Shown here one piece after another: positions 1-64,000 of a stretch of DNA of 64,000 nt (its first letter is position 1; each line of letters opens with the position of its first letter). The position numbers were made by a program, and so were the translations under genes. The notes under the pieces are model-generated. The model saw nothing but the letters and a program-made list of their open reading frames with translations. It did not search any database and had not been told where the DNA came from. This DNA comes from Berberis thunbergii (taxonomy: Eukaryota > Streptophyta > Magnoliopsida > Ranunculales > Berberidaceae), in contig QNQO01001160.1 of the NCBI GenBank assembly GCA_003290165.1, positions 186,001 through 250,000 of the forward strand, given 5' to 3'.

Positions 1-717
1 CTTTTATGGTGACACTTTGTCAATCATAAATAAATCAACCATAGTATCCACCACTCTTTTGGAAAACAAATAATATTTCCATAAATAAATTCTCTATAAC
101 CCAACAGGGATCAAACTCATTCAATATAATATTCATCTTCCTATGCGCATGAAGAATATCACGCTTTCAATCATAGCTCCTTATTGAGCCAAATTCAATC
201 GATTAAATAACACCATTACTTAAATAACATTGTTATCTATATAAAGGCCAACACGTGTATATATGAAACCATACTCAAATTCTCATTATCATACATTACA
301 ACATATAGCAAGGGAGTTCAAAATGTTCACAACCACCAGTACAAAACTATTTTGTATGTCAAAAATAAACTTTCATTCAACCTATTCTGAGCCCGCGTAC
401 CAAGTCTCACTCACTACACCAATCCCTATAGAGTCAGTATTCACACTATAGTGGAGGCTCATAGAAAGTTGTCTCCATTGACAAAAGTCATAGCTTTAGA
501 AAATTTTAATAAAGCCCTAAATTTTATAATGGGCTATAATTAGGATCGTTACACCACATCAACATACCCAGAAATCAAGGAATTTAGACAAACTTGATTA
601 TTATACTAATAAAGTAAATAATATTATTATTTAAACCATTGTTGTGCACAAATATCTAATACTCCATTAAAAAAAATTGAACTAATATTAAAATGTACAC
701 TCAGTAGTAGGAATAGC

Positions 718-1774
718 TAGGGGTGGGCACGGGACGGGATGGGACGAGATATACCCATCCCTATCCCATCCCGTTCATACGGGATCGGGACGAGACGGGA
801 TTAGCGTGTCATCCAAAAAATGAAGATTTAATTGATTTTGCCAATTGTCCAAAAAATGGGAAAAATGAAGTCCAAAGCTCTCTGGTATAGTCCCATTCAA
901 TTGATTTTGATGAAGATTTAAGTATTGCAAGAATGGAAACTTTGTTCCAAGATCATGAGGAAAACTACCAGTGAGTTGCAGTACAAATAGAATTTCACAA
1001 TAAACTGAATGAAGTACTCGGATTCCAATAACAAACAGAATACATTTTAACAGAATTAGGAAATTCGAATACAAAATTGTTACAGACTGCAGTAGAATTG
1101 TTACAGACTGTAGTAAAATTGTTTAGAAAGTAGAATTGTCCAGCAGAATTGTTACAGAAACCAAACAAAGAAACCAAACAGCATAACTGCTGAATTGCTA
1201 GGCAGTATAACTGCTGAATTGCAGACTTAGGTAGCATAACTGAATTGCTAGGCAGCATAACTGCTGAATTGCATACTTAGGCAGCATAACTGCTGCATCA
1301 CCGCTATTCTCCTATACTTATAGAATTCATCTTTCACCTGTCATAAAGGATCAATAGTTTACTGACGACTGAACAAGGTTTAATCAGGACATGCTAATGA
1401 ACTATTGTGGTCATGCTAAACATTACAAGGTTATTTTCATTAAAATGAAGAAATTTCAGTGAAGAAGTTATTAAAAAAATATATAGAATTTCGGCTTGGG
1501 ACAAAAAATTTTGTAGGTAATAACATAACTTTCTAAAATCAAGAACACATATAAAAGGAAGAATATCTTGAATGTACATATTTATTTTCATTAGTTCGGG
1601 ACAGGACGGGATTGGCGGGATTGAAAATCTTCATCTCATCCCATCTCATTCTAGATCGGGACGGGACATGATCGGGATGAAATTATTCAATCCCATTAAG
1701 ACCCGAAAAAATCGGGACAGAACGGGAAGGGATCTGGATGGAAACGGGATCGCGGGATGGGATGCCCACCCCTA
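718..1774 (+). mobile_element. hAT-type non-autonomous transposon, copy 1
   Basis: The ends are TAGGGGTGGGCA and TGCCCACCCCTA, perfect 12-bp inverted repeats. The element is flanked by a perfect 8-bp duplication GGAATAGC (710-717 and 1775-1782), the size expected of hAT superfamily transposition. The solo LTR near 26073-26090 shows the unoccupied site with GGAATAGC only once, on its other strand. Ends are rich in GGGACGGGAT-like motifs shared with copies 2 and 3. The 1057-bp element has no transposase. Its interior holds a leucine-rich-repeat fragment and a short-period repeat around 1170-1300. Confidence 0.95.
838..975 (-). pseudogene. Leucine-rich-repeat gene fragment carried inside hAT copy 1
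   Basis: The minus strand reads LTGSFPHDLGTK then FPFLQYLNLHQNQLNGTIP then ESFG, which fits the plant extracellular LRR consensus (LxxLxLxxNxLxGxIPxxxG) of receptor-like kinases or proteins. Only about one and a half repeats are present. Downstream the reading continues into a short repeated segment with no LRR register. It is too short to be functional and is best read as a gene piece picked up by the transposon. Which LRR family it came from cannot be told. Confidence 0.7.
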
Positions 1775-1844
1775 GGAATAGCCACATACTCATATGATGT
1801 CATGCAAACTATCCCTATAAGGACAATAACTTTCATTTTTTTTA

Positions 1845-2110
1845 ACAGTGATGTCAAACAAGAACAGAGAACAGTGATGTGAAACAGGAACAGTGAACAT
1901 TGATGTCAAACAGGAACAGAAACAGTGAACAATGATATCAAACAGGAACATTAACAATAATAGGATCAGTAACAGTGATAGGAACATGAACAGTAATAGT
2001 AACAGTAATAGAAACAGGACCAGTAACAGTAATAGAAACAGGAACTGTAATAGGAACAGTAACAGTAATAGTAAAACCGCGACAAGAACATTAACATCAA
2101 CATGAACAGT
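1845..2110. repeat. Degenerate minisatellite inside the LTR
   Basis: Variants of AACAGTAATAGGAACAG repeat with an irregular period of about 6-12 bp. The complementary array, CTGTTCCTATTACTGT-like, is at about 25555-26005 in the solo LTR, so the array belongs to the LTR family. The ORFs through it are low-complexity and not genes. Confidence 0.8.
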
Positions 2111-2651
2111 GATGTCAATTCGTTTTTTTTTTTTTCATTTAAGGTTTAAATCAAACCAAGATTTCAAATCGATTTTTCATTAAAGATGTAAATCAAACCA
2201 ACAATGTCAAATCGATTTTTTTTCCTCCATTAAAGATGTAAATAAAATCAAAATGTCGAGGAATAGAGTTTTACTCACCTCTTTTTGCAAGAATCCCAAG
2301 ATTTGAGCAAATTTCTTCCTTCAGCACCTCCCACCTTTTTCAACGTATGTTTTTTTTTTCTGTGTGTATCCAGAGAGAAAAAGGAGGTTAGGGCTTAAAT
2401 GAGTTTTTAATTGGGGTTTATTTGGCTAAACACAACCATCACTCATCTCGTATTCTTTTAACATTTATTTCCCTCTAACCAATACCCTAACCATTACTTT
2501 CATTAAAGCCCAAACTCAAGCTCAAGAAAATTGAATAAAATTCATCAAGATTAAGGTTTAACTAAAGTATATGTACACCCTTTTTTTTAGAGTGTGACTA
2601 ATTAGTTTACTTAAGGCAAATGTCTTATTTTTTGGGATTTTCAAATTTTGG

Positions 2652-2681
2652 CTACACACACACACACACACACACACACAC
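2652..2681. repeat. (AC)n microsatellite in the LTR
   Basis: An uninterrupted AC run. The related LTR has only a short ACACACAC at about 8739-8748 and the solo LTR has none at this point, so it expanded in this copy. Confidence 0.9.
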
Positions 2682-2804
2682 CTTATTCTATTTAGCAATG
2701 ACAAACAAAACAAATCTTTTTTTTTCCAATAATTGAGATTACAACATATGCCACAATTTATAAATAAGAAAATTTTATATTTATTTAATTAGGCGGGTAT
2801 TACA

Positions 2805-3268
2805 ATATATACAACTCAAAAGAATCTCATCCCGAGATTCGGAAGATAAAAGAGAGTTAAGCGAATTTCGAAAAATATAATTTGTCAAATGAAAGAAGAT
2901 TTTAAAATAAAAATTTCAATTGAATTTTTAGTTGCATAAATTTTAATTGTCATTGAAAAAGTAGGAGTGTTACAATATATACAACATCCCAAGATTCGCG
3001 AAAAAAGGGTTAACTAAAGATTCAGGATAACAAACCGCTAGAAGAAAACTACACGGAATAATGTCATCCACTATTGACATTAAAATCAATTAGTCACAGA
3101 AATCTCATCTCGAGATTCACGAAGAAAAATAAGCAATAATAAAAGTTCAAGGTTCACCCTTGTCACTTTATCTCTAGACAGTTACACTATTAATCTCCCA
3201 TATCCACATTTCGAGGATCACCTAGACTTTACCCAAGCCTAGGCTAACCAAATGCTCTGATACCAAAC
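2805..3268 (-). other. Interior remnant of the LTR retrotransposon, 464 bp
   Basis: This is all that separates the two LTRs. On the minus strand it begins with a primer binding site (3254-3265) and ends at the downstream LTR. It contains three related motifs: TCTCATCCCGAGATTC near 2825, ATCCCAAGATTCGCG near 2985, and TCTCATCTCGAGATTC near 3104. Read on the minus strand these resemble the CTCGGGA-type tail that lies just before the 3' LTR in many plant Gypsy elements; that comparison is from memory and is inference. No gag, protease, reverse transcriptase or integrase is visible. No convincing polypurine tract precedes the downstream LTR. Confidence 0.7.
3254..3265 (-). other. Primer binding site, tRNA-iMet type
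   Basis: The minus strand reads TGGTATCAGAGC, the standard plant retrotransposon primer site complementary to the 3' end of initiator tRNA-Met. It lies three bases after the LTR end (GCGTGACA). This fixes the element as minus-strand with its 5' LTR on the right. Confidence 0.9.
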
Positions 3269-5249
3269 TGTCACGCTCCGATTTTCGAAGAAAACGAAAA
3301 TCCTAAAATCCACGTAGGATTATCCGTTTCCCCCAAAACTCGGGACGTGAAAATTCAATAACAACATAAATAAATAGCAACAACAACTAAACATGATTTA
3401 GTTACTTAAATAAATAAAAATCTAACCCGGAAAGACTCTGACGTTGCTAGCTCACTAGCGAAACTCCAGTAACGCTGCTCAAAAATCTCTAAACCTGAAA
3501 GGCTAATCGGCTACATTCCCAAAGGAATGTACCCAAAAGGCAAAGCTCACTTCGGTCAGCAATAAAGCTGGTGTGAGAAATCTTCATACCAAAATCAATA
3601 AATCCGAGCATGACAACATCAAAATAAACTTAAAAAAAACAATAAACAACCACACATCAAGTAGTTCCTTAATGAGGCAAATGTGTAATCATCCTAACTA
3701 TAAAAATTGACTATGTCAAGTCTGACCTGCAGAAATATGAGTAGACTTGTCATACTGCATGAAAATGTTAAAAGCAACCGGATAATATTTCTAAGTTATC
3801 AGTCCTCACAAATGTGGTTTATTTTAAAACAATGATACAATTCATTGTCATATTAGACTATTATTGAAATATTAACAAAACACATTTTCTACCTTTAGAA
3901 AGACATGTAGTTCTCATTCAATAATTGAATGAGCATTTAGTTTCTTTCTTTAAGGTAATCATGCACATATACAAAAAAAAAATTCGCTTCTTTTCCACTA
4001 TCGCATTATCCTCCTTGTGCCGAACACACTTCACCCAAGTGTGTCTCCCTTGCCATCGAAGCCACTCGAAGCGTACATGACCCAAATGGGGTGCCACCTA
4101 GAGTGTCATGTCATCTCACCCGAAGTTCGATCACTGGCAAGTATTCTTCTTAAATCTACACGTACAACCGAACCTACATGAAACGGTGCACCAATATGCA
4201 AGCAAGTCTGCATATCCATAATAATATCATACGTATACAAGCAAGTCTGTATACAAAAATTTATTTTTCACATTTTTTCTCGGAATTGTGGAAAAGAGCA
4301 TAAAAAAAAACTAAAACTCAAAACTCTTTTATGGTGACACTTTGTCAACCATAAATAAATCAACCATTGTATCCACCATTCTTTTGGGGAAACAAATAAT
4401 ATTTTCATAAATAAATTTTCTATAACCCAACAGGGATCAAACTCATTCAATATAAGATTCATCTTCCTATGCGCATGAAGAATATCACACTTTCAATCAT
4501 AGTTCCTTATTGAGCCAAATTCAATCGATTAAGTAACACCATTACATTTTTTTTTAAGTTAAACCTCCTGTGGGGAGGAGTGGCTATGGGATGCCAGACC
4601 TTTATTACTTATCAAAAAAATTGATTTACAATCAAGACGGGGGTACTTTACCCGTATAAAAGCCAAACAAAAAGGACCAAAAACCTTAGCCAATCTAAAT
4701 GACCGCGAACAAACCACAAGCTGGCTAACAAAAACTTGAAGACTAAAAGTCCACAAACAAGCACTTAAAACAAAAAACAAAAAACAAAAACAAAACCATT
4801 CGCATAAGACCCAGAACCAAAAAAGCAAAAGCTGTTAAGGAGTGAAACACATCGTACCATCGTGCACGCCCTGCCCAATTCACAACACCGAGCAGCACTC
4901 TGCCTAGCATCCCCTGTTTTACAGAAAGCAGGGAGCACTTCCTGCAGACAGCACCCAGCCCAGTCAGCATGAAGTGAGTGCAAACCGTCTTCCCCCAGCT
5001 GAAACGTTGTCTCGGCCATAGATTGCCCCTGCAAACCGACGCATCTGACTGCATCAATCGCAGCCGATCCGCCAGCAGTTCCGACCTCTTCCCAGTGCCT
5101 GACTCTGCCTAGCATCCCCTGTTTTACAGAAAACAGGGAGCACCAAAACAGAGTGTTCCAGGAGACATCACCCGATCCAGACTGCCCTTGCCACGCGTAA
5201 AACAAGCTAGAACTGTTAAAAAAGGTTATCGCTATACTTCCCCGTGGCA

Positions 5250-5815
5250 AATGTACGCCATATGCCATTGGTCGAGCACTAGCAAGCCTGCCACTCTCCT
5301 CGGAAGTTCATTCGCACCAAAGAGAGTCCTAAAGTCTCGTTGTGCTCTATCCGCTAACGCATCTACCACCGCGTTGGCCTCTCTATAGATATGTTGGCAA
5401 TCTAACGTCATTGTTGTTGCCAACACCTTAATTTCCTTCAAAATATTCTCCAAGTGCCAAGGGATTGTCAAAGTGTCCTTAAACCATCCACAAACCAGTT
5501 CCGAGTCCGTTTGAACTACCACCTTGTTGAAACCCAAAGAGAAACAAAAACCACTTGTTTGCCCAACACACAGTGACCCCTAGAGTCTCTAATGATCACA
5601 CCGCCAGATGCCTTGTTCTTATGGGAGGATCCATCGACATTAAGAACAACAAAATCTGACGGAGAGGGGTGCCAAAAAACAATTCTGACTAACTTCCTTC
5701 TAACTGGGAGCACCTGTAACCCCAAAGCCCTTAATGGGGCCTTGTTACAGCTAGCTTGTTTTGGATTTATAAAATTGTTTGCCAGGCGCAGATTATGCCT
5801 AACGTTCACAATCAC
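5250..5815 (-). pseudogene. LINE RNase H domain, frameshifted
   Basis: The frame ending at 5516 reads FVVLNVDGSSHKNKASGG, with the first catalytic Asp in NVDGS. A second frame reads VVVQTDSELV and then REANAVVDALADRAQR, the later RNase H motifs with their Asp residues. The shift between them falls near 5520-5540. This is the plant L1-type RNase H that trails the zf-RVT domain. It is non-functional because it is split across frames and detached from an intact ORF2. Confidence 0.85.
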
Positions 5816-5875
5816 AAAAGCAGGATTTGGGAGAGCATTTTCATATACACACTTGCACCGTTGCTTCTAAATTTC

Positions 5876-6442
5876 TCATAAAATAAACATATGAGTAAGA
5901 AGGAATAACACACCTGTTTGCGAATGTCGTTTGACTCTCTTGAACCAAATTACGAGAACCGTGGAGATTTCTGTTGGTTTCCTTATGTGCACATCAAAAA
6001 TCCGTTCAAAGTGGCACCACACCTGCATCGCCAAATCCCCGTCCAGAAGGAGATGATTCAAGGATTCGCTCTTTGGCGAGTTGCAACAGCGACATCTAGA
6101 GGCCAGACTCAAACCGCATCTGTACAATTTCCCATCCACTGGCACCCTTCTGCGGAGTAACTTCCAGACGAAAACTGATATTCTGGAAGGAAGAATGTTG
6201 TGCCAAATCGTCTTACTTAGTGCATTAACCTTCCCACGTCTCCGTAGCATTTCATACGTCGACTGAAGGGAAAATATTTCATTCGGGTTTGGTACCCATA
6301 CACACTTGTCCTCATCATCGTCCTCACCGCGTAATCTATCTGCAAAAAGACTATGCGCCAAACTTATGAGATCTGGATGGACCAATTCAAAATTTGTTAA
6401 AATCACCTCGCTAACTGAAGGCCAAAAACCTTGACTAACCAA
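5876..6442 (-). pseudogene. LINE zf-RVT region of ORF2
   Basis: An open stretch reads IWHNILPSRISVFVWKLLRRRVPVDGKL and then CRCCNSPKSESLNHLLLDGDLAMQVW. This is the Cys/His zinc-binding segment (CxxC, then NHLL) located after the reverse transcriptase in plant LINE ORF2. It continues the minus-strand ORF2 remnant from 6773-7842 and precedes the RNase H remnant. Frameshifts separate it from both neighbours. Confidence 0.85.
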
Positions 6443-6772
6443 TGTCGCCGACCTCCTGAAAGAAACTACCGTGTTCTAATTTTCCTAAAAAAAACTGATA
6501 TTTCCCATGCCAATACGCCAAAGTGAATTACTCAAAATAAAAGATTTTCCAAGCATGATCTCATTAAAAAAAGGTGAAGACCCACCTTTTACAAGTTGTT
6601 CAACGCAACTCCATTCAACCAATATTTGCTCCTCATAAAGTAGAGCCCATAAAGTGTCTGAATTAATCAGTCTCCAAAGAGTCTTGATTAAAAAAGCATT
6701 CATCACAACCATCAAATCTCGAACTCCCAAGCCTTTTTCCTCCTAAGGGAAACACCTATTATCCCAAGACAC

Positions 6773-7842
6773 TCATTTTTTCTTCAGTCTGCCTTCACAA
6801 TCCCCCCAAAAGAAGTCTGCCAACAAATTATTAATTCGTGATAAAACTGTCCTAGGTACACACATGGTACTAAGAATATAAACTGGGATCAAGCTAAGGA
6901 CATGTTTAATCAAGATTAATCTTCCTCCCGAAGATAGCAATTTTGCCTTCCATCCCTGAATACGAGATTGGATTTTAGCAATCAAATCTTCAAAATATGA
7001 AATTTTAACTCTCCCTTGAAACACTGACCCACCCAAATATTTCAAAGGAGCATTTTGAAACTGGAAACATGTGCAACTTTTTAGCGCCGCAATTCTTTCC
7101 GCGACTGCCTTGTCGTCCAAAATAAAAGAGCTTTTGCCTTCGTTTATTTTCTGCCCCGAAGTCTTACAGTAACGTTTCAAGAAATTCATGCATCCCCTAA
7201 TTAAGGACTTTCTTCCATTTAAAAAATGAGGGTGTCATCTACATAAAGAAGGTGTGAAATAGGAGTACAGGCCCTGAGTGTATAATAGTACCCCAATTTT
7301 GCCTTTAGCGAAGGTCTCTGTCAATCCTCGACTCAACACTTCAGACGCAATAATAAATAGAAATGAAAAAAGGGGATCGCCTTGCCGTAAACCCCTAGTG
7401 GATCTAAAAAAACCTTTGTAGACACCCTGAAGCAAAGTCGAAAAGCCACAAGACGCGATACAGTTGGAGATGAGATGACAAAATCTACCAGTAAAGCCAA
7501 ATCTTTTAAGCACCGCGAGCAAAAAATTTCACTCCATTCTATCATACGCTTTCTCCATATCAATTTTCATCACCACATTACCTCCAAAAACCTTCTTGTT
7601 AATGCCCCTAATCAATTCCTGTGCCAAGCCAATATTTTCACCAATGAAACTGCCTTTAACAAAAGCCCCTGCTCCTGAGAAATCAACAATGGCAAGAGGA
7701 CTATTAGTCTATTGCAAAGAATTTTACTGAAAATCTTGTAAATCACATTACACAGACTGATTGGTCGAAATTTAGAAAAAGAACCTGGAGTCTCAGTTTT
7801 TTGAATCAAAGCCAAGAAATTCGCCGAGAAAGAAGCCGACAT
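6773..7842 (-). pseudogene. LINE reverse transcriptase remnant
   Basis: Three frames together cover the domain. The first reads FSKFRPISLCNVIYKIFSKI; the second reads GLRQGDPLFSFLFIIASEVL (the RQGDPLSP-like motif); the third reads NAPLKYLGG and then RLILIKHVLSLIPVY. The catalytic YVDD is still encoded at 7234-7245, within SHLLYVDDTLIF, but a frameshift separates it from the RQGDPL segment. The family is an L1-type LINE. The many shifts and stops show it is inactive. Confidence 0.9.
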
Positions 7843-8872
7843 CGCCTCCCCCTAAAAAAATTGTAGAGTAGCCTCCCAAATATCCATACTCACAACCTCC
7901 CAACAAGACTTAGAGAAATCAGTTGTAAAACCATCCGGTCCTGGCGCACTATTTTTGGGAATGTGGAACACAACATCTCTCACTTCCTCCAAAGAAGGTA
8001 TTCAGACCAAAGTTTCGTAATGACTGGGACTCACCAACTGTGGAAGACAAGTTAACAACTCTGTATCCACCGTACAAGTACCTTGAGAAGACAGCAGATT
8101 AGCAAAAAACTTGTTGGCTTTGTCAAGAATCTCACCAGGTTCCGAAATAGTAAAACCGCGACAAGAACAGTAACATCAACATGAACAGTGATGTCAATTC
8201 TTTTTTCTTTTTTTCATTTAAGGTTTAAATCAAACCAAGATTTCAAATCGATTTTTCATTAAAGATATAAATCAAACCAACAATGTCAAATAGAATTTTT
8301 TTCCTCCATTAAAGATGTAAATATAATCAAAATGTTTAGGGATAGAGTTTTACTCACCTCTTTTTGCAAGAATCCCAAGATTTGATCAAATTTCTTCCTT
8401 CGGCACCTCCCACCTTTTTCAACGTAAGTTTTTTTTTTCTTCTGTGTGTATCCAGAGAGAAAAAGGAGGTTAGGGCTTAAATGAGTTTTTAATTGGGGTT
8501 TATTTGGCTAAACACAACCATCACTCATCTCTTATTCTTTTAACCTTTATTTTTCTCTAACCAATACTGTAACCATTACTTTTATGAAAGCCCAAACTCA
8601 AGCCCAATAAAATTGAATAAAATCCATCAAGATTAGGGTTTAACTAAAGTATATGTGCACCCTTTTTTTAGAGTGTGACTAATTAGTTTACTTAAGGCAA
8701 ATGTCTTATTTTTTTGGGTTTTCAAATTTTGGATAAACACACACACACCTTATTCTATTTAGCAATGACAAACAAAACAAATCTTTTTTTTTTCCAATAA
8801 TTGAGATTACAACATATGCCACAATTAATAAATAAGAAATTTGTATATTTATTTAATTAGGCGGGTATTACA

Positions 8873-9766
8873 ATTCCAATGCTAAATTCAAGTGATTAAG
8901 GATGGATGTAGAACATAAGTCAGATTGATAGTGCATACATTTCCCATCCCCCTTGTTCATCTTATATAACGAGTATTTCATTCATTCGTTTACTCTATTA
9001 TCAAGGCGTGATGGATGAGATCCCGTGCATGATTTCACCCGTCTATGGGTGAGTTTCGTTTGACATTTGGCATTGGTTGTGACCCAATACTTGTTTAGGT
9101 TGAGAGCTGTGCAAGTGGATCTTAGGTTCATGACAGTTCAAAGGCATGTGTTCGGATTTTATTGTTCCGACCCAAGCTCCAAAATTCACACCACGCTAAA
9201 CCCATGTAAATAGGGCTTGGGCACTCCACATACAAGTTGAATAGTGACTGGTCTAGTCCTGATCATGCTTGAGCTTGCTCGAGACCGCTCTAGGACCTTT
9301 CCGTCATAGAGTTAGCATGTGTCACTTGTACGATAGGTGATTAGATGACTGTTTGATGTCTCATCACTCAATCTTTATCTAATAATGGGTTGAATGTAGG
9401 ATGGATCACAATGGGTGTTAACCAAACCCAACGTTATAGTTGGATTGCCATCAACCATACTCGAACTTAAAGAACTATTTGAGTCCATCACCCAAATCGA
9501 TTCATTTTTTATTGTATAATATATAACATTATCAGTTTGGAACATAAGATGTGTGATCAAAGATTTGTCTAATAAAATCTCATCCAGTTTACTGGCGACC
9601 CTTACAAAAAAATGAAAATAGACCCGTGAACCACACACCATATGACCAGCCGCCCCTATTTAGCGAGAGATTAAGAAGTAGACCCTCTGAAAGTTAAATA
9701 GTGCCATGTTTGGCTGCAGTCACCTACTGGGATCAATGTGTTAACCAACTCCTTATTTATCGTAAA
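8873..9766. other. Intergenic stretch, nothing recognised
   Basis: Unique-looking sequence right of the retrotransposon end. A minus-strand ORF at 9375-9641 has no recognisable motif and unremarkable composition. I see no tRNA, miRNA or promoter-gene pair here. Confidence 0.5.
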
Positions 9767-9837
9767 GTCTAGCCAGCCAAACTTGATAGCCATTTTTGGA
9801 CCAAGTTTTAGTTTTTTACACTTTTTATCCTTAGTTA

Positions 9838-10002
9838 GTCTAGGCAGTCAGGTTTAGTAGTCATGTTTTGAGCAAGTTTTAGTGTTTTTACATTTTTTTT
9901 CTCTTTTCTTTAAAATGCAATCACAAACACTATTTATAGAACTAGAAGTGTAAAAAAAACCAAGACTTGATCCAAAAGTGGCTATGAAACCCTGGATGGC
10001 AA
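9838..10002. repeat. Foldback MITE, family 1, with an extra half copy to its left
   Basis: The left arm GTCTAGGCAGTCAGGTTTAG pairs with the complement of the right arm (GGCTATGAAACCCTGGATGGC), with an AAACTTGNTCCAAAA-type inner segment on each side. A second left arm, GTCTAGCCAGCCAAACTTGA, starts at 9767 without its partner. The centre contains AATCACAAACACTATTTATA, which also marks the family at 10041 and 14683. Confidence 0.7.
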
Positions 10003-10129
10003 TAATTGTTGTTTTATCATTTTTTTTCTAAAACGAGTAAGTCTATCTAGCCAAGTTTGGTAGCATTTTTTTAGTTAAGTTTTGATTTTTTTTTACCCTC
10101 GTTAAAGTACAACCACAAACACCATCTAT

Positions 10130-12402
10130 TAGGGGTGGGCACGGGACGGGATGGGACGAGATATACTCATCCCTATCTCATCCCGTTCATAGGGGATCAG
10201 GACGGGACGGGATCAGCGTGCCAATCTTCTTCACTTGCAGTCTGAGTCTGAGCAGTCTGCTGAACTGCTGGACTGGAACTGCTACCCTCTTTAACTAACA
10301 AGCGAATTTCACAATACACCTGATCAGGCAATTTACTTAATATTGACCAGTTCCAATGATTTTGAATGATAATATCAACTGAGAACCTCGTCTTCTTCCT
10401 GGTTCTCTGTACTCTAGACATTTGTTTTCACAAAAATTCAAAACTCCCATCAATGTCCAAGACTTGGGAGTTTAAAAGGAAAAACCAAAATATTAGGATA
10501 CTAAAATACAGTTTTGAAATTGTTTTACAAAATCTATCAAAAGACATTTTGGTAGAAAACAATATGGGACTGGAGACTTTTTGTTCATAGTTTTTTTTAT
10601 TTTTTATGTTTTTGAAAGAAGGGCTTATCAAAATGAATTTGATTTGGATTAGTCATTTAGAGCAACAAAAATGGCAAATGCAGAGAATAAGGAATCAATC
10701 TGTGTTCTGGGTCAGGTATATGTGTATCCCATATTTTTCAAAACTTACAAAATAAAATCAATAGATGCACCGCCATCCAGAAAGCTAAAATTTACAAAAT
10801 GAGTTGTGATTCACCATGTATGGTGATGGTCAGTACAGCTTATACAATTTCCAAATCACAATATATATGGTTGTTCATTTTGAATCCTGGAACAGTACAC
10901 ATTCAAAAAAGTAGTTCAACTACAACTCATGTATTAATGGCTATTAGTTGGTGTACTTTGGAGAATACTGTAAAATGTTTCAATTTGTATCTTCGATACC
11001 TTTCAAATCATCTTTGAATTGAGTTGGAAATGGAGTTGGGATGTCAAAGGACTGAAACTTCAAACTGATGTATATTTAAGGTGCTTGACAATTGACAAAT
11101 ACACTAATCGAGCAGGAAACGTAGAAGAAAGGCAGAAAATATGTATAGTACCAGGGAACAGCAAGAAAATGGGAAGAAACCCAATGTCCATGACCAATCT
11201 AGTATCATCTAGATATCTATATGGAGGCTAGATTACTCTAGAAAATTGATCTTGTCGTCATAAGAGTTGTTCAGTAAGATGAATAGTCAACACATTTTGA
11301 TGAATAATTGTTGTGTGTGTTACCGTAAACCATGTTAACTCTGCCGCTGCATTAGCAAGACTTCTATAGCATGCAAAAATTCTGAAAACAAGAATGAATC
11401 TCACTTATAGAATACTGAAATAAGAAAGCCATCCTGACCAGTGGCAGAGAGTATTAGTTTCAATAAAATAGGTCATGAAAGTTTGTGATTCTCCATGGTG
11501 AAACAAACATATACTTGACAAGGATGGATCATGAATGGAGTCTAATAGTAACAATAGAGGTTATCGGCATTATGTTTAATTAGTTTTCACTACATAATGT
11601 AAGCGAATGCCTTATCAATAATTAATGCAAACCAGTGTGTCGAAACATCACAATCCATATTCTGATCAACAATTACTTATCACCCAGTAATTCATTGGGC
11701 TGAAAACTATACCAGCACTATGTCCTATGATATCATCCCATCTTCTGCATCACCCTCTGACTTTTTGCTGCACATGATGAAATCCCCAAACTTTATAAGG
11801 TTCAATAAGATAGATGTGATGGAATTGATCTGAATATACATTGAGAATGAGAATTGAGAAAGTGAGAACAGTATTACAAATTTAGATATGTGTGAGAGAT
11901 TCATTGAGATATTAAATAAGTAAAAATATTATATACATCAGTATATTTGTATGGGCATCCACAATTCTAAAATAAATAATTAAATAAAAATATTAATAAT
12001 TAATATTAATAAATTAGTTCGGGACGGGACTGGATTGGCGGGATTGAAAATCTTCATCCCATCCCATTCTAGATTGGGACGGGACGGGATCGGGATGAAA
12101 TATTAATAATTAATATTAATAAATTAGTTCGAGACGAGACTGGATTGGCGGGATTGAAAATCTTCATCCCATCCCATTCTAGATTGGGACGGGACGGGAT
12201 CGGGATGAAATATTAATAATTAATATTAATAAATTAGTTCGGGACGAGACTGGATTGGCGGGATTGAAAATCTTCATCCCATCCCATTCTAGATTGGGAC
12301 GGGACGGGATCGGGATGAAATTATTCAATCCCATTAAGACTCGAAAAAATCGGGATGAGATCGGAACAGGAACGGGATCGCGGGATGGGATGCCTACCCC
12401 TA
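10130..12402 (+). mobile_element. hAT-type non-autonomous transposon, copy 2
   Basis: The ends are TAGGGGTGGGC and GCCTACCCCTA, matching copies 1 and 3 with one substitution. The flanking 8-bp duplication is CCATCTAT (10122-10129) against CCATTTAT (12403-12410), 7 of 8 identical. The GGGACGGGAT-rich ends match the other copies, while about 1.7 kb of interior is different. It contains a minus-strand ORF at 10197-10421 (…DIIIQNHWNWSILSK…) and a plus ORF at 11019-11231. I recognise neither. No transposase is visible. Confidence 0.9.
11991..12320. repeat. 110-bp sequence repeated three times in tandem within hAT copy 2
   Basis: TATTAATAATTAATATTAAT recurs at about 11991, 12101 and 12211, each followed by the subterminal GTTCGGGACG-type block and ending GGGATCGGGATGAAA. 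The three units are almost identical, so the amplification is recent. Copies 1 and 3 have this block only once. Confidence 0.95.
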
Positions 12403-12768
12403 CCATTTATAAAAGGGATAGGAGTATGAAAATAAAAAATTGACCAAAAAATGGTTACCAAACTTCACTAGTTAGAATTGTTACTTTAAAACACAACCAC
12501 AAACACCATTTATAAAAGGGGTAAAAGTGTAAAAAAATCAAAACTTAATCCAAAAGTGATTGCCAAACTTGGCTGACTAAAATTGTTTTTTGTCATACTT
12601 GGCAGCTCTTCCGCCAAATATTAGAAGTTAAATAATTGAATTTAGCTCTTACTTTAAAGTTGTGATTATTGATTAATTAAGAATGTAGGAGATGATAATC
12701 AATAATGATTTTCAGACCTAATTGGTAGATAGTTTGTTTGGGGAGTTGCCAAGAAAGATCACTTACTA

Positions 12769-12924
12769 TGAGCCTTTCTAGAGAGTCAAGCCCGCACGGT
12801 CAGGCTCGTACCAGGCCAGTCCAATATCATTCATCATTGTAGAGATGCTGAAAAATTTTCAATCTCTAGGATGATGAATGGTATTGGGCTGGCCTGCCAC
12901 AGGCCTGGCTCTCTAAATTTTTTG
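12769..12924. repeat. Mutator-type foldback MITE, 156 bp
   Basis: The arms TTTCTAGAGAGTCAAGCCCG and (complement of the right side) AGAGAGCCAGGCCTGTGGCAG pair. Inner segments around GGCCAGTCCAATATCATTCATCAT also pair. The flanking 9 bp are CACTTACTA (12760-12768) and CACTTATTA (12925-12933), 8 of 9 identical. The 9-bp duplication size suggests Mutator-like transposition. Confidence 0.8.
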
Positions 12925-12933
12925 CACTTATTA

Positions 12934-14249
12934 TAATCTTCTTCATTTCTTGGTCCCGTTGTATTGACCATAATATATATACACTATAAATCTTAGAATT
13001 AAACTACTTAGCCTTGTCCTTAATGAGAAATTTATTAGAGAAATATCATTACTAATTTTAGTTGAAAATGTTGTAAATACTGGAGATACAATTATTATAG
13101 TCTAAATGTTTTAAAGATCCAAAGGTTTTCAATGCGCGGTGCATTTAGGTAACTTCATGTTTTAAAGTTGGGAACTTTTGTGATTTTGGTTGGTAACTTA
13201 AATGAGTGATAAGTTTGGTCAGATGATGGTGCCTAAGTTAAAGTACATTTTTCCTTTTAATATATGTAGGTGACAAATTTTTTTGCATGTACTATACATC
13301 CAAATTTGTGTATGTACCGACGCATTGCTCTCAAATAAGGTTCTACAATGCAAAGAACTAAGAAAACTTTACACATTTAAATCCTTAATCATAGGTGACA
13401 GTGCGATAAGCATCCAAATAATTTGTAGGACATTCGCTTGATGATTACTCAATCCTTTTTTGGAGAAAGCGAGCATGGGTTTGAAGGATCCCCAAATAAT
13501 TTTAGGGCTTGATGATTACTCAATTTTTATTATTAGCGAAAAAGTCAAGCTTAATAATATTAGAATATAGCGATGTGATCAATACTGGACATATTGCTAT
13601 GTTTGTCATAGAGCACCACATTACGATATCACAAACGCTATTCGATCTGATGTCTGCATCCTCCTATATGGGGTTTGCTTTTCTACAACAAATTATTGCA
13701 TATTCTACAGGAGAAATAACAGCAAAGATTCTAATGCTAAGCAACCGTATCATCCTTGTTCTCGTAATCATCATCATCAAAGCCAATTTCTGGTTTTTTT
13801 GGGATCAGTTACACTATTTTGGTTCTTCAAGTAATGCGTTCTTCTTACATATATTCGCTTAATTCAAGTTCAAAAATGGTTTTCTTCACCGTCTTTATTC
13901 AAGTTTTTAACGATTGTCCTCTCCATTTGCACCCTCTATTAACTTACCAATCTAGAGACTTTCTAATTGGCGATGTGCTTGATCTCTTTCACATGAATAA
14001 ATCACGTTAAATGTCTTTATCGAATTTTGTCATCTATAAACACTGCACCTAAGTATCTCATAATTCTTTTATTCATAATTTTATTCTACGTGTTTACCAC
14101 ACATCCATTTTAATATATGTTAATTTGTAATAAATTTCCTCCATGTCGGTAGCTCCAGATATAATGTGATGTCAATTTCCTGCTTGAATCCAATCTGGGA
14201 CTTCATCTCAGACTTAAACTCTACACAGCTTGAACCACTGGCATGTTCG
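12934..14249. other. Intergenic stretch with an unassigned 117-codon ORF
   Basis: The plus-strand ORF at 13509-13862 is hydrophobic and Ile/Leu rich. It matches no family I know and has no clear promoter. AT-rich sequence of this length can give such an ORF by chance, so I do not call a gene. Nothing else is recognised. Confidence 0.4.
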
Positions 14250-14450
14250 TATTTACTTTGCTAAATGTCGAGGGATTGAGCGAGGAAACCAGCAAGGGAA
14301 ATGAGGTGGAGGGGTTGGAAATCGTCCACCCCTCTCAAGATATGCGAGCGAAAAGTCAACCCTCACATCTCGAGGGGGTGGACGGTTTCCACCCCCTCCA
14401 CCTCATTTCCCTCGCTGGTTTCCTCGCTCAATCCCTCCACATTTAAAATT
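14250..14450. repeat. Long near-perfect foldback MITE (GTCGAGG family)
   Basis: TAAATGTCGAGGGATTGAGC, followed by GAGGAAACCAGCAAGGGAAA and GAGGTGGAGGGG, is mirrored on the right by the complementary strand with only a few differences. This gives an inverted repeat of about 75 bp per arm around a short loop. Two relatives are at 14754-14914 and 28838-29026. I could not fix a target duplication for this copy. Confidence 0.8.
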
Positions 14451-14682
14451 TCTGCATTGCCAAATATGCTAATCAGCCAGATTAGCTAGCTATAGCCATA
14501 TTTTGATCTGACAAAATACTTCCATCTAAATAAATTTTCCTACATCATTCAATTGAACGTGTTTTCCGCAGATCATGTTATGTATTTATCGGTTGATAAT
14601 AAATATAATGACAATACTAAACTTAAATATCAAATTTCATTGTAAATATTAAAGATCCCCATCTATAATGTTAGAGTAAGTC

Positions 14683-14994
14683 TAGCCAGTTTAATGAGTC
14701 AGCCTGATTTGCTGGTTTGGCTGGCTTTTTACACTTCTTACTCATTTTTTTAAGAGTATTCTAGTTGTCGAGGGAGTGGGCGAGAAAAACAGTGAGGGAG
14801 GGGATCATTCCCCTCGGGATGTGCACATTGACTTTTTGCATGCATTTCGAGGAGGATGAATGGTCCACTCCCTCATTGTTTTCGCCGCCCACTTTCTGAC
14901 ATTTAGAATTTTCGTTTTTTTAAAACACAACCATAAACATCACTTAAGAGGAGGGATGACAATGTAAAAAAACCAATTAGACTGATTAGAATTT
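14683..14994. repeat. Foldback MITE, family 1, split by a second MITE
   Basis: The left part (AGTCTAGCCAGTTTAATGAG, then TTTTTACACTTCTTACTC) resumes at 14924 as AACACAACCATAAACATCAC and ends at AATTAGACTGATTAGAATTT. The arms are degenerate but in the same order as the copies at 9838 and 10041. The GTCGAGG-family element at 14754-14914 is inserted in it. Confidence 0.6.
14754..14914. repeat. Mutator-type foldback MITE of the GTCGAGG family
   Basis: It starts GAGTATTCTAGTTGTCGAGG and ends CTGACATTTAGAATTTTCG, which are imperfect inverted repeats. It is flanked by TTTTTTTAA on both sides (14745-14753 and 14915-14923). That duplication has the 9 bp expected, but its low complexity weakens it as proof. 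Confidence 0.7.
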
Positions 14995-16240
14995 CTGATA
15001 ATGTTAAAAGCCTTAGGCAATATATTAAAAGCTAATAGGTATTAAATCCAAGATTGTCAGTATCCGATGTCAAGCGATGAGTCTTACCATTAAGGTCTCT
15101 AGATATAAATCTATATTGTCAAAAAGGAAACATAAGAAGTAGGCGTTTAATATTACAAATAAGAGAGCGTCAGACCCAATGTACAGTAGAGAGTTGTTGA
15201 GATTTGCCTTCCTAATGGATGAGGTCAAGAATGATCACCGAGTCTCCAAAAAGATGTCTGATTCTCCATCTTTGCGCTTAAATGAGTAGTAAGGTCTCTT
15301 CATCAACATATCCTTCCGCCATCATGTTATCGCATACTTTTTTAACTGAGCAAACCTAGAGATCAGTTCTGTTTGTAGTTTTATTCAATACATCATGTAT
15401 TGTGACGATGAATGTATAAGTTTTGCATATTTCAACATGCCGTGAGCAAATTCTATCTAGATACCACGAGCAATGCTACTTTTGTCTTGCATAATTTTCT
15501 TTATTTCTTATATTTATGGCAAACATGGCATCCTCCACTAATGGTATACAGGCACTCGCCATTCACCAGAAACAGCTCAATGTGCACTATTGGATCCACA
15601 ATATCTGTGGGCATGCATGACTGTGGTAATACTTGCTTGGGCAACGAGGCAAAGCGCACTTTTTTGTTTTGTTTTTTTTATTCACCTTAGATGCTGCAAA
15701 TTTTGGACCTGTGATTTCATCCGTTACAAGTCTATCACTAAGCTGTACTCCATCATCGCAAAACACACTTACCAATCAAACAACATTGACTATCATCGAG
15801 ATCTACCCCACTTAAAATTTAAAAATCACAACAACACTCAATAGAAGCCATGGTTCCCCTTAATCCCCACACTAAGGACACGCTATGTACCCAAAAGCCG
15901 AATTAAACTCTTTGTGCTTCCCCACCACCCTTTGTGTTCAGGCTGTCATTCCCCCACTCTACGATCATCAAAATATCATGAGAATAGATTCATATGAAGC
16001 TAAGTTTGTAAAATTTGTTACAAATGATGGTAAAAAAAAAAAATCAACTTTTTAATGAAACGATTTATAAATTTGAGCTATGAAATGATAATTGTAGAGT
16101 GATGTTACTTGGGACTTGGAGTGGCTAAGCACATAAATGATGGTACCACTAGGTCATGGATTTAAATCCAGCCAATGACGTATTTATCAGTTTATGGTGT
16201 ATTGATCAATTATGAGATCCTAAAAACCCACCTCGCCTTC

Positions 16241-16312
<72 letters not shown>

Positions 16313-17224
16313 GATGGAAAATAGTAAAAGGGGGTTTGGAAAGGAATTTGAAATCAAAGCCGTGACTTCAAACGATATTTGACGATATGGAGTCAACATT
16401 ACCCAACCCTAATCAAAACACCCATATCAATCTTTTTAGCCAAAATAATAAAATGATATGGTGCTACGCTAGTTAGTAGAGTTGTGGCATATGGAACAAC
16501 CTGTCTAGGATTCAAATTTTGCCGGCAACATTTGATGGTTCTGGGATCTTGTTAAAAACCATGTTTTCCTTAAAAAAAAATGGATTGAAAAAAAAATGAT
16601 ACAGTAAATGACTTTAAGCGAGTTACCATTTACTAGTGGTAGTCGAGAAACTTGTACTAGGGAGCTTATTCTTCTTGACCTATTTTATACATTATTATAT
16701 TAATTTTGATCCTTTAATTGTGAATAACAATTCAAAATAATTTTCAATTATATATACACACATGTTCATAAAATCCTCCATGATTGAACTTTTTATTATC
16801 AAAATCCACCAAGTCAAAGAGCAATTAGTTGATCGTGAGTGAAGTGGGCAAGTGGATGATCCCCAACAATACACAATCACAAACTTTATAAGATATTATT
16901 GATGGTGCTATTGTACTTTTTTTCAAGCTGTTTTTTTTTTTAAACTTTATTTATAATACCTTTTTATGTAAAAAATGAATGTCAAGAGCATTCATGATAT
17001 GTCGGCATGGATTTTGTTACAATTGGGTTTTGAAAAGTTGAGGTACCTTTTTGAAGTGCTCAAATGGGTTATGAACCACTTTTTGAACGATAAATGCAAT
17101 CAATTATAGGTGCAACTATACGTATAATTGTTAACAAAAACAAAAAACTAAACTGCATGGATGAACAAAGCTAAAATGCATGAAATCTTGTGTGAGTGTA
17201 CATAGATAAACGCAATATGCGAAA
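14995..17224. other. Intergenic AT-rich stretch with a long (AT)n at 16244-16311
   Basis: The only clear structure is the 68-bp AT microsatellite. Two tRNA-like but heavily decayed segments (about 16120-16230 and 16460-16570, each with a box-B-like motif and followed by TTTTTAGG or AAAACC) may be old SINEs. ORFs around 15412-15844 overlap in several frames and show no family motif. Confidence 0.4.
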
Positions 17225-17340
17225 TGTATAATGGCTTAGTGGTTGAGCGGTGGCGAATGATATCACTGAGACACGGGATCATAATCAATCAACGGCATGT
17301 GAGGTGGAAGGGATTAAGGGATAAATAAATAAAAATAAAA
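17225..17340 (+). mobile_element. tRNA-derived SINE copy
   Basis: GGCTTAGTGGTTGAGCGG looks like a pol III box A. It is followed by GGCGAATGATATCACTGAGA and a decayed box B (GGGATCATAATC). The copy ends GGGATTAAGGGATAAATAAAT, an A-rich tail. The same order occurs at about 50480-50590 and 57470-57575. Confidence 0.6.
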
Positions 17341-17992
17341 ATTTGCAATATTTTTCTAAATTTTTCTTTGAATACACTCATGCAAGTATAAGCTAAAGTT
17401 TCAGGCGTTTATGGTTTGGAAGTTGTCTTCTTCGCCAAAACTAAGGTTCAGACGCCATTCAAGGTCTAAAACCTATTTTCTGGGGATCATGAGTTAACTT
17501 CATTAAAAAGTTTGAGCAAACATATTGTATGATCTATTTGGCTTGTGTTGGTGAGATTTAGAGGAGGATTTGTAAAATCATCAAAGTTTTATATCGCATT
17601 TCATTCATGTTTCGCCAACAAACTGATCAAACTTTAAGTTTTCAAACTTCATGAACAAATAATAAATCAATGTCTTAAAGAGTTCATAGAGGTGAAAATC
17701 AAATTTGGGTGAAGGTGCAAAAGGGATTGATGTTTAAAATACTGTTGATCAACCCCTTTAATTCATGTTTTCATCACCAAAGTAGCTTGAACTTTGAGTT
17801 CTTCAACTTCTTGAACAATTGAATCGAGTTTTAAATGAGTTCCGAGATATAGAAACTTAGATCTCAGTGAAGGTGAGATGATCAAAAAACAATAAATTTT
17901 CATGTCTTCTGGAAATAACCCATTTCTACAGTGACCCCATCATGATGATGGATCTTATAAAGTTACATATGATATGAACACAGGTATATATG

Positions 17993-18094
17993 TTACCAAA
18001 TCATAGAGAAGATCCAGGCACTAAATATGTACATAGTCAAGAGAAGGCCAAAAATAGCTAAGAGTATTGAAACATACGTAACCATAGAAGCCAT
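17993..18094 (-). CDS. 33-residue hydrophobic peptide ORF beside MIR390 (unproven)
   Basis: The ORF begins MASMVTYVSILLAIFGLLLT and ends FSAWIFSMIW. It is almost one membrane-spanning segment with hardly any charged residues. It lies on the same strand as MIR390, starting about 84 nt beyond the base of the hairpin, so the primary transcript probably contains it. The longer frame, starting at 18187, would run through the precursor's 3' side, and the internal ATG (18092-18094) looks the more natural start. I do not recognise a family. It could be a real small membrane peptide, a pri-miRNA-encoded ORF, or chance. Confidence 0.35.
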   Translation of the reverse strand: MASMVTYVSILLAIFGLLLTMYIFSAWIFSMIW

Positions 18095-18177
18095 TATGGA
18101 ATGGATGGTTGAGTGTGTGTGTGTGTGTTTGTTTGAAGTTTGAAGATGACCATGACCCAACATGAGATCGAGAGTAA

Positions 18178-18325
18178 GGAGATGCAATAAAACTCAGGAT
18201 GGATAGCGCAATTAACACAAAATTATCATCACCACAAACTATACAACAACATATACATATATGCTTATGTTGGATAATTTTTATAAGGTCATGGCGCTAT
18301 CCCTCCTGAGCTTTACAGAATCTCC
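18178..18325 (-). ncRNA. MIR390: MIR390 precursor hairpin
   Basis: The minus strand carries AAGCTCAGGAGGGATAGCGC plus a final C at 18313-18293, identical to the highly conserved plant miR390. The opposite arm, 18208-18188, reads CGCTATCCATCCTGAGTTTT plus A, the expected miR390 star strand. The arms pair with the GGAGA/TCTCC base of the stem, giving a foldback of about 148 nt with the miRNA on the 5' arm, as in known MIR390 genes. Established role: miR390 is loaded into AGO7 and triggers TAS3 trans-acting siRNAs that repress ARF2/3/4-type auxin response factors. It controls leaf polarity, phase change and lateral roots. It is transcribed by Pol II; a TATA box lies about 134 bp upstream of the hairpin. 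Confidence 0.97.
18293..18313 (-). ncRNA. MIR390: mature miR390
   Basis: A 21-nt sequence on the 5' arm beginning with A, the 5' nucleotide preferred by AGO7 for this miRNA. The star strand is at 18188-18208 and pairs with a 2-nt 3' overhang as expected for Dicer-like processing. Confidence 0.95.
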
Positions 18326-18458
18326 ACTCAAAACCTTTTCGAGAAAATGACCCCTTCAAAGAGACCCATTGAAATTGAAACCACAACGTGGTGTTGAGAC
18401 GAGATGAGAAGAGATGAAACTCACTATTTGGGTGAGAGAGAAGGGGGAGATGTGGGTG

Positions 18459-18466
18459 TATTTATA
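18459..18466 (-). promoter_or_regulatory. TATA box of the MIR390 transcript
   Basis: The minus strand reads TATAAATA followed by CACCCACATCTCCCCC and a CT-rich leader, a typical plant core promoter. Transcription would start near 18430, about 105 nt before the hairpin. Inferred from position and sequence only. Confidence 0.65.
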
Positions 18467-20893
18467 ATGAGAAGAGGGGGCCGACAGAGAAAAAAAAATC
18501 CCATGTGCGAAAAAGCGAGTCTTTTCCGTGACAATGTATAAACTATAAAGTAAATAAATAAGAAAGACGATGATATCTAATAAGAATAATAAATTTACAT
18601 GATTTTGAACGGGACACAATTGAAATTTACAGTTTTAACTGAAGCAAAAATCGAAAGTTTACAGGTGTGACACATTTGAACGAGTATTCAATTGCTGTTA
18701 TAGTAGTAGATTTTTTTTTTTAATCTTTGCCGACCTCGTGACACAGACATTGCCTCTTGTAATTGAGATACGGCCGTTGTGGACTAAGGAGTTAATTAAT
18801 TAATTAGATGGGATTTATAATAGTTTAAGGGTTAATGATCCAAATAATATGAATCTTATCGGTATGTCCAAAAGTGTTTAGCACTTGTTTTTTTTTTCCT
18901 TGACCTTTTCTTTGTAAAGTCTAATGTTTACTTAAATGTACCCTTTTTAACTTGAATTAGAAAATTAAGCTAAATTACGACTTATGGGTTTGGGATAGGA
19001 CATCGGCTTTACGGATTATCAAAGAAGTTTTTCTCGTTCCAATTTATAAGTAAAAAATAAAAATAAAAAATGAAAAAGAAAATTCCCATTATTTTCATCA
19101 TCGATACCAAACTCTAAACCTAATTTATAATGCAACGATGCCAAACTAACCTAATTCATAATGCAACTGCTTGCTTTGACTAACATTTTAGGTGAATAAA
19201 TTATCAATTAAGGACAGTAGGTGCACTTGCACTCCTCATTTCTCGGAATCAAATTCACAAAAATTGTTTCAATTCTTAAGTACGTTTTTCATGCAATCAA
19301 TCAAACCCTAAAAAAAATCTAAAATAGGAAGAAAAAAAATAGTAATAATAGTGTAATTTAAGAACAATACCCCATTCCACTTTAGATGTCTAGTTCAATC
19401 CTGAACCTTTGATTTCATCAACCACAGGTCTACTAGTGGGATCCCATTTGCGTAGTAGTGGTCCAATAATCAAAATTAAATTAAATTCTGAGGTGCTCTA
19501 CTCTCCTAATATAATTGGAACTTGAATATAAAGAGTTAAAGGGCAAGGAATGTGATTTTGCGAAATCTCGTGAAATTTCAAAAGAAATTTTGTTTGATTA
19601 AAAGTTATATTTTTTGAAAATTTTTGTGATTTTTTTTCATTAATTTTGAAATAAAATTGTAAATTTCATTTTTTCTGTAAAAATACAAAACTCAGCTACC
19701 AAAAATTACATTTTTTTTAGGTTTTTTTTTTTGAAAATTTTCAAATTTTTTTCATATTATCAATTCTTCTAATTATGTATTAATTTTTAAAGTTGCCCCT
19801 TGATTTTTTTATTATTATTTCGTCAACGTATATATTAATTTTTGAAATCACTCTTGATATTTTTATTTATATTAATTTCATTTTTATTTCATTTTTTGGC
19901 ATTTAGATTTTATTTAATAAATTTATTTACTTGTATTTATATTTATTCACATTTTTATATACCCTTAAAATTTATTGTATATTTTTTTTACGTATTTTTA
20001 AAATTTTTACATTTTTTTCTTTATACACCCAAATATGTCTTAAATCATAAAAACCAAAATAAACTCGAAAAACGAAATCACAGTACGTAGTTAAGACCAT
20101 CTTTTCAGACTCGTCTAGAGGCAGGACAGCCACACAGCAGAGCACATGAGTCGGGTAATCCTTCCCTCGTAAATCGGATCCTTCTTTTTCATCAAATAAG
20201 CAAACATAATCATTCATGACTCGGGGCCCCATATTTCTTAGTCCTTAAATCCTGCCACGTGTCTCTACTCTTGACTTGCAATCTCGCACAACTTTGACTA
20301 ACCTGACATTGACTTGACATAAGAGATGAATCTAAAGAGACCTTCTAGGCGGCGTGGAAACGCGCGGGAGGGAGGTGTAACCATCCATTCTTATTCAAAC
20401 TGAACCATGAACGATCCTAATTTTTTGGAAAAAAAAATTTAGATGGCAATTGAGTGAATTGGACAAATTTGTCTCCGCCCAATTGAAAATGGATAATACC
20501 TAAATTCGCTCCAAATATTCATTTACAATATTTTTCAAAAACCATCACTGAACCAGACAGATTGGCGAATATCCGCCCTCCGTGAATATATGTTAAGTCT
20601 TTTTGGTGTTCACACAAAAAGAGTTACAAAGAGAGACTATACCCATGTTGAAAGATCTAAATGGATCTGAAAAATAAATAAGTAAACCAAATAAATTGTT
20701 TATCCTAAAATTGAGAAATATACTAAACAATGACATACCGGTATCATCAAAATCTTAAGTTTACAAATAGTAACTATGAAAATTGACCATGGAAGCTCAT
20801 TGACGTTAAATAATAAGAAATTCAGTTCAAAGCCAGCAACCACAGATCTCCGAAAAACCCTAACTGTGAGAAGGGAAAGCTAAATTCCATGGG
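18467..20893. other. Upstream region of MIR390 and AT-rich intergenic DNA
   Basis: Contains the probable MIR390 promoter (right next to 18467) and long A/T-rich runs near 19600-20060. A CCACGTGTC element near 20255 matches a G-box/ABRE core, but no adjacent gene is recognisable. The ORFs at 19842-20232 are low-complexity Phe/Leu/Ile reads of AT-rich sequence. Confidence 0.4.
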
Positions 20894-22063
20894 ATCATCA
20901 ACGATTCAACATCTATCTCTTCCGTCAAGTGGCGTATTCTCATTTCCATTGTTGATAGATCTGAATGGATCTGAAGAGGAAGAAGCATATCTGAATAGAA
21001 CTGAAGAAGAGATAGTAGATTTGAAGAACTTTCCCCTCCTCATCCTCTTTCTTCTTCTTCAAATACAACAACAAAACAACGAATATCCATGATAGAGGAG
21101 GCAAAGAACACGACAACAACGGGGGAAGATAACACAACAACAAGGAGGAAGATAACACAACAACAAAGGAGAAAGATAAGAGTTTGTGCCCCACAGGAGG
21201 CGGATAGTGATAAACGAGTTTGGGTAGATGGAGGGTGGTTTATGACTGTGAGATGAGATATCTAGGGCTAGGGTATATTTTCATTTTTTTATAGGTCAGG
21301 GGTATTATGTAATTGCATAGATTAAACAGATATCCGTGGGGTGGATATGGCCAAATCTGTATCCGCTTCGAATAATAAATGAATACTATTTGAATATCTG
21401 TATCAGTCCCAACATCCATTTATCCATAATCAAAGCCACCCCAAATGAGGCGGGTGGAGCAGATATCCATGAAAATTTGCCCCACTATCATCAACGATTC
21501 AACATATATCTCTTCCATCAAGTGGCGTATTCTCATTTCCCCTGTTGATAGATCTGAATTGATTTGAAGAGGAATGAGCAAATCTGAATAGATCTGAATA
21601 AGAGATAGTAGATTTGAAAAACCTTCCCTTCCTCATCCTCTTTATTCTTCTTCAAACACAACAACAAAACAACGAATATCCCTGATAGAAGAGGAAAAGA
21701 ACGCGACAACAACGGAGGAAGAGAACACAACAACAAAGGAAAAAGATAAGTGTTTGTGCCCCACAAGAGGCGGTGAGTGATAAACGAGTTTGGGTGGATG
21801 GAGGGTGGTCTATGACTGTGATATGAGAGATCTAGGGTTAGGGTATATTTTTCCTTTTCTATAGGTCATGGGTATTTATGTAATTGCCTAGATTAAACAT
21901 ATATCCTTTGGGTGGATATGGGTAAATTCGTATCTGTCTCGAATAATAAATGGATACTGTTTGAATATCCGTATCAGCCCCAACATCCATTTATCCATAA
22001 TTAAAGCCACCCTAAATGAGGCGAGTGGAGTAGGTATCCATGAAAATCTGCCCCACTACCATC
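20894..22063. repeat. 593-bp direct tandem duplication
   Basis: ATCATCAACGATTCAACATC starts at 20894 and again at 21487 (one substitution). The following sequence repeats in the same order: TCAAGTGGCGTATTCTCATT, the CTTCTTCAAA(T/C)ACAACAACA segment, GTTTGGGT(A/G)GATGGAGGGTGG, and a GATATCC-rich end GCCCCACTA. Both units end near TCCATGAAAATNTGCCCCACTA. Related TATCC motifs at about 20440-20590 suggest a degraded transposon surrounds it. No protein is recognised. Confidence 0.85.
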
Positions 22064-23490
22064 CCTCTACAAGTCTCTTCTCTAACTGATTCTTTTTCCA
22101 TTTTTGTGCTTCTCTTCTCAATGACCTCTCTACTATTTAAAAGGTTAAAAAAAAGCTTCCACCCTCTCCGCTATTTATTTGATGGAGACATGTATTTATA
22201 TATCTTGTTAACTAGGGGTTTACTACCTATAATTTGACTTATTTACGCATCTAATTATTCATCTATCAATCAAATTTAGGGTTTATAAGAAACAAAGCAA
22301 TATATGGATTGTTAATGTGGTTGACAAGTATCAATTTGATTTAAAAAAACATGTTTATGATGTATTATGGTTTGCGATAACACAAATATTATGTCTTTTA
22401 GTGGTCATTATAGATCTTATCCCGTACGTAATCTATGGTAGATTTGTATATATTAGTGGGATATGATCCGCTCGTAAGATAATAAACTTCACATACAATG
22501 AAAGCATTATTCTTGATGCTCTAAGATGTTTTTTTTTTGGGTTCAATAAGAATGTTGATTGAAATGGACCAGTTTTAGTGCGACGTTTGTTTTTTTCTTG
22601 ATTGAGAGTTTGCTAAGAAAGGAAATTTGAAAATGCTAGGAAATCAAGTTTTGCAACAATGTTTTTGCAACTAGATTTTAAAAGAACGATGAAATCTTTA
22701 AAGTATTTATGTGTATCTCGATGTTGTAAAAAAACTCATCTAATCATGTACATCATCCTAATTGTAAAACCAAGTTCCATAGGCGTACTCGAGGAAATTC
22801 GGAAAAAGCAAACATTGTGTTCAGTGCTATGCAAGTTCAATATATGCTTATAATTATTATATGTCAAACTCACACTCAACAAATAGATTAAATTAAAAGG
22901 ACTAAAGTTCGCTCTAATTTAGACATTATTTTTTATTTATTTTATTTTACGGTAAAACAAAAAGATTATTATTGAAATGACGAAGGAAATAAAATTACAC
23001 AAGACACAAACTACCACAACACCATGAACACGTCCTTAAAAATATTATATGCCTTGCTAATTTTCCACAATAATTATCTAATATAAAAGAAAATGACATG
23101 CTTCGATGTATTAAGCTCTTTAAAGATCATCATATTTATCTCTTTCCATACACAAACAATGATGTCGAGAGCATGGAGGGGATGATGTACTTATCTCCCA
23201 ATGGTATCATGATATCAACAATTCTACCTCTTGCAAACATAAAATCATACAAAATAAGTTCATCAATAGAATATGATCCTGAAAAACAAACAAAACAAAA
23301 CAAAACAAAATACAATTGTATAATAATGCATACATATACGACTACTCCATCAACTATTGGTATACATATTAAAGTTAATATAATTATGAAATTATTTTCT
23401 TGTTTAAGATCCGTTTCCATACGTGCACCTATCGATATCATACCGCACTTTGGATGTGTTTGAAAAAATAGAATTACTTGGTTCACATTG
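22064..23490. other. Intergenic stretch; possible MITE near 22610-22800
   Basis: AAGAAAGGAAATTTGAAAAT, then GATGAAATCTTTAAAGTATT and GTATCTCGATGTTGTAAAA, resemble MITE family 2 seen at 46670, 58312 and 60168, but this copy is too decayed to bound. The rest is AT-rich with no recognised gene; the overlapping ORFs at 23098-23486 on both strands are not credible. Confidence 0.4.
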
Positions 23491-23538
23491 CTCGCCGAGT
23501 AATAAAAAACTCAACCAAATAATCAGGTTTAACTTGGT

Positions 23539-24030
23539 AGATATTGTCCGCTTTGATGCTCGGTGTTTCACTTGTCAACAAGTGAAGGCCGAGCATCAGC
23601 GGCCCTCAGGTTTAATGCAACCACTAGAGATTCCTGTTTGGAAATGGAAAAATATATCTATGAACTTTATAGATGGTTTACCGAAGACCCGACGAGGTAA
23701 CGAGTCAATTTGGGTTATAGTTGACCGTCTGACTAAGTCTGCTCACTTTGTTCCGGTTGGGGTGCACCGTACTACCGAACAACTAGCCAGACAATACATC
23801 CGTGAGGTAGTTAGGCTTCACGGAGTACCAGTGTCCGCTGTGCATACTCTGAAAGAGACCTGTGGAGCCCCAGTAGGTGGGTGGAAGCAACAAATCCTTG
23901 AGGTGAGGGAGATGCGGAATGCTGCCCAATAGGCAAAGAGGCCTTTTAAAGCCGTGCGGGCCGGTTGGTAGCCCAAAGCGGACAATATCTTACTTTGCGG
24001 ATCGGATCGTTACACTTGGTATCCACGGAG
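23539..24030 (+). mobile_element. Chimeric Ty3/Gypsy remnant: integrase piece, LTR piece, primer site
   Basis: The plus strand reads RCFTCQQVKAEHQRPSGLMQ, then WKWKNISMNFIDGLPKTRRG and IWVIVDRLTKSAHFVPVGVH, then VRLHGVP. This is the zinc-binding end and first part of a Gypsy integrase. The first catalytic Asp is retained in MNFIDGLP. Coding stops abruptly at about 23840. An LTR-like segment ending GGATCGTTACA (24014) follows, then TGGTATCCACGGAG (24017-24030), a weak tRNA-iMet primer site. AGATATTGTCCGCTTTG (23539-23555) and its exact complement (23974-23990) bracket the region. Confidence 0.75.
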
Positions 24031-24859
24031 TAGTCGAGCTTAAGTTAGTTGGGTAATTTTTTTCAACCTTGTTTTCTCCTTAGGTTGTGTTATGTAATAA
24101 GCTAATTACATTTGATAATATGTTATGCCTGTAGTACTTTTTAGACAGCTTAATTTTATTTGACAATGACAATGTTCATTTATCTTATAATAGGTATTTA
24201 AAATATATATTTTTTAAAAGCAAGTAGGGATTTTATAAGGTTCAAAATCCATTAAAGACCATAACTAGTCAATAACTTGTTGCTCGCTCTTCGATCAAAC
24301 TATTATCGATTAGCGTGTAAACTACCTAACTTATTTCCTCAAAATTGACTTAATTAATCTAATTATAATTAGATTAGTTGAAATTTGACCATTCAAAACA
24401 TCCATAAACACCAATGAGACTCATTTTCAAAATATTGATTTTTTCCCACCGACCTTCATTTTTTTAGGTGAAAGATACCATCTCATATTTTCACTCCATT
24501 CTTAACTACTATGATTTTTATTTTTTTCTCTAAAAATAGGAGAAAATAAACTCAAAACACTGAAGAAGAGAAAGTGAGCCAACCATGGGCCGAAATGTGG
24601 GTCCATTTTCGATTTGCCGGCCTGTTACTCCAAGGATGGTCATGGGTGCAGGCCACATCACAGGGTCCGAGTCAATACTGCCCCTATAAATATGCCATGT
24701 GGGATGTGCATTGGAGTTTCCTTATTTGCAGATTCAACACTTTAATATTTTCGCTAACGCTATCGAAAATGACCGGCACTACGTTTTGTCTTGGATTGAG
24801 GGGGGCTCATCTTGAGAAAAATAGACGATTCAGCACTCATTTCGAGGAAAAATAAACGA
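24031..24859. other. Intergenic stretch, nothing recognised
   Basis: AT-rich DNA. The ORF at 24574-24855 is Trp-rich and has no family motif. No RNA gene is seen. Confidence 0.4.
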
Positions 24860-27800
24860 TTCAAATTTTATGCAACACACATCTAGGTAAATCTAACGAC
24901 CCAAATTTAATAGTGCACTAATCTCAATAAAAATATAACGATCCAAATTTAATAATTCACACGTCTGTAGGTAAATCTAACAGTTAGATTTTTGTGAAAG
25001 ATTAAACTGTTGGATTGTCTTCGAGATACGTCTTGAACCGTTTAGATTTTGGTAAAAGATCTTTAATTAAATGTAATACCCGCCTAATTAAATAAATATA
25101 AAAATTTCTTATTTATTAATTATGGCATATGTTGTAATCTCAATTATTGGAAAAAAAAATATTTGTTTTGTTTGTCATTGCTAAAAATAATAAGAGATGA
25201 ATGATGGTTGTGTTTGGCCAAATAAACCCCAATTAAAAAAAAAACTCATTTAAGCCTTAGCCTCCTTTTTTTCTATGGATACACACAGAATAAAAGAAAA
25301 ATTTACGTTGAAAGATGTGGGAGGTGCTGAAGGAAGAAATTTGCTCAAATTTTAGGAGTCTTGCAAAAAGAGGTGAGTAAAACTCTATCCCTAGACATTT
25401 TGATTTTTATTTACATATTTAATGGAGGAAAAAAATCGATTTGACATTGTTGGTTTGATTTATATCTTTAATGAAAAATCGATTTGAAATCTTGGTTTGA
25501 TTTAAACCTTAAATGAAAAAAAAAACAAACGAATTGACATCACTGTTCATTATGCAGTTTTACTATTACTATTACTGTTCCTGTTCCCGGTTCTATTACA
25601 GTTCATGTTTCTATTACTGTTACTGTTCTTGTTCCTATTACTGTAACTGTTCGTATTACTTTTCCTGTTCTTATTACAGTTAATGTTTCTATCACTGTTC
25701 ATATTACTGTTTTTGTTCCTATTACAGTTCCCGTTTTCTATTACTGTTATTGTTCATGTTCCTCTTACTGTTACTATTCCTGTTCTTATTACTGTTCCTA
25801 TCACTGTTTCTGTTCCTGTTTGATATCACTGTTTCGTTTTTACATCACTGTTTTTGTTCTTGTTCCTGTTTGATTTCATTGTTCACCGTTCCGGTTTTAC
25901 ATCACTATTTCTATTATTGTTCCTATTTGACATCAGTGTTCACTATTCCTGTTCCGATTTTACACCACTGTTCCCTGTTCCTGTTTGACGTCATTGTTCA
26001 AAATAATAATAATAATAATAATAAAAGTTATTGTCCTTATGGGGATAGTTTGCATGACATAGTATGAGTATGTGGCTATTCCTACTACTCAGTGTACATT
26101 TTAATATTAGTTCAAATTTTTTTATGGAGTATTAAATATTTGTGCACAACAATTGTTTAAATAATAATATTATTTGCTTTATTAGTATAATAATCAAGTT
26201 TGTTTGATGTATGGTGTAAATTACTTGATTTCTGAGTATGTTGATGTGGTGTAACGATTCTAATTATAGCTCATTATAAAATTTAGGGCTTTATTAAAAT
26301 TTTCTAAAGCTATGACTTTTGTCAGTAGAGGCAACTTTCTTTGTGCCTTTACTATAATGTGAATACCGACTCTATAGGGATTAGTATAGTGAGTGAGACT
26401 TGGTACGTGGGCTTAGAATATGTTGAATTTGCTATTAGATATGAAACTTGTGAGTGTCTTTATGAGTAATTAGACTGCCAATTCGCTTGATGATTAGTTT
26501 TATTGTAATGTACATAACTTTATTGCCTATTGTTTATTAATAAAGTTTAATCGTATACTGACAATATGTATACGATTATTTTAAATGCATTATAAGTGTG
26601 AGCTTCATTTGACGTGTGATACAAGTGACTTGTGCGTGATGTTGTGAAGTGTATAACTCGAGACTTAGTAATCATGAACTGTTATTTGTTTCCTCAGTAG
26701 AATGGGTGACCATTGTGGTTGATTTGTTATGGTTGACAAAGCGTCACCGAAAAAAAAGAGTTTTGCGAATTTATTTATTTAATTTGATCTTTTCCACAAC
26801 TCAAAAAAAAAGGGAAAAAAAAAGAATTATTTTTGTATACAGACTTGCTTGTATACGTATGATATTATTATGGGTATGCAGACTTGCTTGTATATCGGTG
26901 CACCGTTCCATGTGAGTTCGGTTGTACATGTAGATTTAGGAAGAATATTTGCCAGTGATTGAACTTCGGGTGAGATGACATGTTCCTCGAGGTGGCACCC
27001 CACTTGGAACATGTACGCTCCGAGTGATTTCGATGGCAAGGGAGGCACACTTGGGTGAGGTGTGTTCGGCACATGGAGGATAGTGCGATTGTGGAAAAGA
27101 AGCGAGATATCTTTTTGTGTATGTGCATGATTACCTTAAAGGAATAAACTAAATGCTCATTCAACCATTGAATGAGAACTACATGTCTTCCTAAAGGTAG
27201 AAAAATGTGTTTTGTTAATATTTCAATAATAGTCTAATATGCTTGTGAATTGTATTGTTGTTGCATTTATGAAGATTGATAACTTATAAATTTTATTTAT
27301 TAGTAATAAATAATGCATATTTATTTATTAGGATGATGACACATTTGCCTTATTGAGGAACTACCTGTTGGTGTGGTTGGTTATTGTTTTTGTTTAGTTT
27401 GATGTTATCACGTGTGGACTTATTGATTTTTGGATGAAGATTTCTCACACCAGCTTTATTGCTGACCCAAGTGAGTTTTTGTTTATTGAGTACATTCATT
27501 TTGGAATGTAGCTGATTAGCCTTTAAGGTTTAAAGATTTTGAGATGCATTACTGGAGTTTCGCTAGTGAGCTAACAACGTCAGAGTCTTTCCGGGTTAGA
27601 TTTTTATTTGTTTCAGTAATTAAATCATGTTTAGTTGTTGCTGCTATTTGTTTATGTTGTTATTGAATTTTCACGTCCCGAGTTTTGGGAGAAACGGATA
27701 ATCCTACGTGGATTTTAAGATTTTCGTTTTCTTTGAAAATCGAGGCATGACATTAAATCCAACAGTACAAATTTAATTATGCAATTATCTCGATAAAAAA

Positions 27801-28440
27801 CTCTCCAGATGTGTGAATTATTAAATTTGGATCGTTATATTTTTCTCGAGATGAATGTACTATAAAAATTGGACAGTAAGATTTACCTAGAGATGCGTGT
27901 TCTATTAAATTTGGGTCATTTGAATTTTCTCGAGATAAATGGATAATTAAATTTGTACCGTTAGATTTAACTAGAGATTTTTTACCAAAATCTAAATGAT
28001 TCAACAGTATGTCGAGGACAATCCAATAGTTTTATCTTTTAACAAAATCTAACGGTTAGATTTACCTAGGGATGTGTGAACTATTAAATTTGGACCGTTA
28101 GATTTTTATTGAGATGAGTGTACTATTAAATTTGGATCGTTAGATTTACCTTGATATGTGTGTTCCATTAAATTTGGACCATTAGATTTTTCTTGAGATT
28201 AATATAATATTAAATTTGAATCGTTAGATTTACTTAGAGATGTGTGTTATATTAAATTGGGACATTTGATTTTTTTTCGAGATGTATGTTGAATTGTGTA
28301 GATTTTGGTGAAAAAAAAGTAAAAAATGTGATTTAATTTGTAATAAATTTATGGAAAGAGAGTGAACCGTTAAATTGCTTTTACCTGAATTCGACAGATG
28401 AAATAAGTGCACATGATGGGGTCCCTCAATCCTATTGTCT
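24860..28440. repeat. Degenerate tandem repeat of about 60 bp, split by a solo LTR
   Basis: Variants of AAATTTAATAGTGCAC, ATCTCGAGAAAAAT and CTAACGATCC alternate at 24860-25071 and again at 27758-28440, often as AAATTTGGANCGTTAGATTT. The solo LTR at 25072-27752 interrupts the array. The function of the array is unknown. Confidence 0.7.
25072..27752 (+). mobile_element. Solo LTR, 2681 bp, with a perfect 5-bp target duplication
   Basis: It starts TGTAATACCCGCCTAATT and ends CGAGGCATGACA, canonical TG...CA. TTAAA flanks both ends (25067-25071 and 27753-27757). It is homologous, in reverse, to the LTRs at 1-2804 and 3269-8872. No interior sequence remains, as expected after recombination between the two LTRs of one element. 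It lacks the hAT that sits in the 1-2804 LTR: GGAATAGC appears once near 26073-26090 (opposite strand). Confidence 0.95.
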
Positions 28441-28837
28441 TGAGTTTTTGAAGCTCTTAATAAATTGGAGTACGTCATTTATTTGGATATCATAAAATTA
28501 TTGAGGACAATATGCAAAGCATGTAATATGTTTAGGAATGTGTTTTTTTGACATGTTTATGGTATCGTGGCAGCCATTGCTTTAGGATTATTTTTTGTAT
28601 AATTTTCTTTCATTCGTTCTTTCAATAACCATGTTCGTGTTTTATTGCAAAAAAAAAAATGAAAGGAATGTGATTTTTTGAAATATGTCAAAATTTCATG
28701 AAATATTTTTTATTTTGAAGTTATTGAAATTTTTTTTAAAATTTAAAATATGTTAAAAAATTTTCTGAAAAAATAAATAAATATTTTAATTTGTATCTAT
28801 TTTAACATACTACAATGTTATTTTATTATAAAAACTT
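28441..28837. other. Intergenic AT-rich stretch
   Basis: A-runs and T-runs around 28650-28800 dominate. No gene is seen. Confidence 0.4.
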
Positions 28838-29026
28838 GAGTGATTTTACACAGCGAGGAAACGGGCGAAGAAATGGGCGAGGGAAGCGACGTGGCGGGGT
28901 GGGGACCGTCCACCTCGCTCGAAATGCATGCAATCGTTTTTGGTGCGCGCATCTCAAGTGAAATGGACAGTCTCCACCCCGCCACGTCACTTCCCTCGCC
29001 ATTTTCCTCGACATTTAGAATTCCTC
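28838..29026. repeat. Mutator-type foldback MITE, 189 bp (GTCGAGG family)
   Basis: The left arm, GCGAGGAAACGGGCG onward, with GGGCGAGGGAAGCGACGTGG, pairs with the right arm CCACGTCACTTCCCTCGCC, TTTTCCTCGACATTTAGAAT. A perfect 9-bp duplication TAAAAACTT flanks it (28829-28837 and 29027-29035). GC-rich compared with its surroundings. Confidence 0.85.
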
Positions 29027-29561
29027 TAAAAACTTATTAGATCCACTCTGTATGATAGTACGCAGCCTGTGAAAATGTGTGTTAGATGGGCCTAAAAAGT
29101 CTGGAATGGGGGTCCAAATGGTGGTGAAGCCGTCGTACACAGTGTACGACGAGACGGCCGAGAGACCACTAAAATTTTCTCTATATATATATATATATAT
29201 TTTTTATTTTTATTTTTTTTTTTAACAGAAGGACATCCATAAATGGTTCGATGAAGCCGAAAAATCTATGCCAAATATGTTGTATTCTTCCCAATAAGGT
29301 TAACTCAACTCTGCAAGATCTACAGATATATCAGAGAGATTGGTACACTATTTATAAATGTTGTAGCTAAATGTGGACCTCAATTTTCACGGTTTTTAAC
29401 TGGGGGAGGTACGTGCTAGAGTGAATTAGGTGTTGCAAGGACACAAATGTGTAATTTGAGATGGCAACATGATTTGATTAGTAGATTAGGAATACATTAA
29501 TCACATTACAAACTTTGATATCAGTTAATTGGATCAGGAGTTACATAACATGCATCATAAG

Positions 29562-29735
29562 TAAGGGTGGGCATGGGCATTCAATCCCGCAATTTCAATC
29601 TCAATCCCGATCGTCTCGTCTCGAATTTTTGGGTTTTATTGGGATTGATCAATCTTATTTCGATTCCATCATGTTCCGATCTAGAGTGGAATGAGATCGG
29701 GATGAAGATTCAATCATGTCTATCTCGAATTGATT
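29562..29735 (-). mobile_element. Degenerate end of the GGGACGGGAT hAT family
   Basis: TAAGGGTGGGCATGGGC is followed by CAATCCCGCAATTTC and CAATCCCGATCGTCTCGTC, then GGATTGATCAATC and GATCTAGAGTGGAATGAGAT. This is the conserved end of copies 1-3 in the orientation of copy 3, with many substitutions. No opposite end was found, so it is an old truncated copy. Confidence 0.6.
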
Positions 29736-30379
29736 TTTTTTAATACTTAGTATGAAATATGTAGTATGAAACTATTTGTTGACATAATTATATTTGTTGT
29801 TTTATTTATTAACATTACTATTTTATTCTTATAAGTTTTCATGCGACTCGCCTAGATAATAAATCTAATTCAAAGCCTCATTTTTTTTCCTAACTCTTGA
29901 CAACAACAATGCGTGCTCCTCATAGTTTTAAAATGACAAACTCATTGATCATTTTCGTTAACAATGTACAAAAAAATTACTATCTTCAATAGTAGTTCTA
30001 AAAAAATAGATTAAAAGCTAATGAAATGAGGAAATAATAATCCATGACTTAAAGTTATGTACTTGTTCTTAGAGTTGTATATTTGGTAAATCCAAAATTT
30101 CAATCTTAGGTCTGACAAATGGACGCAGAGTGTGCTATGTGCTAAACATTATGGCCCATTTAAAATTTGGGCCAAATCTCTTTAGGCCGATTGGTTGCTG
30201 TCAAGAAAAAGGGATTGAGATCCAAACCAAATAAAGTTTCACAGCCCGGAATTAGTTTTCAAACAACTTTCAAAAATTTCATTTATAACATATACATATT
30301 GAAGTAAAGTTGGAAATATTTGTGTGTGTGTGTGTGTGTTTTTTTTTAAATAAAATAATTTTTAAATTAGGGGAGAACT
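29736..30379. other. Intergenic stretch with (TG)n at about 30321-30340
   Basis: AT-rich DNA left of the chromovirus LTR. A short TG microsatellite is the only feature seen. Confidence 0.4.
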
Positions 30380-30762
30380 TGTTAGGATGACAATCCTATT
30401 TAGTATTTACTTGAGATTAGAATGTCTTTGTTAGAACAATATTCTATTTTAAGGAATATTAGCTTGTTTTGAATTAGGAGTTATTATTTGATTAGAATTA
30501 GGTTTGAATTCAATTACGAAGCATTATTTTTGCTTTCAAGAAGTATTATTAGCTTGTTTTGAATTAGGAGTTATTGTTTGATTAGAATTGGGTTTGAATT
30601 TAATTAGGAAGTATTATTTTTGGTTTCAGTTATAAATACATATGATGTAATAGAGTTTAGGCAAGCAATACAAGTTTTTATTTTAGTTTATTAATGGCTG
30701 ATCCCCAATCAAAGGATCTAAGTGGTTTGATCTCCAATCAAAAAGTCAATGTCTCTATTATC
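30380..30762 (+). mobile_element. LTR of chromovirus copy 1
   Basis: It starts TGTTAGGATGACAATCCTAT and ends at the primer site (30763). It matches the minus-strand LTR at 35937-36308. A TATAAATA lies near 30632. The exact 3' end is uncertain because no CA immediately precedes the primer site. An internal repeat, TAGCTTGTTTTGAATTAGGA, occurs twice (about 30470 and 30551). Confidence 0.8.
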
Positions 30763-30774
30763 TGGTATCAGAGC
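30763..30774 (+). other. Primer binding site of chromovirus copy 1
   Basis: TGGTATCAGAGC, the tRNA-iMet-type site, directly after the LTR and before gag. Confidence 0.9.
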
Positions 30775-33325
30775 ATTATCGATTCTGAGCCAATTTTTTT
30801 TCTTGTTACTTCGTTTTTCATCGGCCATCACATTCAACAACACCGTTTCCACACCAACAACCCTCTTTATAATGATTGTTGCTGAATTACAAGAGAAAGT
30901 CGATGAGCTTACTGCTCAAGTTACCGGGATCTCGTCCCACCTCCACACACTTGAGACCACCAATGCCACTATTCTAGAGGTATAAAGAAATCTCCAGCCA
31001 TTTAGCTCGGTACCAAACGTTCAGCCAGATCAACAATGGCCAATTATTCCTATTCCTGGCAAAGGTCTCCGTATTGATTTACCCCGTTTCGATGGAACTG
31101 ATTTGTATGGTTGGTTATTTCAGGTTGAGTAGTACCAAGAACTCAACGGGCTTACCAGCGAACAGATGATTACCATTGCTACTCTTCACCTTCAGGGTGA
31201 TGCCAACTCTTGGTACCGATGGATTCGCTAATCACTGGGCACATTAACTTGGCAATAGTTTTTGAAAGCTCTTTGCTCCCGCTTTGGCTCTCGTGAACAT
31301 ATCGATCCGTGGAGTTATATTTCCAAGTTAGTACAACGAGGCACAATTCGCTCATTTATTACCGAGTTCGAGAAACTATCTAATTTGGTGCCGGGTTTGT
31401 CTGAATCTCATCAAATTAGCATTTTTCTATCGGGTTTGCGTGTTGATATTCAAGCAGGAGTTAGGATGCTACACCCTACCAGTATTACACATGCTTTCGA
31501 GTTGGCTTTATGTCAAGAAGATGCGATTAATGCTACTCGATCTAGAGGGTCCGTCCGAAATTTTGCTTACTCTGTGACTGCTGCAAATTCTTCAACCAGA
31601 ACGTCTGTCATGGGCTGAACAACAAGAATGCCGTGCCAAAGGACTTTGCTTTAACTGCGATGAAGTATATAAGCGTGGCCATCGTTGTCTTCAGCCCCAC
31701 GTTTTGCTCCTCGAGGTTAATGAGGAAGAAGAAGACGATGCTGACGTTGAGCCTCCTATTCCGGATCACACTTTATCTGACCCTCCTCTAGAGATTTCTC
31801 TTCATGCTCTTTTTGAGTCCCCACGCCCTGAAGCCATGCGTATCACTGGACAATTAAAACACAGGATTGTCACTGTCCTTGTTGACTCTGGTTCAACTCA
31901 TAATTTTCTGCACCCGTCTTTTGCCAAACAATGTGGGTTTCCAATCCACAGCGATGGGGCTTTACGCGTCATGATTGCGGATGGTGGCCAATTGCATAGT
32001 TCAGGCTCTTGTCGGTATGTTTCCCTTAAATTACAAGATTATGAGTTCATCAATCACTTGTTCTTTCTCGGTATCACTGGATGTGATGTGGTTCTAGGTG
32101 TTGAATGGCTTTGCTCTTTGGGTGTTATTACTCGGGACTTTTTTCAAGCTGATTATGACCTTCTTGGTGGCAAATCGTACTTATACATTAATTGGCGACA
32201 ATTCTCCTATTGGTCATGTTCATGGATAGTACACCGGTCCATCGTTCTTTACGACAGGAACGTCATGACATTCTTTTACAGTTAACTCAGGAGGTTGACC
32301 TGGGCGCTTCTATTCCAGCTATCGTTCAACCACTTATTGCTGAATTTAATAAATCACTATTAAGGACAGCTTTCCAATTCCGATTCTCGATGAAATATTG
32401 GACAAACTGCACAGTGCATCGGTGTTTTCTAAGCTCGATTTGCGCTTAGGTTATCACCAAATTCGGGTTCATGAACTAGATATTTCCAAGACGACTTTTC
32501 GCACACACGATGGCCACTATGAGTTTTTGGTTATGCCCTTTGGGTTGAGCAATACCCCAGCCACTTTTCAAAGTTTGATGAATGAAATTTTTCGTCATCA
32601 CTTGCGTAACTTTGTCCTAGTTTTCTTCGATGATATATTAGCGTATAGTGCCTCACTCTTTGATCACCTTCACCATTTTTTTTATTGTCTTCGGGCTATT
32701 GCGCACTCATAAGCTTTTTGCGAAAGCGTCCAAGTGTTCTTTTGCTCAATCCTCTATTGGGTATTTTGGGCATATTATTTCGGTTCTTGGTGTTGCAGTT
32801 GACGATGATAAAATTACGAGTGTTGTCTCATGGCCGTGTCCTTATTCTTTGACAGATCTTCGTGTGTTTCTTGGACTCACTGGGTACTACCGTAAATTTG
32901 TTCACGATTATGGTAAGATTAATGCTCCTTTGACCTAGTTCTTAAAGAAATATTCTTTTATCTGGAATGATGATGCCTCCAAGTCTTTTTTTGCTCTTAA
33001 AACAACCTTAACTTCTACCCCTGTACTGGCTCTTCCTGATTTCAATGCTGAATTTTATATTGAATGTGACGCGTCTCATGGTGGCATTGGTGCGGTACTA
33101 ATGCAAAGAGGTCGTCCCCTTGCATATTTCAGTAAAGGTCTTTCTGGACGCAATTTGAGCATGTCCATTTATGATAAGGAAATGTTAGCTATTGTTGTTG
33201 CAGTACAAAAATGGCGGCCTTATCTCCTAGGTCGGCACTTCAAAATCTATACATATCATCATAGTCTCATCCTACCATCCCCAAACTGATGGTCAGACTG
33301 AAGTTACCAATCGTACCTTAAAGGC
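30775..33325 (+). pseudogene. Ty3/Gypsy gag-protease-RT-RNase H, copy 1 (broken)
   Basis: Gag begins around 30869 (MIVAELQEKVDELTAQVTGI) and is interrupted by stops near 30985, 31130, 31230 and 31257. A later gag block ends with a CxxC...GHRC zinc knuckle near 31645 (CFNCDEVYKRGHRC). Protease follows with VLVDSGSTHNF and DVVLGVEWL. Reverse transcriptase has FFDDILAYS with both catalytic Asp residues. RNase H starts with FYIECDASHGGIGAVL and continues to about 33265. After that only a 50-bp integrase scrap remains (to 33325). The family is a chromovirus, because the matching integrase nearby ends in a chromodomain. Defunct. Confidence 0.92.
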
Positions 33326-33344
33326 ACTAACAAACCAGGATGAC

Positions 33345-35896
33345 ACTTGTTAATCGTACCATCCCCAAACTTTAATGCCCATGAAACTTGGGGTAGAAGT
33401 TTAGGCCGTTTTAAGAGCAGAAAAAGACTTGGAGACATCATCATTCCAGTTAAAAAAAATCTTTCTTTAATAACTGGGTCAAAGGAGCACTAATCTTACC
33501 ATAATCGTGAACAAATTTACAGTAGTACCCGATGAGTCCAAGAAACCCACGAAGATCCGTCAGAGAAGAAAGACACGGCTAGGAGATAACACTCGTAATT
33601 TTATCATCGTCAACTGCAACACATGGACCCGAAATAATATGCCCAAGATACCCAATAGAGGATTGAGCAAAAGAACACTTGAACGCTTTCGCAAAAAGCT
33701 TATGAGTGCTCAATAGCCCGAAGACAATAGAATGATGGTGAAGGTGATCACAGAGTGAGGCACTATACACCAATATATCATTGAAGAAAACTAAGACAAA
33801 GTTACGCAATTGAGGACGAAAAATGTCATTTATCAAACTTTGAAAAGTGGCTGGGGCATTGCTCAACCTGAAGAGCATAACCAAAAATTCATAGTGACCA
33901 TCATGTGTGCGAAAAGCCGTCTTGGAAATATCTGGTTCATGAACCCAAATTTGGTGTTAACCTGAGCGTAAATCGAGCATAGAAAACACCGATGCGCCGT
34001 GCAGTTCGTCCAATAATTCATCTACAATCGAAATTGGAAAGCGGTCCTTAATAGTGATTTTATTAAGGGCTCGATAGTCAACACACATGTGCCAAAAACC
34101 ATCATTCTTTTTAACCAAGAGTACCGGTGAAGAATAAGGGCTAGTACTGGGTCGAATAAGACCTGCAACCTTCAATTCAGATACAACTTTGTCAATTTCG
34201 ACCTTTTGAAAGTGAGGATAACGATATGGCCGAACATTGACTGGATAAACATCTGGTAAAATCGAAATATGGTGATCATGTGCTCGGGCCGAGGAAGAGT
34301 GTTGGAATTGCCAAAGACATCCAAAAATTTAGCAATAAGTGGTTGAACGACAGCTGGAATAGAACAGCCCAGGTCAACTTCCTGAGTTAACTGTAAAAGA
34401 ATATCATGATGTTCCTGTCTTAAAGAACGATGGACCTGTGTACTATCCATGAACATGACCTTAGGAGAATTGTCGCCAATTAATGTATAAGTTCGATTTG
34501 CCACTGAGAATGTCATAATCAGCTTGGAAAAGTCCCAAAAAGTAATAACACCCAGAGAGCGAAGCCATTCAGCACCTAGAACCACATCACATCCAGTGAT
34601 ACCCAAAAGGAAGAAGTGGTCGTGGAATTCATAATCTTGTTATTTTAGGGAAACATCTCAACAAGAGCATGGACTATGCAATTGGACACCATTCGCAATC
34701 ATGACGCGTAAAGCCCCAACTTTGTGGATTGAAAACCCACATTGTTTGGCAAAAGATGGGTGCAAAAAATTATGTGTTGAACCAGAGTCAACAAGGACAG
34801 TGACAGTCCTGTGTTTTAATTGTCCAGTGGTATGCATGGTTTCAAGCCGTGGGGACCCGAGAAGAGCATGAAGAGAAATTTCTAGAGGATGGTCAGACAA
34901 AGTATGATCCAGAATAGGAGGCTCAACATCAACATCGTCTTCTTCTTCCTCATTACTCTCGAGGAGCAAAATGTGGGGTTGAGGACAGCGATGGAAACAC
35001 TGATATACTTCATCGCAGTTAAAGAAAAGTCCTTTGGCACGACGTTCTTGTTGTTCAGGCCATGATAGACGTTTAACACCTGGTGGTAGACTAATAATAG
35101 ACTTTGAAGAATTTGCAGCTGTCACAGGGTTAGCAAAATTTTTGACATGCCCTCTAGATCGAGTAACATTAATCGCATTTTCATGACATAAAGCCAACTT
35201 GAAAGCATGTGTAATATTGGTGGGGTGTAGCATCCCAACTCCTGCTTGAATATCAACATGCAAACCCGATAGAAAAATGCTAATTTGATGAGATTCAGAC
35301 AAACCGGGCACCTAATTAGATAGATTTTCGAACTCGGTAATAAATGAGCGAATTGTGCCTCGTTGTACTAACTTGGAAAGAGAACTACACAAATCAATAT
35401 GTTCGCGAGAGACAAAGCGAGAATAAAGAGCTTTCGAAAATTGTTGCCAAGTTAATGTGCCCAGTGATTGGCGAATCCATCGGTACCAAGAGTTGGCATT
35501 GCCCTGAAGGTGAAGAGCGGCAATGGGAATCATCTATTCGTTGGAAAGCCCGTTGAGTTTCTGGTACTACTCAGCCTGAAATAACCAACCATACAGATCC
35601 GTTCCATCGAAACGGGGTAAATCAATACGAAGGCCCTTGCCAAAAATAGGAATAATTGGCCGTTGTTGATTCGGCTGAACATATGGTGCTGGGCGAAATG
35701 GCTGGAGATTCCTTAATACCTCTAGAATAGTGGCATTAGTGGTCTCAAGTGTGTGGAGGTGGGATGAGATCCCGGTAACTTGAGCAGTAAGCTGATCGAC
35801 TTTTTCTTGTAATTCAGCAACAATCATTATAAAAAGGGTTGTTGGTGTGGAAACGGTGTTGTTGAAGGTGATGGTCGGTGAAGAACGAAGTAACAA
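33345..35896 (-). pseudogene. Ty3/Gypsy gag-protease-RT, copy 2 (broken, inverted)
   Basis: The same protein order as copy 1, read leftward: gag from 35856 region (MIVAELQEKVDQLTAQVTGI), a gag core at 35312-35533, zinc-knuckle region near 35010, protease VLVDSGSTHNF, then reverse transcriptase at 33579-34175. The RT active site reads FFNDILVYS instead of FFDDIL, losing a catalytic Asp. Sequence similarity ends in the start of RNase H near 33400, where it passes into short integrase scraps. Several frameshifts and stops are present. Copies 1 and 2 are close enough to be one family. Confidence 0.92.
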
Positions 35897-35924
35897 GAAA
35901 AAAATTTGGCTCAGAATCGATGAT

Positions 35925-35936
35925 GCTCTGATACCA
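35925..35936 (-). other. Primer binding site of chromovirus copy 2
   Basis: The minus strand reads TGGTATCAGAGC, directly after the LTR. Confidence 0.9.
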
Positions 35937-36308
35937 GATAATAGAGACCTTGACCTTTTGATTGGAGATCAAACCACCTAGATCCTTTGATTGGGGATCA
36001 ACGACCAATAAACTAAAATAAAAACTTGTATTGTTTGCCTAAACTCTATTACATCATATGTATTTATAACTGAAAGTAAAATAATACTTCCTAATTGAAT
36101 TCAAACCTAATTCTAATCAAATAATAACTCCTAATTCAAAACAAACTAATATTCCCTAAAATAATACTTCCTAATTGAATTCAAACCTAATTCTAAAAAA
36201 ACAATAACTCCTAATTCAAAACAAGCTAATATTTCCTAAAATAGAATATTGTTTTAACTAAGACATTCTAATATCAAGTAAATACTAAATAGGATTGGCA
36301 TCCTAACA
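35937..36308 (-). mobile_element. LTR between the copy 2 integrase and gag
   Basis: On the minus strand it starts TGTTAGGATGCCAATCC (36308) just after a purine-rich GGCAGCGTGGGA tract, and ends at the primer site. It therefore serves both as the 3' LTR of the integrase to its right and as the 5' LTR of the gag-pol to its left. That is the arrangement left by a tandem pair sharing one LTR, or by a one-LTR circle. Confidence 0.85.
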
Positions 36309-36316
36309 TCCCACGC

Positions 36317-37565
36317 TGCCTGAAACAATGCTTGTCCTCAAGCCTGAAAATCTGGAAAACGTACACGAAACTGCTCGTAGTCTTCCCAAGTAGCTTCCTC
36401 CACAGGACGGTTGGTCCACTCGATACGCTAGCGAGTAACAACCTTACTGTTGCGTTCAAATAATCCTCGATCAAGTAGTTTCTCCAGGATCCACGAGGGT
36501 TCATGGGCAAGAGTAGGTAAAGTTGGGTCAGGAGTAATACCATCACCTAACTTTTTCTTTAAAAGAGAAACATGGAAAACGGGGTGGATACGAAACTCAG
36601 CCGAAAGATCAAGTTTGTAAGCCACAGAACCGATCTTTTCAAAGATTTGAAAAGGCCCATGAAACTTGGGAGAGAAAGTATTGTAATTCTGAGATGCAAC
36701 AGTGAATTGTCGATATGGTTGCAGTAGTAAGAAAACCCAATCATTAACTTCAAAATGGCACTCAGTGCGCTTACCATCAGCATATATTTTCATATGATCC
36801 TGAGCCTGATGAAGGTTATCCTTGAGAACTTGCAGAGTGCGATCACGATTCCTTAAAGCAAGGTCAACGACATGAACCGTGATGCTACCAGGTATATAGG
36901 TTGAGATCTTCGGAGGTGGCCGACTATAAACAGCTTCAAAGGGAGTCATTTTGATTGCACTATGATATGTAGTATTGTACCACCTTTCTGCCCAAGGTAA
37001 CCATTTGTCCAATGGCTAGGATGATGACTAGCAAAACATCGAAGATAACACTCTAAGGTATGATTGGTAACTTCAGTCTGACCATTAGTTTGGGGATGGT
37101 AGGCTGAACTACGACATAATTGAGTATCTTGCATCTCAAAAAAGCCTACCAAAAGTTACTTACGAAAATCGGATCACGATCGCTCACAATAGAACGAGGC
37201 ATACCATGGAGGCGAGTAATATCCCGCACAAAGACTTCAACAACTGAGGTGGCGGTGTAAGGATGAGCCAAAGAGCTGAAGTGCACATGCCAAAGAACTG
37301 AAGTGCACATACTTGGATAAACGATCAACAACGACCAAAATCGTAGATTTGCGATTAGACATTGGTAATCCATCAATAAAATCCATAGAAATATATAACC
37401 AAATATCTTCGGGTATTGGTAAGGGATTAAGCAACCCAAGAGGAGAAAGAGCTTCACTCTTATTCCGTTGGCAGATATCACAATGAGAAATAAACAACTT
37501 TACAACAGCTTTCATACCAGGCCAGTCAAAATTATGTTGAAGATGTTTATATGTGCGAAGACGTT
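36317..37565 (-). pseudogene. Gypsy integrase with chromodomain, inverted copy
   Basis: The minus strand reads the zinc-binding end ([19 protein letters not shown]), [14 protein letters not shown] with the first catalytic Asp, [14 protein letters not shown] with the second, and AYHPQTNGQTEVTN with the Glu. Then come the C-terminal domain (PKFHGPFQIFEKIGSVAYKL, HPVFHVSLLKKKLG) and a chromodomain-like end (RPVEEATWEDYEQFRVRFPD, partly in a shifted frame). A 22-bp tandem duplication at about 37265-37310 and other lesions break it. Confidence 0.9.
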
Positions 37566-38395
37566 TAAGTAACTTTTGGGAGGCCTTTTTTGAGATGCAA
37601 GATACTCAATTATGTCGTAGTTCAACCTATCATCCTTAAACTGATGGTCAGACTGAAGTTACCAATCGTACCTTAGAGTGTTATCTTCGATGTTTTGCTA
37701 GTCATCATCCTAGCCGTTGGACAAAATGGTTACATTGGGCAGAATGGTGGTACAATACTACATATCATAGTGCAATCAAAATGACTCCCTTTGAAGCTGT
37801 TTATAGTAGGCCACCTCCGAAGATCTCAACCTATATACCTGGTAGCACCGCGGTTCATGTCGTTGACCTTGCTTTACGAGACCGTGATCGCACTCTGCAA
37901 GTTCTCAAGGATAACCTTCATTAGGCTCAGGACCGTATGAAAATATATGCTGATGGTAAGCACACTGAGTGCCATTTTGAAGTTAATGATTGGGTTTTCT
38001 TACTACTGCAACCATATCGACAATCCACTGATGCATCTTAGAATTACTCTAAGCTCTCTCCCAAGTTTCATGGGCCTTTTCGAATCCTTGAAAAGATCGG
38101 TTCAGTGGCTTACAAATTTGATCTTCCAATTGCGTCTCGTATCCACCCTGTTTTCCATGTTTCTCTTTTAAAGAAGAAGTTAGGTAATGGTATTACTCTG
38201 GACCCAACTTTACCTACTCTTGCAAATGAACCCTCATGGGTCCCGGAGAAACTACTTGATCAAGGATTATTTGAACGCAATAATAAGCCCGTTACACGCT
38301 GGCTTATCAAGTGGACCAGTCGTCCTGTGGAGGAAGCTACTTGGGAAGACTACGAGCAGTTTCGTGTACGTTTTCCAGATTTTCAAGCTTGAAGA
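37566..38395 (+). pseudogene. Gypsy integrase C-terminal half with chromodomain, plus copy
   Basis: It starts at the second half of the catalytic core (FEMQDTQLCRSS) and runs through GQTEVTNRTLECYLRCFASH, AIKMTPFEAVYSRPPPKIS and HPVFHVSLLKKKLG to the chromodomain end RPVEEATWEDYEQFRVRFPD. It has stops near 37637, 37923 and 38040. The zinc-binding end and first catalytic Asp are missing. No LTR follows; instead short facing LTR-end scraps are seen at about 38417-38455. Confidence 0.9.
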
Positions 38396-39038
38396 CAAGC
38401 CTTGTTCTTCAAAATAATAGAGACCTTATCAAGGTCAAGGTTTCTATTAGAACCCTTTTTTTTTTTTTTTTTTTTTATAATAAATAGGGAGGCACTAAAA
38501 AACTAGGATGACACTATGGACGTTGCGCAACAATGTGTTTTGGTATAGTGAATCCTTAATTTCTCGCGATGATATTGTATGTCTTCCATGTGTTTTGGTA
38601 GATGTCAAGGGAATGTTGGTCCCTATAGCAAGAATAGCAAAGGTTTGGTTATCCCACACCATTTTAGTAGAGAAAAAATTGCCTAGAAATTGAGCTATAT
38701 TTTGAATTTTAATTAGTTTTATTTATAATTAAGGACCTTTTTCTCGCTAAACAACTAAGGATCCTATATGTACACAAGATTGAATTATTCGTTATATCAT
38801 TTATCTCTGTTTGAGCTGAAACTATGGAGTCAACATGGTCTTGAAGCCCAAACTTTGAGTTGAACAAACTCAACACCTAAACAAAAATCTTGTATAAATG
38901 TTGAGACCTATTCGCTAATGAACCATCGAAAAAGTATTTAATTGTGAAATCCTTTAATTTAAATTTAATCTATTCTTAATAAGGTCTTCTTAACATTCTT
39001 AATTATCTAACCAAATTCAAGATTTGGCACCCTAGTAA
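38396..39038. other. Spacer with a T-run at about 38458-38476
   Basis: GGCACTAAAAAACTAGGATGACACT at about 38492 resembles GGCACTAACAAACCAGGATGACACT at about 33327, so a short flanking segment is repeated at the far side of the complex. No gene is recognised. Confidence 0.45.
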
Positions 39039-40015
39039 ATGTTGAATTCATGTTCACAAGTATTTTTTATGTGGAAGTCCATTTTTCGTTGTGCAAGTAT
39101 TTTCTACCATCACACCCCGCTTCGTGTTGATAATGGCGATCTCATATCTTTCTGGCATGATTCTTGGTGTAGCAACCAACCTTTGAAGGATTGTTTCCAA
39201 TGTTGTTTTTCATTAGCAATTAGAAAAGGGGAGAGTTAGCAATTTTTGGTTCAATATAGATTCTTGGGATCTTTCTTTTCGATGACCCCTAAATGATGGG
39301 AAGCTTGAGGATGCCGCCAATTTAATGCACCTGTTGGATATTCAGATGCTCTCAGAGGGATTTGATAGTTTGGTGTGAAAGGGTAAATGTGTGAGTTTCT
39401 CGGTTAAAGAATTTTCGGATATGCTTGTTGCATCTCATTATGAGATCCACCCCAACAGCTTCATTTTCTCCCACAAGAATCTAGTTTGGGTGAAAAATAT
39501 TTTTCTTCAGATTAATTTCTTTTGTTGGTCAGTATTGCATTAGAGGATCCTAACTAAAGACAGGTTGAGGAAGAGAGAAATCCTTGCAGGAAGTCTTAGT
39601 GTGTTTTGTAATGAGAATGATGAAACTTTGAATCACTTGATGCTTCATTACAGATTCTCCAAATCCATTTAGAATAGTTTCTTGTCAAAATTCGGTCTGT
39701 TGATGTTTCAAGGTTCCCTTTTGGATTGGATAAATTGGTGGTCCCAAGCTAATCCATCCCGGCACGCGGAGTGGTTATGACATAGGGTTCATCATGTGTT
39801 CATGTGGTGTGTGTGGAAAGAGAGAAATAAGAGGATTTTTGAAAGACTTAACAGATCGAAACACTTTATCTTTATCGAGATTAGAGAATTGTTGTGGAAG
39901 ATGAGTTTGGCTTGTAATCTCTTTAGATACTTGTTTTTTGACACCTTCACGATGTCTTTATCGAGTAGTATTTTGTTTCTCTTCTTTTCTTCAATAAAAA
40001 TTTTCGTGTTTAGAC
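39039..40015 (+). mobile_element. LINE 3' part (ORF2 C-terminus and tail)
   Basis: The plus strand reads IFRCASIFYHHTPLRVDNGD and LISFWHDSWCSNQPLKDCF, then (through stops) a zf-RVT-like block with NESLNHL-type spacing, then FMWCVWKERNKRIFERLNRS and HFIFIEIRELLWKM near the end. This is the C-terminal region of plant L1-type ORF2. The 3' tail TTCAATAAAAATTTTCGTGT leads into TTTAGACC and an A-run at 41188-41194, after the hAT at 40016-41178. It is full of stops. Confidence 0.85.
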
Positions 40016-41178
40016 TAGGGGTGGGCATCCCATCCCGTGATCCCGATCCTGTCTCGTCCCATTCCGATTTTTTTCGGGTCTTAATGGGATTGAATAATTT
40101 CATCCTGATCCCGTCTCGTCCCGATCTAGAATGGGATGGGATGAAGATTTTCAATCCCGCCAATCCCGTCTCGTCCCGAACTAATTTATTAATATTAATT
40201 CTTAATATTTTTATTTTAGAATTGTGGATGCCCATGATGAGTCTTCATTGTACAATCAATAAGATTGCTTTCTTTTCAAGAATAATTGAAACAAAAAGAA
40301 GGTTTGATATCTCCATGTCCATGTTGCAATACTAAATTCTGTATCTAAAAGTGTCATATTCACATTTCTTATGCAACTTTGTTTATGGTTCAGGTTGGTA
40401 ATGCTTTAAAAGAACTATTCTCAACATGTGTTGTGAAGCGTAGCGACCTTTGGATAACATCCAAGCTATGGTAATTATCGTCTTAATCTTATTCCATTTG
40501 AATCTCAGTGTCATTAGTTATCAAACTCATAAATGTTGTGTCTGCAGGTGTAGCGACCACACACCTGAGGATGTCTCCAAGGCATTGAGCAAGACTTTGG
40601 AGGACCTACAACTTGACTATGTAGACCTCTATCTAGTATGTTCACCCTAATACCATTTCTATTACAGATAGATAAATTCATCTTTGTGTTTTCAAGCTTT
40701 GCATGGTTTTGGCACTAATCCTTGTATAGTTGCAGCACTAGTACTATTGATAGTAATGGAAGGCATATTTACGTTTTAAGATAATTATGTGACAGATACA
40801 TTGGCCATTTAGAACAAAGCCTAGGTCTCGTGGATTCGAGCCAAATGTGCCTTCAAGATACATGGACTGCCATGGAAGGCTTGTATGCATCAGGGCAGGC
40901 ATGAGCAATCGGTGTCAGCAACTTCTCAACAAAGAAACTTCAGGACATTCTTGCCTTTGCAAAGGTGTCCCTTGCTGTCAACCAAGTCGAATGTCACCCT
41001 GTTTGGTAGCAACCTGCCCCACTGAGATTCTCCAGATTAGTACGCTGATCACGTCCCGTCCTGAACCCGTTTGGAATGGGACGAGGTCATGATGGGGTTT
41101 TTCCCATCCCGTCCCGATCCCGTATGAACGGGATGGAATGGGTATATCTCGTCCCATCCCGTCCCGTGCCCACCCCTA
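40016..41178 (-). mobile_element. hAT-type transposon, copy 3, carrying aldo-keto reductase exons
   Basis: The ends TAGGGGTGGGCA and TGCCCACCCCTA are perfect inverted repeats. The flanking 8-bp duplication GTTTAGAC is perfect (40008-40015 and 41179-41186). The conserved ends are those of copies 1 and 2, in reverse. The interior (about 40350-41045) is unrelated to theirs and consists of a gene fragment. The target is the tail of a LINE. No transposase. Confidence 0.95.
40394..41040 (+). pseudogene. Captured aldo-keto reductase gene fragment with introns
   Basis: Three exon pieces are readable. 40394-40470 encodes [24 protein letters not shown]. 40548-40635 encodes [29 protein letters not shown]. 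40796 onward encodes IHWPF, then after a frameshift [32 protein letters not shown] and [10 protein letters not shown]. Splice sites GT and AG are intact at 40471, 40546-40547, 40636 and 40794-40795. The motifs match plant AKR4C-type NADPH-dependent aldo-keto reductases, covering mid-barrel. Start, C-terminus and catalytic N-terminal part are missing. The frameshift, a stop before AIGVS and one after HPVW make it inactive. The introns show capture at the DNA level. Confidence 0.9.
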
Positions 41179-41267
41179 GTTTAGACCAAAAAAATGTTCA
41201 CAATACTAGAAAATAACCTCTAATATTTATGTTGCAGATCTCATGCCTTCTATTAAGCCATAGTATA

Positions 41268-41950
41268 CATGATCCTATGGTGGAACGCAAGGGGTGTAGG
41301 TTCTCCATGTGCGTTCTAGAATCTAAAGGCCATCTCTCGTAAATCCAAGTCATACATTATTTTTCTCTTAGAAACCAAAACCAACTCAACAAAAATGGAG
41401 TGCATTCGCCGAGGAATTGGGTTCAAACACGGAGTAACAATACCCACAAATGGACAATCAGGTGGCTTAACTCTGTTTTGGAAAGAAGGTATCCATCTCA
41501 CTATTCTTTCTTTATGCAAGAACTATTTCAACTGCATTATCGATAATTATTTTCTCAGAATACTTGATCTGCTATATTTGTTTATGGGGAATCGAACCCA
41601 TCCCTTGGGATTCAATTATGAAATAATTTGTCCCGAGTGTTGGATTACTTTACCAGGTCTCCAATGAGGAGACCTGAACTCTATCTCCCAAAGGACAAGC
41701 TGGGGGGAAGAAGGCCCACTCACTCTGTTTTTAGGCATCTAATAAGTTTCATTGATAGGTACAACCTAGTGGATTTTCCGCTCAATGGTTCTCAATTTAC
41801 CTAAAATTACAAACGTAAAGATAAGAATGGGTAAACGCAAAACTATATCGCATTTTGGTGTTTACTGATTGGTTGAACTGTTTCCCATCGGCTATATCTC
41901 ATACTTGTTGTGCTCGGAGGTGAAGGTTGTGAAGCCTCTGACACCACCAT
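41268..41950 (+). pseudogene. LINE ORF2 endonuclease domain remnant
   Basis: MILWWNARGVGSP near 41269, then KSKSYIIFLLETKTNSTKME and GQSGGLTLFWKEG, then YNLVDFPLNGSQFT near 41760 and a DWLNCFPSA-like segment near 41870-41890. These are the N-terminal landmarks of the LINE apurinic-like endonuclease (WNxRG, LLETK, GGL). Stops and frameshifts break it. No reverse transcriptase follows. It is separate from the LINE 3' piece to its left, which ends at 41194. Confidence 0.8.
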
Positions 41951-42848
41951 TACATGACATGTCTCAAGCAACGATATTGTCTCAAACTTAGACACCCACT
42001 GCGCCCGAGTGTGGGGTTCATACTACGAATGGAACTCAACTGCCACCAAAAGACCTCGTTGCTATTTGAAATATATCAAATCCTTTATTAATCTTACATA
42101 GTAATAAGCCTCATTACCTAATGTGTGACTAGACACTTTTCAATTCAAGCCAACATTTCTAACAATACTATTAGACCCATAACATATGCCTGTAACTTAA
42201 ACACTTTTTCATGTCAATATAGGAACACAATGGACTGAATGAAATAAACTGGTTTACTCATCTTTGTCTTACCCCATTGTAAATCAATTGGAAATGGAAA
42301 GCTGTTCATACTTCTATTGGTTCTCAAATCAAGGACTATGTTTGGTTCACTTTGTTTAGAGTACTCAAAACCTCTGATAGCTTGGAGACAAATATGTGCT
42401 ATTTCTGTTGTTGTTTTGCTCTGTCTTTGTCTCTGTTATTTTCAAGCCATGTCTCCAACTTTTCATGAATTAGGAATAAAACCAACTGATCAAGCTGATT
42501 TTCTTTGTCAGTCTGAGGTTTCAGTAAAAGTGACCCAAATCCCATGAATCTTTATTACCAAAAGGTGGTATGATTGATCATTAATGGCCTTTAGATTGAG
42601 AGCCCTTAAATTTTAGCACAAAATGGAAAAATGTCAAATGATTCAATTAACGTTTTAATTCCATTTTTTACAATTTTTTTTTTGACTGTGAGGTGGACTG
42701 GGAGGTAAAAAAGGCTTTTACCCTCTGCAAATGATATTGAAAATCTTCAAGATGCTTATTCTTATTCTCTCTTTAAAATGACCAACTTAACCCATTGTTG
42801 ATTTTCATTCATAGACATTAGGCAACCCAAGTTCTCTAATAGTGTTGT
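41951..42848. other. Intergenic stretch upstream of the BZR1-like gene
   Basis: No further gene is recognised; the ORF at 42317-42547 is a Cys/Leu-rich read with no family motif. The last few hundred bases are the likely promoter of the gene at 42905. Confidence 0.4.
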
Positions 42849-42856
42849 TATAAATA
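42849..42856 (+). promoter_or_regulatory. TATA box of the BZR1-like gene
   Basis: TATAAATA, 49 bp before the chosen ATG. The leader would be short (about 20 nt), so a second start or a different promoter is possible. Confidence 0.55.
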
Positions 42857-42904
42857 GAGCCAGACCAAAACCAGTCCATTTTGAAGGGAAAAGAAAAAGG
42901 AGTC

Positions 42905-43610
42905 ATGGTGGAGAAGAAGAGTGTAGTGAGGGGGTGTATAAAAACAACTAAGAAGCCATGGTTGGTGCACAAAATGAGGAAGGATGGTGCCATTGTTACT
43001 AGTTACAGGCATCCTTCCCTTCAAGAACGAGAGAAAAACAAGGAGCGTGAACGTCGCCGTCGTTCTGTGGCTGCAAAGATATTTGCTGGCCTACGAGCTC
43101 ATGGGGACTACAAACTACCTAAACACGCCGACAACAATGATGTGCTCATGGCATTGTGTAATGAAGCTGGTTGGATAGTTTTCGAGGATGGAACAATTTA
43201 TAGAAAGGTATAACAACTAAATTTATAATCTGCATAATGACATGTAGAATGTGATGATAGTTAATATTTGTAAATTTACTGAAACCTTACCATCATCATT
43301 ATCTAGCCTAAGAATACTGTCATGACTAATTTTTATAGAGTGCATTTTTCTTAGCTCTCAGTGTTTTCCAAGTTGAAATACATTTCTGACATTTTGTCAT
43401 TGTTTTCCCAAATAGGCTGACATGAAAGAAAGTTCTGAATTGGCTCAAATTTGGCCGGACGGTCAAATTAGTTGTTCGCAGCTTATCACAGAAAATTTGA
43501 ATGAGGGCGAAGAGTATTGCACATGTTACAATGATATACACTCACAGTTTGCGCCTTTTACTCATTTTGAATCATTGTCACCTAAAGGTTTGAGCGATCT
43601 ACAAAAATAA
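42905..43610 (+). CDS. Short BES1/BZR1-like transcription factor, two exons
   Basis: Exon 1 is 42905-43207 and exon 2 is 43416-43610 (intron GT 43208, AG 43414-43415), giving about 165 residues. Residues 41-54 form the basic segment [14 protein letters not shown]. Then [35 protein letters not shown] and EDGTIYRK (to 101) complete the BZR1 DNA-binding domain of brassinosteroid-responsive factors. The intron after TYRK sits at the family's usual exon 1 boundary. Family members are usually about 300 residues or more. Here the tail of 64 residues lacks the expected Pro/Ser region with GSK3 sites and the EAR-like LxLxL end. A usual Cys in the LPKHCDNN motif is Ala here. The ATG at 42905 fits best; an upstream in-frame TTG at 42881 is not a plausible start. 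Nuclear DNA-binding is likely. Whether it is expressed, or misses further exons, is unknown. Confidence 0.8.
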
Positions 43611-44882
43611 TTGGAAAGAAACAATGTCCACTTCGACCTATCTCTCCATGTATTCAATAGTGTGTTACAGTGAAATTAGTTAATAGATGTAGTTTCAGTG
43701 TATTCTCATCTAAAGGTACATGAGAGTTTGAGAAAAGCAAACTTGTTTTTGCATGTTGTTAGTGAAGATTTTGCATAGATTGAGATATGTAACAACATTA
43801 TGAATATATCTTCAAATTTCTACAGAAAGTTACATTTCATTGCATATATATTTGATGGATATCTACAAAGGAAATGATTACATAACTTAATCAAACATGT
43901 GTTTTGAAAATTAAGCATTTCCAATCCTTTCGGTATGAAAAGCCCTAATTTGTTGGTTGATTATGGAGTAAGTTAACTCTGGATTGATTGAATAGTATAC
44001 ATGTACAATAAAACATAGTTAACTATGGATTAGATTTACAAAACCCTGCCAAAATTTTAACCATTATATGTAAGCCCAGGTAAAAAGCAAGCGCGAGCTG
44101 ACAGTTGCTTAAACTGGCTTTTACTCGATTGAACACAAAGCTAGGTTGATCTGCCATCTCTTGGTTTGATGTCATTACGTTGTTATATACTGTAAGTATG
44201 AATTTCTTGGGGGAAAAATGCAGAATTCAGATCTCTAGTTGATTAAGAGAAAATAAAATGCACCTTAAGTTTACGATCAATTGCTTAAGATTGGACATGC
44301 TCTTGCTCAGCATCTGGATTATCTCACTTTAGGTTGGTTTCGGTTTAGATTCAATCTTGAATTAATCAGTTATATATCTCCTAGCCATGAAATTTCTGTG
44401 TTAAAATAGGAGACAAAAATATCTTTGCAAGTATACAAATTACAAAACCTGTCACGGAAACTTCAAAAGCTGATCTTTACTTTTCTTTTCATGATAATGT
44501 CCTCCATGCTAGCATATATTAGAAATTATTTAGATAAGTTCAAATCTCATCCGTCAATTGCACGTTGAGACGCGTATAACCATTGAAATATCTCTGTATT
44601 GTCCTGAAGAGAAAAATGCACAATTGTCATGCTTGTCTATTGCTGCCCTGTTTGAAGAATTAAAAGGACATGAAATCAGGGAAACAAAGAGAAGACAGAG
44701 GAAAAAACATAATGTTTCTTTATCAGTGTTAAAGGCTGAAAATATTCTAGTCACTTTTGTAAATATAAACTACACCATTCCATGGCACCTTCCAAACCAT
44801 TCAAGTTTTACAAGTTTCAACAACAAAATCCACTCTGTTGTTTTCAGAATCACTGGTTCATTGGGCTTATTTCATCTTCAAA
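43611..44882. other. Intergenic stretch between the BZR1-like gene and its decayed copy
   Basis: AT-rich DNA. The 115-codon ORF at 44558-44905 runs into the pseudogene and has no family motif. No RNA gene is seen. Confidence 0.4.
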
Positions 44883-45300
44883 CATGGTTGGAGAGAAAAA
44901 TGTAATGAAAGGGGGATGCATATAAACATCTCATAAACCATGTAAGGTGCATCAGGTTAAGAAGGATATGATACCATTGTTACAGCTATATAGACAAACT
45001 ACCAAAGCATTCTAGCTCATGGTCACTACAAACTACCAAAGCATGCAACCAACAATAATGTGCTCATGGCTCATTGTGAGGAAGCTTGATGGAACAACTT
45101 ATAAGAAGGTCATGAGATACTATTTAATGGTAACTTCTTGAAATTACTGGTAAATAATGAATGATAAATTCTTGATTATAGTTTATAAAACAATTTCAGT
45201 AAGATAACAACATTATTAATATTGTCATTTTCAGCGAAAACAGATTAATCAAAATGAAGACTATTGTTCGTGCTACGTACAATGATACAAATCTGAATGG
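44883..45300 (+). pseudogene. Decayed tandem copy of the BZR1-like gene
   Basis: CATGGTTGGAGAGAAAAATG, GGGGGATGCATATAAACATC and ATGTGCTCATGGCTCATTGT parallel the intact gene at 42903-43213 in order. About 70 bp covering the basic segment are missing, and frameshifts and stops are present. A second block near 45236-45300 (GAAGACTATTGTTCGTGCTA) parallels the gene's exon 2 (GAAGAGTATTGCACATGTTA). Both exons are in direct orientation about 2 kb downstream, which implies a tandem gene duplication followed by decay. Confidence 0.8.
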
Positions 45301-46146
45301 CGTGTCATCAACCAGTTTCAATGTCCCAAAGTTCAAATGCTGAAGACATCGTAAACCCCTCTCATTGTCTCTATAAAACTACAAGTCTGCAACTACCATA
45401 CAACTAAACTAATGCAGTCAATACTTGAAAGTAACCTTAAAACTTACACTTCTTAGACTAGCAAGTCCTATAAGCCCATGATTAAAATTTTAGAGAAGAA
45501 ATTACAAACATCGACTTGATCTTTATGACCCTTTACCTTGTACATTTTCTTCTTGAATCCTCAACTTCTTTGAATGAGACATCAAAATAGTCACCCAAAC
45601 AGTGTCAAACACGTGGCATAGGTTAATCTTAATGTGAAAGGGCTCTAGTCTGGTCTAACTTAGCCCAGGCTAATTACTATTCAGACTGTAAGTCAGGGGC
45701 CTTAACCCAAATTACATGAGCCCTAACATGGTTTGAATCTTGGAGATTGGCCAAGGACAATAAGGCTCAAATACAGACCTCTGGATTATAGCAGGCCTAA
45801 TATCCAATTACACGCCTCTTGGTCCAATCAAGCATTGGGTCCCAAAGACAGCCAAATGCCAAATAAGATTCAATCATGGACGAGTAAGATTCTAAGCGAG
45901 ATCTCCCCCCTCCATCACGCCCTCAACTGTAGAGTCAATGAATGAGTCAAACACTCACTAAATAAGATGAACAAAATGGAGAAGAAATGTATACACATGA
46001 ATCCTAACTTTATCACTCTATCTCTGTTCAAGCACCTGATTTTATACAACGGCGGCCTTTGGTTCACAGATTTGGAGGTCAAAAATGGATTTGGACCATC
46101 ACTTTGTATAGTTTGACAAAAATAAGTTTTGTGATGGCTTTCAATT
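45301..46146. other. Intergenic stretch, nothing recognised
   Basis: No gene or repeat family identified; the 70-codon ORF at 45733-45945 has no motif. Confidence 0.4.
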
Positions 46147-46219
46147 TCCGTTGTAGTCTAGTTGGTTAGGATACTCGGCTCTCACCCGAGAGACCTGGGT
46201 TCGAGTCCCGGCAACGGAA
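46147..46219 (+). tRNA. tRNA-Glu (anticodon CTC)
   Basis: The cloverleaf is complete. The acceptor stem TCCGTTG/CAACGGA is closed by discriminator A. The anticodon stem CTCGG/CCGAG holds the loop CTCTCAC with anticodon CTC. The T arm is CTGGG TTCGAGT CCCGG. Box A (TAGTCTAGTTGG) and box B (GGTTCGAGTCC) are intact. No intron and no encoded CCA, as expected for a nuclear tRNA. A TTCTTTT run follows and can terminate Pol III. It supplies Glu for GAG codons. Confidence 0.97.
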
Positions 46220-46669
46220 TTCTTTTAAAAAGCTCCATTTTTTAACTACTGGTTTTTTTCCTCGAGTTGTACATTTTTACTTGTGTAATTCTCAGGAGCT
46301 TATTATTTCCTACTTATTTTATTTTATTTTTGTTAAATTTTTATTAATTACTCTTAGACAACATTGCAAAAATTGAATGCCAGCATCACCTGGTTTGTAT
46401 AAATTCACAGAAGTTGAATACAAAGCTATACTAGCTGGAGTTCAAATCTTATTTGAAAATGAAAATATTTTGAGTATATTTGAACCCAACGATTCTAGTC
46501 AGCCTTGTTAGCAAAAAAATTTATTTATTTATTTATTGATTTTTTTTTTACATTTCTACTCCTTTTATAGATAGTGGTTGTGTTTTAAAGAAAATTGGTA
46601 ATTTGTGACTCACAAGTCTAGAGTTCAAACTCTGTTGATGGTATTTGGAGAGAGGGTTAAAGAACGAAA

Positions 46670-46895
46670 ATGTTAGAAAAATAGGTTTTTACAACTAGGG
46701 TGACACGTGATCTTGAAATAGAACTTTTCTAGAGAGTTAGGCCGGATAAGCCAGGCTGATATTGGACCAAGCCTGACTCTCTAGAATTTTTTCTTGAAAT
46801 AATAATAAAATCTCAAAAATGTTTATGAGTATCTCGAGATTATAAATAACATGTAGAATTTGATTGCAAAACATTCCCTAACCTCGCTTGTTAAA
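46670..46895. repeat. MITE family 2, with a 72-bp Mutator MITE inside
   Basis: The outer arms TTAGAAAAATAGGTTTTTAC and (complement of the right side) GTTAGGGAATGTTTTGCAAT pair imperfectly. Similar elements lie at 58312-58460 and 60168-60300. The middle of each carries AAATCTCNAAGTNTTTATG and TATCTCGAGA. This copy is interrupted by the element at 46721-46791. Confidence 0.65.
46721..46791. repeat. Minimal Mutator-type foldback MITE, about 72 bp
   Basis: GAACTTTTCTAGAGAGTTAG pairs with the complement of CTGACTCTCTAGAATTTTT. TCTTGAAATA flanks both ends (46711-46720 and 46792-46801), a 9-10 bp duplication as in Mutator-like elements. It belongs to the TCTAGAGAG family of 12769, 49012, 56664, 58004 and 59790, and is the smallest copy. 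Confidence 0.85.
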
Positions 46896-47144
46896 GAATT
46901 AAAAAAATATTCACATCACAAAATTGAGTCCAACGCCGCAAGTTACAAGGGTCCAGGTCCAGTCCATTGCTGGCAGAGTGGAGACGTTTCCATGTTCCAA
47001 AGTCAGCTTTATCAGATTGTGACCATTCACTTACTTTGCAAATTATTGAGATTGAGTTTCAATTGTTGGACCCATTCTTGATCAATCTAAAGTCTAAATC
47101 AGCTATTTTTTTAAATTTTTTTTCATTTTTGAAAGAAAAGCAGG

Positions 47145-47275
47145 TTTTTTTTTTTTTTTTTTTTTATAGGATATCAGAACCCATAAAGATGTCGCAAGTT
47201 AAGTTTGAACTCATGATCTAGTGATACCATCTGCCAAGTTCTAATCATTGAGCTGTTATACCATTGATCAATCTA
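47145..47275 (-). mobile_element. tRNA-derived SINE with poly-A tail
   Basis: On the minus strand a box-A-like AGCTCAATGATTAGAACTTG is followed by GGCAGATGGTATCACTAGAT and a box B GAGTTCAAACT. The copy then ends in GGGTTCTGATATCC and an A-run (T-run at 47145-47165 on plus). The structure is typical of a plant SINE. A related decayed copy may lie at about 47420-47520 (plus). Confidence 0.65.
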
Positions 47276-47783
47276 AAGTCTAAACCAGCTAATTGCATAC
47301 TCGTAGTCCAAATTTGTTCATTACTTTTCAATTCCTACATTCCAAACACCATATATTTGACTCTCTAATCTCATTATGCACAAGTAAGTCTTTGCATAAT
47401 TTTATTTACGTGTCAATAACTAGTAACTCAGCGGTAAATTTGTGACGGATAGAATTGCAAGTCTAATATTAAAACCCTGTCAGTGATATTTGGAGTGAAA
47501 GAGTTAAAGGGATAAAAAAAATGTCTTTGCTGCACTGTTATGAGTCATGGTGTGCCTGGTGTTTAGGGGGATAATAAACCTTACTTTCAGCTTACATCAA
47601 AATGGGATTGAGATTTATAGCTTTATATTAAAATCAATCTCTCAAAACTCGTCATAATTACACTTTTGGTATGAAATTGGGTCTCGACCATTTATTCAAC
47701 AACGCCTTATTATATAAATTAGTTTACCATTCTAAATAAATGATTGTTTTTATTTCTGAATAAAAGCACATATTTTGATTCAA

Positions 47784-47999
47784 GGGCATGTTTGATTATC
47801 CATTTTTTTTGAAAAATAGAATCTATTGTCTTTATTATACAAATTTTTGTTGTTTAATTGTCTATTTAGTATTTACTGATAGAAAATAGATATTATAAGA
47901 CTATTTTCTCACTACTTATGAAAATCAAAATTTGATAAAAAAGCCTAAAAAACAAATACAATTTCTATGTTTATCTGTTGTGCAACCAAACTGACCCTG
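47784..47999. repeat. MITE with GGGCATGTTTGATT ends
   Basis: GGGCATGTTTGATTATC at the left pairs with the complement of GCAACCAAACTGACCC at the right, with internal GAAAATAGA/TCTATTT symmetry. Target duplication not resolved. Confidence 0.55.
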
Positions 48000-49009
48000 A
48001 GTGCTTAAAATAAAAACCAGCCAACAAACAGGCTCATGTATCAGCACCCGAAGTGGGATTAAATCACTAGTTAGAACAGATTCAACCCTTCATCCAAACC
48101 TATAATCCCAAAAGGATATAAACATGAATAGAAAATTCTCAACAGAACATCCTTCTCAATTACTACGTTAAATTGACATTTTTATAACAATTTTCAAACA
48201 ATAACACTTTTCAATTTTAATAGTCCACCGAATAATTTCAAGTTAAAATTAAATTTAATACAAAAAAATGAAAAACGGTTAAAAAAATTATACAATAAAT
48301 TGAATCATCACGAAGATATTTAATTGTAGCACCATATTTATCATGGTGATATAATTAATGTATCTCTTTGTTTGTAAAAATGTGTAAAATTATTTGGTAG
48401 ACTGTTATTGTTCAAAAGCGTTACTGTTTTGAGGATTATTACAAAAATATTAATTTGGTGTAGTGAATATGGCAATCCAATGCATGACTCGTACTGAATT
48501 CTACTACTTATTGCTGCCCCAAACCAACTTCATGCATGAGCTTCAAACGTTCCATGTCGATGGATGGTAGCACTAGAGACCCCTCCATTGTGTGCATATA
48601 TACATTGTGGATGTGTTGGTTAAATCACAGCTTCACATTTTTATGCCGCAATTTGCATGGTTCATATTGTGTTCTAAGTGTGACACAAAACCAATTTCAT
48701 GCATGAGTTTCAAACGTTCCATGTCCTATGAATCTTGTCGATCGATAATAGCAACAGATACCCTCCATTGTTGTGTGTATATTCATAATGAGTGTGTGGT
48801 CAAATCACAGTGCCCACCTTTTTAGCCGCAATTAGCACCCAAAGTTGGTGCACCAGTGGCCCTGTCAAATGGCCAATGGAAAGAGATTGTGTATATTTCA
48901 ATCGTGATGGTGAGCGTTGGCCAACATGAGATATATATGAAGCTTGTGATCGATGTTGATATGTACTATTTTTGGAGGCTCCAACCATATATAAAATATC
49001 TATTAATGG

Positions 49010-49140
49010 AAACTTTTCTAGAGAGCCAGCAACCTAGGCTCGATACCATCAATCATCCTAGAAATGCTCATAATAGCCGAATCAAACACAATCACACAAA
49101 CATAAAACCCCTTGCCGATGTCCCGGCTCTCTAGAGTTTT
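49010..49140. repeat. TCTAGAGAG-family foldback MITE within the duplication
   Basis: CTTTTCTAGAGAGCCAGCAA and the complement of CCCGGCTCTCTAGAGTTTTT are inverted repeats. The same element is in copy 2 at about 56664-56800, so it predates the segmental duplication. No clean target duplication found. Confidence 0.65.
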
Positions 49141-49476
49141 TGCTCTCAATGGATACATATTAGGAAATACATCCTATATTAGGAAATATATTTTATTACG
49201 ATTTCACCACTTACGATACACCGTACATGAGGCTTGTTCCATTTATAGTTGAGGAGAAAAAGTCTTGGAATTTTATTATTATCATGTAATATAACTATAA
49301 ATAAATAGGTTAAAATATAATAATTAATTCATTTTAGGTTGATTCCAACAGTGTATTTCAAACAATTAGCTACAGGCGTAAACAATCATACTATGGTGTT
49401 TTATTTCAATTATTCAATGGAGATCAAATTTCTAATTTCTATAACATAATAGACTCAAAAATAAAATTTGAAGAAT

Positions 49477-49722
49477 GTTTTGCCATATTTTGGGAGACTA
49501 TTACTAGTTTTATAGTTGTCTTTGTGTAGGTGCGCTGATATACATGACCTTGTGTTGGCTCGATAGGCCAAACGAAATATGATTTTTTTTATCACATCCA
49601 TGACTGTATGTAACAAGTGCTTTAAAACGATGACAACCACTTGTTGATTATCTAGGAATGATTCCTCATATATATCTAGTTTCTCTTCTCATCTTCGATA
49701 AAAATCTTTGTGTTTAGCAAAA
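49477..49722 (+). mobile_element. LINE tail fragment (plus)
   Basis: It ends TTTCTCTTCTCATCTTCGAT then AAAAATCTTTGTGTTTAGC, matching the LINE tail at 39972-40015. It is absent from duplication copy 2, so it belongs to sequence gained by copy 1 or lost from copy 2. An (AT)n microsatellite follows at 49735-49772. Confidence 0.6.
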
Positions 49723-49729
49723 TATATTT

Positions 49730-49774
<45 letters not shown>

Positions 49775-49786
49775 TGACTTTATCAA

Positions 49787-50045
49787 TTTTTTTTTTTTTT
49801 GTTCAAACACGAAGAGGTTTATTAATGAAAGAAAGAGAAACAAATTACAAAGAGATACATTCTTATACCAAGGAATACCAAGACCCTATGAAAGTGTCAA
49901 AACCCAACTCCCTAAACAAATTACATGCAGTACCCATCCTCCACAACAATTTTCTAATCTCGATAAAGATAGAGTGCTCTGATCTGTTGAGTCCTTCAAA
50001 TACCCTTTTCATACTGCAATTCCCAGTGTACCAAATAGGGGCTAT
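49787..50045 (-). mobile_element. LINE ORF2 end with poly-A tail (minus)
   Basis: The minus strand reads FEGLNRSEHSIFIEIRKLLW, RMGTACNLFRELGFDTFIGS, close to the plus copy at 39830-39950. It ends in AATAAACCTCTTCGTGTTTG and an A-run (T-run 49787-49800). It lies tail-to-tail with the plus LINE tail at 49477-49722. Confidence 0.75.
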
Positions 50046-50474
50046 GTGACAATTTTACTAACAAATTTCTCATTTTAGGGATTATGCGACAAATTGCACA
50101 TGCAATTAAAGTGCAAATAATAGTGTTCTTAGCGTGCCTTTCTCATTTACACTAACTGTCAAACCATGCATGTCGATATATACTCAAGTACACCATGAAA
50201 AATTGAATGGGTTTTGGCATTATCATGGATGGATCGTGACAAACAATTTTTTCGAAAGGTGGTATGAAACTTCCTTGCAATACAAGATGAAAACACCCCG
50301 GCCCTATTTTAAACCCTTTTACTACGTCTCGTTCCAAGCAACTTGCATGACCTTCCTAAGTAAAATTTTGTCCTTTCATAACTAGTTTCCATACCCAAGT
50401 TGTTTAGAATCACTGAACAACTCATAAAAATCTTCCTAATAAAGGTAAAACTCTTGACTAATTATCAACAAATA

Positions 50475-50595
50475 TGATGTTGAAGGTGTGATGACTTAAT
50501 AATTGAGTAATGATGAATGGTATTACTGAGTCACGAAGTCAAACCCAACTGACCACATCTGAAGTGGGAAGGGGGTTAAGGGATGAAAAAAAAAA
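50475..50595 (+). mobile_element. tRNA-derived SINE copy
   Basis: GATGACTTAATAATTGAG, then GAATGGTATTACTGAGTCAC, box-B-like GAAGTCAAACCC, and GGGGGTTAAGGGATGAAAAA with an A-run. Homologous to 17225-17340 and present again in copy 2 of the duplication at about 57470-57575. Confidence 0.6.
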
Positions 50596-50633
50596 ACACA
50601 CGAAATGGGTGGAGTGAAAAGCAGATATAGAGA

Positions 50634-51667
50634 GAGATTGTTGATTTAGGTCATTGGTTTTGCACTGATATTAAAGTTAAACATGCAGGAGTGTTGGTGA
50701 GTAGAAATTGAGGGCGTAAAGGGACTATGGGGTAGTGATTGGATAGGAAATGTAAGCTATTATATTGTAGATGAAAATTAATCGGGATGATCGAAAATAT
50801 TGGCCATTATTATGTACATGGTCTTAAACCCTCCTAGCCACTCTACCCCTATCAATTTCTCTCAATCCATTTTCCAACACCTCTAACCAACCTTATAATG
50901 TGTAATTTTGAAATTCTTATGTCATTGTGAAATTCTTTAGATGCATTGTTAATTGAAAAAGTAGAAGGGCCAAACGTGTTAACCAACACTTACAATGTTA
51001 AATGCGCACTTCTTTAAATACTATTTTAATGTAGACTTCTTTTTTACAAGAAAGTTGTTCATAATAACATCAATTTTTTTTTAAAAAATGTTTATAATGT
51101 GATGGTTGTTTATAAAGAAATAATTTTATAATATGGAGGCTGTGTTTATTTATTTATTTATTTTTAATAGATACTGTGCCTGTTTTATAAACTAGACAGA
51201 GTGTTTTGTCTTGCTGAATTTGCAGCTGCTTTGGCAGTGTATGTTTGTGCTGAATTTGCTGCTATTTTGGTGGTCAGTCTGTTATGCTTGTGTGGGTTTG
51301 AATATGGCTAGGAGCAGGCTTTGCATGGTGTTGTTTTGTGCTTGAATGATTTGGATTGCAAGTGGCAAATTAGGTTTGTTATTGAGGGCAAGTTGCAAAT
51401 TTTGAGTGCAGGTTGCAAGTTGCAAACTTTTGCAAATTTGTTAGTGATGCAAGTTGATATGGGTACAAGTTGCAGGTTGGATCAATGATCAAGTGGCAAG
51501 CTTGCATTTGGTTCTTGGGCAGAAATATTAATTAGCTAGCTAAGTCTTTGCTTGCCTACCTATTTATTTGTTTATGAGTTTTAGGTGAATTTGGCCTAGT
51601 CTTTGATTCAATTTTTATAAGGTCTTAACCTCTATTTGGTCTAAGGCCTTATCCTTGGTGAAATAAG
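50634..51667. other. Intergenic stretch with GCAAGTTGCAAAT-type repeats at 51350-51490
   Basis: A short array of GCAAGTTGCA variants is the only structured part. No gene is recognised. It ends at the left target duplication of the LINE at 51678. Confidence 0.5.
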
Positions 51668-51677
51668 TATGTTTCTT

Positions 51678-54190
51678 GAATAGTTTCAACAAAATGAAGC
51701 TCTGCTAGGGTTTAGAAAACAACAGCCGTCGCCACCAATCAATGCCGCTAGATCGATCGGCTGCCACTTATTCCAGCCGCTTTCTCTCTGCCTGAATTTA
51801 GATCGACACTCTCTCGTTCACTTCCACCAAACAGAAGAATAGTAGAGGAAAGGGTTTAGAAACCAACAGCTGCCACCACTCATCAAGGACGCTAGATCGA
51901 ACGCCCGCCGCATCTGCCTGGCCGTCGCTCTTTCCTGTTGTCTTCTCTCTGCCTGGCTTTCGTTGCTCAACTGTGCAGACCTGGCTAGGGAAGGGAACAT
52001 CGTGATATGACGGCTCCTCTAGCCGTCAACACTTCCTCTCCCCCAATGGGGAGTAAGGAACCTGCGGAAGAGGCTACTAAGCCTTCTTTTGCCCAAACAC
52101 TTGAAAAAATACTGGTTGATGAGGTTAAAGAAACAAATGTCGAGGGAACTAGATTCCGAAATAAAAGGAGAGCTATCCATTGGGCTTACGACATCTGATG
52201 AAACACGTGGGAAAGCTTTCATGGAAAAACATGTGATAATCTTAAAGTTCTCTAGCTACAGACCAACATTGGAAGATATTCGAGATTCAATACATCGAAC
52301 CTGGGGGATTCTAGGCGATTTCTCGCTAGGTTTGCTAGATCAACGTCACGTTCTTGTCCGGCTTCAATCTGAGGCGAAAGCAAAGAAAGTCTTGGCAAAT
52401 GACTCGTTCTTGATTCGGGGAGTTCGATTCAAAGCTTTCCGCTGGCATGATGGTTTCAGTCTGACAGCAGGTCTGATATCAGTTCCACTATGGATAGAGT
52501 TGCATAACTTGCCTTTGCATTTATTTCATCACCCTCTTTTGAAAGCAATTGTGAACTCTTTTGGTGTTTTTTTGCGCATGGATGATCATACTCGATGTTT
52601 TTCACGCCTAGGTTATGCTCGTGTTTGCGTGGAGATGACTTTAGCGAAAAAGTTACCGAGTAGAATTTGGATAGATAGATCTAACAATAGGGGCTTTTGG
52701 CAAAAGATTGAATACCCGGGTTTCAAATATTGTGATTATTGCTCATTGCTAGGGCATCAGGAGGATTATTGCAGAAAAAAAATTAGGTCATAAGGGCAAT
52801 GTGAGAACACCCAACTTGGTGAAAGAAGAGAAGACTATGAAACAAAAGGTGGAAGCCAAAGCCCTCAAGCAACAATATGTCCCAGTGGTAAAAAAAAAAA
52901 GTTTCAAAGCCAGAAGCTGGCACTAGTGGTGTAAAGAATAATCAGGGTGAGAAAATCCAGGAGGGAGTTGGTGTTGAGAGGCCGATTGTCAAAGATTCGG
53001 GGAATGTCATGTTGTCAAACAAATTCGAGTCACTTACGGAGAACATAGTTGAATATGAGAATAATCTAATGAATAATTAGTTGCCTTGTAAGGAGAAGGC
53101 TCCAGTCAGTGACATGGTAGAACCAAAAACAACGGAGGAAGGACTTCTTAAGGCGGGGTACACAACTGTTGAGATTGAAAAAGCGATTGAAAAACAAGGA
53201 GAGACAATTTCAGGGCTTGCTTTGTCAGAGCAAGTCGCGCTCGGAGCAGAGCATGTACGCTCTGTTTCTACAGAGCACGTAGCATCACCAATAGAGCAGG
53301 TTGGTTTGATGAACAAAACATCACATGTTGTAGATGATGATCCAAAGAAGTTGATCCCTAGAAAAAATGCGAATGATGGCCAAGCTTTTCTGCAGGAATG
53401 TGATAATGCTTCAGGTAGCAGCTCAAGGCCGCAGAGAGCGCAAGAGTATGTTAATCAATTGGAACCAGGGAGGACGCAGGGGGTTTCGATCAAGGTTGTA
53501 GGCGGGGATGTCGGGATCTCTAGCCCAGGGAAAAAGAATAGCAGTGGGAATGCTTCTCTACAGATAAATGTAATGATTCCAGGCAGCAACTCCGGGTCAA
53601 CAAAGGAGGACGCAGTAGCTGATGATGATCACGTTGACAGTGGGTTTGTCTATGGCACTGGCAGTGGAGCTCACGTTGGTGCTCAGACTCATGTTCATAG
53701 TGGTGACAAGGTGCATGACCAAAAGGTAGGGGATGTGGGTATTGTACAAGATGACGAAACTTTAGTGGACGCAGTAGTACTTGAAGCACCGGATATAAAA
53801 CATATTAACTATTTGGTTCATAACGCTAACATCGAAACCGAAATGGAGACCGATACCAACATTTCGGATACAATCAGTTCAGAAGAAGAAGATTTGGATG
53901 AATACACCATTAGGTCAAGATTAGTGTCAGGTTTAAAGACAAACCAACTTCGATTATAAAAAAGATTTGATGTGACGGACTTCAAAGACATCAAGGTATT
54001 TCCTCGAAGATCATCTAGAATGAAGAAAAGTAACAGCAAGTACAGGCATTGATCTAGGGGTTTGGTCAGTATTTATTTTGGATTTGCTATTATGTATGTC
54101 ATCTGGTTCTTTTTATCGGGTAAAGTCGTCATATACCCCCGACTGATGTAAATTTTTTTTTCAAGTAATAAATTTAAAATAAATAAAAAA
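51678..54190 (+). mobile_element. ORF1-only LINE, 2513 bp, with a perfect 10-bp target duplication
   Basis: TATGTTTCTT lies at 51668-51677 and again at 54191-54200, directly after an A-rich end (AAATAAAAAA). Between are a 5' UTR of about 330 bp with two related segments (AGGGTTTAGAAA(A/C)CAACAGC at 51709 and 51850), ORF1, and a 3' UTR. There is no trace of endonuclease, reverse transcriptase or RNase H. The 3' end (CGGGTAAAGTCGTCATATAC then CCCCGACTG, and AAGTAATAAA) resembles that of the LINE at 4546-8145. The element resembles the ORF1-only 'half-L1' type known in mammals. Confidence 0.9.
52007..54052 (+). pseudogene. LINE ORF1 (DUF4283 plus CCHC zinc knuckle), broken
   Basis: Begins MTAPLAVNTSSPPMGSKEPA. 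A first frameshift near 52130-52190 leads into the DUF4283-type nucleic-acid-binding region (KHVIILKFSSYRPTLEDIRD, VPLWIELHNLPLHLF, KLPSRIWIDR). A zinc knuckle CDYCSLLGHQEDYCRKK follows (about 52730-52785). A run of eight A at 52775-52785 shifts the frame, because the other frame continues as LGHKGNV. Another shift lies at the A-run near 52890. A stop precedes LPCKEK at 53080. The acidic, Ser/Gly-rich tail runs to a stop at 53957 and, in the same frame, to SRMKKSNSKYRH and a final stop at 54052. ORF1 proteins bind LINE RNA; this one cannot be made intact. Confidence 0.88.
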
Positions 54191-54529
54191 TATGTTTCTT
54201 AATTTTTTGTTATGTAATGGTTCACTTGAGGGTAGGCCTTATTACGTAAGGCCTACTCCTTAGTGAACTAGGTCTTTTAAGGTCAAGTGAGTTAGGAGAG
54301 TTTCATACTTGGACTGTTTTCTGCTTATTGATTGAACACAAGCTTATTGATTGTTTTCTGCTTATTAATTGAACATAACGTTCCTGCTCAACTTGGTTGA
54401 ACATTCTGCCAACTTATTTATTAGTTGAACATAAGCTTTAGATAAGCTTATTGATTGTTTTCGATCTGCTCAACTTGGCTGAACATTCTGCCATAATTCT
54501 GATATGCAATATAATTACTTTCTCTGCCC

Positions 54530-54770
54530 AGCTTGAATGCTGCTAGTATGCTTGAATGCCAGTATGATGCTAGTAGGTATACCAGTATGCGGCTAGTATG
54601 CTAGTAGTATGCCAGTATGTTTGAATGCCAGTATGCTGTTAGTAGGAATGTCAGTATGCCAAGTATGCTGCTACTAGGAATATATGCCAGTATGCTGCTA
54701 GTGGGAATGCTAATTTGAATGCTGCTCGAATGTCAGTATGTTGTTTGAATTTATTTCAGCATATCAACAT
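54530..54770. repeat. Short-period repeat, GCCAGTATGCT-like
   Basis: Variants of GAATGCCAGTATGCTGCTAG recur with an irregular period of about 20-30 bp. Not coding. Confidence 0.75.
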
Positions 54771-55490
54771 TTATTTCGGTGTTTATTTCAGCATTTCAGC
54801 GTTTAAATTTCTTTATTTCACCTTGTTAATATGTTCCGCTTACCTTTGTCGATCCTAAAAATGCGCCAACTCAAAATAGAAAATAATATTTTATTCTATC
54901 TAATAAGATGTTGATTAGTAATGTAAAAAGACATCTTAGTTGTAACTTAGAGTCTCCATTTGAATGTGCAACTTTATGAAATTTGTATTACATAGCTTAA
55001 GCATTCAATACGCTTCTCAGACACTGCTCTTTCAAATTTTACAGGTTTAAGAGTTGCTGAATTGATATTGGTTTTGAGGTAGAAGATATGAAATTTTTAA
55101 GTAGAACTCATTTTGTGAGATGATTGATATGGTGTGCAAGATCACATGAATTGTTGTATATATCGTTTTTGTTGTATGTCCCATAGACGATCACTATAAT
55201 TTATGTAGTTATTTAAGTTTAAGTGAGTTATATCTCAAATTGAAATTGTATTTATATATATATATATAATATATATAATTTCAATTTGAGGTTGATAGAG
55301 TATAAATTTGTTTGGGATTGTATTTTTTTTGTAATGGACAAGTTATTGATTATACGAAAATTAATATAATTGTGTTTATGTTTGAAATGTTTCTTCTGAA
55401 TGACAAAAAAAGACAAAAAGAAATTTGAAAATTAATAGAAAGAACCAATTTCATTATAAAAAATGAATTTTTATTAGTAATTTTTTTAGC
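54771..55490. other. Intergenic stretch, nothing recognised
   Basis: AT-rich DNA with a TATATA palindrome near 55250-55290 whose flanks (AAATTGAAAT/ATTTCAATTT) pair. No gene seen. Confidence 0.4.
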
Positions 55491-55496
55491 TACAAC

Positions 55497-56068
55497 AAGT
55501 TAGTGTTAGCAACGACAAATGTCGTCTCTATTTTGACAATTTGATTTGCAACTTAGCAACGGTTTGAAGCCGTCGCCAACTAGCCACGACAAAGGTCGTC
55601 CCTATTTTGTTAAGTTGATTTGCAACTTAGCAACGTTTTAAAGCCGTCGCTAAATAGCCACGGCAAATGCCATCCCTATTTTGTTAAATTGATTTGCAAT
55701 TTAGCAACGGTTTGAGCCGTCGCTAGATAGCCACGGCAAAAACCGTCTCTATTTTGTCAACTTGCAACAGCTTTAGCCATCTCAAACATTTTAAAGCCGT
55801 CGCTATTGCTGCTATCTAAAATAAATCGACGAAATTTTTGCAAATAAAACGATGGAATCAGCGACGGGATTTTTGCAACTTAGCGACGCATTTTAGCCGT
55901 TGTCAATTAGCTATGGAAAAATTTATCGTTGCTGATTCAAATAGAGACGATTCAAATAGTTATGGTATAGCGACGGTCGTTGAGCTGTTGCTGATTCATT
56001 TTAGTTACGATTTTTTGATAATTAGCAACGGTAAAACGCCGTTGCTAAATGGACCTTTTTTTTTGTAG
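55497..56068 (-). mobile_element. CACTA-type transposon end with subterminal tandem repeats
   Basis: Repeats of about 73 bp, AGCAACGGTTT..GCCGTCGC..AGCCACG, run from 55504 and end at GCTAAATGGACCTTTTTTTT then TGTAGTA at about 56062-56068. On the minus strand that reads TACTACAAAAAAAA, one base off the CACTACAAAAA end of plant CACTA elements, which carry such AGCGACGG-type subterminal repeats. The opposite end was not found. Confidence 0.65.
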
Positions 56069-56074
56069 TAATGG

Positions 56075-56591
56075 CTCGTACTGAATTCTACTACGTATTG
56101 CGGCCCCAAACCAACTTCATACATGAGCTTCAAACGTTCCATGTCCCATGTGTCTTGTCGATGGATGGTAGCACTAGAGACCCCTCCATTGTGTGCATAT
56201 ATATACATTGTGGATGTGTTGGTTAGATCACAGCTTCACATTTTTAGCCACAATTTGCATGGTTCATATTGTGTTCTAAGTACGTATTGTGACCCAAAAC
56301 CAATTTCATGCATGAGCTTCAAACGTTCCATGTCCTATGCATCTTGTCGATCGATAATAGCAACAGAGACCCCTCCATGTGTGTATATATACATAATGTA
56401 TGTGTAGGTCAAATCACAGTGCCCACCTTTTTAGCCACAATTAGCACCCAAGTTGGTGCACCAGTGGCCCTGTCAAATGGCCAATGGAAAGAGATTGTGT
56501 ATATTTCAATCGTGATGGAGAGTTGGCCAACATGAGATATATATGAAGCTTGTGATCGATGTTGATATGTACTATTTTTGGAGGCTCCAAC

Positions 56592-56649
<58 letters not shown>

Positions 56650-57627
56650 CTATAAATGGATTTATAGAAACTTTTCTAAAGAGGCGAGCTAGGCTCGATA
56701 CCATCAATCATCCTAGAAATGCTCATAATAACCGAATCAAACACAATTAAACAAACATAAAACCCTTGTCGATGTCCCGGCTCTCTAGATTTTTTGCTCT
56801 CAATGGATACACCACTTGCCACCAATCAACTATTTCACCGTACATGAGGCTTGTTCCATTTATAGTTGAGGAGAAAAAGTCTTGGAATTTTATTACTATC
56901 ATGTAATATAACTATAAATAAATAGGTTAAAATATAATAATTAATTCATTTTAGATTGATTCCAACAGTGTATTTCAAACAATTAGCTACTGGCGTAAAC
57001 AATCATACTACTAAGAATGACATGGTGTTTTATTTCAATTATTCAATGGAGATCGAATTTCTAATTTCTATACCATGATGCAGACGATATAGCTAGACTC
57101 AAAAATAAAATTTGAAGAATGGCGTTTCTCATTTACACTAACTGTCAAACCATGCATGTCGATATATACTCAAGTACACCATGAAAAATTGAATGGGTTT
57201 TGGCATTATCATGGATGGATCGTGACAAACAATTTTTTCGAAAGGTTGTATGAAACTTCCTTGCAATACAAGATGAAAACACCCCGGCCCTATTTTAAAC
57301 CCTTTTACTACGTCGCATTCCAAGCAACTTGCATGACCTTCCTAAGTAAAATTTCGTCCTTTCATAACTAGTTTCCAAACCCAAGTTGTTTAGAATCATT
57401 GAACAACTCATAAAATTTTTCAAAATAAAGGTAAAACTCTTGACTAATTATCAACAAATATGATGTTGAAAGCGTGATGACTCGATGACTGAAGAATGAT
57501 GAATGGTATTATTAAGTCACAGAGTCGAACCCAACCAGCCACACCTAAAGTGGAAAGGGGGTTAAGGAATGAAAAAAAAACACACACACACGAAATGGGT
57601 GGAGTGAAAGGCAAGATATAGAGAGAC
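56075..57627 (+). repeat. Segmental duplication, copy 2
   Basis: The same unit as 48486-50633 but without the LINE insert: AAATTTGAAGAATG joins directly to GCGTTTCTCATTTAC near 57120. An (AT)n of about 50 bp at 56597-56646 replaces a short ATATAAAATATC in copy 1. Right limit AGTGAAAGGCAAGATATAG. It starts within a few bases of the CACTA end at 56068. Confidence 0.85.
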
Positions 57628-58003
57628 CATGAGAATCATTAAAGCCTTACAATAATTAGTTATATAACTTGCACATAATCAAAAAAACACACATCCATCA
57701 ATACAACTTGCACTTGCAAAACACCAACTTGCATTGGAAAAGTCCATTTCTATACAAACTAAACCATGCCATCAAAGACTTGTATATATAGATTTATATA
57801 AACTAGAGCAACTTGCACCTGTTGTTGTTGTGTTCATCAACTAGTTGAGTTAATATAGTCCAAGTTGATGATATAGCAAGTCTTGGAATCCATCTAGAAA
57901 CCCCCCCCCCCCCCCCCCCATTTTTAACTACCAACATGCAACACTTGATACCATAAACTACATCAAGAACATCCATCAATAAAGACTTGCAGCTATCCCC
58001 TTA
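57628..58003. other. Intergenic stretch with 19-base C-run at 57901-57919
   Basis: The homopolymer C-run is striking in this AT-rich DNA and a likely spot for assembly or read error. No gene seen. Confidence 0.6.
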
Positions 58004-58121
58004 GAGCCCTTCTAGAAAGCGAGGGAGAGAGAGCGAGGCCTGCTCATCACCATCCATCATTTTCGAGATGTTGTGCAGGCTTTGCCCCAACCTCTCTCTC
58101 CCTCGCTCCCTAGAATCAGGG
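58004..58121. repeat. Mutator-type foldback MITE, 118 bp (TCTAGAAAG)
   Basis: CCCTTCTAGAAAGCGAGGGA pairs with the complement of CCCTCGCTCCCTAGAATCAG. It is flanked by ATCCCCTTA (57995-58003) and ATTCCCTTA (58122-58130), 8 of 9 identical. Confidence 0.8.
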
Positions 58122-58311
58122 ATTCCCTTATTAACATGCATCGACATAAGGTGATACCATCATTCATCATCACATGTATCTTGAGAATCTTGAGATCATT
58201 TATTTTTATCAAACTTATTTTACATCGTATAATTCGATTTTCCAAAAATACTTACATTTACCATCTTGTCACTGGATCTCAAGATTTGAAATACAAAAAA
58301 AAATAATAAAA

Positions 58312-58460
58312 AATGGTTTAGTAGATTTTTACAATCGTATGATTTGTTATTGAAAATGATGAAATCTCCAAGTATTTATGTCTATCTCGAGATTGTAAAT
58401 TTTATTTTATTATGATACATTATTCTGTTTGTAAAACCTGATTTCCTAACATCACTCGCA
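58312..58460. repeat. MITE family 2
   Basis: Contains GATGAAATCTCCAAGTATTT, TATCTCGAGATTGTAAATT, GTAAAACCTGATTTCCTAAC in the order seen at 60168 and 46670. Ends imprecise. Confidence 0.55.
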
Positions 58461-58760
58461 GAATAAACACATTCAAGAAGAAGTACTCATAATTAATCCA
58501 CATTGAAACATATAATGGAACCAATACTTCTTGTAAGTAAAATGTAAACCAAACAAATACTCTCTTGAAAATGAACAATGTAATCCAAACAAAAAACCCT
58601 ACTCTTTCACATTTCTAATTTATGAGAAAAAAAAAAAAAAAAAACCAAAACAAAACATTGGGGGTTTGAACAAGGTGATGGGATTCACAGTGGTGGTGTT
58701 ATCCAACAAACAAGTATTGGTAACGTGAAATGAACGGTGTAGATTAACTGGGTGATGAAT

Positions 58761-59390
58761 TTACGTCCTACGATTGTCTCGAGATGAATTCTCGGATATC
58801 TGACATAGCGAACTGAGGTTGCATCGTACGATCGTGTCGACAAAAACGCAAGTCTCTTCTTTAGTGTTACCAGAGGGAACATCTACGACGTAGGATTCAA
58901 CAACGACGGTTCCAAGACCGTCGTGAGAAGCGTGAAGCGTCGTAACGGAACGGTAATTGGCAAGCCGGTGATCGCCACCTATAACACTGAAGCTCATGAC
59001 ATGACGCTCGTCGTCGAGTATCTCGAGGCGTTCGGTGCTGTTGGCTGCAGGTAGGCCGGAGACGATGTGGACTTCTCTAAGAGTGCCGACGTTTCCATCA
59101 CCGACGATGACTTCGCATGATTTTACAAAGTTTTTGTAAGCTTGGGGGTTGTCGAAGCGGCGGACGACGGACCATACGGTGGCGACTGGGGCAGAGATGG
59201 TTTGAATCACGGCGGAACAGCACTGGTTAGGCCCCACCTCATGGTAGTGGTACAACACCACAGCTTCTGGTATCGTCCCAGCGCATGTTAGAGGTGATCG
59301 GTTGGTGTTTTGGTGCAACTTTGGAGAGGAGATGGCATTTGTGGTAATTCTGTGGAGTTGAAGGGTTGATCTTGGAGGCTGAGAAGGCAT
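58761..59390 (-). CDS. PYL-type abscisic acid receptor (PYL4/5/6-like)
   Basis: A single-exon, 209-residue protein. The START-like PYR/PYL/RCAR fold begins near residue 47 ([20 protein letters not shown]). Key parts are present: [16 protein letters not shown] with the ABA-carboxylate Lys86, the gate loop VSGLPA (111-115), and the latch [10 protein letters not shown] (HRL 141-143). [17 protein letters not shown] and the C-terminal helix [12 protein letters not shown] with Asn191 follow. When ABA binds, the gate closes and the receptor docks on and inhibits clade A PP2C phosphatases, releasing SnRK2 kinases. It acts in cytosol and nucleus. The intronless structure and the N-terminal extension of about 45 variable residues fit the PYL4/5/6 group. 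The first ATG of the ORF was taken. It looks intact and functional. No gene neighbour suggests co-regulation. Confidence 0.97.
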
Positions 59391-59789
59391 GTTCTTGTTT
59401 TCTTTTTCTTTGGATGAGAAGGGAAGCTAAAAAGAATGTGAAGTTTTTGGAGTTTTGGTTTAGCAGATTGGAAAATGAGATTATATATAGAGAGAGTTTT
59501 TGGAGATTGGATTAAATAAACTTCATGTTGGGGGAGGGGAGGTAAAAAAAAAAAAAAAAGTGTATAGTTGCCTTTGCAATTACTATTTTGTCCTTGCTTA
59601 TTATGGGAATGATAAAATTGTCCATTTTAAGTATCAATCCATTTAGTACTTGAAGGTAGTTTGGCGTATTTGATCCACTAGAAGATAGCATCACGAGTTT
59701 ATCTAGGAATGTGTTCCAAGTTTCGATTTAGTTTGTTTTCAAGTGAATGCCTAAATGAATGAGAGTTTTGAGTATCTTGATATGTAAAA
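59391..59789. other. Upstream region of the PYL gene
   Basis: Likely promoter. It includes an A-run at about 59546-59560. I see no clear ABRE cluster, so the sequence gives no firm hint of its regulation. Confidence 0.45.
59481..59489 (-). promoter_or_regulatory. TATA box of the PYL gene
   Basis: The minus strand reads TATATATAA followed by TCTCATTTTCC, 91 bp before the ATG. A leader of about 60 nt would result. Confidence 0.6.
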
Positions 59790-59945
59790 TCAATAATTCT
59801 AAAGAGTTAGGTTCGCGTCTGTCAGAGAAGGTCGTTCAATACTGTCAATCATTCTAGAGATGTTCAATACCCTTCATTTGAATACAATCACACGTACATG
59901 AATTCGCCCTGGCGCTAGGGGCCTCGCTTTCTAGATTTTTGGCTG
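59790..59945. repeat. TCTAGAGAG-family foldback MITE
   Basis: AATTCTAAAGAGTTAGGTTCG pairs imperfectly with the complement of GGGCCTCGCTTTCTAGATTTT. The inner TCATTCTAGAGATGTTCAAT segment is shared with 12769 and 49010. Possible target duplication TGTAAAA on both sides (incomplete). Confidence 0.6.
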
Positions 59946-60167
59946 TAAAACATATAAATCATATGCAAAGAATTAGGTAAATATGTATGCGCGTGGTTTT
60001 AAGATCTTAATCTTTCCAATACAATGCATGTATTAGTCTAGTGCTAAAACACACTCTTTATATAAAAATATTTATTGTCTAAATTTAAGGGTTTTGAGAT
60101 AATTATAGTTTTAGGTTTCGCTACTTCATAATAAGTTATAATTTTGTAAACGAAATTATTAGGAAAT

Positions 60168-60300
60168 CAAGTTTTTGTAATATGATGATGTGGCGTGATC
60201 TTGAAGGAATAATGAAATCTCCAAAGTGTTTATATGAATCTCGAGGTCCTCTGATGATGCCACATTATTCTAATTGCAAAAATCTGTTTTCCTAGCCTCA
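60168..60300. repeat. MITE family 2
   Basis: TTAGGAAATCAAGTTTTTGT pairs with the complement of GCAAAAATCTGTTTTCCTAG. TGATGATGTGGC and its partner GATGATGCCACA also pair. This is the clearest copy of the family. Confidence 0.75.
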
Positions 60301-63300
60301 CTCTTTTGTAAATGACATTTATTGATGACAAAAATTTCACACAATGTGACAAAATTCATTCACCTGAAGGAAACACTCCTCGAAGATCTTCTTGAATCAG
60401 AAAGGTAAACCATAAATTCAAAGTATAAACAAAAAAAAAGAGAAGCTAGATGAAGATTAACATCAATTGCTTAAATCTTTTAAGAACTAATATATTATGT
60501 ACTTCAAAATCATAATTTCTATTTATTAGGGCAGGAGATGAAGAACCTTATCTTCAAAATGATTAAGTAATAGATTGGTGTCTACCAAGATTATGAGTTT
60601 AAGCTTGTGCACCAAAGAACCGTCTTAACAACAATTCACTTTGTGAGTTTAACCTTTAGCCTAAATCCCATTGATCCATCTTTTAGCTTGTTCGATGAGT
60701 TAAATATTTTATTTTCTTTTAATGATGAGGTAGTGAATGATGAAATTATGAATGAGTGGTGTAAATTTGATGCATTTTATGCTCATATTTTTAATGATAA
60801 GGTTGGGGAAATTAATGACAAGGTTCATATAAGGAGGTCATTAATGTCATTTGGGCGACAAATGGATTAGCCATGTCGGCACAAGGACAGAGTTGCAGAG
60901 TAGTAATTGAAAAGAGGAGACCCCAAGTAGAAGTGGTAGCAGGGAGAGAAAATAGAAAATGAGGATCACCTGCAACCGGACAGGTCAAGTTGATTGTGGG
61001 TGTACGTAGTAAGAAAAAGGTTATTTGCACCCACCACTACTTTTATTTATTTTTCTCTAAACCAAAAACCAAAAACCAAAAACCAAAAACCAAAAGAACA
61101 CACTTAATTGGCAGAACTGATCTATTTTGATTTGATTTTGTTTCGGATTGCAAGGATTTGGTTTTGAGTTCTAAGTGAAAATAATGGTGAAATCCAAGTT
61201 CGAGGAAAGGCATTGGAATCGATTTCACGAAAATGAATTCAATTTTTATGTCTATTTTCCATGCCACTAAACAGACTTTAAACAACGAAAATCTGTACAC
61301 CAAGAAAAAATCTATATAACAAGGGAAACAAATTCATTTTTTATGTCTATTTTTCATACAACCAAATAAACCTAAACAACGAAAATCTGTATAACAAAAT
61401 AAATGAAAATCTATTTTCTGAAGAAAATAGCTAACCAAACATATCCTTTAAGATCTTTTTCATTTGGAATGTGAGATGAGTTTTTAATAATATCTCATAA
61501 CTATCTCAGAAAAAAGGATTCAAACTATACCTATTTGGTACCCCAATTGGCTTATACATTTTTGGATATTTTCCTTTTAAAGAAAATGTTTATGATACCT
61601 ATCACATTAAATGTCACTGGCTAGCTTGTCTTTTTGTACAAGAGATTTTTCAATTGGTCCACAAGTTTCCACCCCTACTTGAAAGCTTAGACCTCCACAC
61701 AACACAAGTAATTGAAAGGCCACCAGCAAACAGGACCATTTCAAGTCCTCATGTATTTTTTTTTTTTTTTTTTTAATTTGTGGTTTTGTTGGACAAACTC
61801 TGCGACCTCTCCAAGCTAATGTATGGTTGTGACTCTATTGTCATGTTTATTCAATTACGAGGCTAATAACTTCGCTGTAATAGCAGGCCAACAGTACTGT
61901 AATTCTTCTTTTATTAGTAATATATGGCGTATGTTTTTAATAAAAAAAAGAAAAAGAAAAAAGAAACACGAGCGTGCTCTACCATCTACCCTTTTGAAGC
62001 CCATGGTTAGTTGGAAATTTTAGCTATTGAAAATCAAATAAAAAAGTTCAAAGAAAACTAATGAAAAATAAATTTTATCTAATGCAAATCGACTTTTAAG
62101 GGTTTTACAGTGTAATAAAAATCGGATTAAAATTGCAAAATTTCGAAACTTGTAATGATTAAGTTTGGTTTGATGTATTCATTTATTGACTAGTCATCTT
62201 GATTAGGTTGTTTAACTCAAACTAAAATATGATGTTCTTCATTTAACTGATTCCCATTGGTAAAACATAACATATTCAAGCCTGTCTGTATGCATTGAAC
62301 TGGTCCAATCCAATGGAGATAAATTTGAAGGGAAGATTTATATATTTATTTATTTAAACCGTTAAATCTTTTCGCTCGAAATACTGTCAGCAGGGTTTAA
62401 ATTTTAGACTTATATGATTCCATCTACCACAAATCTATCGTTGAGCTGGTACTCTATTGGCATGTATATTTTTTCTAATTGCCATTCATGATGTTCAGAG
62501 GTATCCTTACTTCCCAAATTCAGTGCATCTACCATTTTCTTTTCTCCACTTATTTCATTCACCCCACTTTAAGCCTAAAGTTTCTCCCATCTGATTCTCC
62601 CTGTTTTTCCTTTCAACTCTCCAAAGAATTTTATGTCTTTACCAAATACTTATACTATGTATGTATTGCCATCATATCCTTTTGGCTTAGTTCTAATAAT
62701 AAATGCACTTGAACTTATAAAAGATGATAGTAGATAATAAGCTAGTTTATTTAATTTCGACAATTTGATATATAATATCATACGTACATCCGAATTCAAT
62801 GTATCGAGAAGCAGCGTAGATCTATGTATAAGAGTGCATGCATAATTTCTACCTAATAAAAGGTGTCTAATCTCATTATATAAATCCAAATGGTCCTCAC
62901 AACTACACAAAATTATGTACAAATTTGTAAAGTAAAATATCCTATATTGAAGAAATTTAGGGTTTTGTATCCACTCTCTTGGCCAATACCCATTAGGGCA
63001 ACCATGAAGGTATTTATTAGTCAAGTTGCATGCAATTAAAGAAGATAGAAGAAAGATGATTAGATGAAGGTGGAAAAAAAGATTTCATGTTGACATCCAA
63101 GTTGGATTATATATCACTTTGTAACATATATGATGCAAGTGCATACGAATTAGTGTGTTTGCTTGCCACATTTGGTCGTAATTGTCTAAGTCTTTCTTAG
63201 GTTGGTGCTAAAAATTTAACCTGATGGCAAGTGGGTAATGAATTTATTTATTTTATTTGTTTGAAAAATTCTCAAGATGGACTCTAGATGAGATGAGTTG

Positions 63301-63334
63301 AATTTAGTTTGTTTACATGGAAAAACAAAAACCC
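60301..63334. other. Intergenic AT-rich stretch with (CCAAAAA)n at 61060-61095
   Basis: No gene recognised. ORFs at 60607-60870, 62479-62712 and 62650-63024 have no family motif and no supporting promoter. Sequence near 61200-61440 with repeated TTTTTATGTCTATTTTNCAT and ACCAAACATATCCTTTAA resembles MITEs of the 63335 kind, decayed. A T-run is at about 61756-61775. Confidence 0.4.
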
Positions 63335-63562
63335 TAGGGTCTATTTGGTTGCACGAAATATAGACATAAAAATTGAAATCGTTTTCGTGAATTCTGATTT
63401 CGAAGCTCTTCTTCCTTGAACTTGAATTTTTATGAGTAGTGAAAAAATCAGTGTCATGAAAATTGATTTTCTTAAATAAATAGACAACCAAATCACATAA
63501 ATCTATATAATAAAAATTTTGATTCTATTTTCCATTGAAAATGACTTACCAAATAGACCCTA
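63335..63562. repeat. MITE with AGGGTCTATTTGGT ends
   Basis: TAGGGTCTATTTGGTTGCAC at the left and the complement of TTACCAAATAGACCCTA at the right are inverted repeats. Internal GAAAATNGAATC and AATAGACA motifs are also symmetrical. Superfamily not resolved because no clean target duplication is seen. Confidence 0.65.
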
Positions 63563-64000
63563 ACATAAAAACATTGAAAAATTAAATGTATGGAGTAGAT
63601 AAGAAGAGGTAGAGAGAAAAAAACCTCAATTAGGCAATTTTTTCTTCTTCTCTTAAAAGCCATGACAATAAAGCTTCCCCGAAGTAAAGGATATCGAACC
63701 AATAAAATGTGTAAAAAAAATGTGGCACTTTCTAGTTGCAAATATTAGCTCATGCTGCTTTTTATGGGCCAAAGTGTAAAGCAAATTAAAAAGAAAAAGA
63801 GGAAACAAACACCACACATCATACAACTAATCTCGATGTCACAATGTGGGGTACATATAACTATATGGTATGCACATAAAAAATTCACTTACTAGTTTTT
63901 TTTTTGCCAACCATAACCTAAAAGGGTTACCTTTATGAGCAACCATGCATCAAGTTGCAAACAATGACCACTTAAGAAGTCAATTGTAGTTTGGTGGGTG
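63563..64000. other. Intergenic stretch to the window edge
   Basis: AT-rich; the ORF at 63493-63741 has no family motif. Nothing else recognised. Confidence 0.4.

Follow-up and report, generated by a model that had tools for sequence, protein, structure and literature searches.

A 1163-bp element was located at positions 40016-41178 of the 64,000-nt stretch of Berberis thunbergii DNA analyzed here (the window). The element is very probably a non-autonomous transposon of the hAT superfamily, of the Pack type, which carries a piece of an AKR4C gene taken up with its introns. A hAT element holding aldo-keto reductase (AKR) exons and introns had been proposed in a first-pass annotation of this DNA and the proposal is supported here. 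Three complete copies were found in the window, and in 3/3 the ends were common while the interiors differed. The element is called c3 below and the other two copies c1 and c2. The coordinates of all three are collected in Table 1.

Table 1. Parts of element c3 and related copies, in window coordinates
Feature	Positions	Strand	Details and basis
Left 8-bp target duplication GTTTAGAC	40008..40015	+	Flank comparison
Left terminal inverted repeat TAGGGGTGGGCA	40016..40027	+	
5' end module, subterminal CCCGTCTCGTCC-type repeats	40016..40235	+	~170 bp in common with c1, ~220 bp with c2
Captured DNA upstream of first exon	40236..40393	+	Ends in CAG; probably the 3' part of an AKR intron
AKR4C exon piece 1	40394..40470	+	Last codon split by intron; Pfam, alignment with relatives
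Intron kept	40471..40547	+	GT-AG, 77 nt
AKR4C exon piece 2	40548..40635	+	Pfam, alignment with relatives
Intron kept	40636..40795	+	GT-AG, 160 nt
AKR4C exon piece 3	40796..~41041	+	IHWPFRTKP start; two in-frame stops, ~14-nt deletion; cut off at 3' module
3' end module	41042..41178	+	Opens with ACGCTGATC as in c1 and c2; ~47 nt of extra subterminal repeat
Right terminal inverted repeat	41167..41178	-	
Right 8-bp target duplication GTTTAGAC	41179..41186	+	
c1, copy 1, 1057 bp	718..1774	-	Duplication GGAATAGC 8/8; leucine-rich-repeat piece inside (moderate)
c2, copy 2, 2273 bp	10130..12402	-	Duplication 7/8 (CCATCTAT/CCATTTAT); no recognized gene

Ends and target duplication

Element c3 opens with TAGGGGTGGGCA and closes with its exact reverse complement, giving perfect 12-bp inverted ends. 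The end pair of the element family is TAGGGGTGGGCA with TGCCCACCCCTA. The same 8 bases, GTTTAGAC, flank c3 on both sides (8/8 target duplication bases). A six-copy family of 21-nt repeats was confined to both ends of c3 in the region examined (39500-41700). With up to 2 mismatches allowed, the end motif occurred 10 times in the window compared to 1.96 expected, and 10 matches were reached in 0/100 shuffles. In the pair search, the two ends could be up to 8 kb apart, each could deviate from the motif at no more than 2 positions, and 7/8 or more of the duplication bases had to agree. The window contained three such pairs, and 30 shuffles of two-base blocks yielded 0. Relaxed pairing, in which an end could have up to 2 or 3 mismatches and 6/8 duplication bases sufficed, still returned only the pairs of c1, c2, and c3. 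Pairs at 6283-7037 and 14309-21444 emerged only at 4 mismatches per end and were left uncounted, the shuffle control covering up to 2 mismatches. The motif counts and pair shuffles ruled out a chance origin of the inverted ends, and the 12-bp ends and perfect duplication described in the first-pass annotation were confirmed.

The 8-bp target duplication that characterizes hAT elements was present at all three copies (8/8 in c1, 7/8 in c2, and 8/8 in c3). The short terminal inverted repeats were 12 bp in length and perfect in 2/3 copies, one end of c2 agreeing at 11/12 positions. Subterminal repeats, also a hAT feature, were found in both ends of c3. The letters of the 12-bp ends presumably resemble those of known hAT ends. 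A literature search for the exact end sequence gave a sole match, which by its title is a paper on morphine tolerance in rats.

Aldo-keto reductase interior

The interior of c3 (~40236-41041) contains three consecutive exon pieces of an AKR4C-type aldo-keto reductase and both of the introns between them. The DNA ahead of the first exon ends in a CAG at 40393. Spliced together, exons 1 and 2 encode VGNALKELF...DLYL with residues neither lost nor added. In the alignment with relatives the exons meet at SKLW-CSDH and DLYL-IHWP, again with no residue lost or gained, and the N-terminal IHWPFRTKP of exon 3 is as in relatives. Two GT-AG introns were kept and the template was therefore genomic DNA, not mRNA. 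An mRNA retrocopy is ruled out by the presence of the introns. The AKR match terminates at the start of the 3' module.

The Pfam domain Aldo_ket_red (PF00248) was predicted in the concatenated pieces with an E value of 1.7e-16. In the three plus frames of unspliced c3 the same domain matched at 4.9e-08 (exon 3) and, in another frame, at 0.0061, which is under the cut-off. The best match in a search of solved structures was 3h7u (E = 2.6e-42, among the best 60 of 155 matched sequences), which we take to be AKR4C9. In a database search with the joined piece, 7996 candidates sharing most words were scored. Among the best 120 of 7962 matches, the top single-domain plant relatives had 80% identity across the whole joined piece and were outranked by ten entries of 60-71% identity, nine of them 405-550 aa and one 349 aa in length. 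Aligned with seven selected plant relatives, the piece was 71-79% identical to them.

Exon 3, read by eye, has in-frame stops at two positions that are R and Q in relatives, and ~14 nt are missing. The AKR piece is a pseudogene piece because of these two stop codons and the deletion. As regards AKR4C membership, identity to plant AKR4C proteins was found and an intact reading frame was not. The exon pieces with intact splice sites reported in the first-pass annotation were recovered as three exons and GT-AG introns, but the coding frame is broken.

A decayed AKR piece is what would be seen if c3 were simply an AKR pseudogene, or what is left of such a gene, with ends that arose by chance, and not a mobile unit. 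That explanation is scarcely credible in view of the perfect 8-bp duplication, the pairing of the ends, the recurrence of this end pair in two further copies, the lack of such pairs in the 30 shuffles, and flanks without an AKR domain.

Related copies in the window

The end modules common to c1, c2, and c3 are 92-97% identical. Over the parts that could be aligned among the three copies, with gaps omitted, the 5' modules have 92.3-93.5% identity and the 3' modules 94.0-97.4%; one of the three repeated stretches of c2 was used for these figures. The 5' module extends to approximately base 220 of c3 in c2 and c3 and to only approximately base 170 in c1. The interiors of the three copies had no mutual match at an E value of 1e-3. 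In an all-against-all comparison of the copies, matches were limited to the end modules and repeats, besides a short internal repeat within c1. A Pack-hAT family with conserved ends and differing interiors, as put forward in the first-pass annotation, is thereby supported in the window. The differing interiors suggest that the DNA between the conserved ends may have been swapped.

The differing interiors also bear on the possibility that the AKR interior is the old, high-copy interior of the whole family, produced by one ancient capture followed by amplification, with c1 and c2 as exceptions. This is quite improbable as the AKR interior is present in 1/3 copies in the window. An AKR interior common to all members, with no parental gene elsewhere, had been named beforehand as an outcome that would speak against a family of this kind, and the three copies in the window do not have the AKR interior in common.

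The interior of c1 gave a match to LRR_1 with an E value of 0.0024, its bit score lying under the Pfam cut-off. Searched against solved structures with phmmer, c1 matched a plant receptor kinase with an E value of 1.4e-31, which is the sum of many weak repeat matches, none of them significant alone. The leucine-rich-repeat piece noted earlier in c1 is thus upheld at moderate confidence, as a prediction from domain and protein matches. No recognized gene was found in the c2 interior by six-frame Pfam scans, which gave one match below the cut-off. A database search with a chosen 68-aa frame of c2 gave 3 word-sharing candidates, none at an E value of 0.1 or lower. Gene capture is therefore firm for one copy and moderate for one, and is not seen in the third, c2.

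No transposase families were found in six-frame Pfam scans of c1, c2, and c3. Apart from Aldo_ket_red and LRR_1, the only matches in these scans lay far under the cut-offs and were to Ig_ENGASE1_C (E = 0.15, c2) and PID_2 (E = 0.086, c3). With a host gene fragment inside it (AKR4C-type exons) and no transposase of its own, c3 has two features of a Pack-TYPE element. The longest closed reading frame in the window, with ATG, GTG, or TTG as the start, is 292 aa.

Two further observations concern the ends of the family. In c2, a stretch of ~110 bp of the 5' module is present at 11988-12321 as three tandem units that are 98.7-99.1% alike, likely a recent gain inside a transposon end. Positions 29562-29715 hold a related element's 5' end in diverged form (TAAGGGTGGGCA), which is 70-72% similar over 105-151 bp. 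The pair search of the window gave no partner with a duplication for this end.

Inner 3' border

The switch from interior to 3' module occurs at the same word, ACGCT[AG]ATC, in 3/3 copies. Across the three copies the first 20 nt of the 3' module agree at 17-19/20 positions and the 20 nt just inside at 5-8/20. The border can be placed to within only a few bases because c2 and c3 agree at 6/10 nt just inside it. As a control, the window was searched for places resembling the c2 border, and ten 20-nt places matched at 16/20 or better. Three of the ten were the borders themselves (20, 19, and 18) and seven were in 5' modules (16-17). Since those seven places in 5' modules match it at 16-17/20, the border word is one of the variants of the subterminal repeat.

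A shared border could indicate uptake at a fixed inner position, the 3' end acting like a cassette socket that is repeatedly loaded with host DNA, as opposed to random gap filling. We regard this as improbable. It is weakened by a border word that is itself a repeat variant, by the lack of a fixed 5' border, and by the small number of copies (three). The common inner 3' border is one mildly unusual detail which may be worth following.

Insertion site and surroundings

A LINE-like tail precedes c3 and a short A run directly follows it. Elsewhere in the window, two more tails of this LINE-like kind run past the corresponding point without an element. These uninterrupted tails would be consistent with an empty site, and this is suggestive, not proved, because the match to the tails reaches only a few bases past the junction.

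If AKR exons continued outside the element at this locus, capture would be called into question, as the first-pass annotation pointed out. Translated in all six frames, the 2.5-kb flanks of c3 (37500-40015 and 41179-43700) contained no AKR domain. An AKR gene running through the site is ruled out by these flanks. The plus frames of the flanks encode a zf-RVT domain of a LINE at ~39.5 kb and, near 38 kb, a Tf2-1-like SH3 domain accompanied by weak matches to a chromodomain and an integrase. The minus frames of the same two flanks gave no domain matches.

Several other features were observed in the window. Two LINE-like tails at 49660-49860, in opposite orientations, resemble the host tail of c3. 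Fragments of retroelements, located on both strands at 31704-38176, include aspartyl protease and Tf2-1-like SH3 domains. The N-terminal domain of a BES1/BZR1 transcription factor was predicted at ~43004-43219 on the plus strand, ~1.8 kb downstream of c3. An ORF at 58761-59390 on the minus strand encodes an abscisic acid receptor of the PYL4 type. Among the best 120 of 2287 matches to this ORF, the top-scoring was from Jatropha (73% identity over 99%) and the highest identity was 80% over 82-85%, in Lithospermum and Liquidambar. Many angiosperm orders were mixed among these matches.

Comparison with published hAT elements

Capture of gene fragments by hAT elements is an already published kind of event and c3 adds a further example. 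The first-pass annotation had considered capture less described for hAT elements, and this has to be revised as it is better documented in the accessible parts of four papers (PMC2528002, PMC3260210, PMC8903248, PMC8277862).

In the accessible part of the grapevine study, Hatvine-6 has common ends and a variable part with frequent matches to introns and exons of genes (PMC2528002). It resembles the family described here in its common ends, with the rest often unique, and in the host introns and exons of its variable part; 8-bp duplications are given there for high-copy hAT families. It differs in that its members share a transposase coding sequence, whereas c1, c2, and c3 have none by six-frame Pfam scan.

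In maize, Ds2-22 carries exons 5-6 of an ILR1-like gene together with the intron, according to the accessible text of the report (PMC3260210). Gene fragments are described there in 2 Ds2 and 9 Ds-l4 elements, and the authors call capture rare for hAT. The Ds2 and Ds-l4 elements are similar to c3 in being non-autonomous hAT elements with conserved ends (~200 bp in Ds2) and a variable filler that is sometimes genic DNA with an intron. Their subterminal repeat is AAACGG compared to a CCCGTCC-like repeat here. A second difference, as far as the accessible text goes, is that the donor gene of Ds2-22 is identified in maize, while the AKR4C donor of c3 is putative.

The Pack-hAT elements of maize and rice likewise have 8-bp duplications and gene-derived interiors, and some copies are close together, as given in the portion of the study available (PMC8903248). 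They are from different plants, and local hAT pairs are in the same orientation in 12/15 cases there compared to 1/3 here. For animals, 208 hAT Pack-TIRs are given out of the 370 named in the abstract (PMC8277862). These have hAT ends with duplicated host sequence, as c3 does. They differ in their animal hosts and in that nearly all are single copy, a gap-filling origin being discussed for the single copies in the accessible part of that paper.

Route of uptake

The two end modules, made up of a 12-bp terminal inverted repeat and ~90-220 bp of subterminal repeats, would supply what is needed for cut-and-paste movement. A hAT transposase made elsewhere would move the element. The DNA between the modules would have been replaced by a genomic piece of ~805 bp, copied with its introns from a putative host AKR4C donor. 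The most likely route of uptake is error-prone or template-switching repair of a break in the element. Repair uptake with host DNA as the filler is favored because the introns were kept and the borders are abrupt. The loaded element would then have entered the tail of a LINE remnant and produced the 8-bp duplication, as the structure of the site indicates.

The main rival departs from this explanation only in the route of uptake. Two nearby family copies flanking an AKR stretch would have moved as a unit and their inner ends would then have been lost, a model put forward for Pack-TYPE elements including hAT in the accessible part of PMC8903248. Three family copies do lie within 41 kb, but no end motif with up to 2 mismatches is present between 40028 and 41166. 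The extra subterminal repeat of ~47 nt in the 3' module of c3 is a possible relic of a second end, yet an inner 3' border at the same word in every copy is unexpected if inner ends were lost at random. On balance this neighbor fusion is a possible but unlikely origin of c3. Either break-repair filling or neighbor fusion may have been the route, neither being proved.

As a hAT element carrying host exons with their introns, c3 is a clear, countable example that is useful for understanding how cut-and-paste elements gain genomic DNA. If the common 3' border holds across many copies of the family, it would make it easier to distinguish between template-switch repair at a preferred site and the fusion of neighbors.
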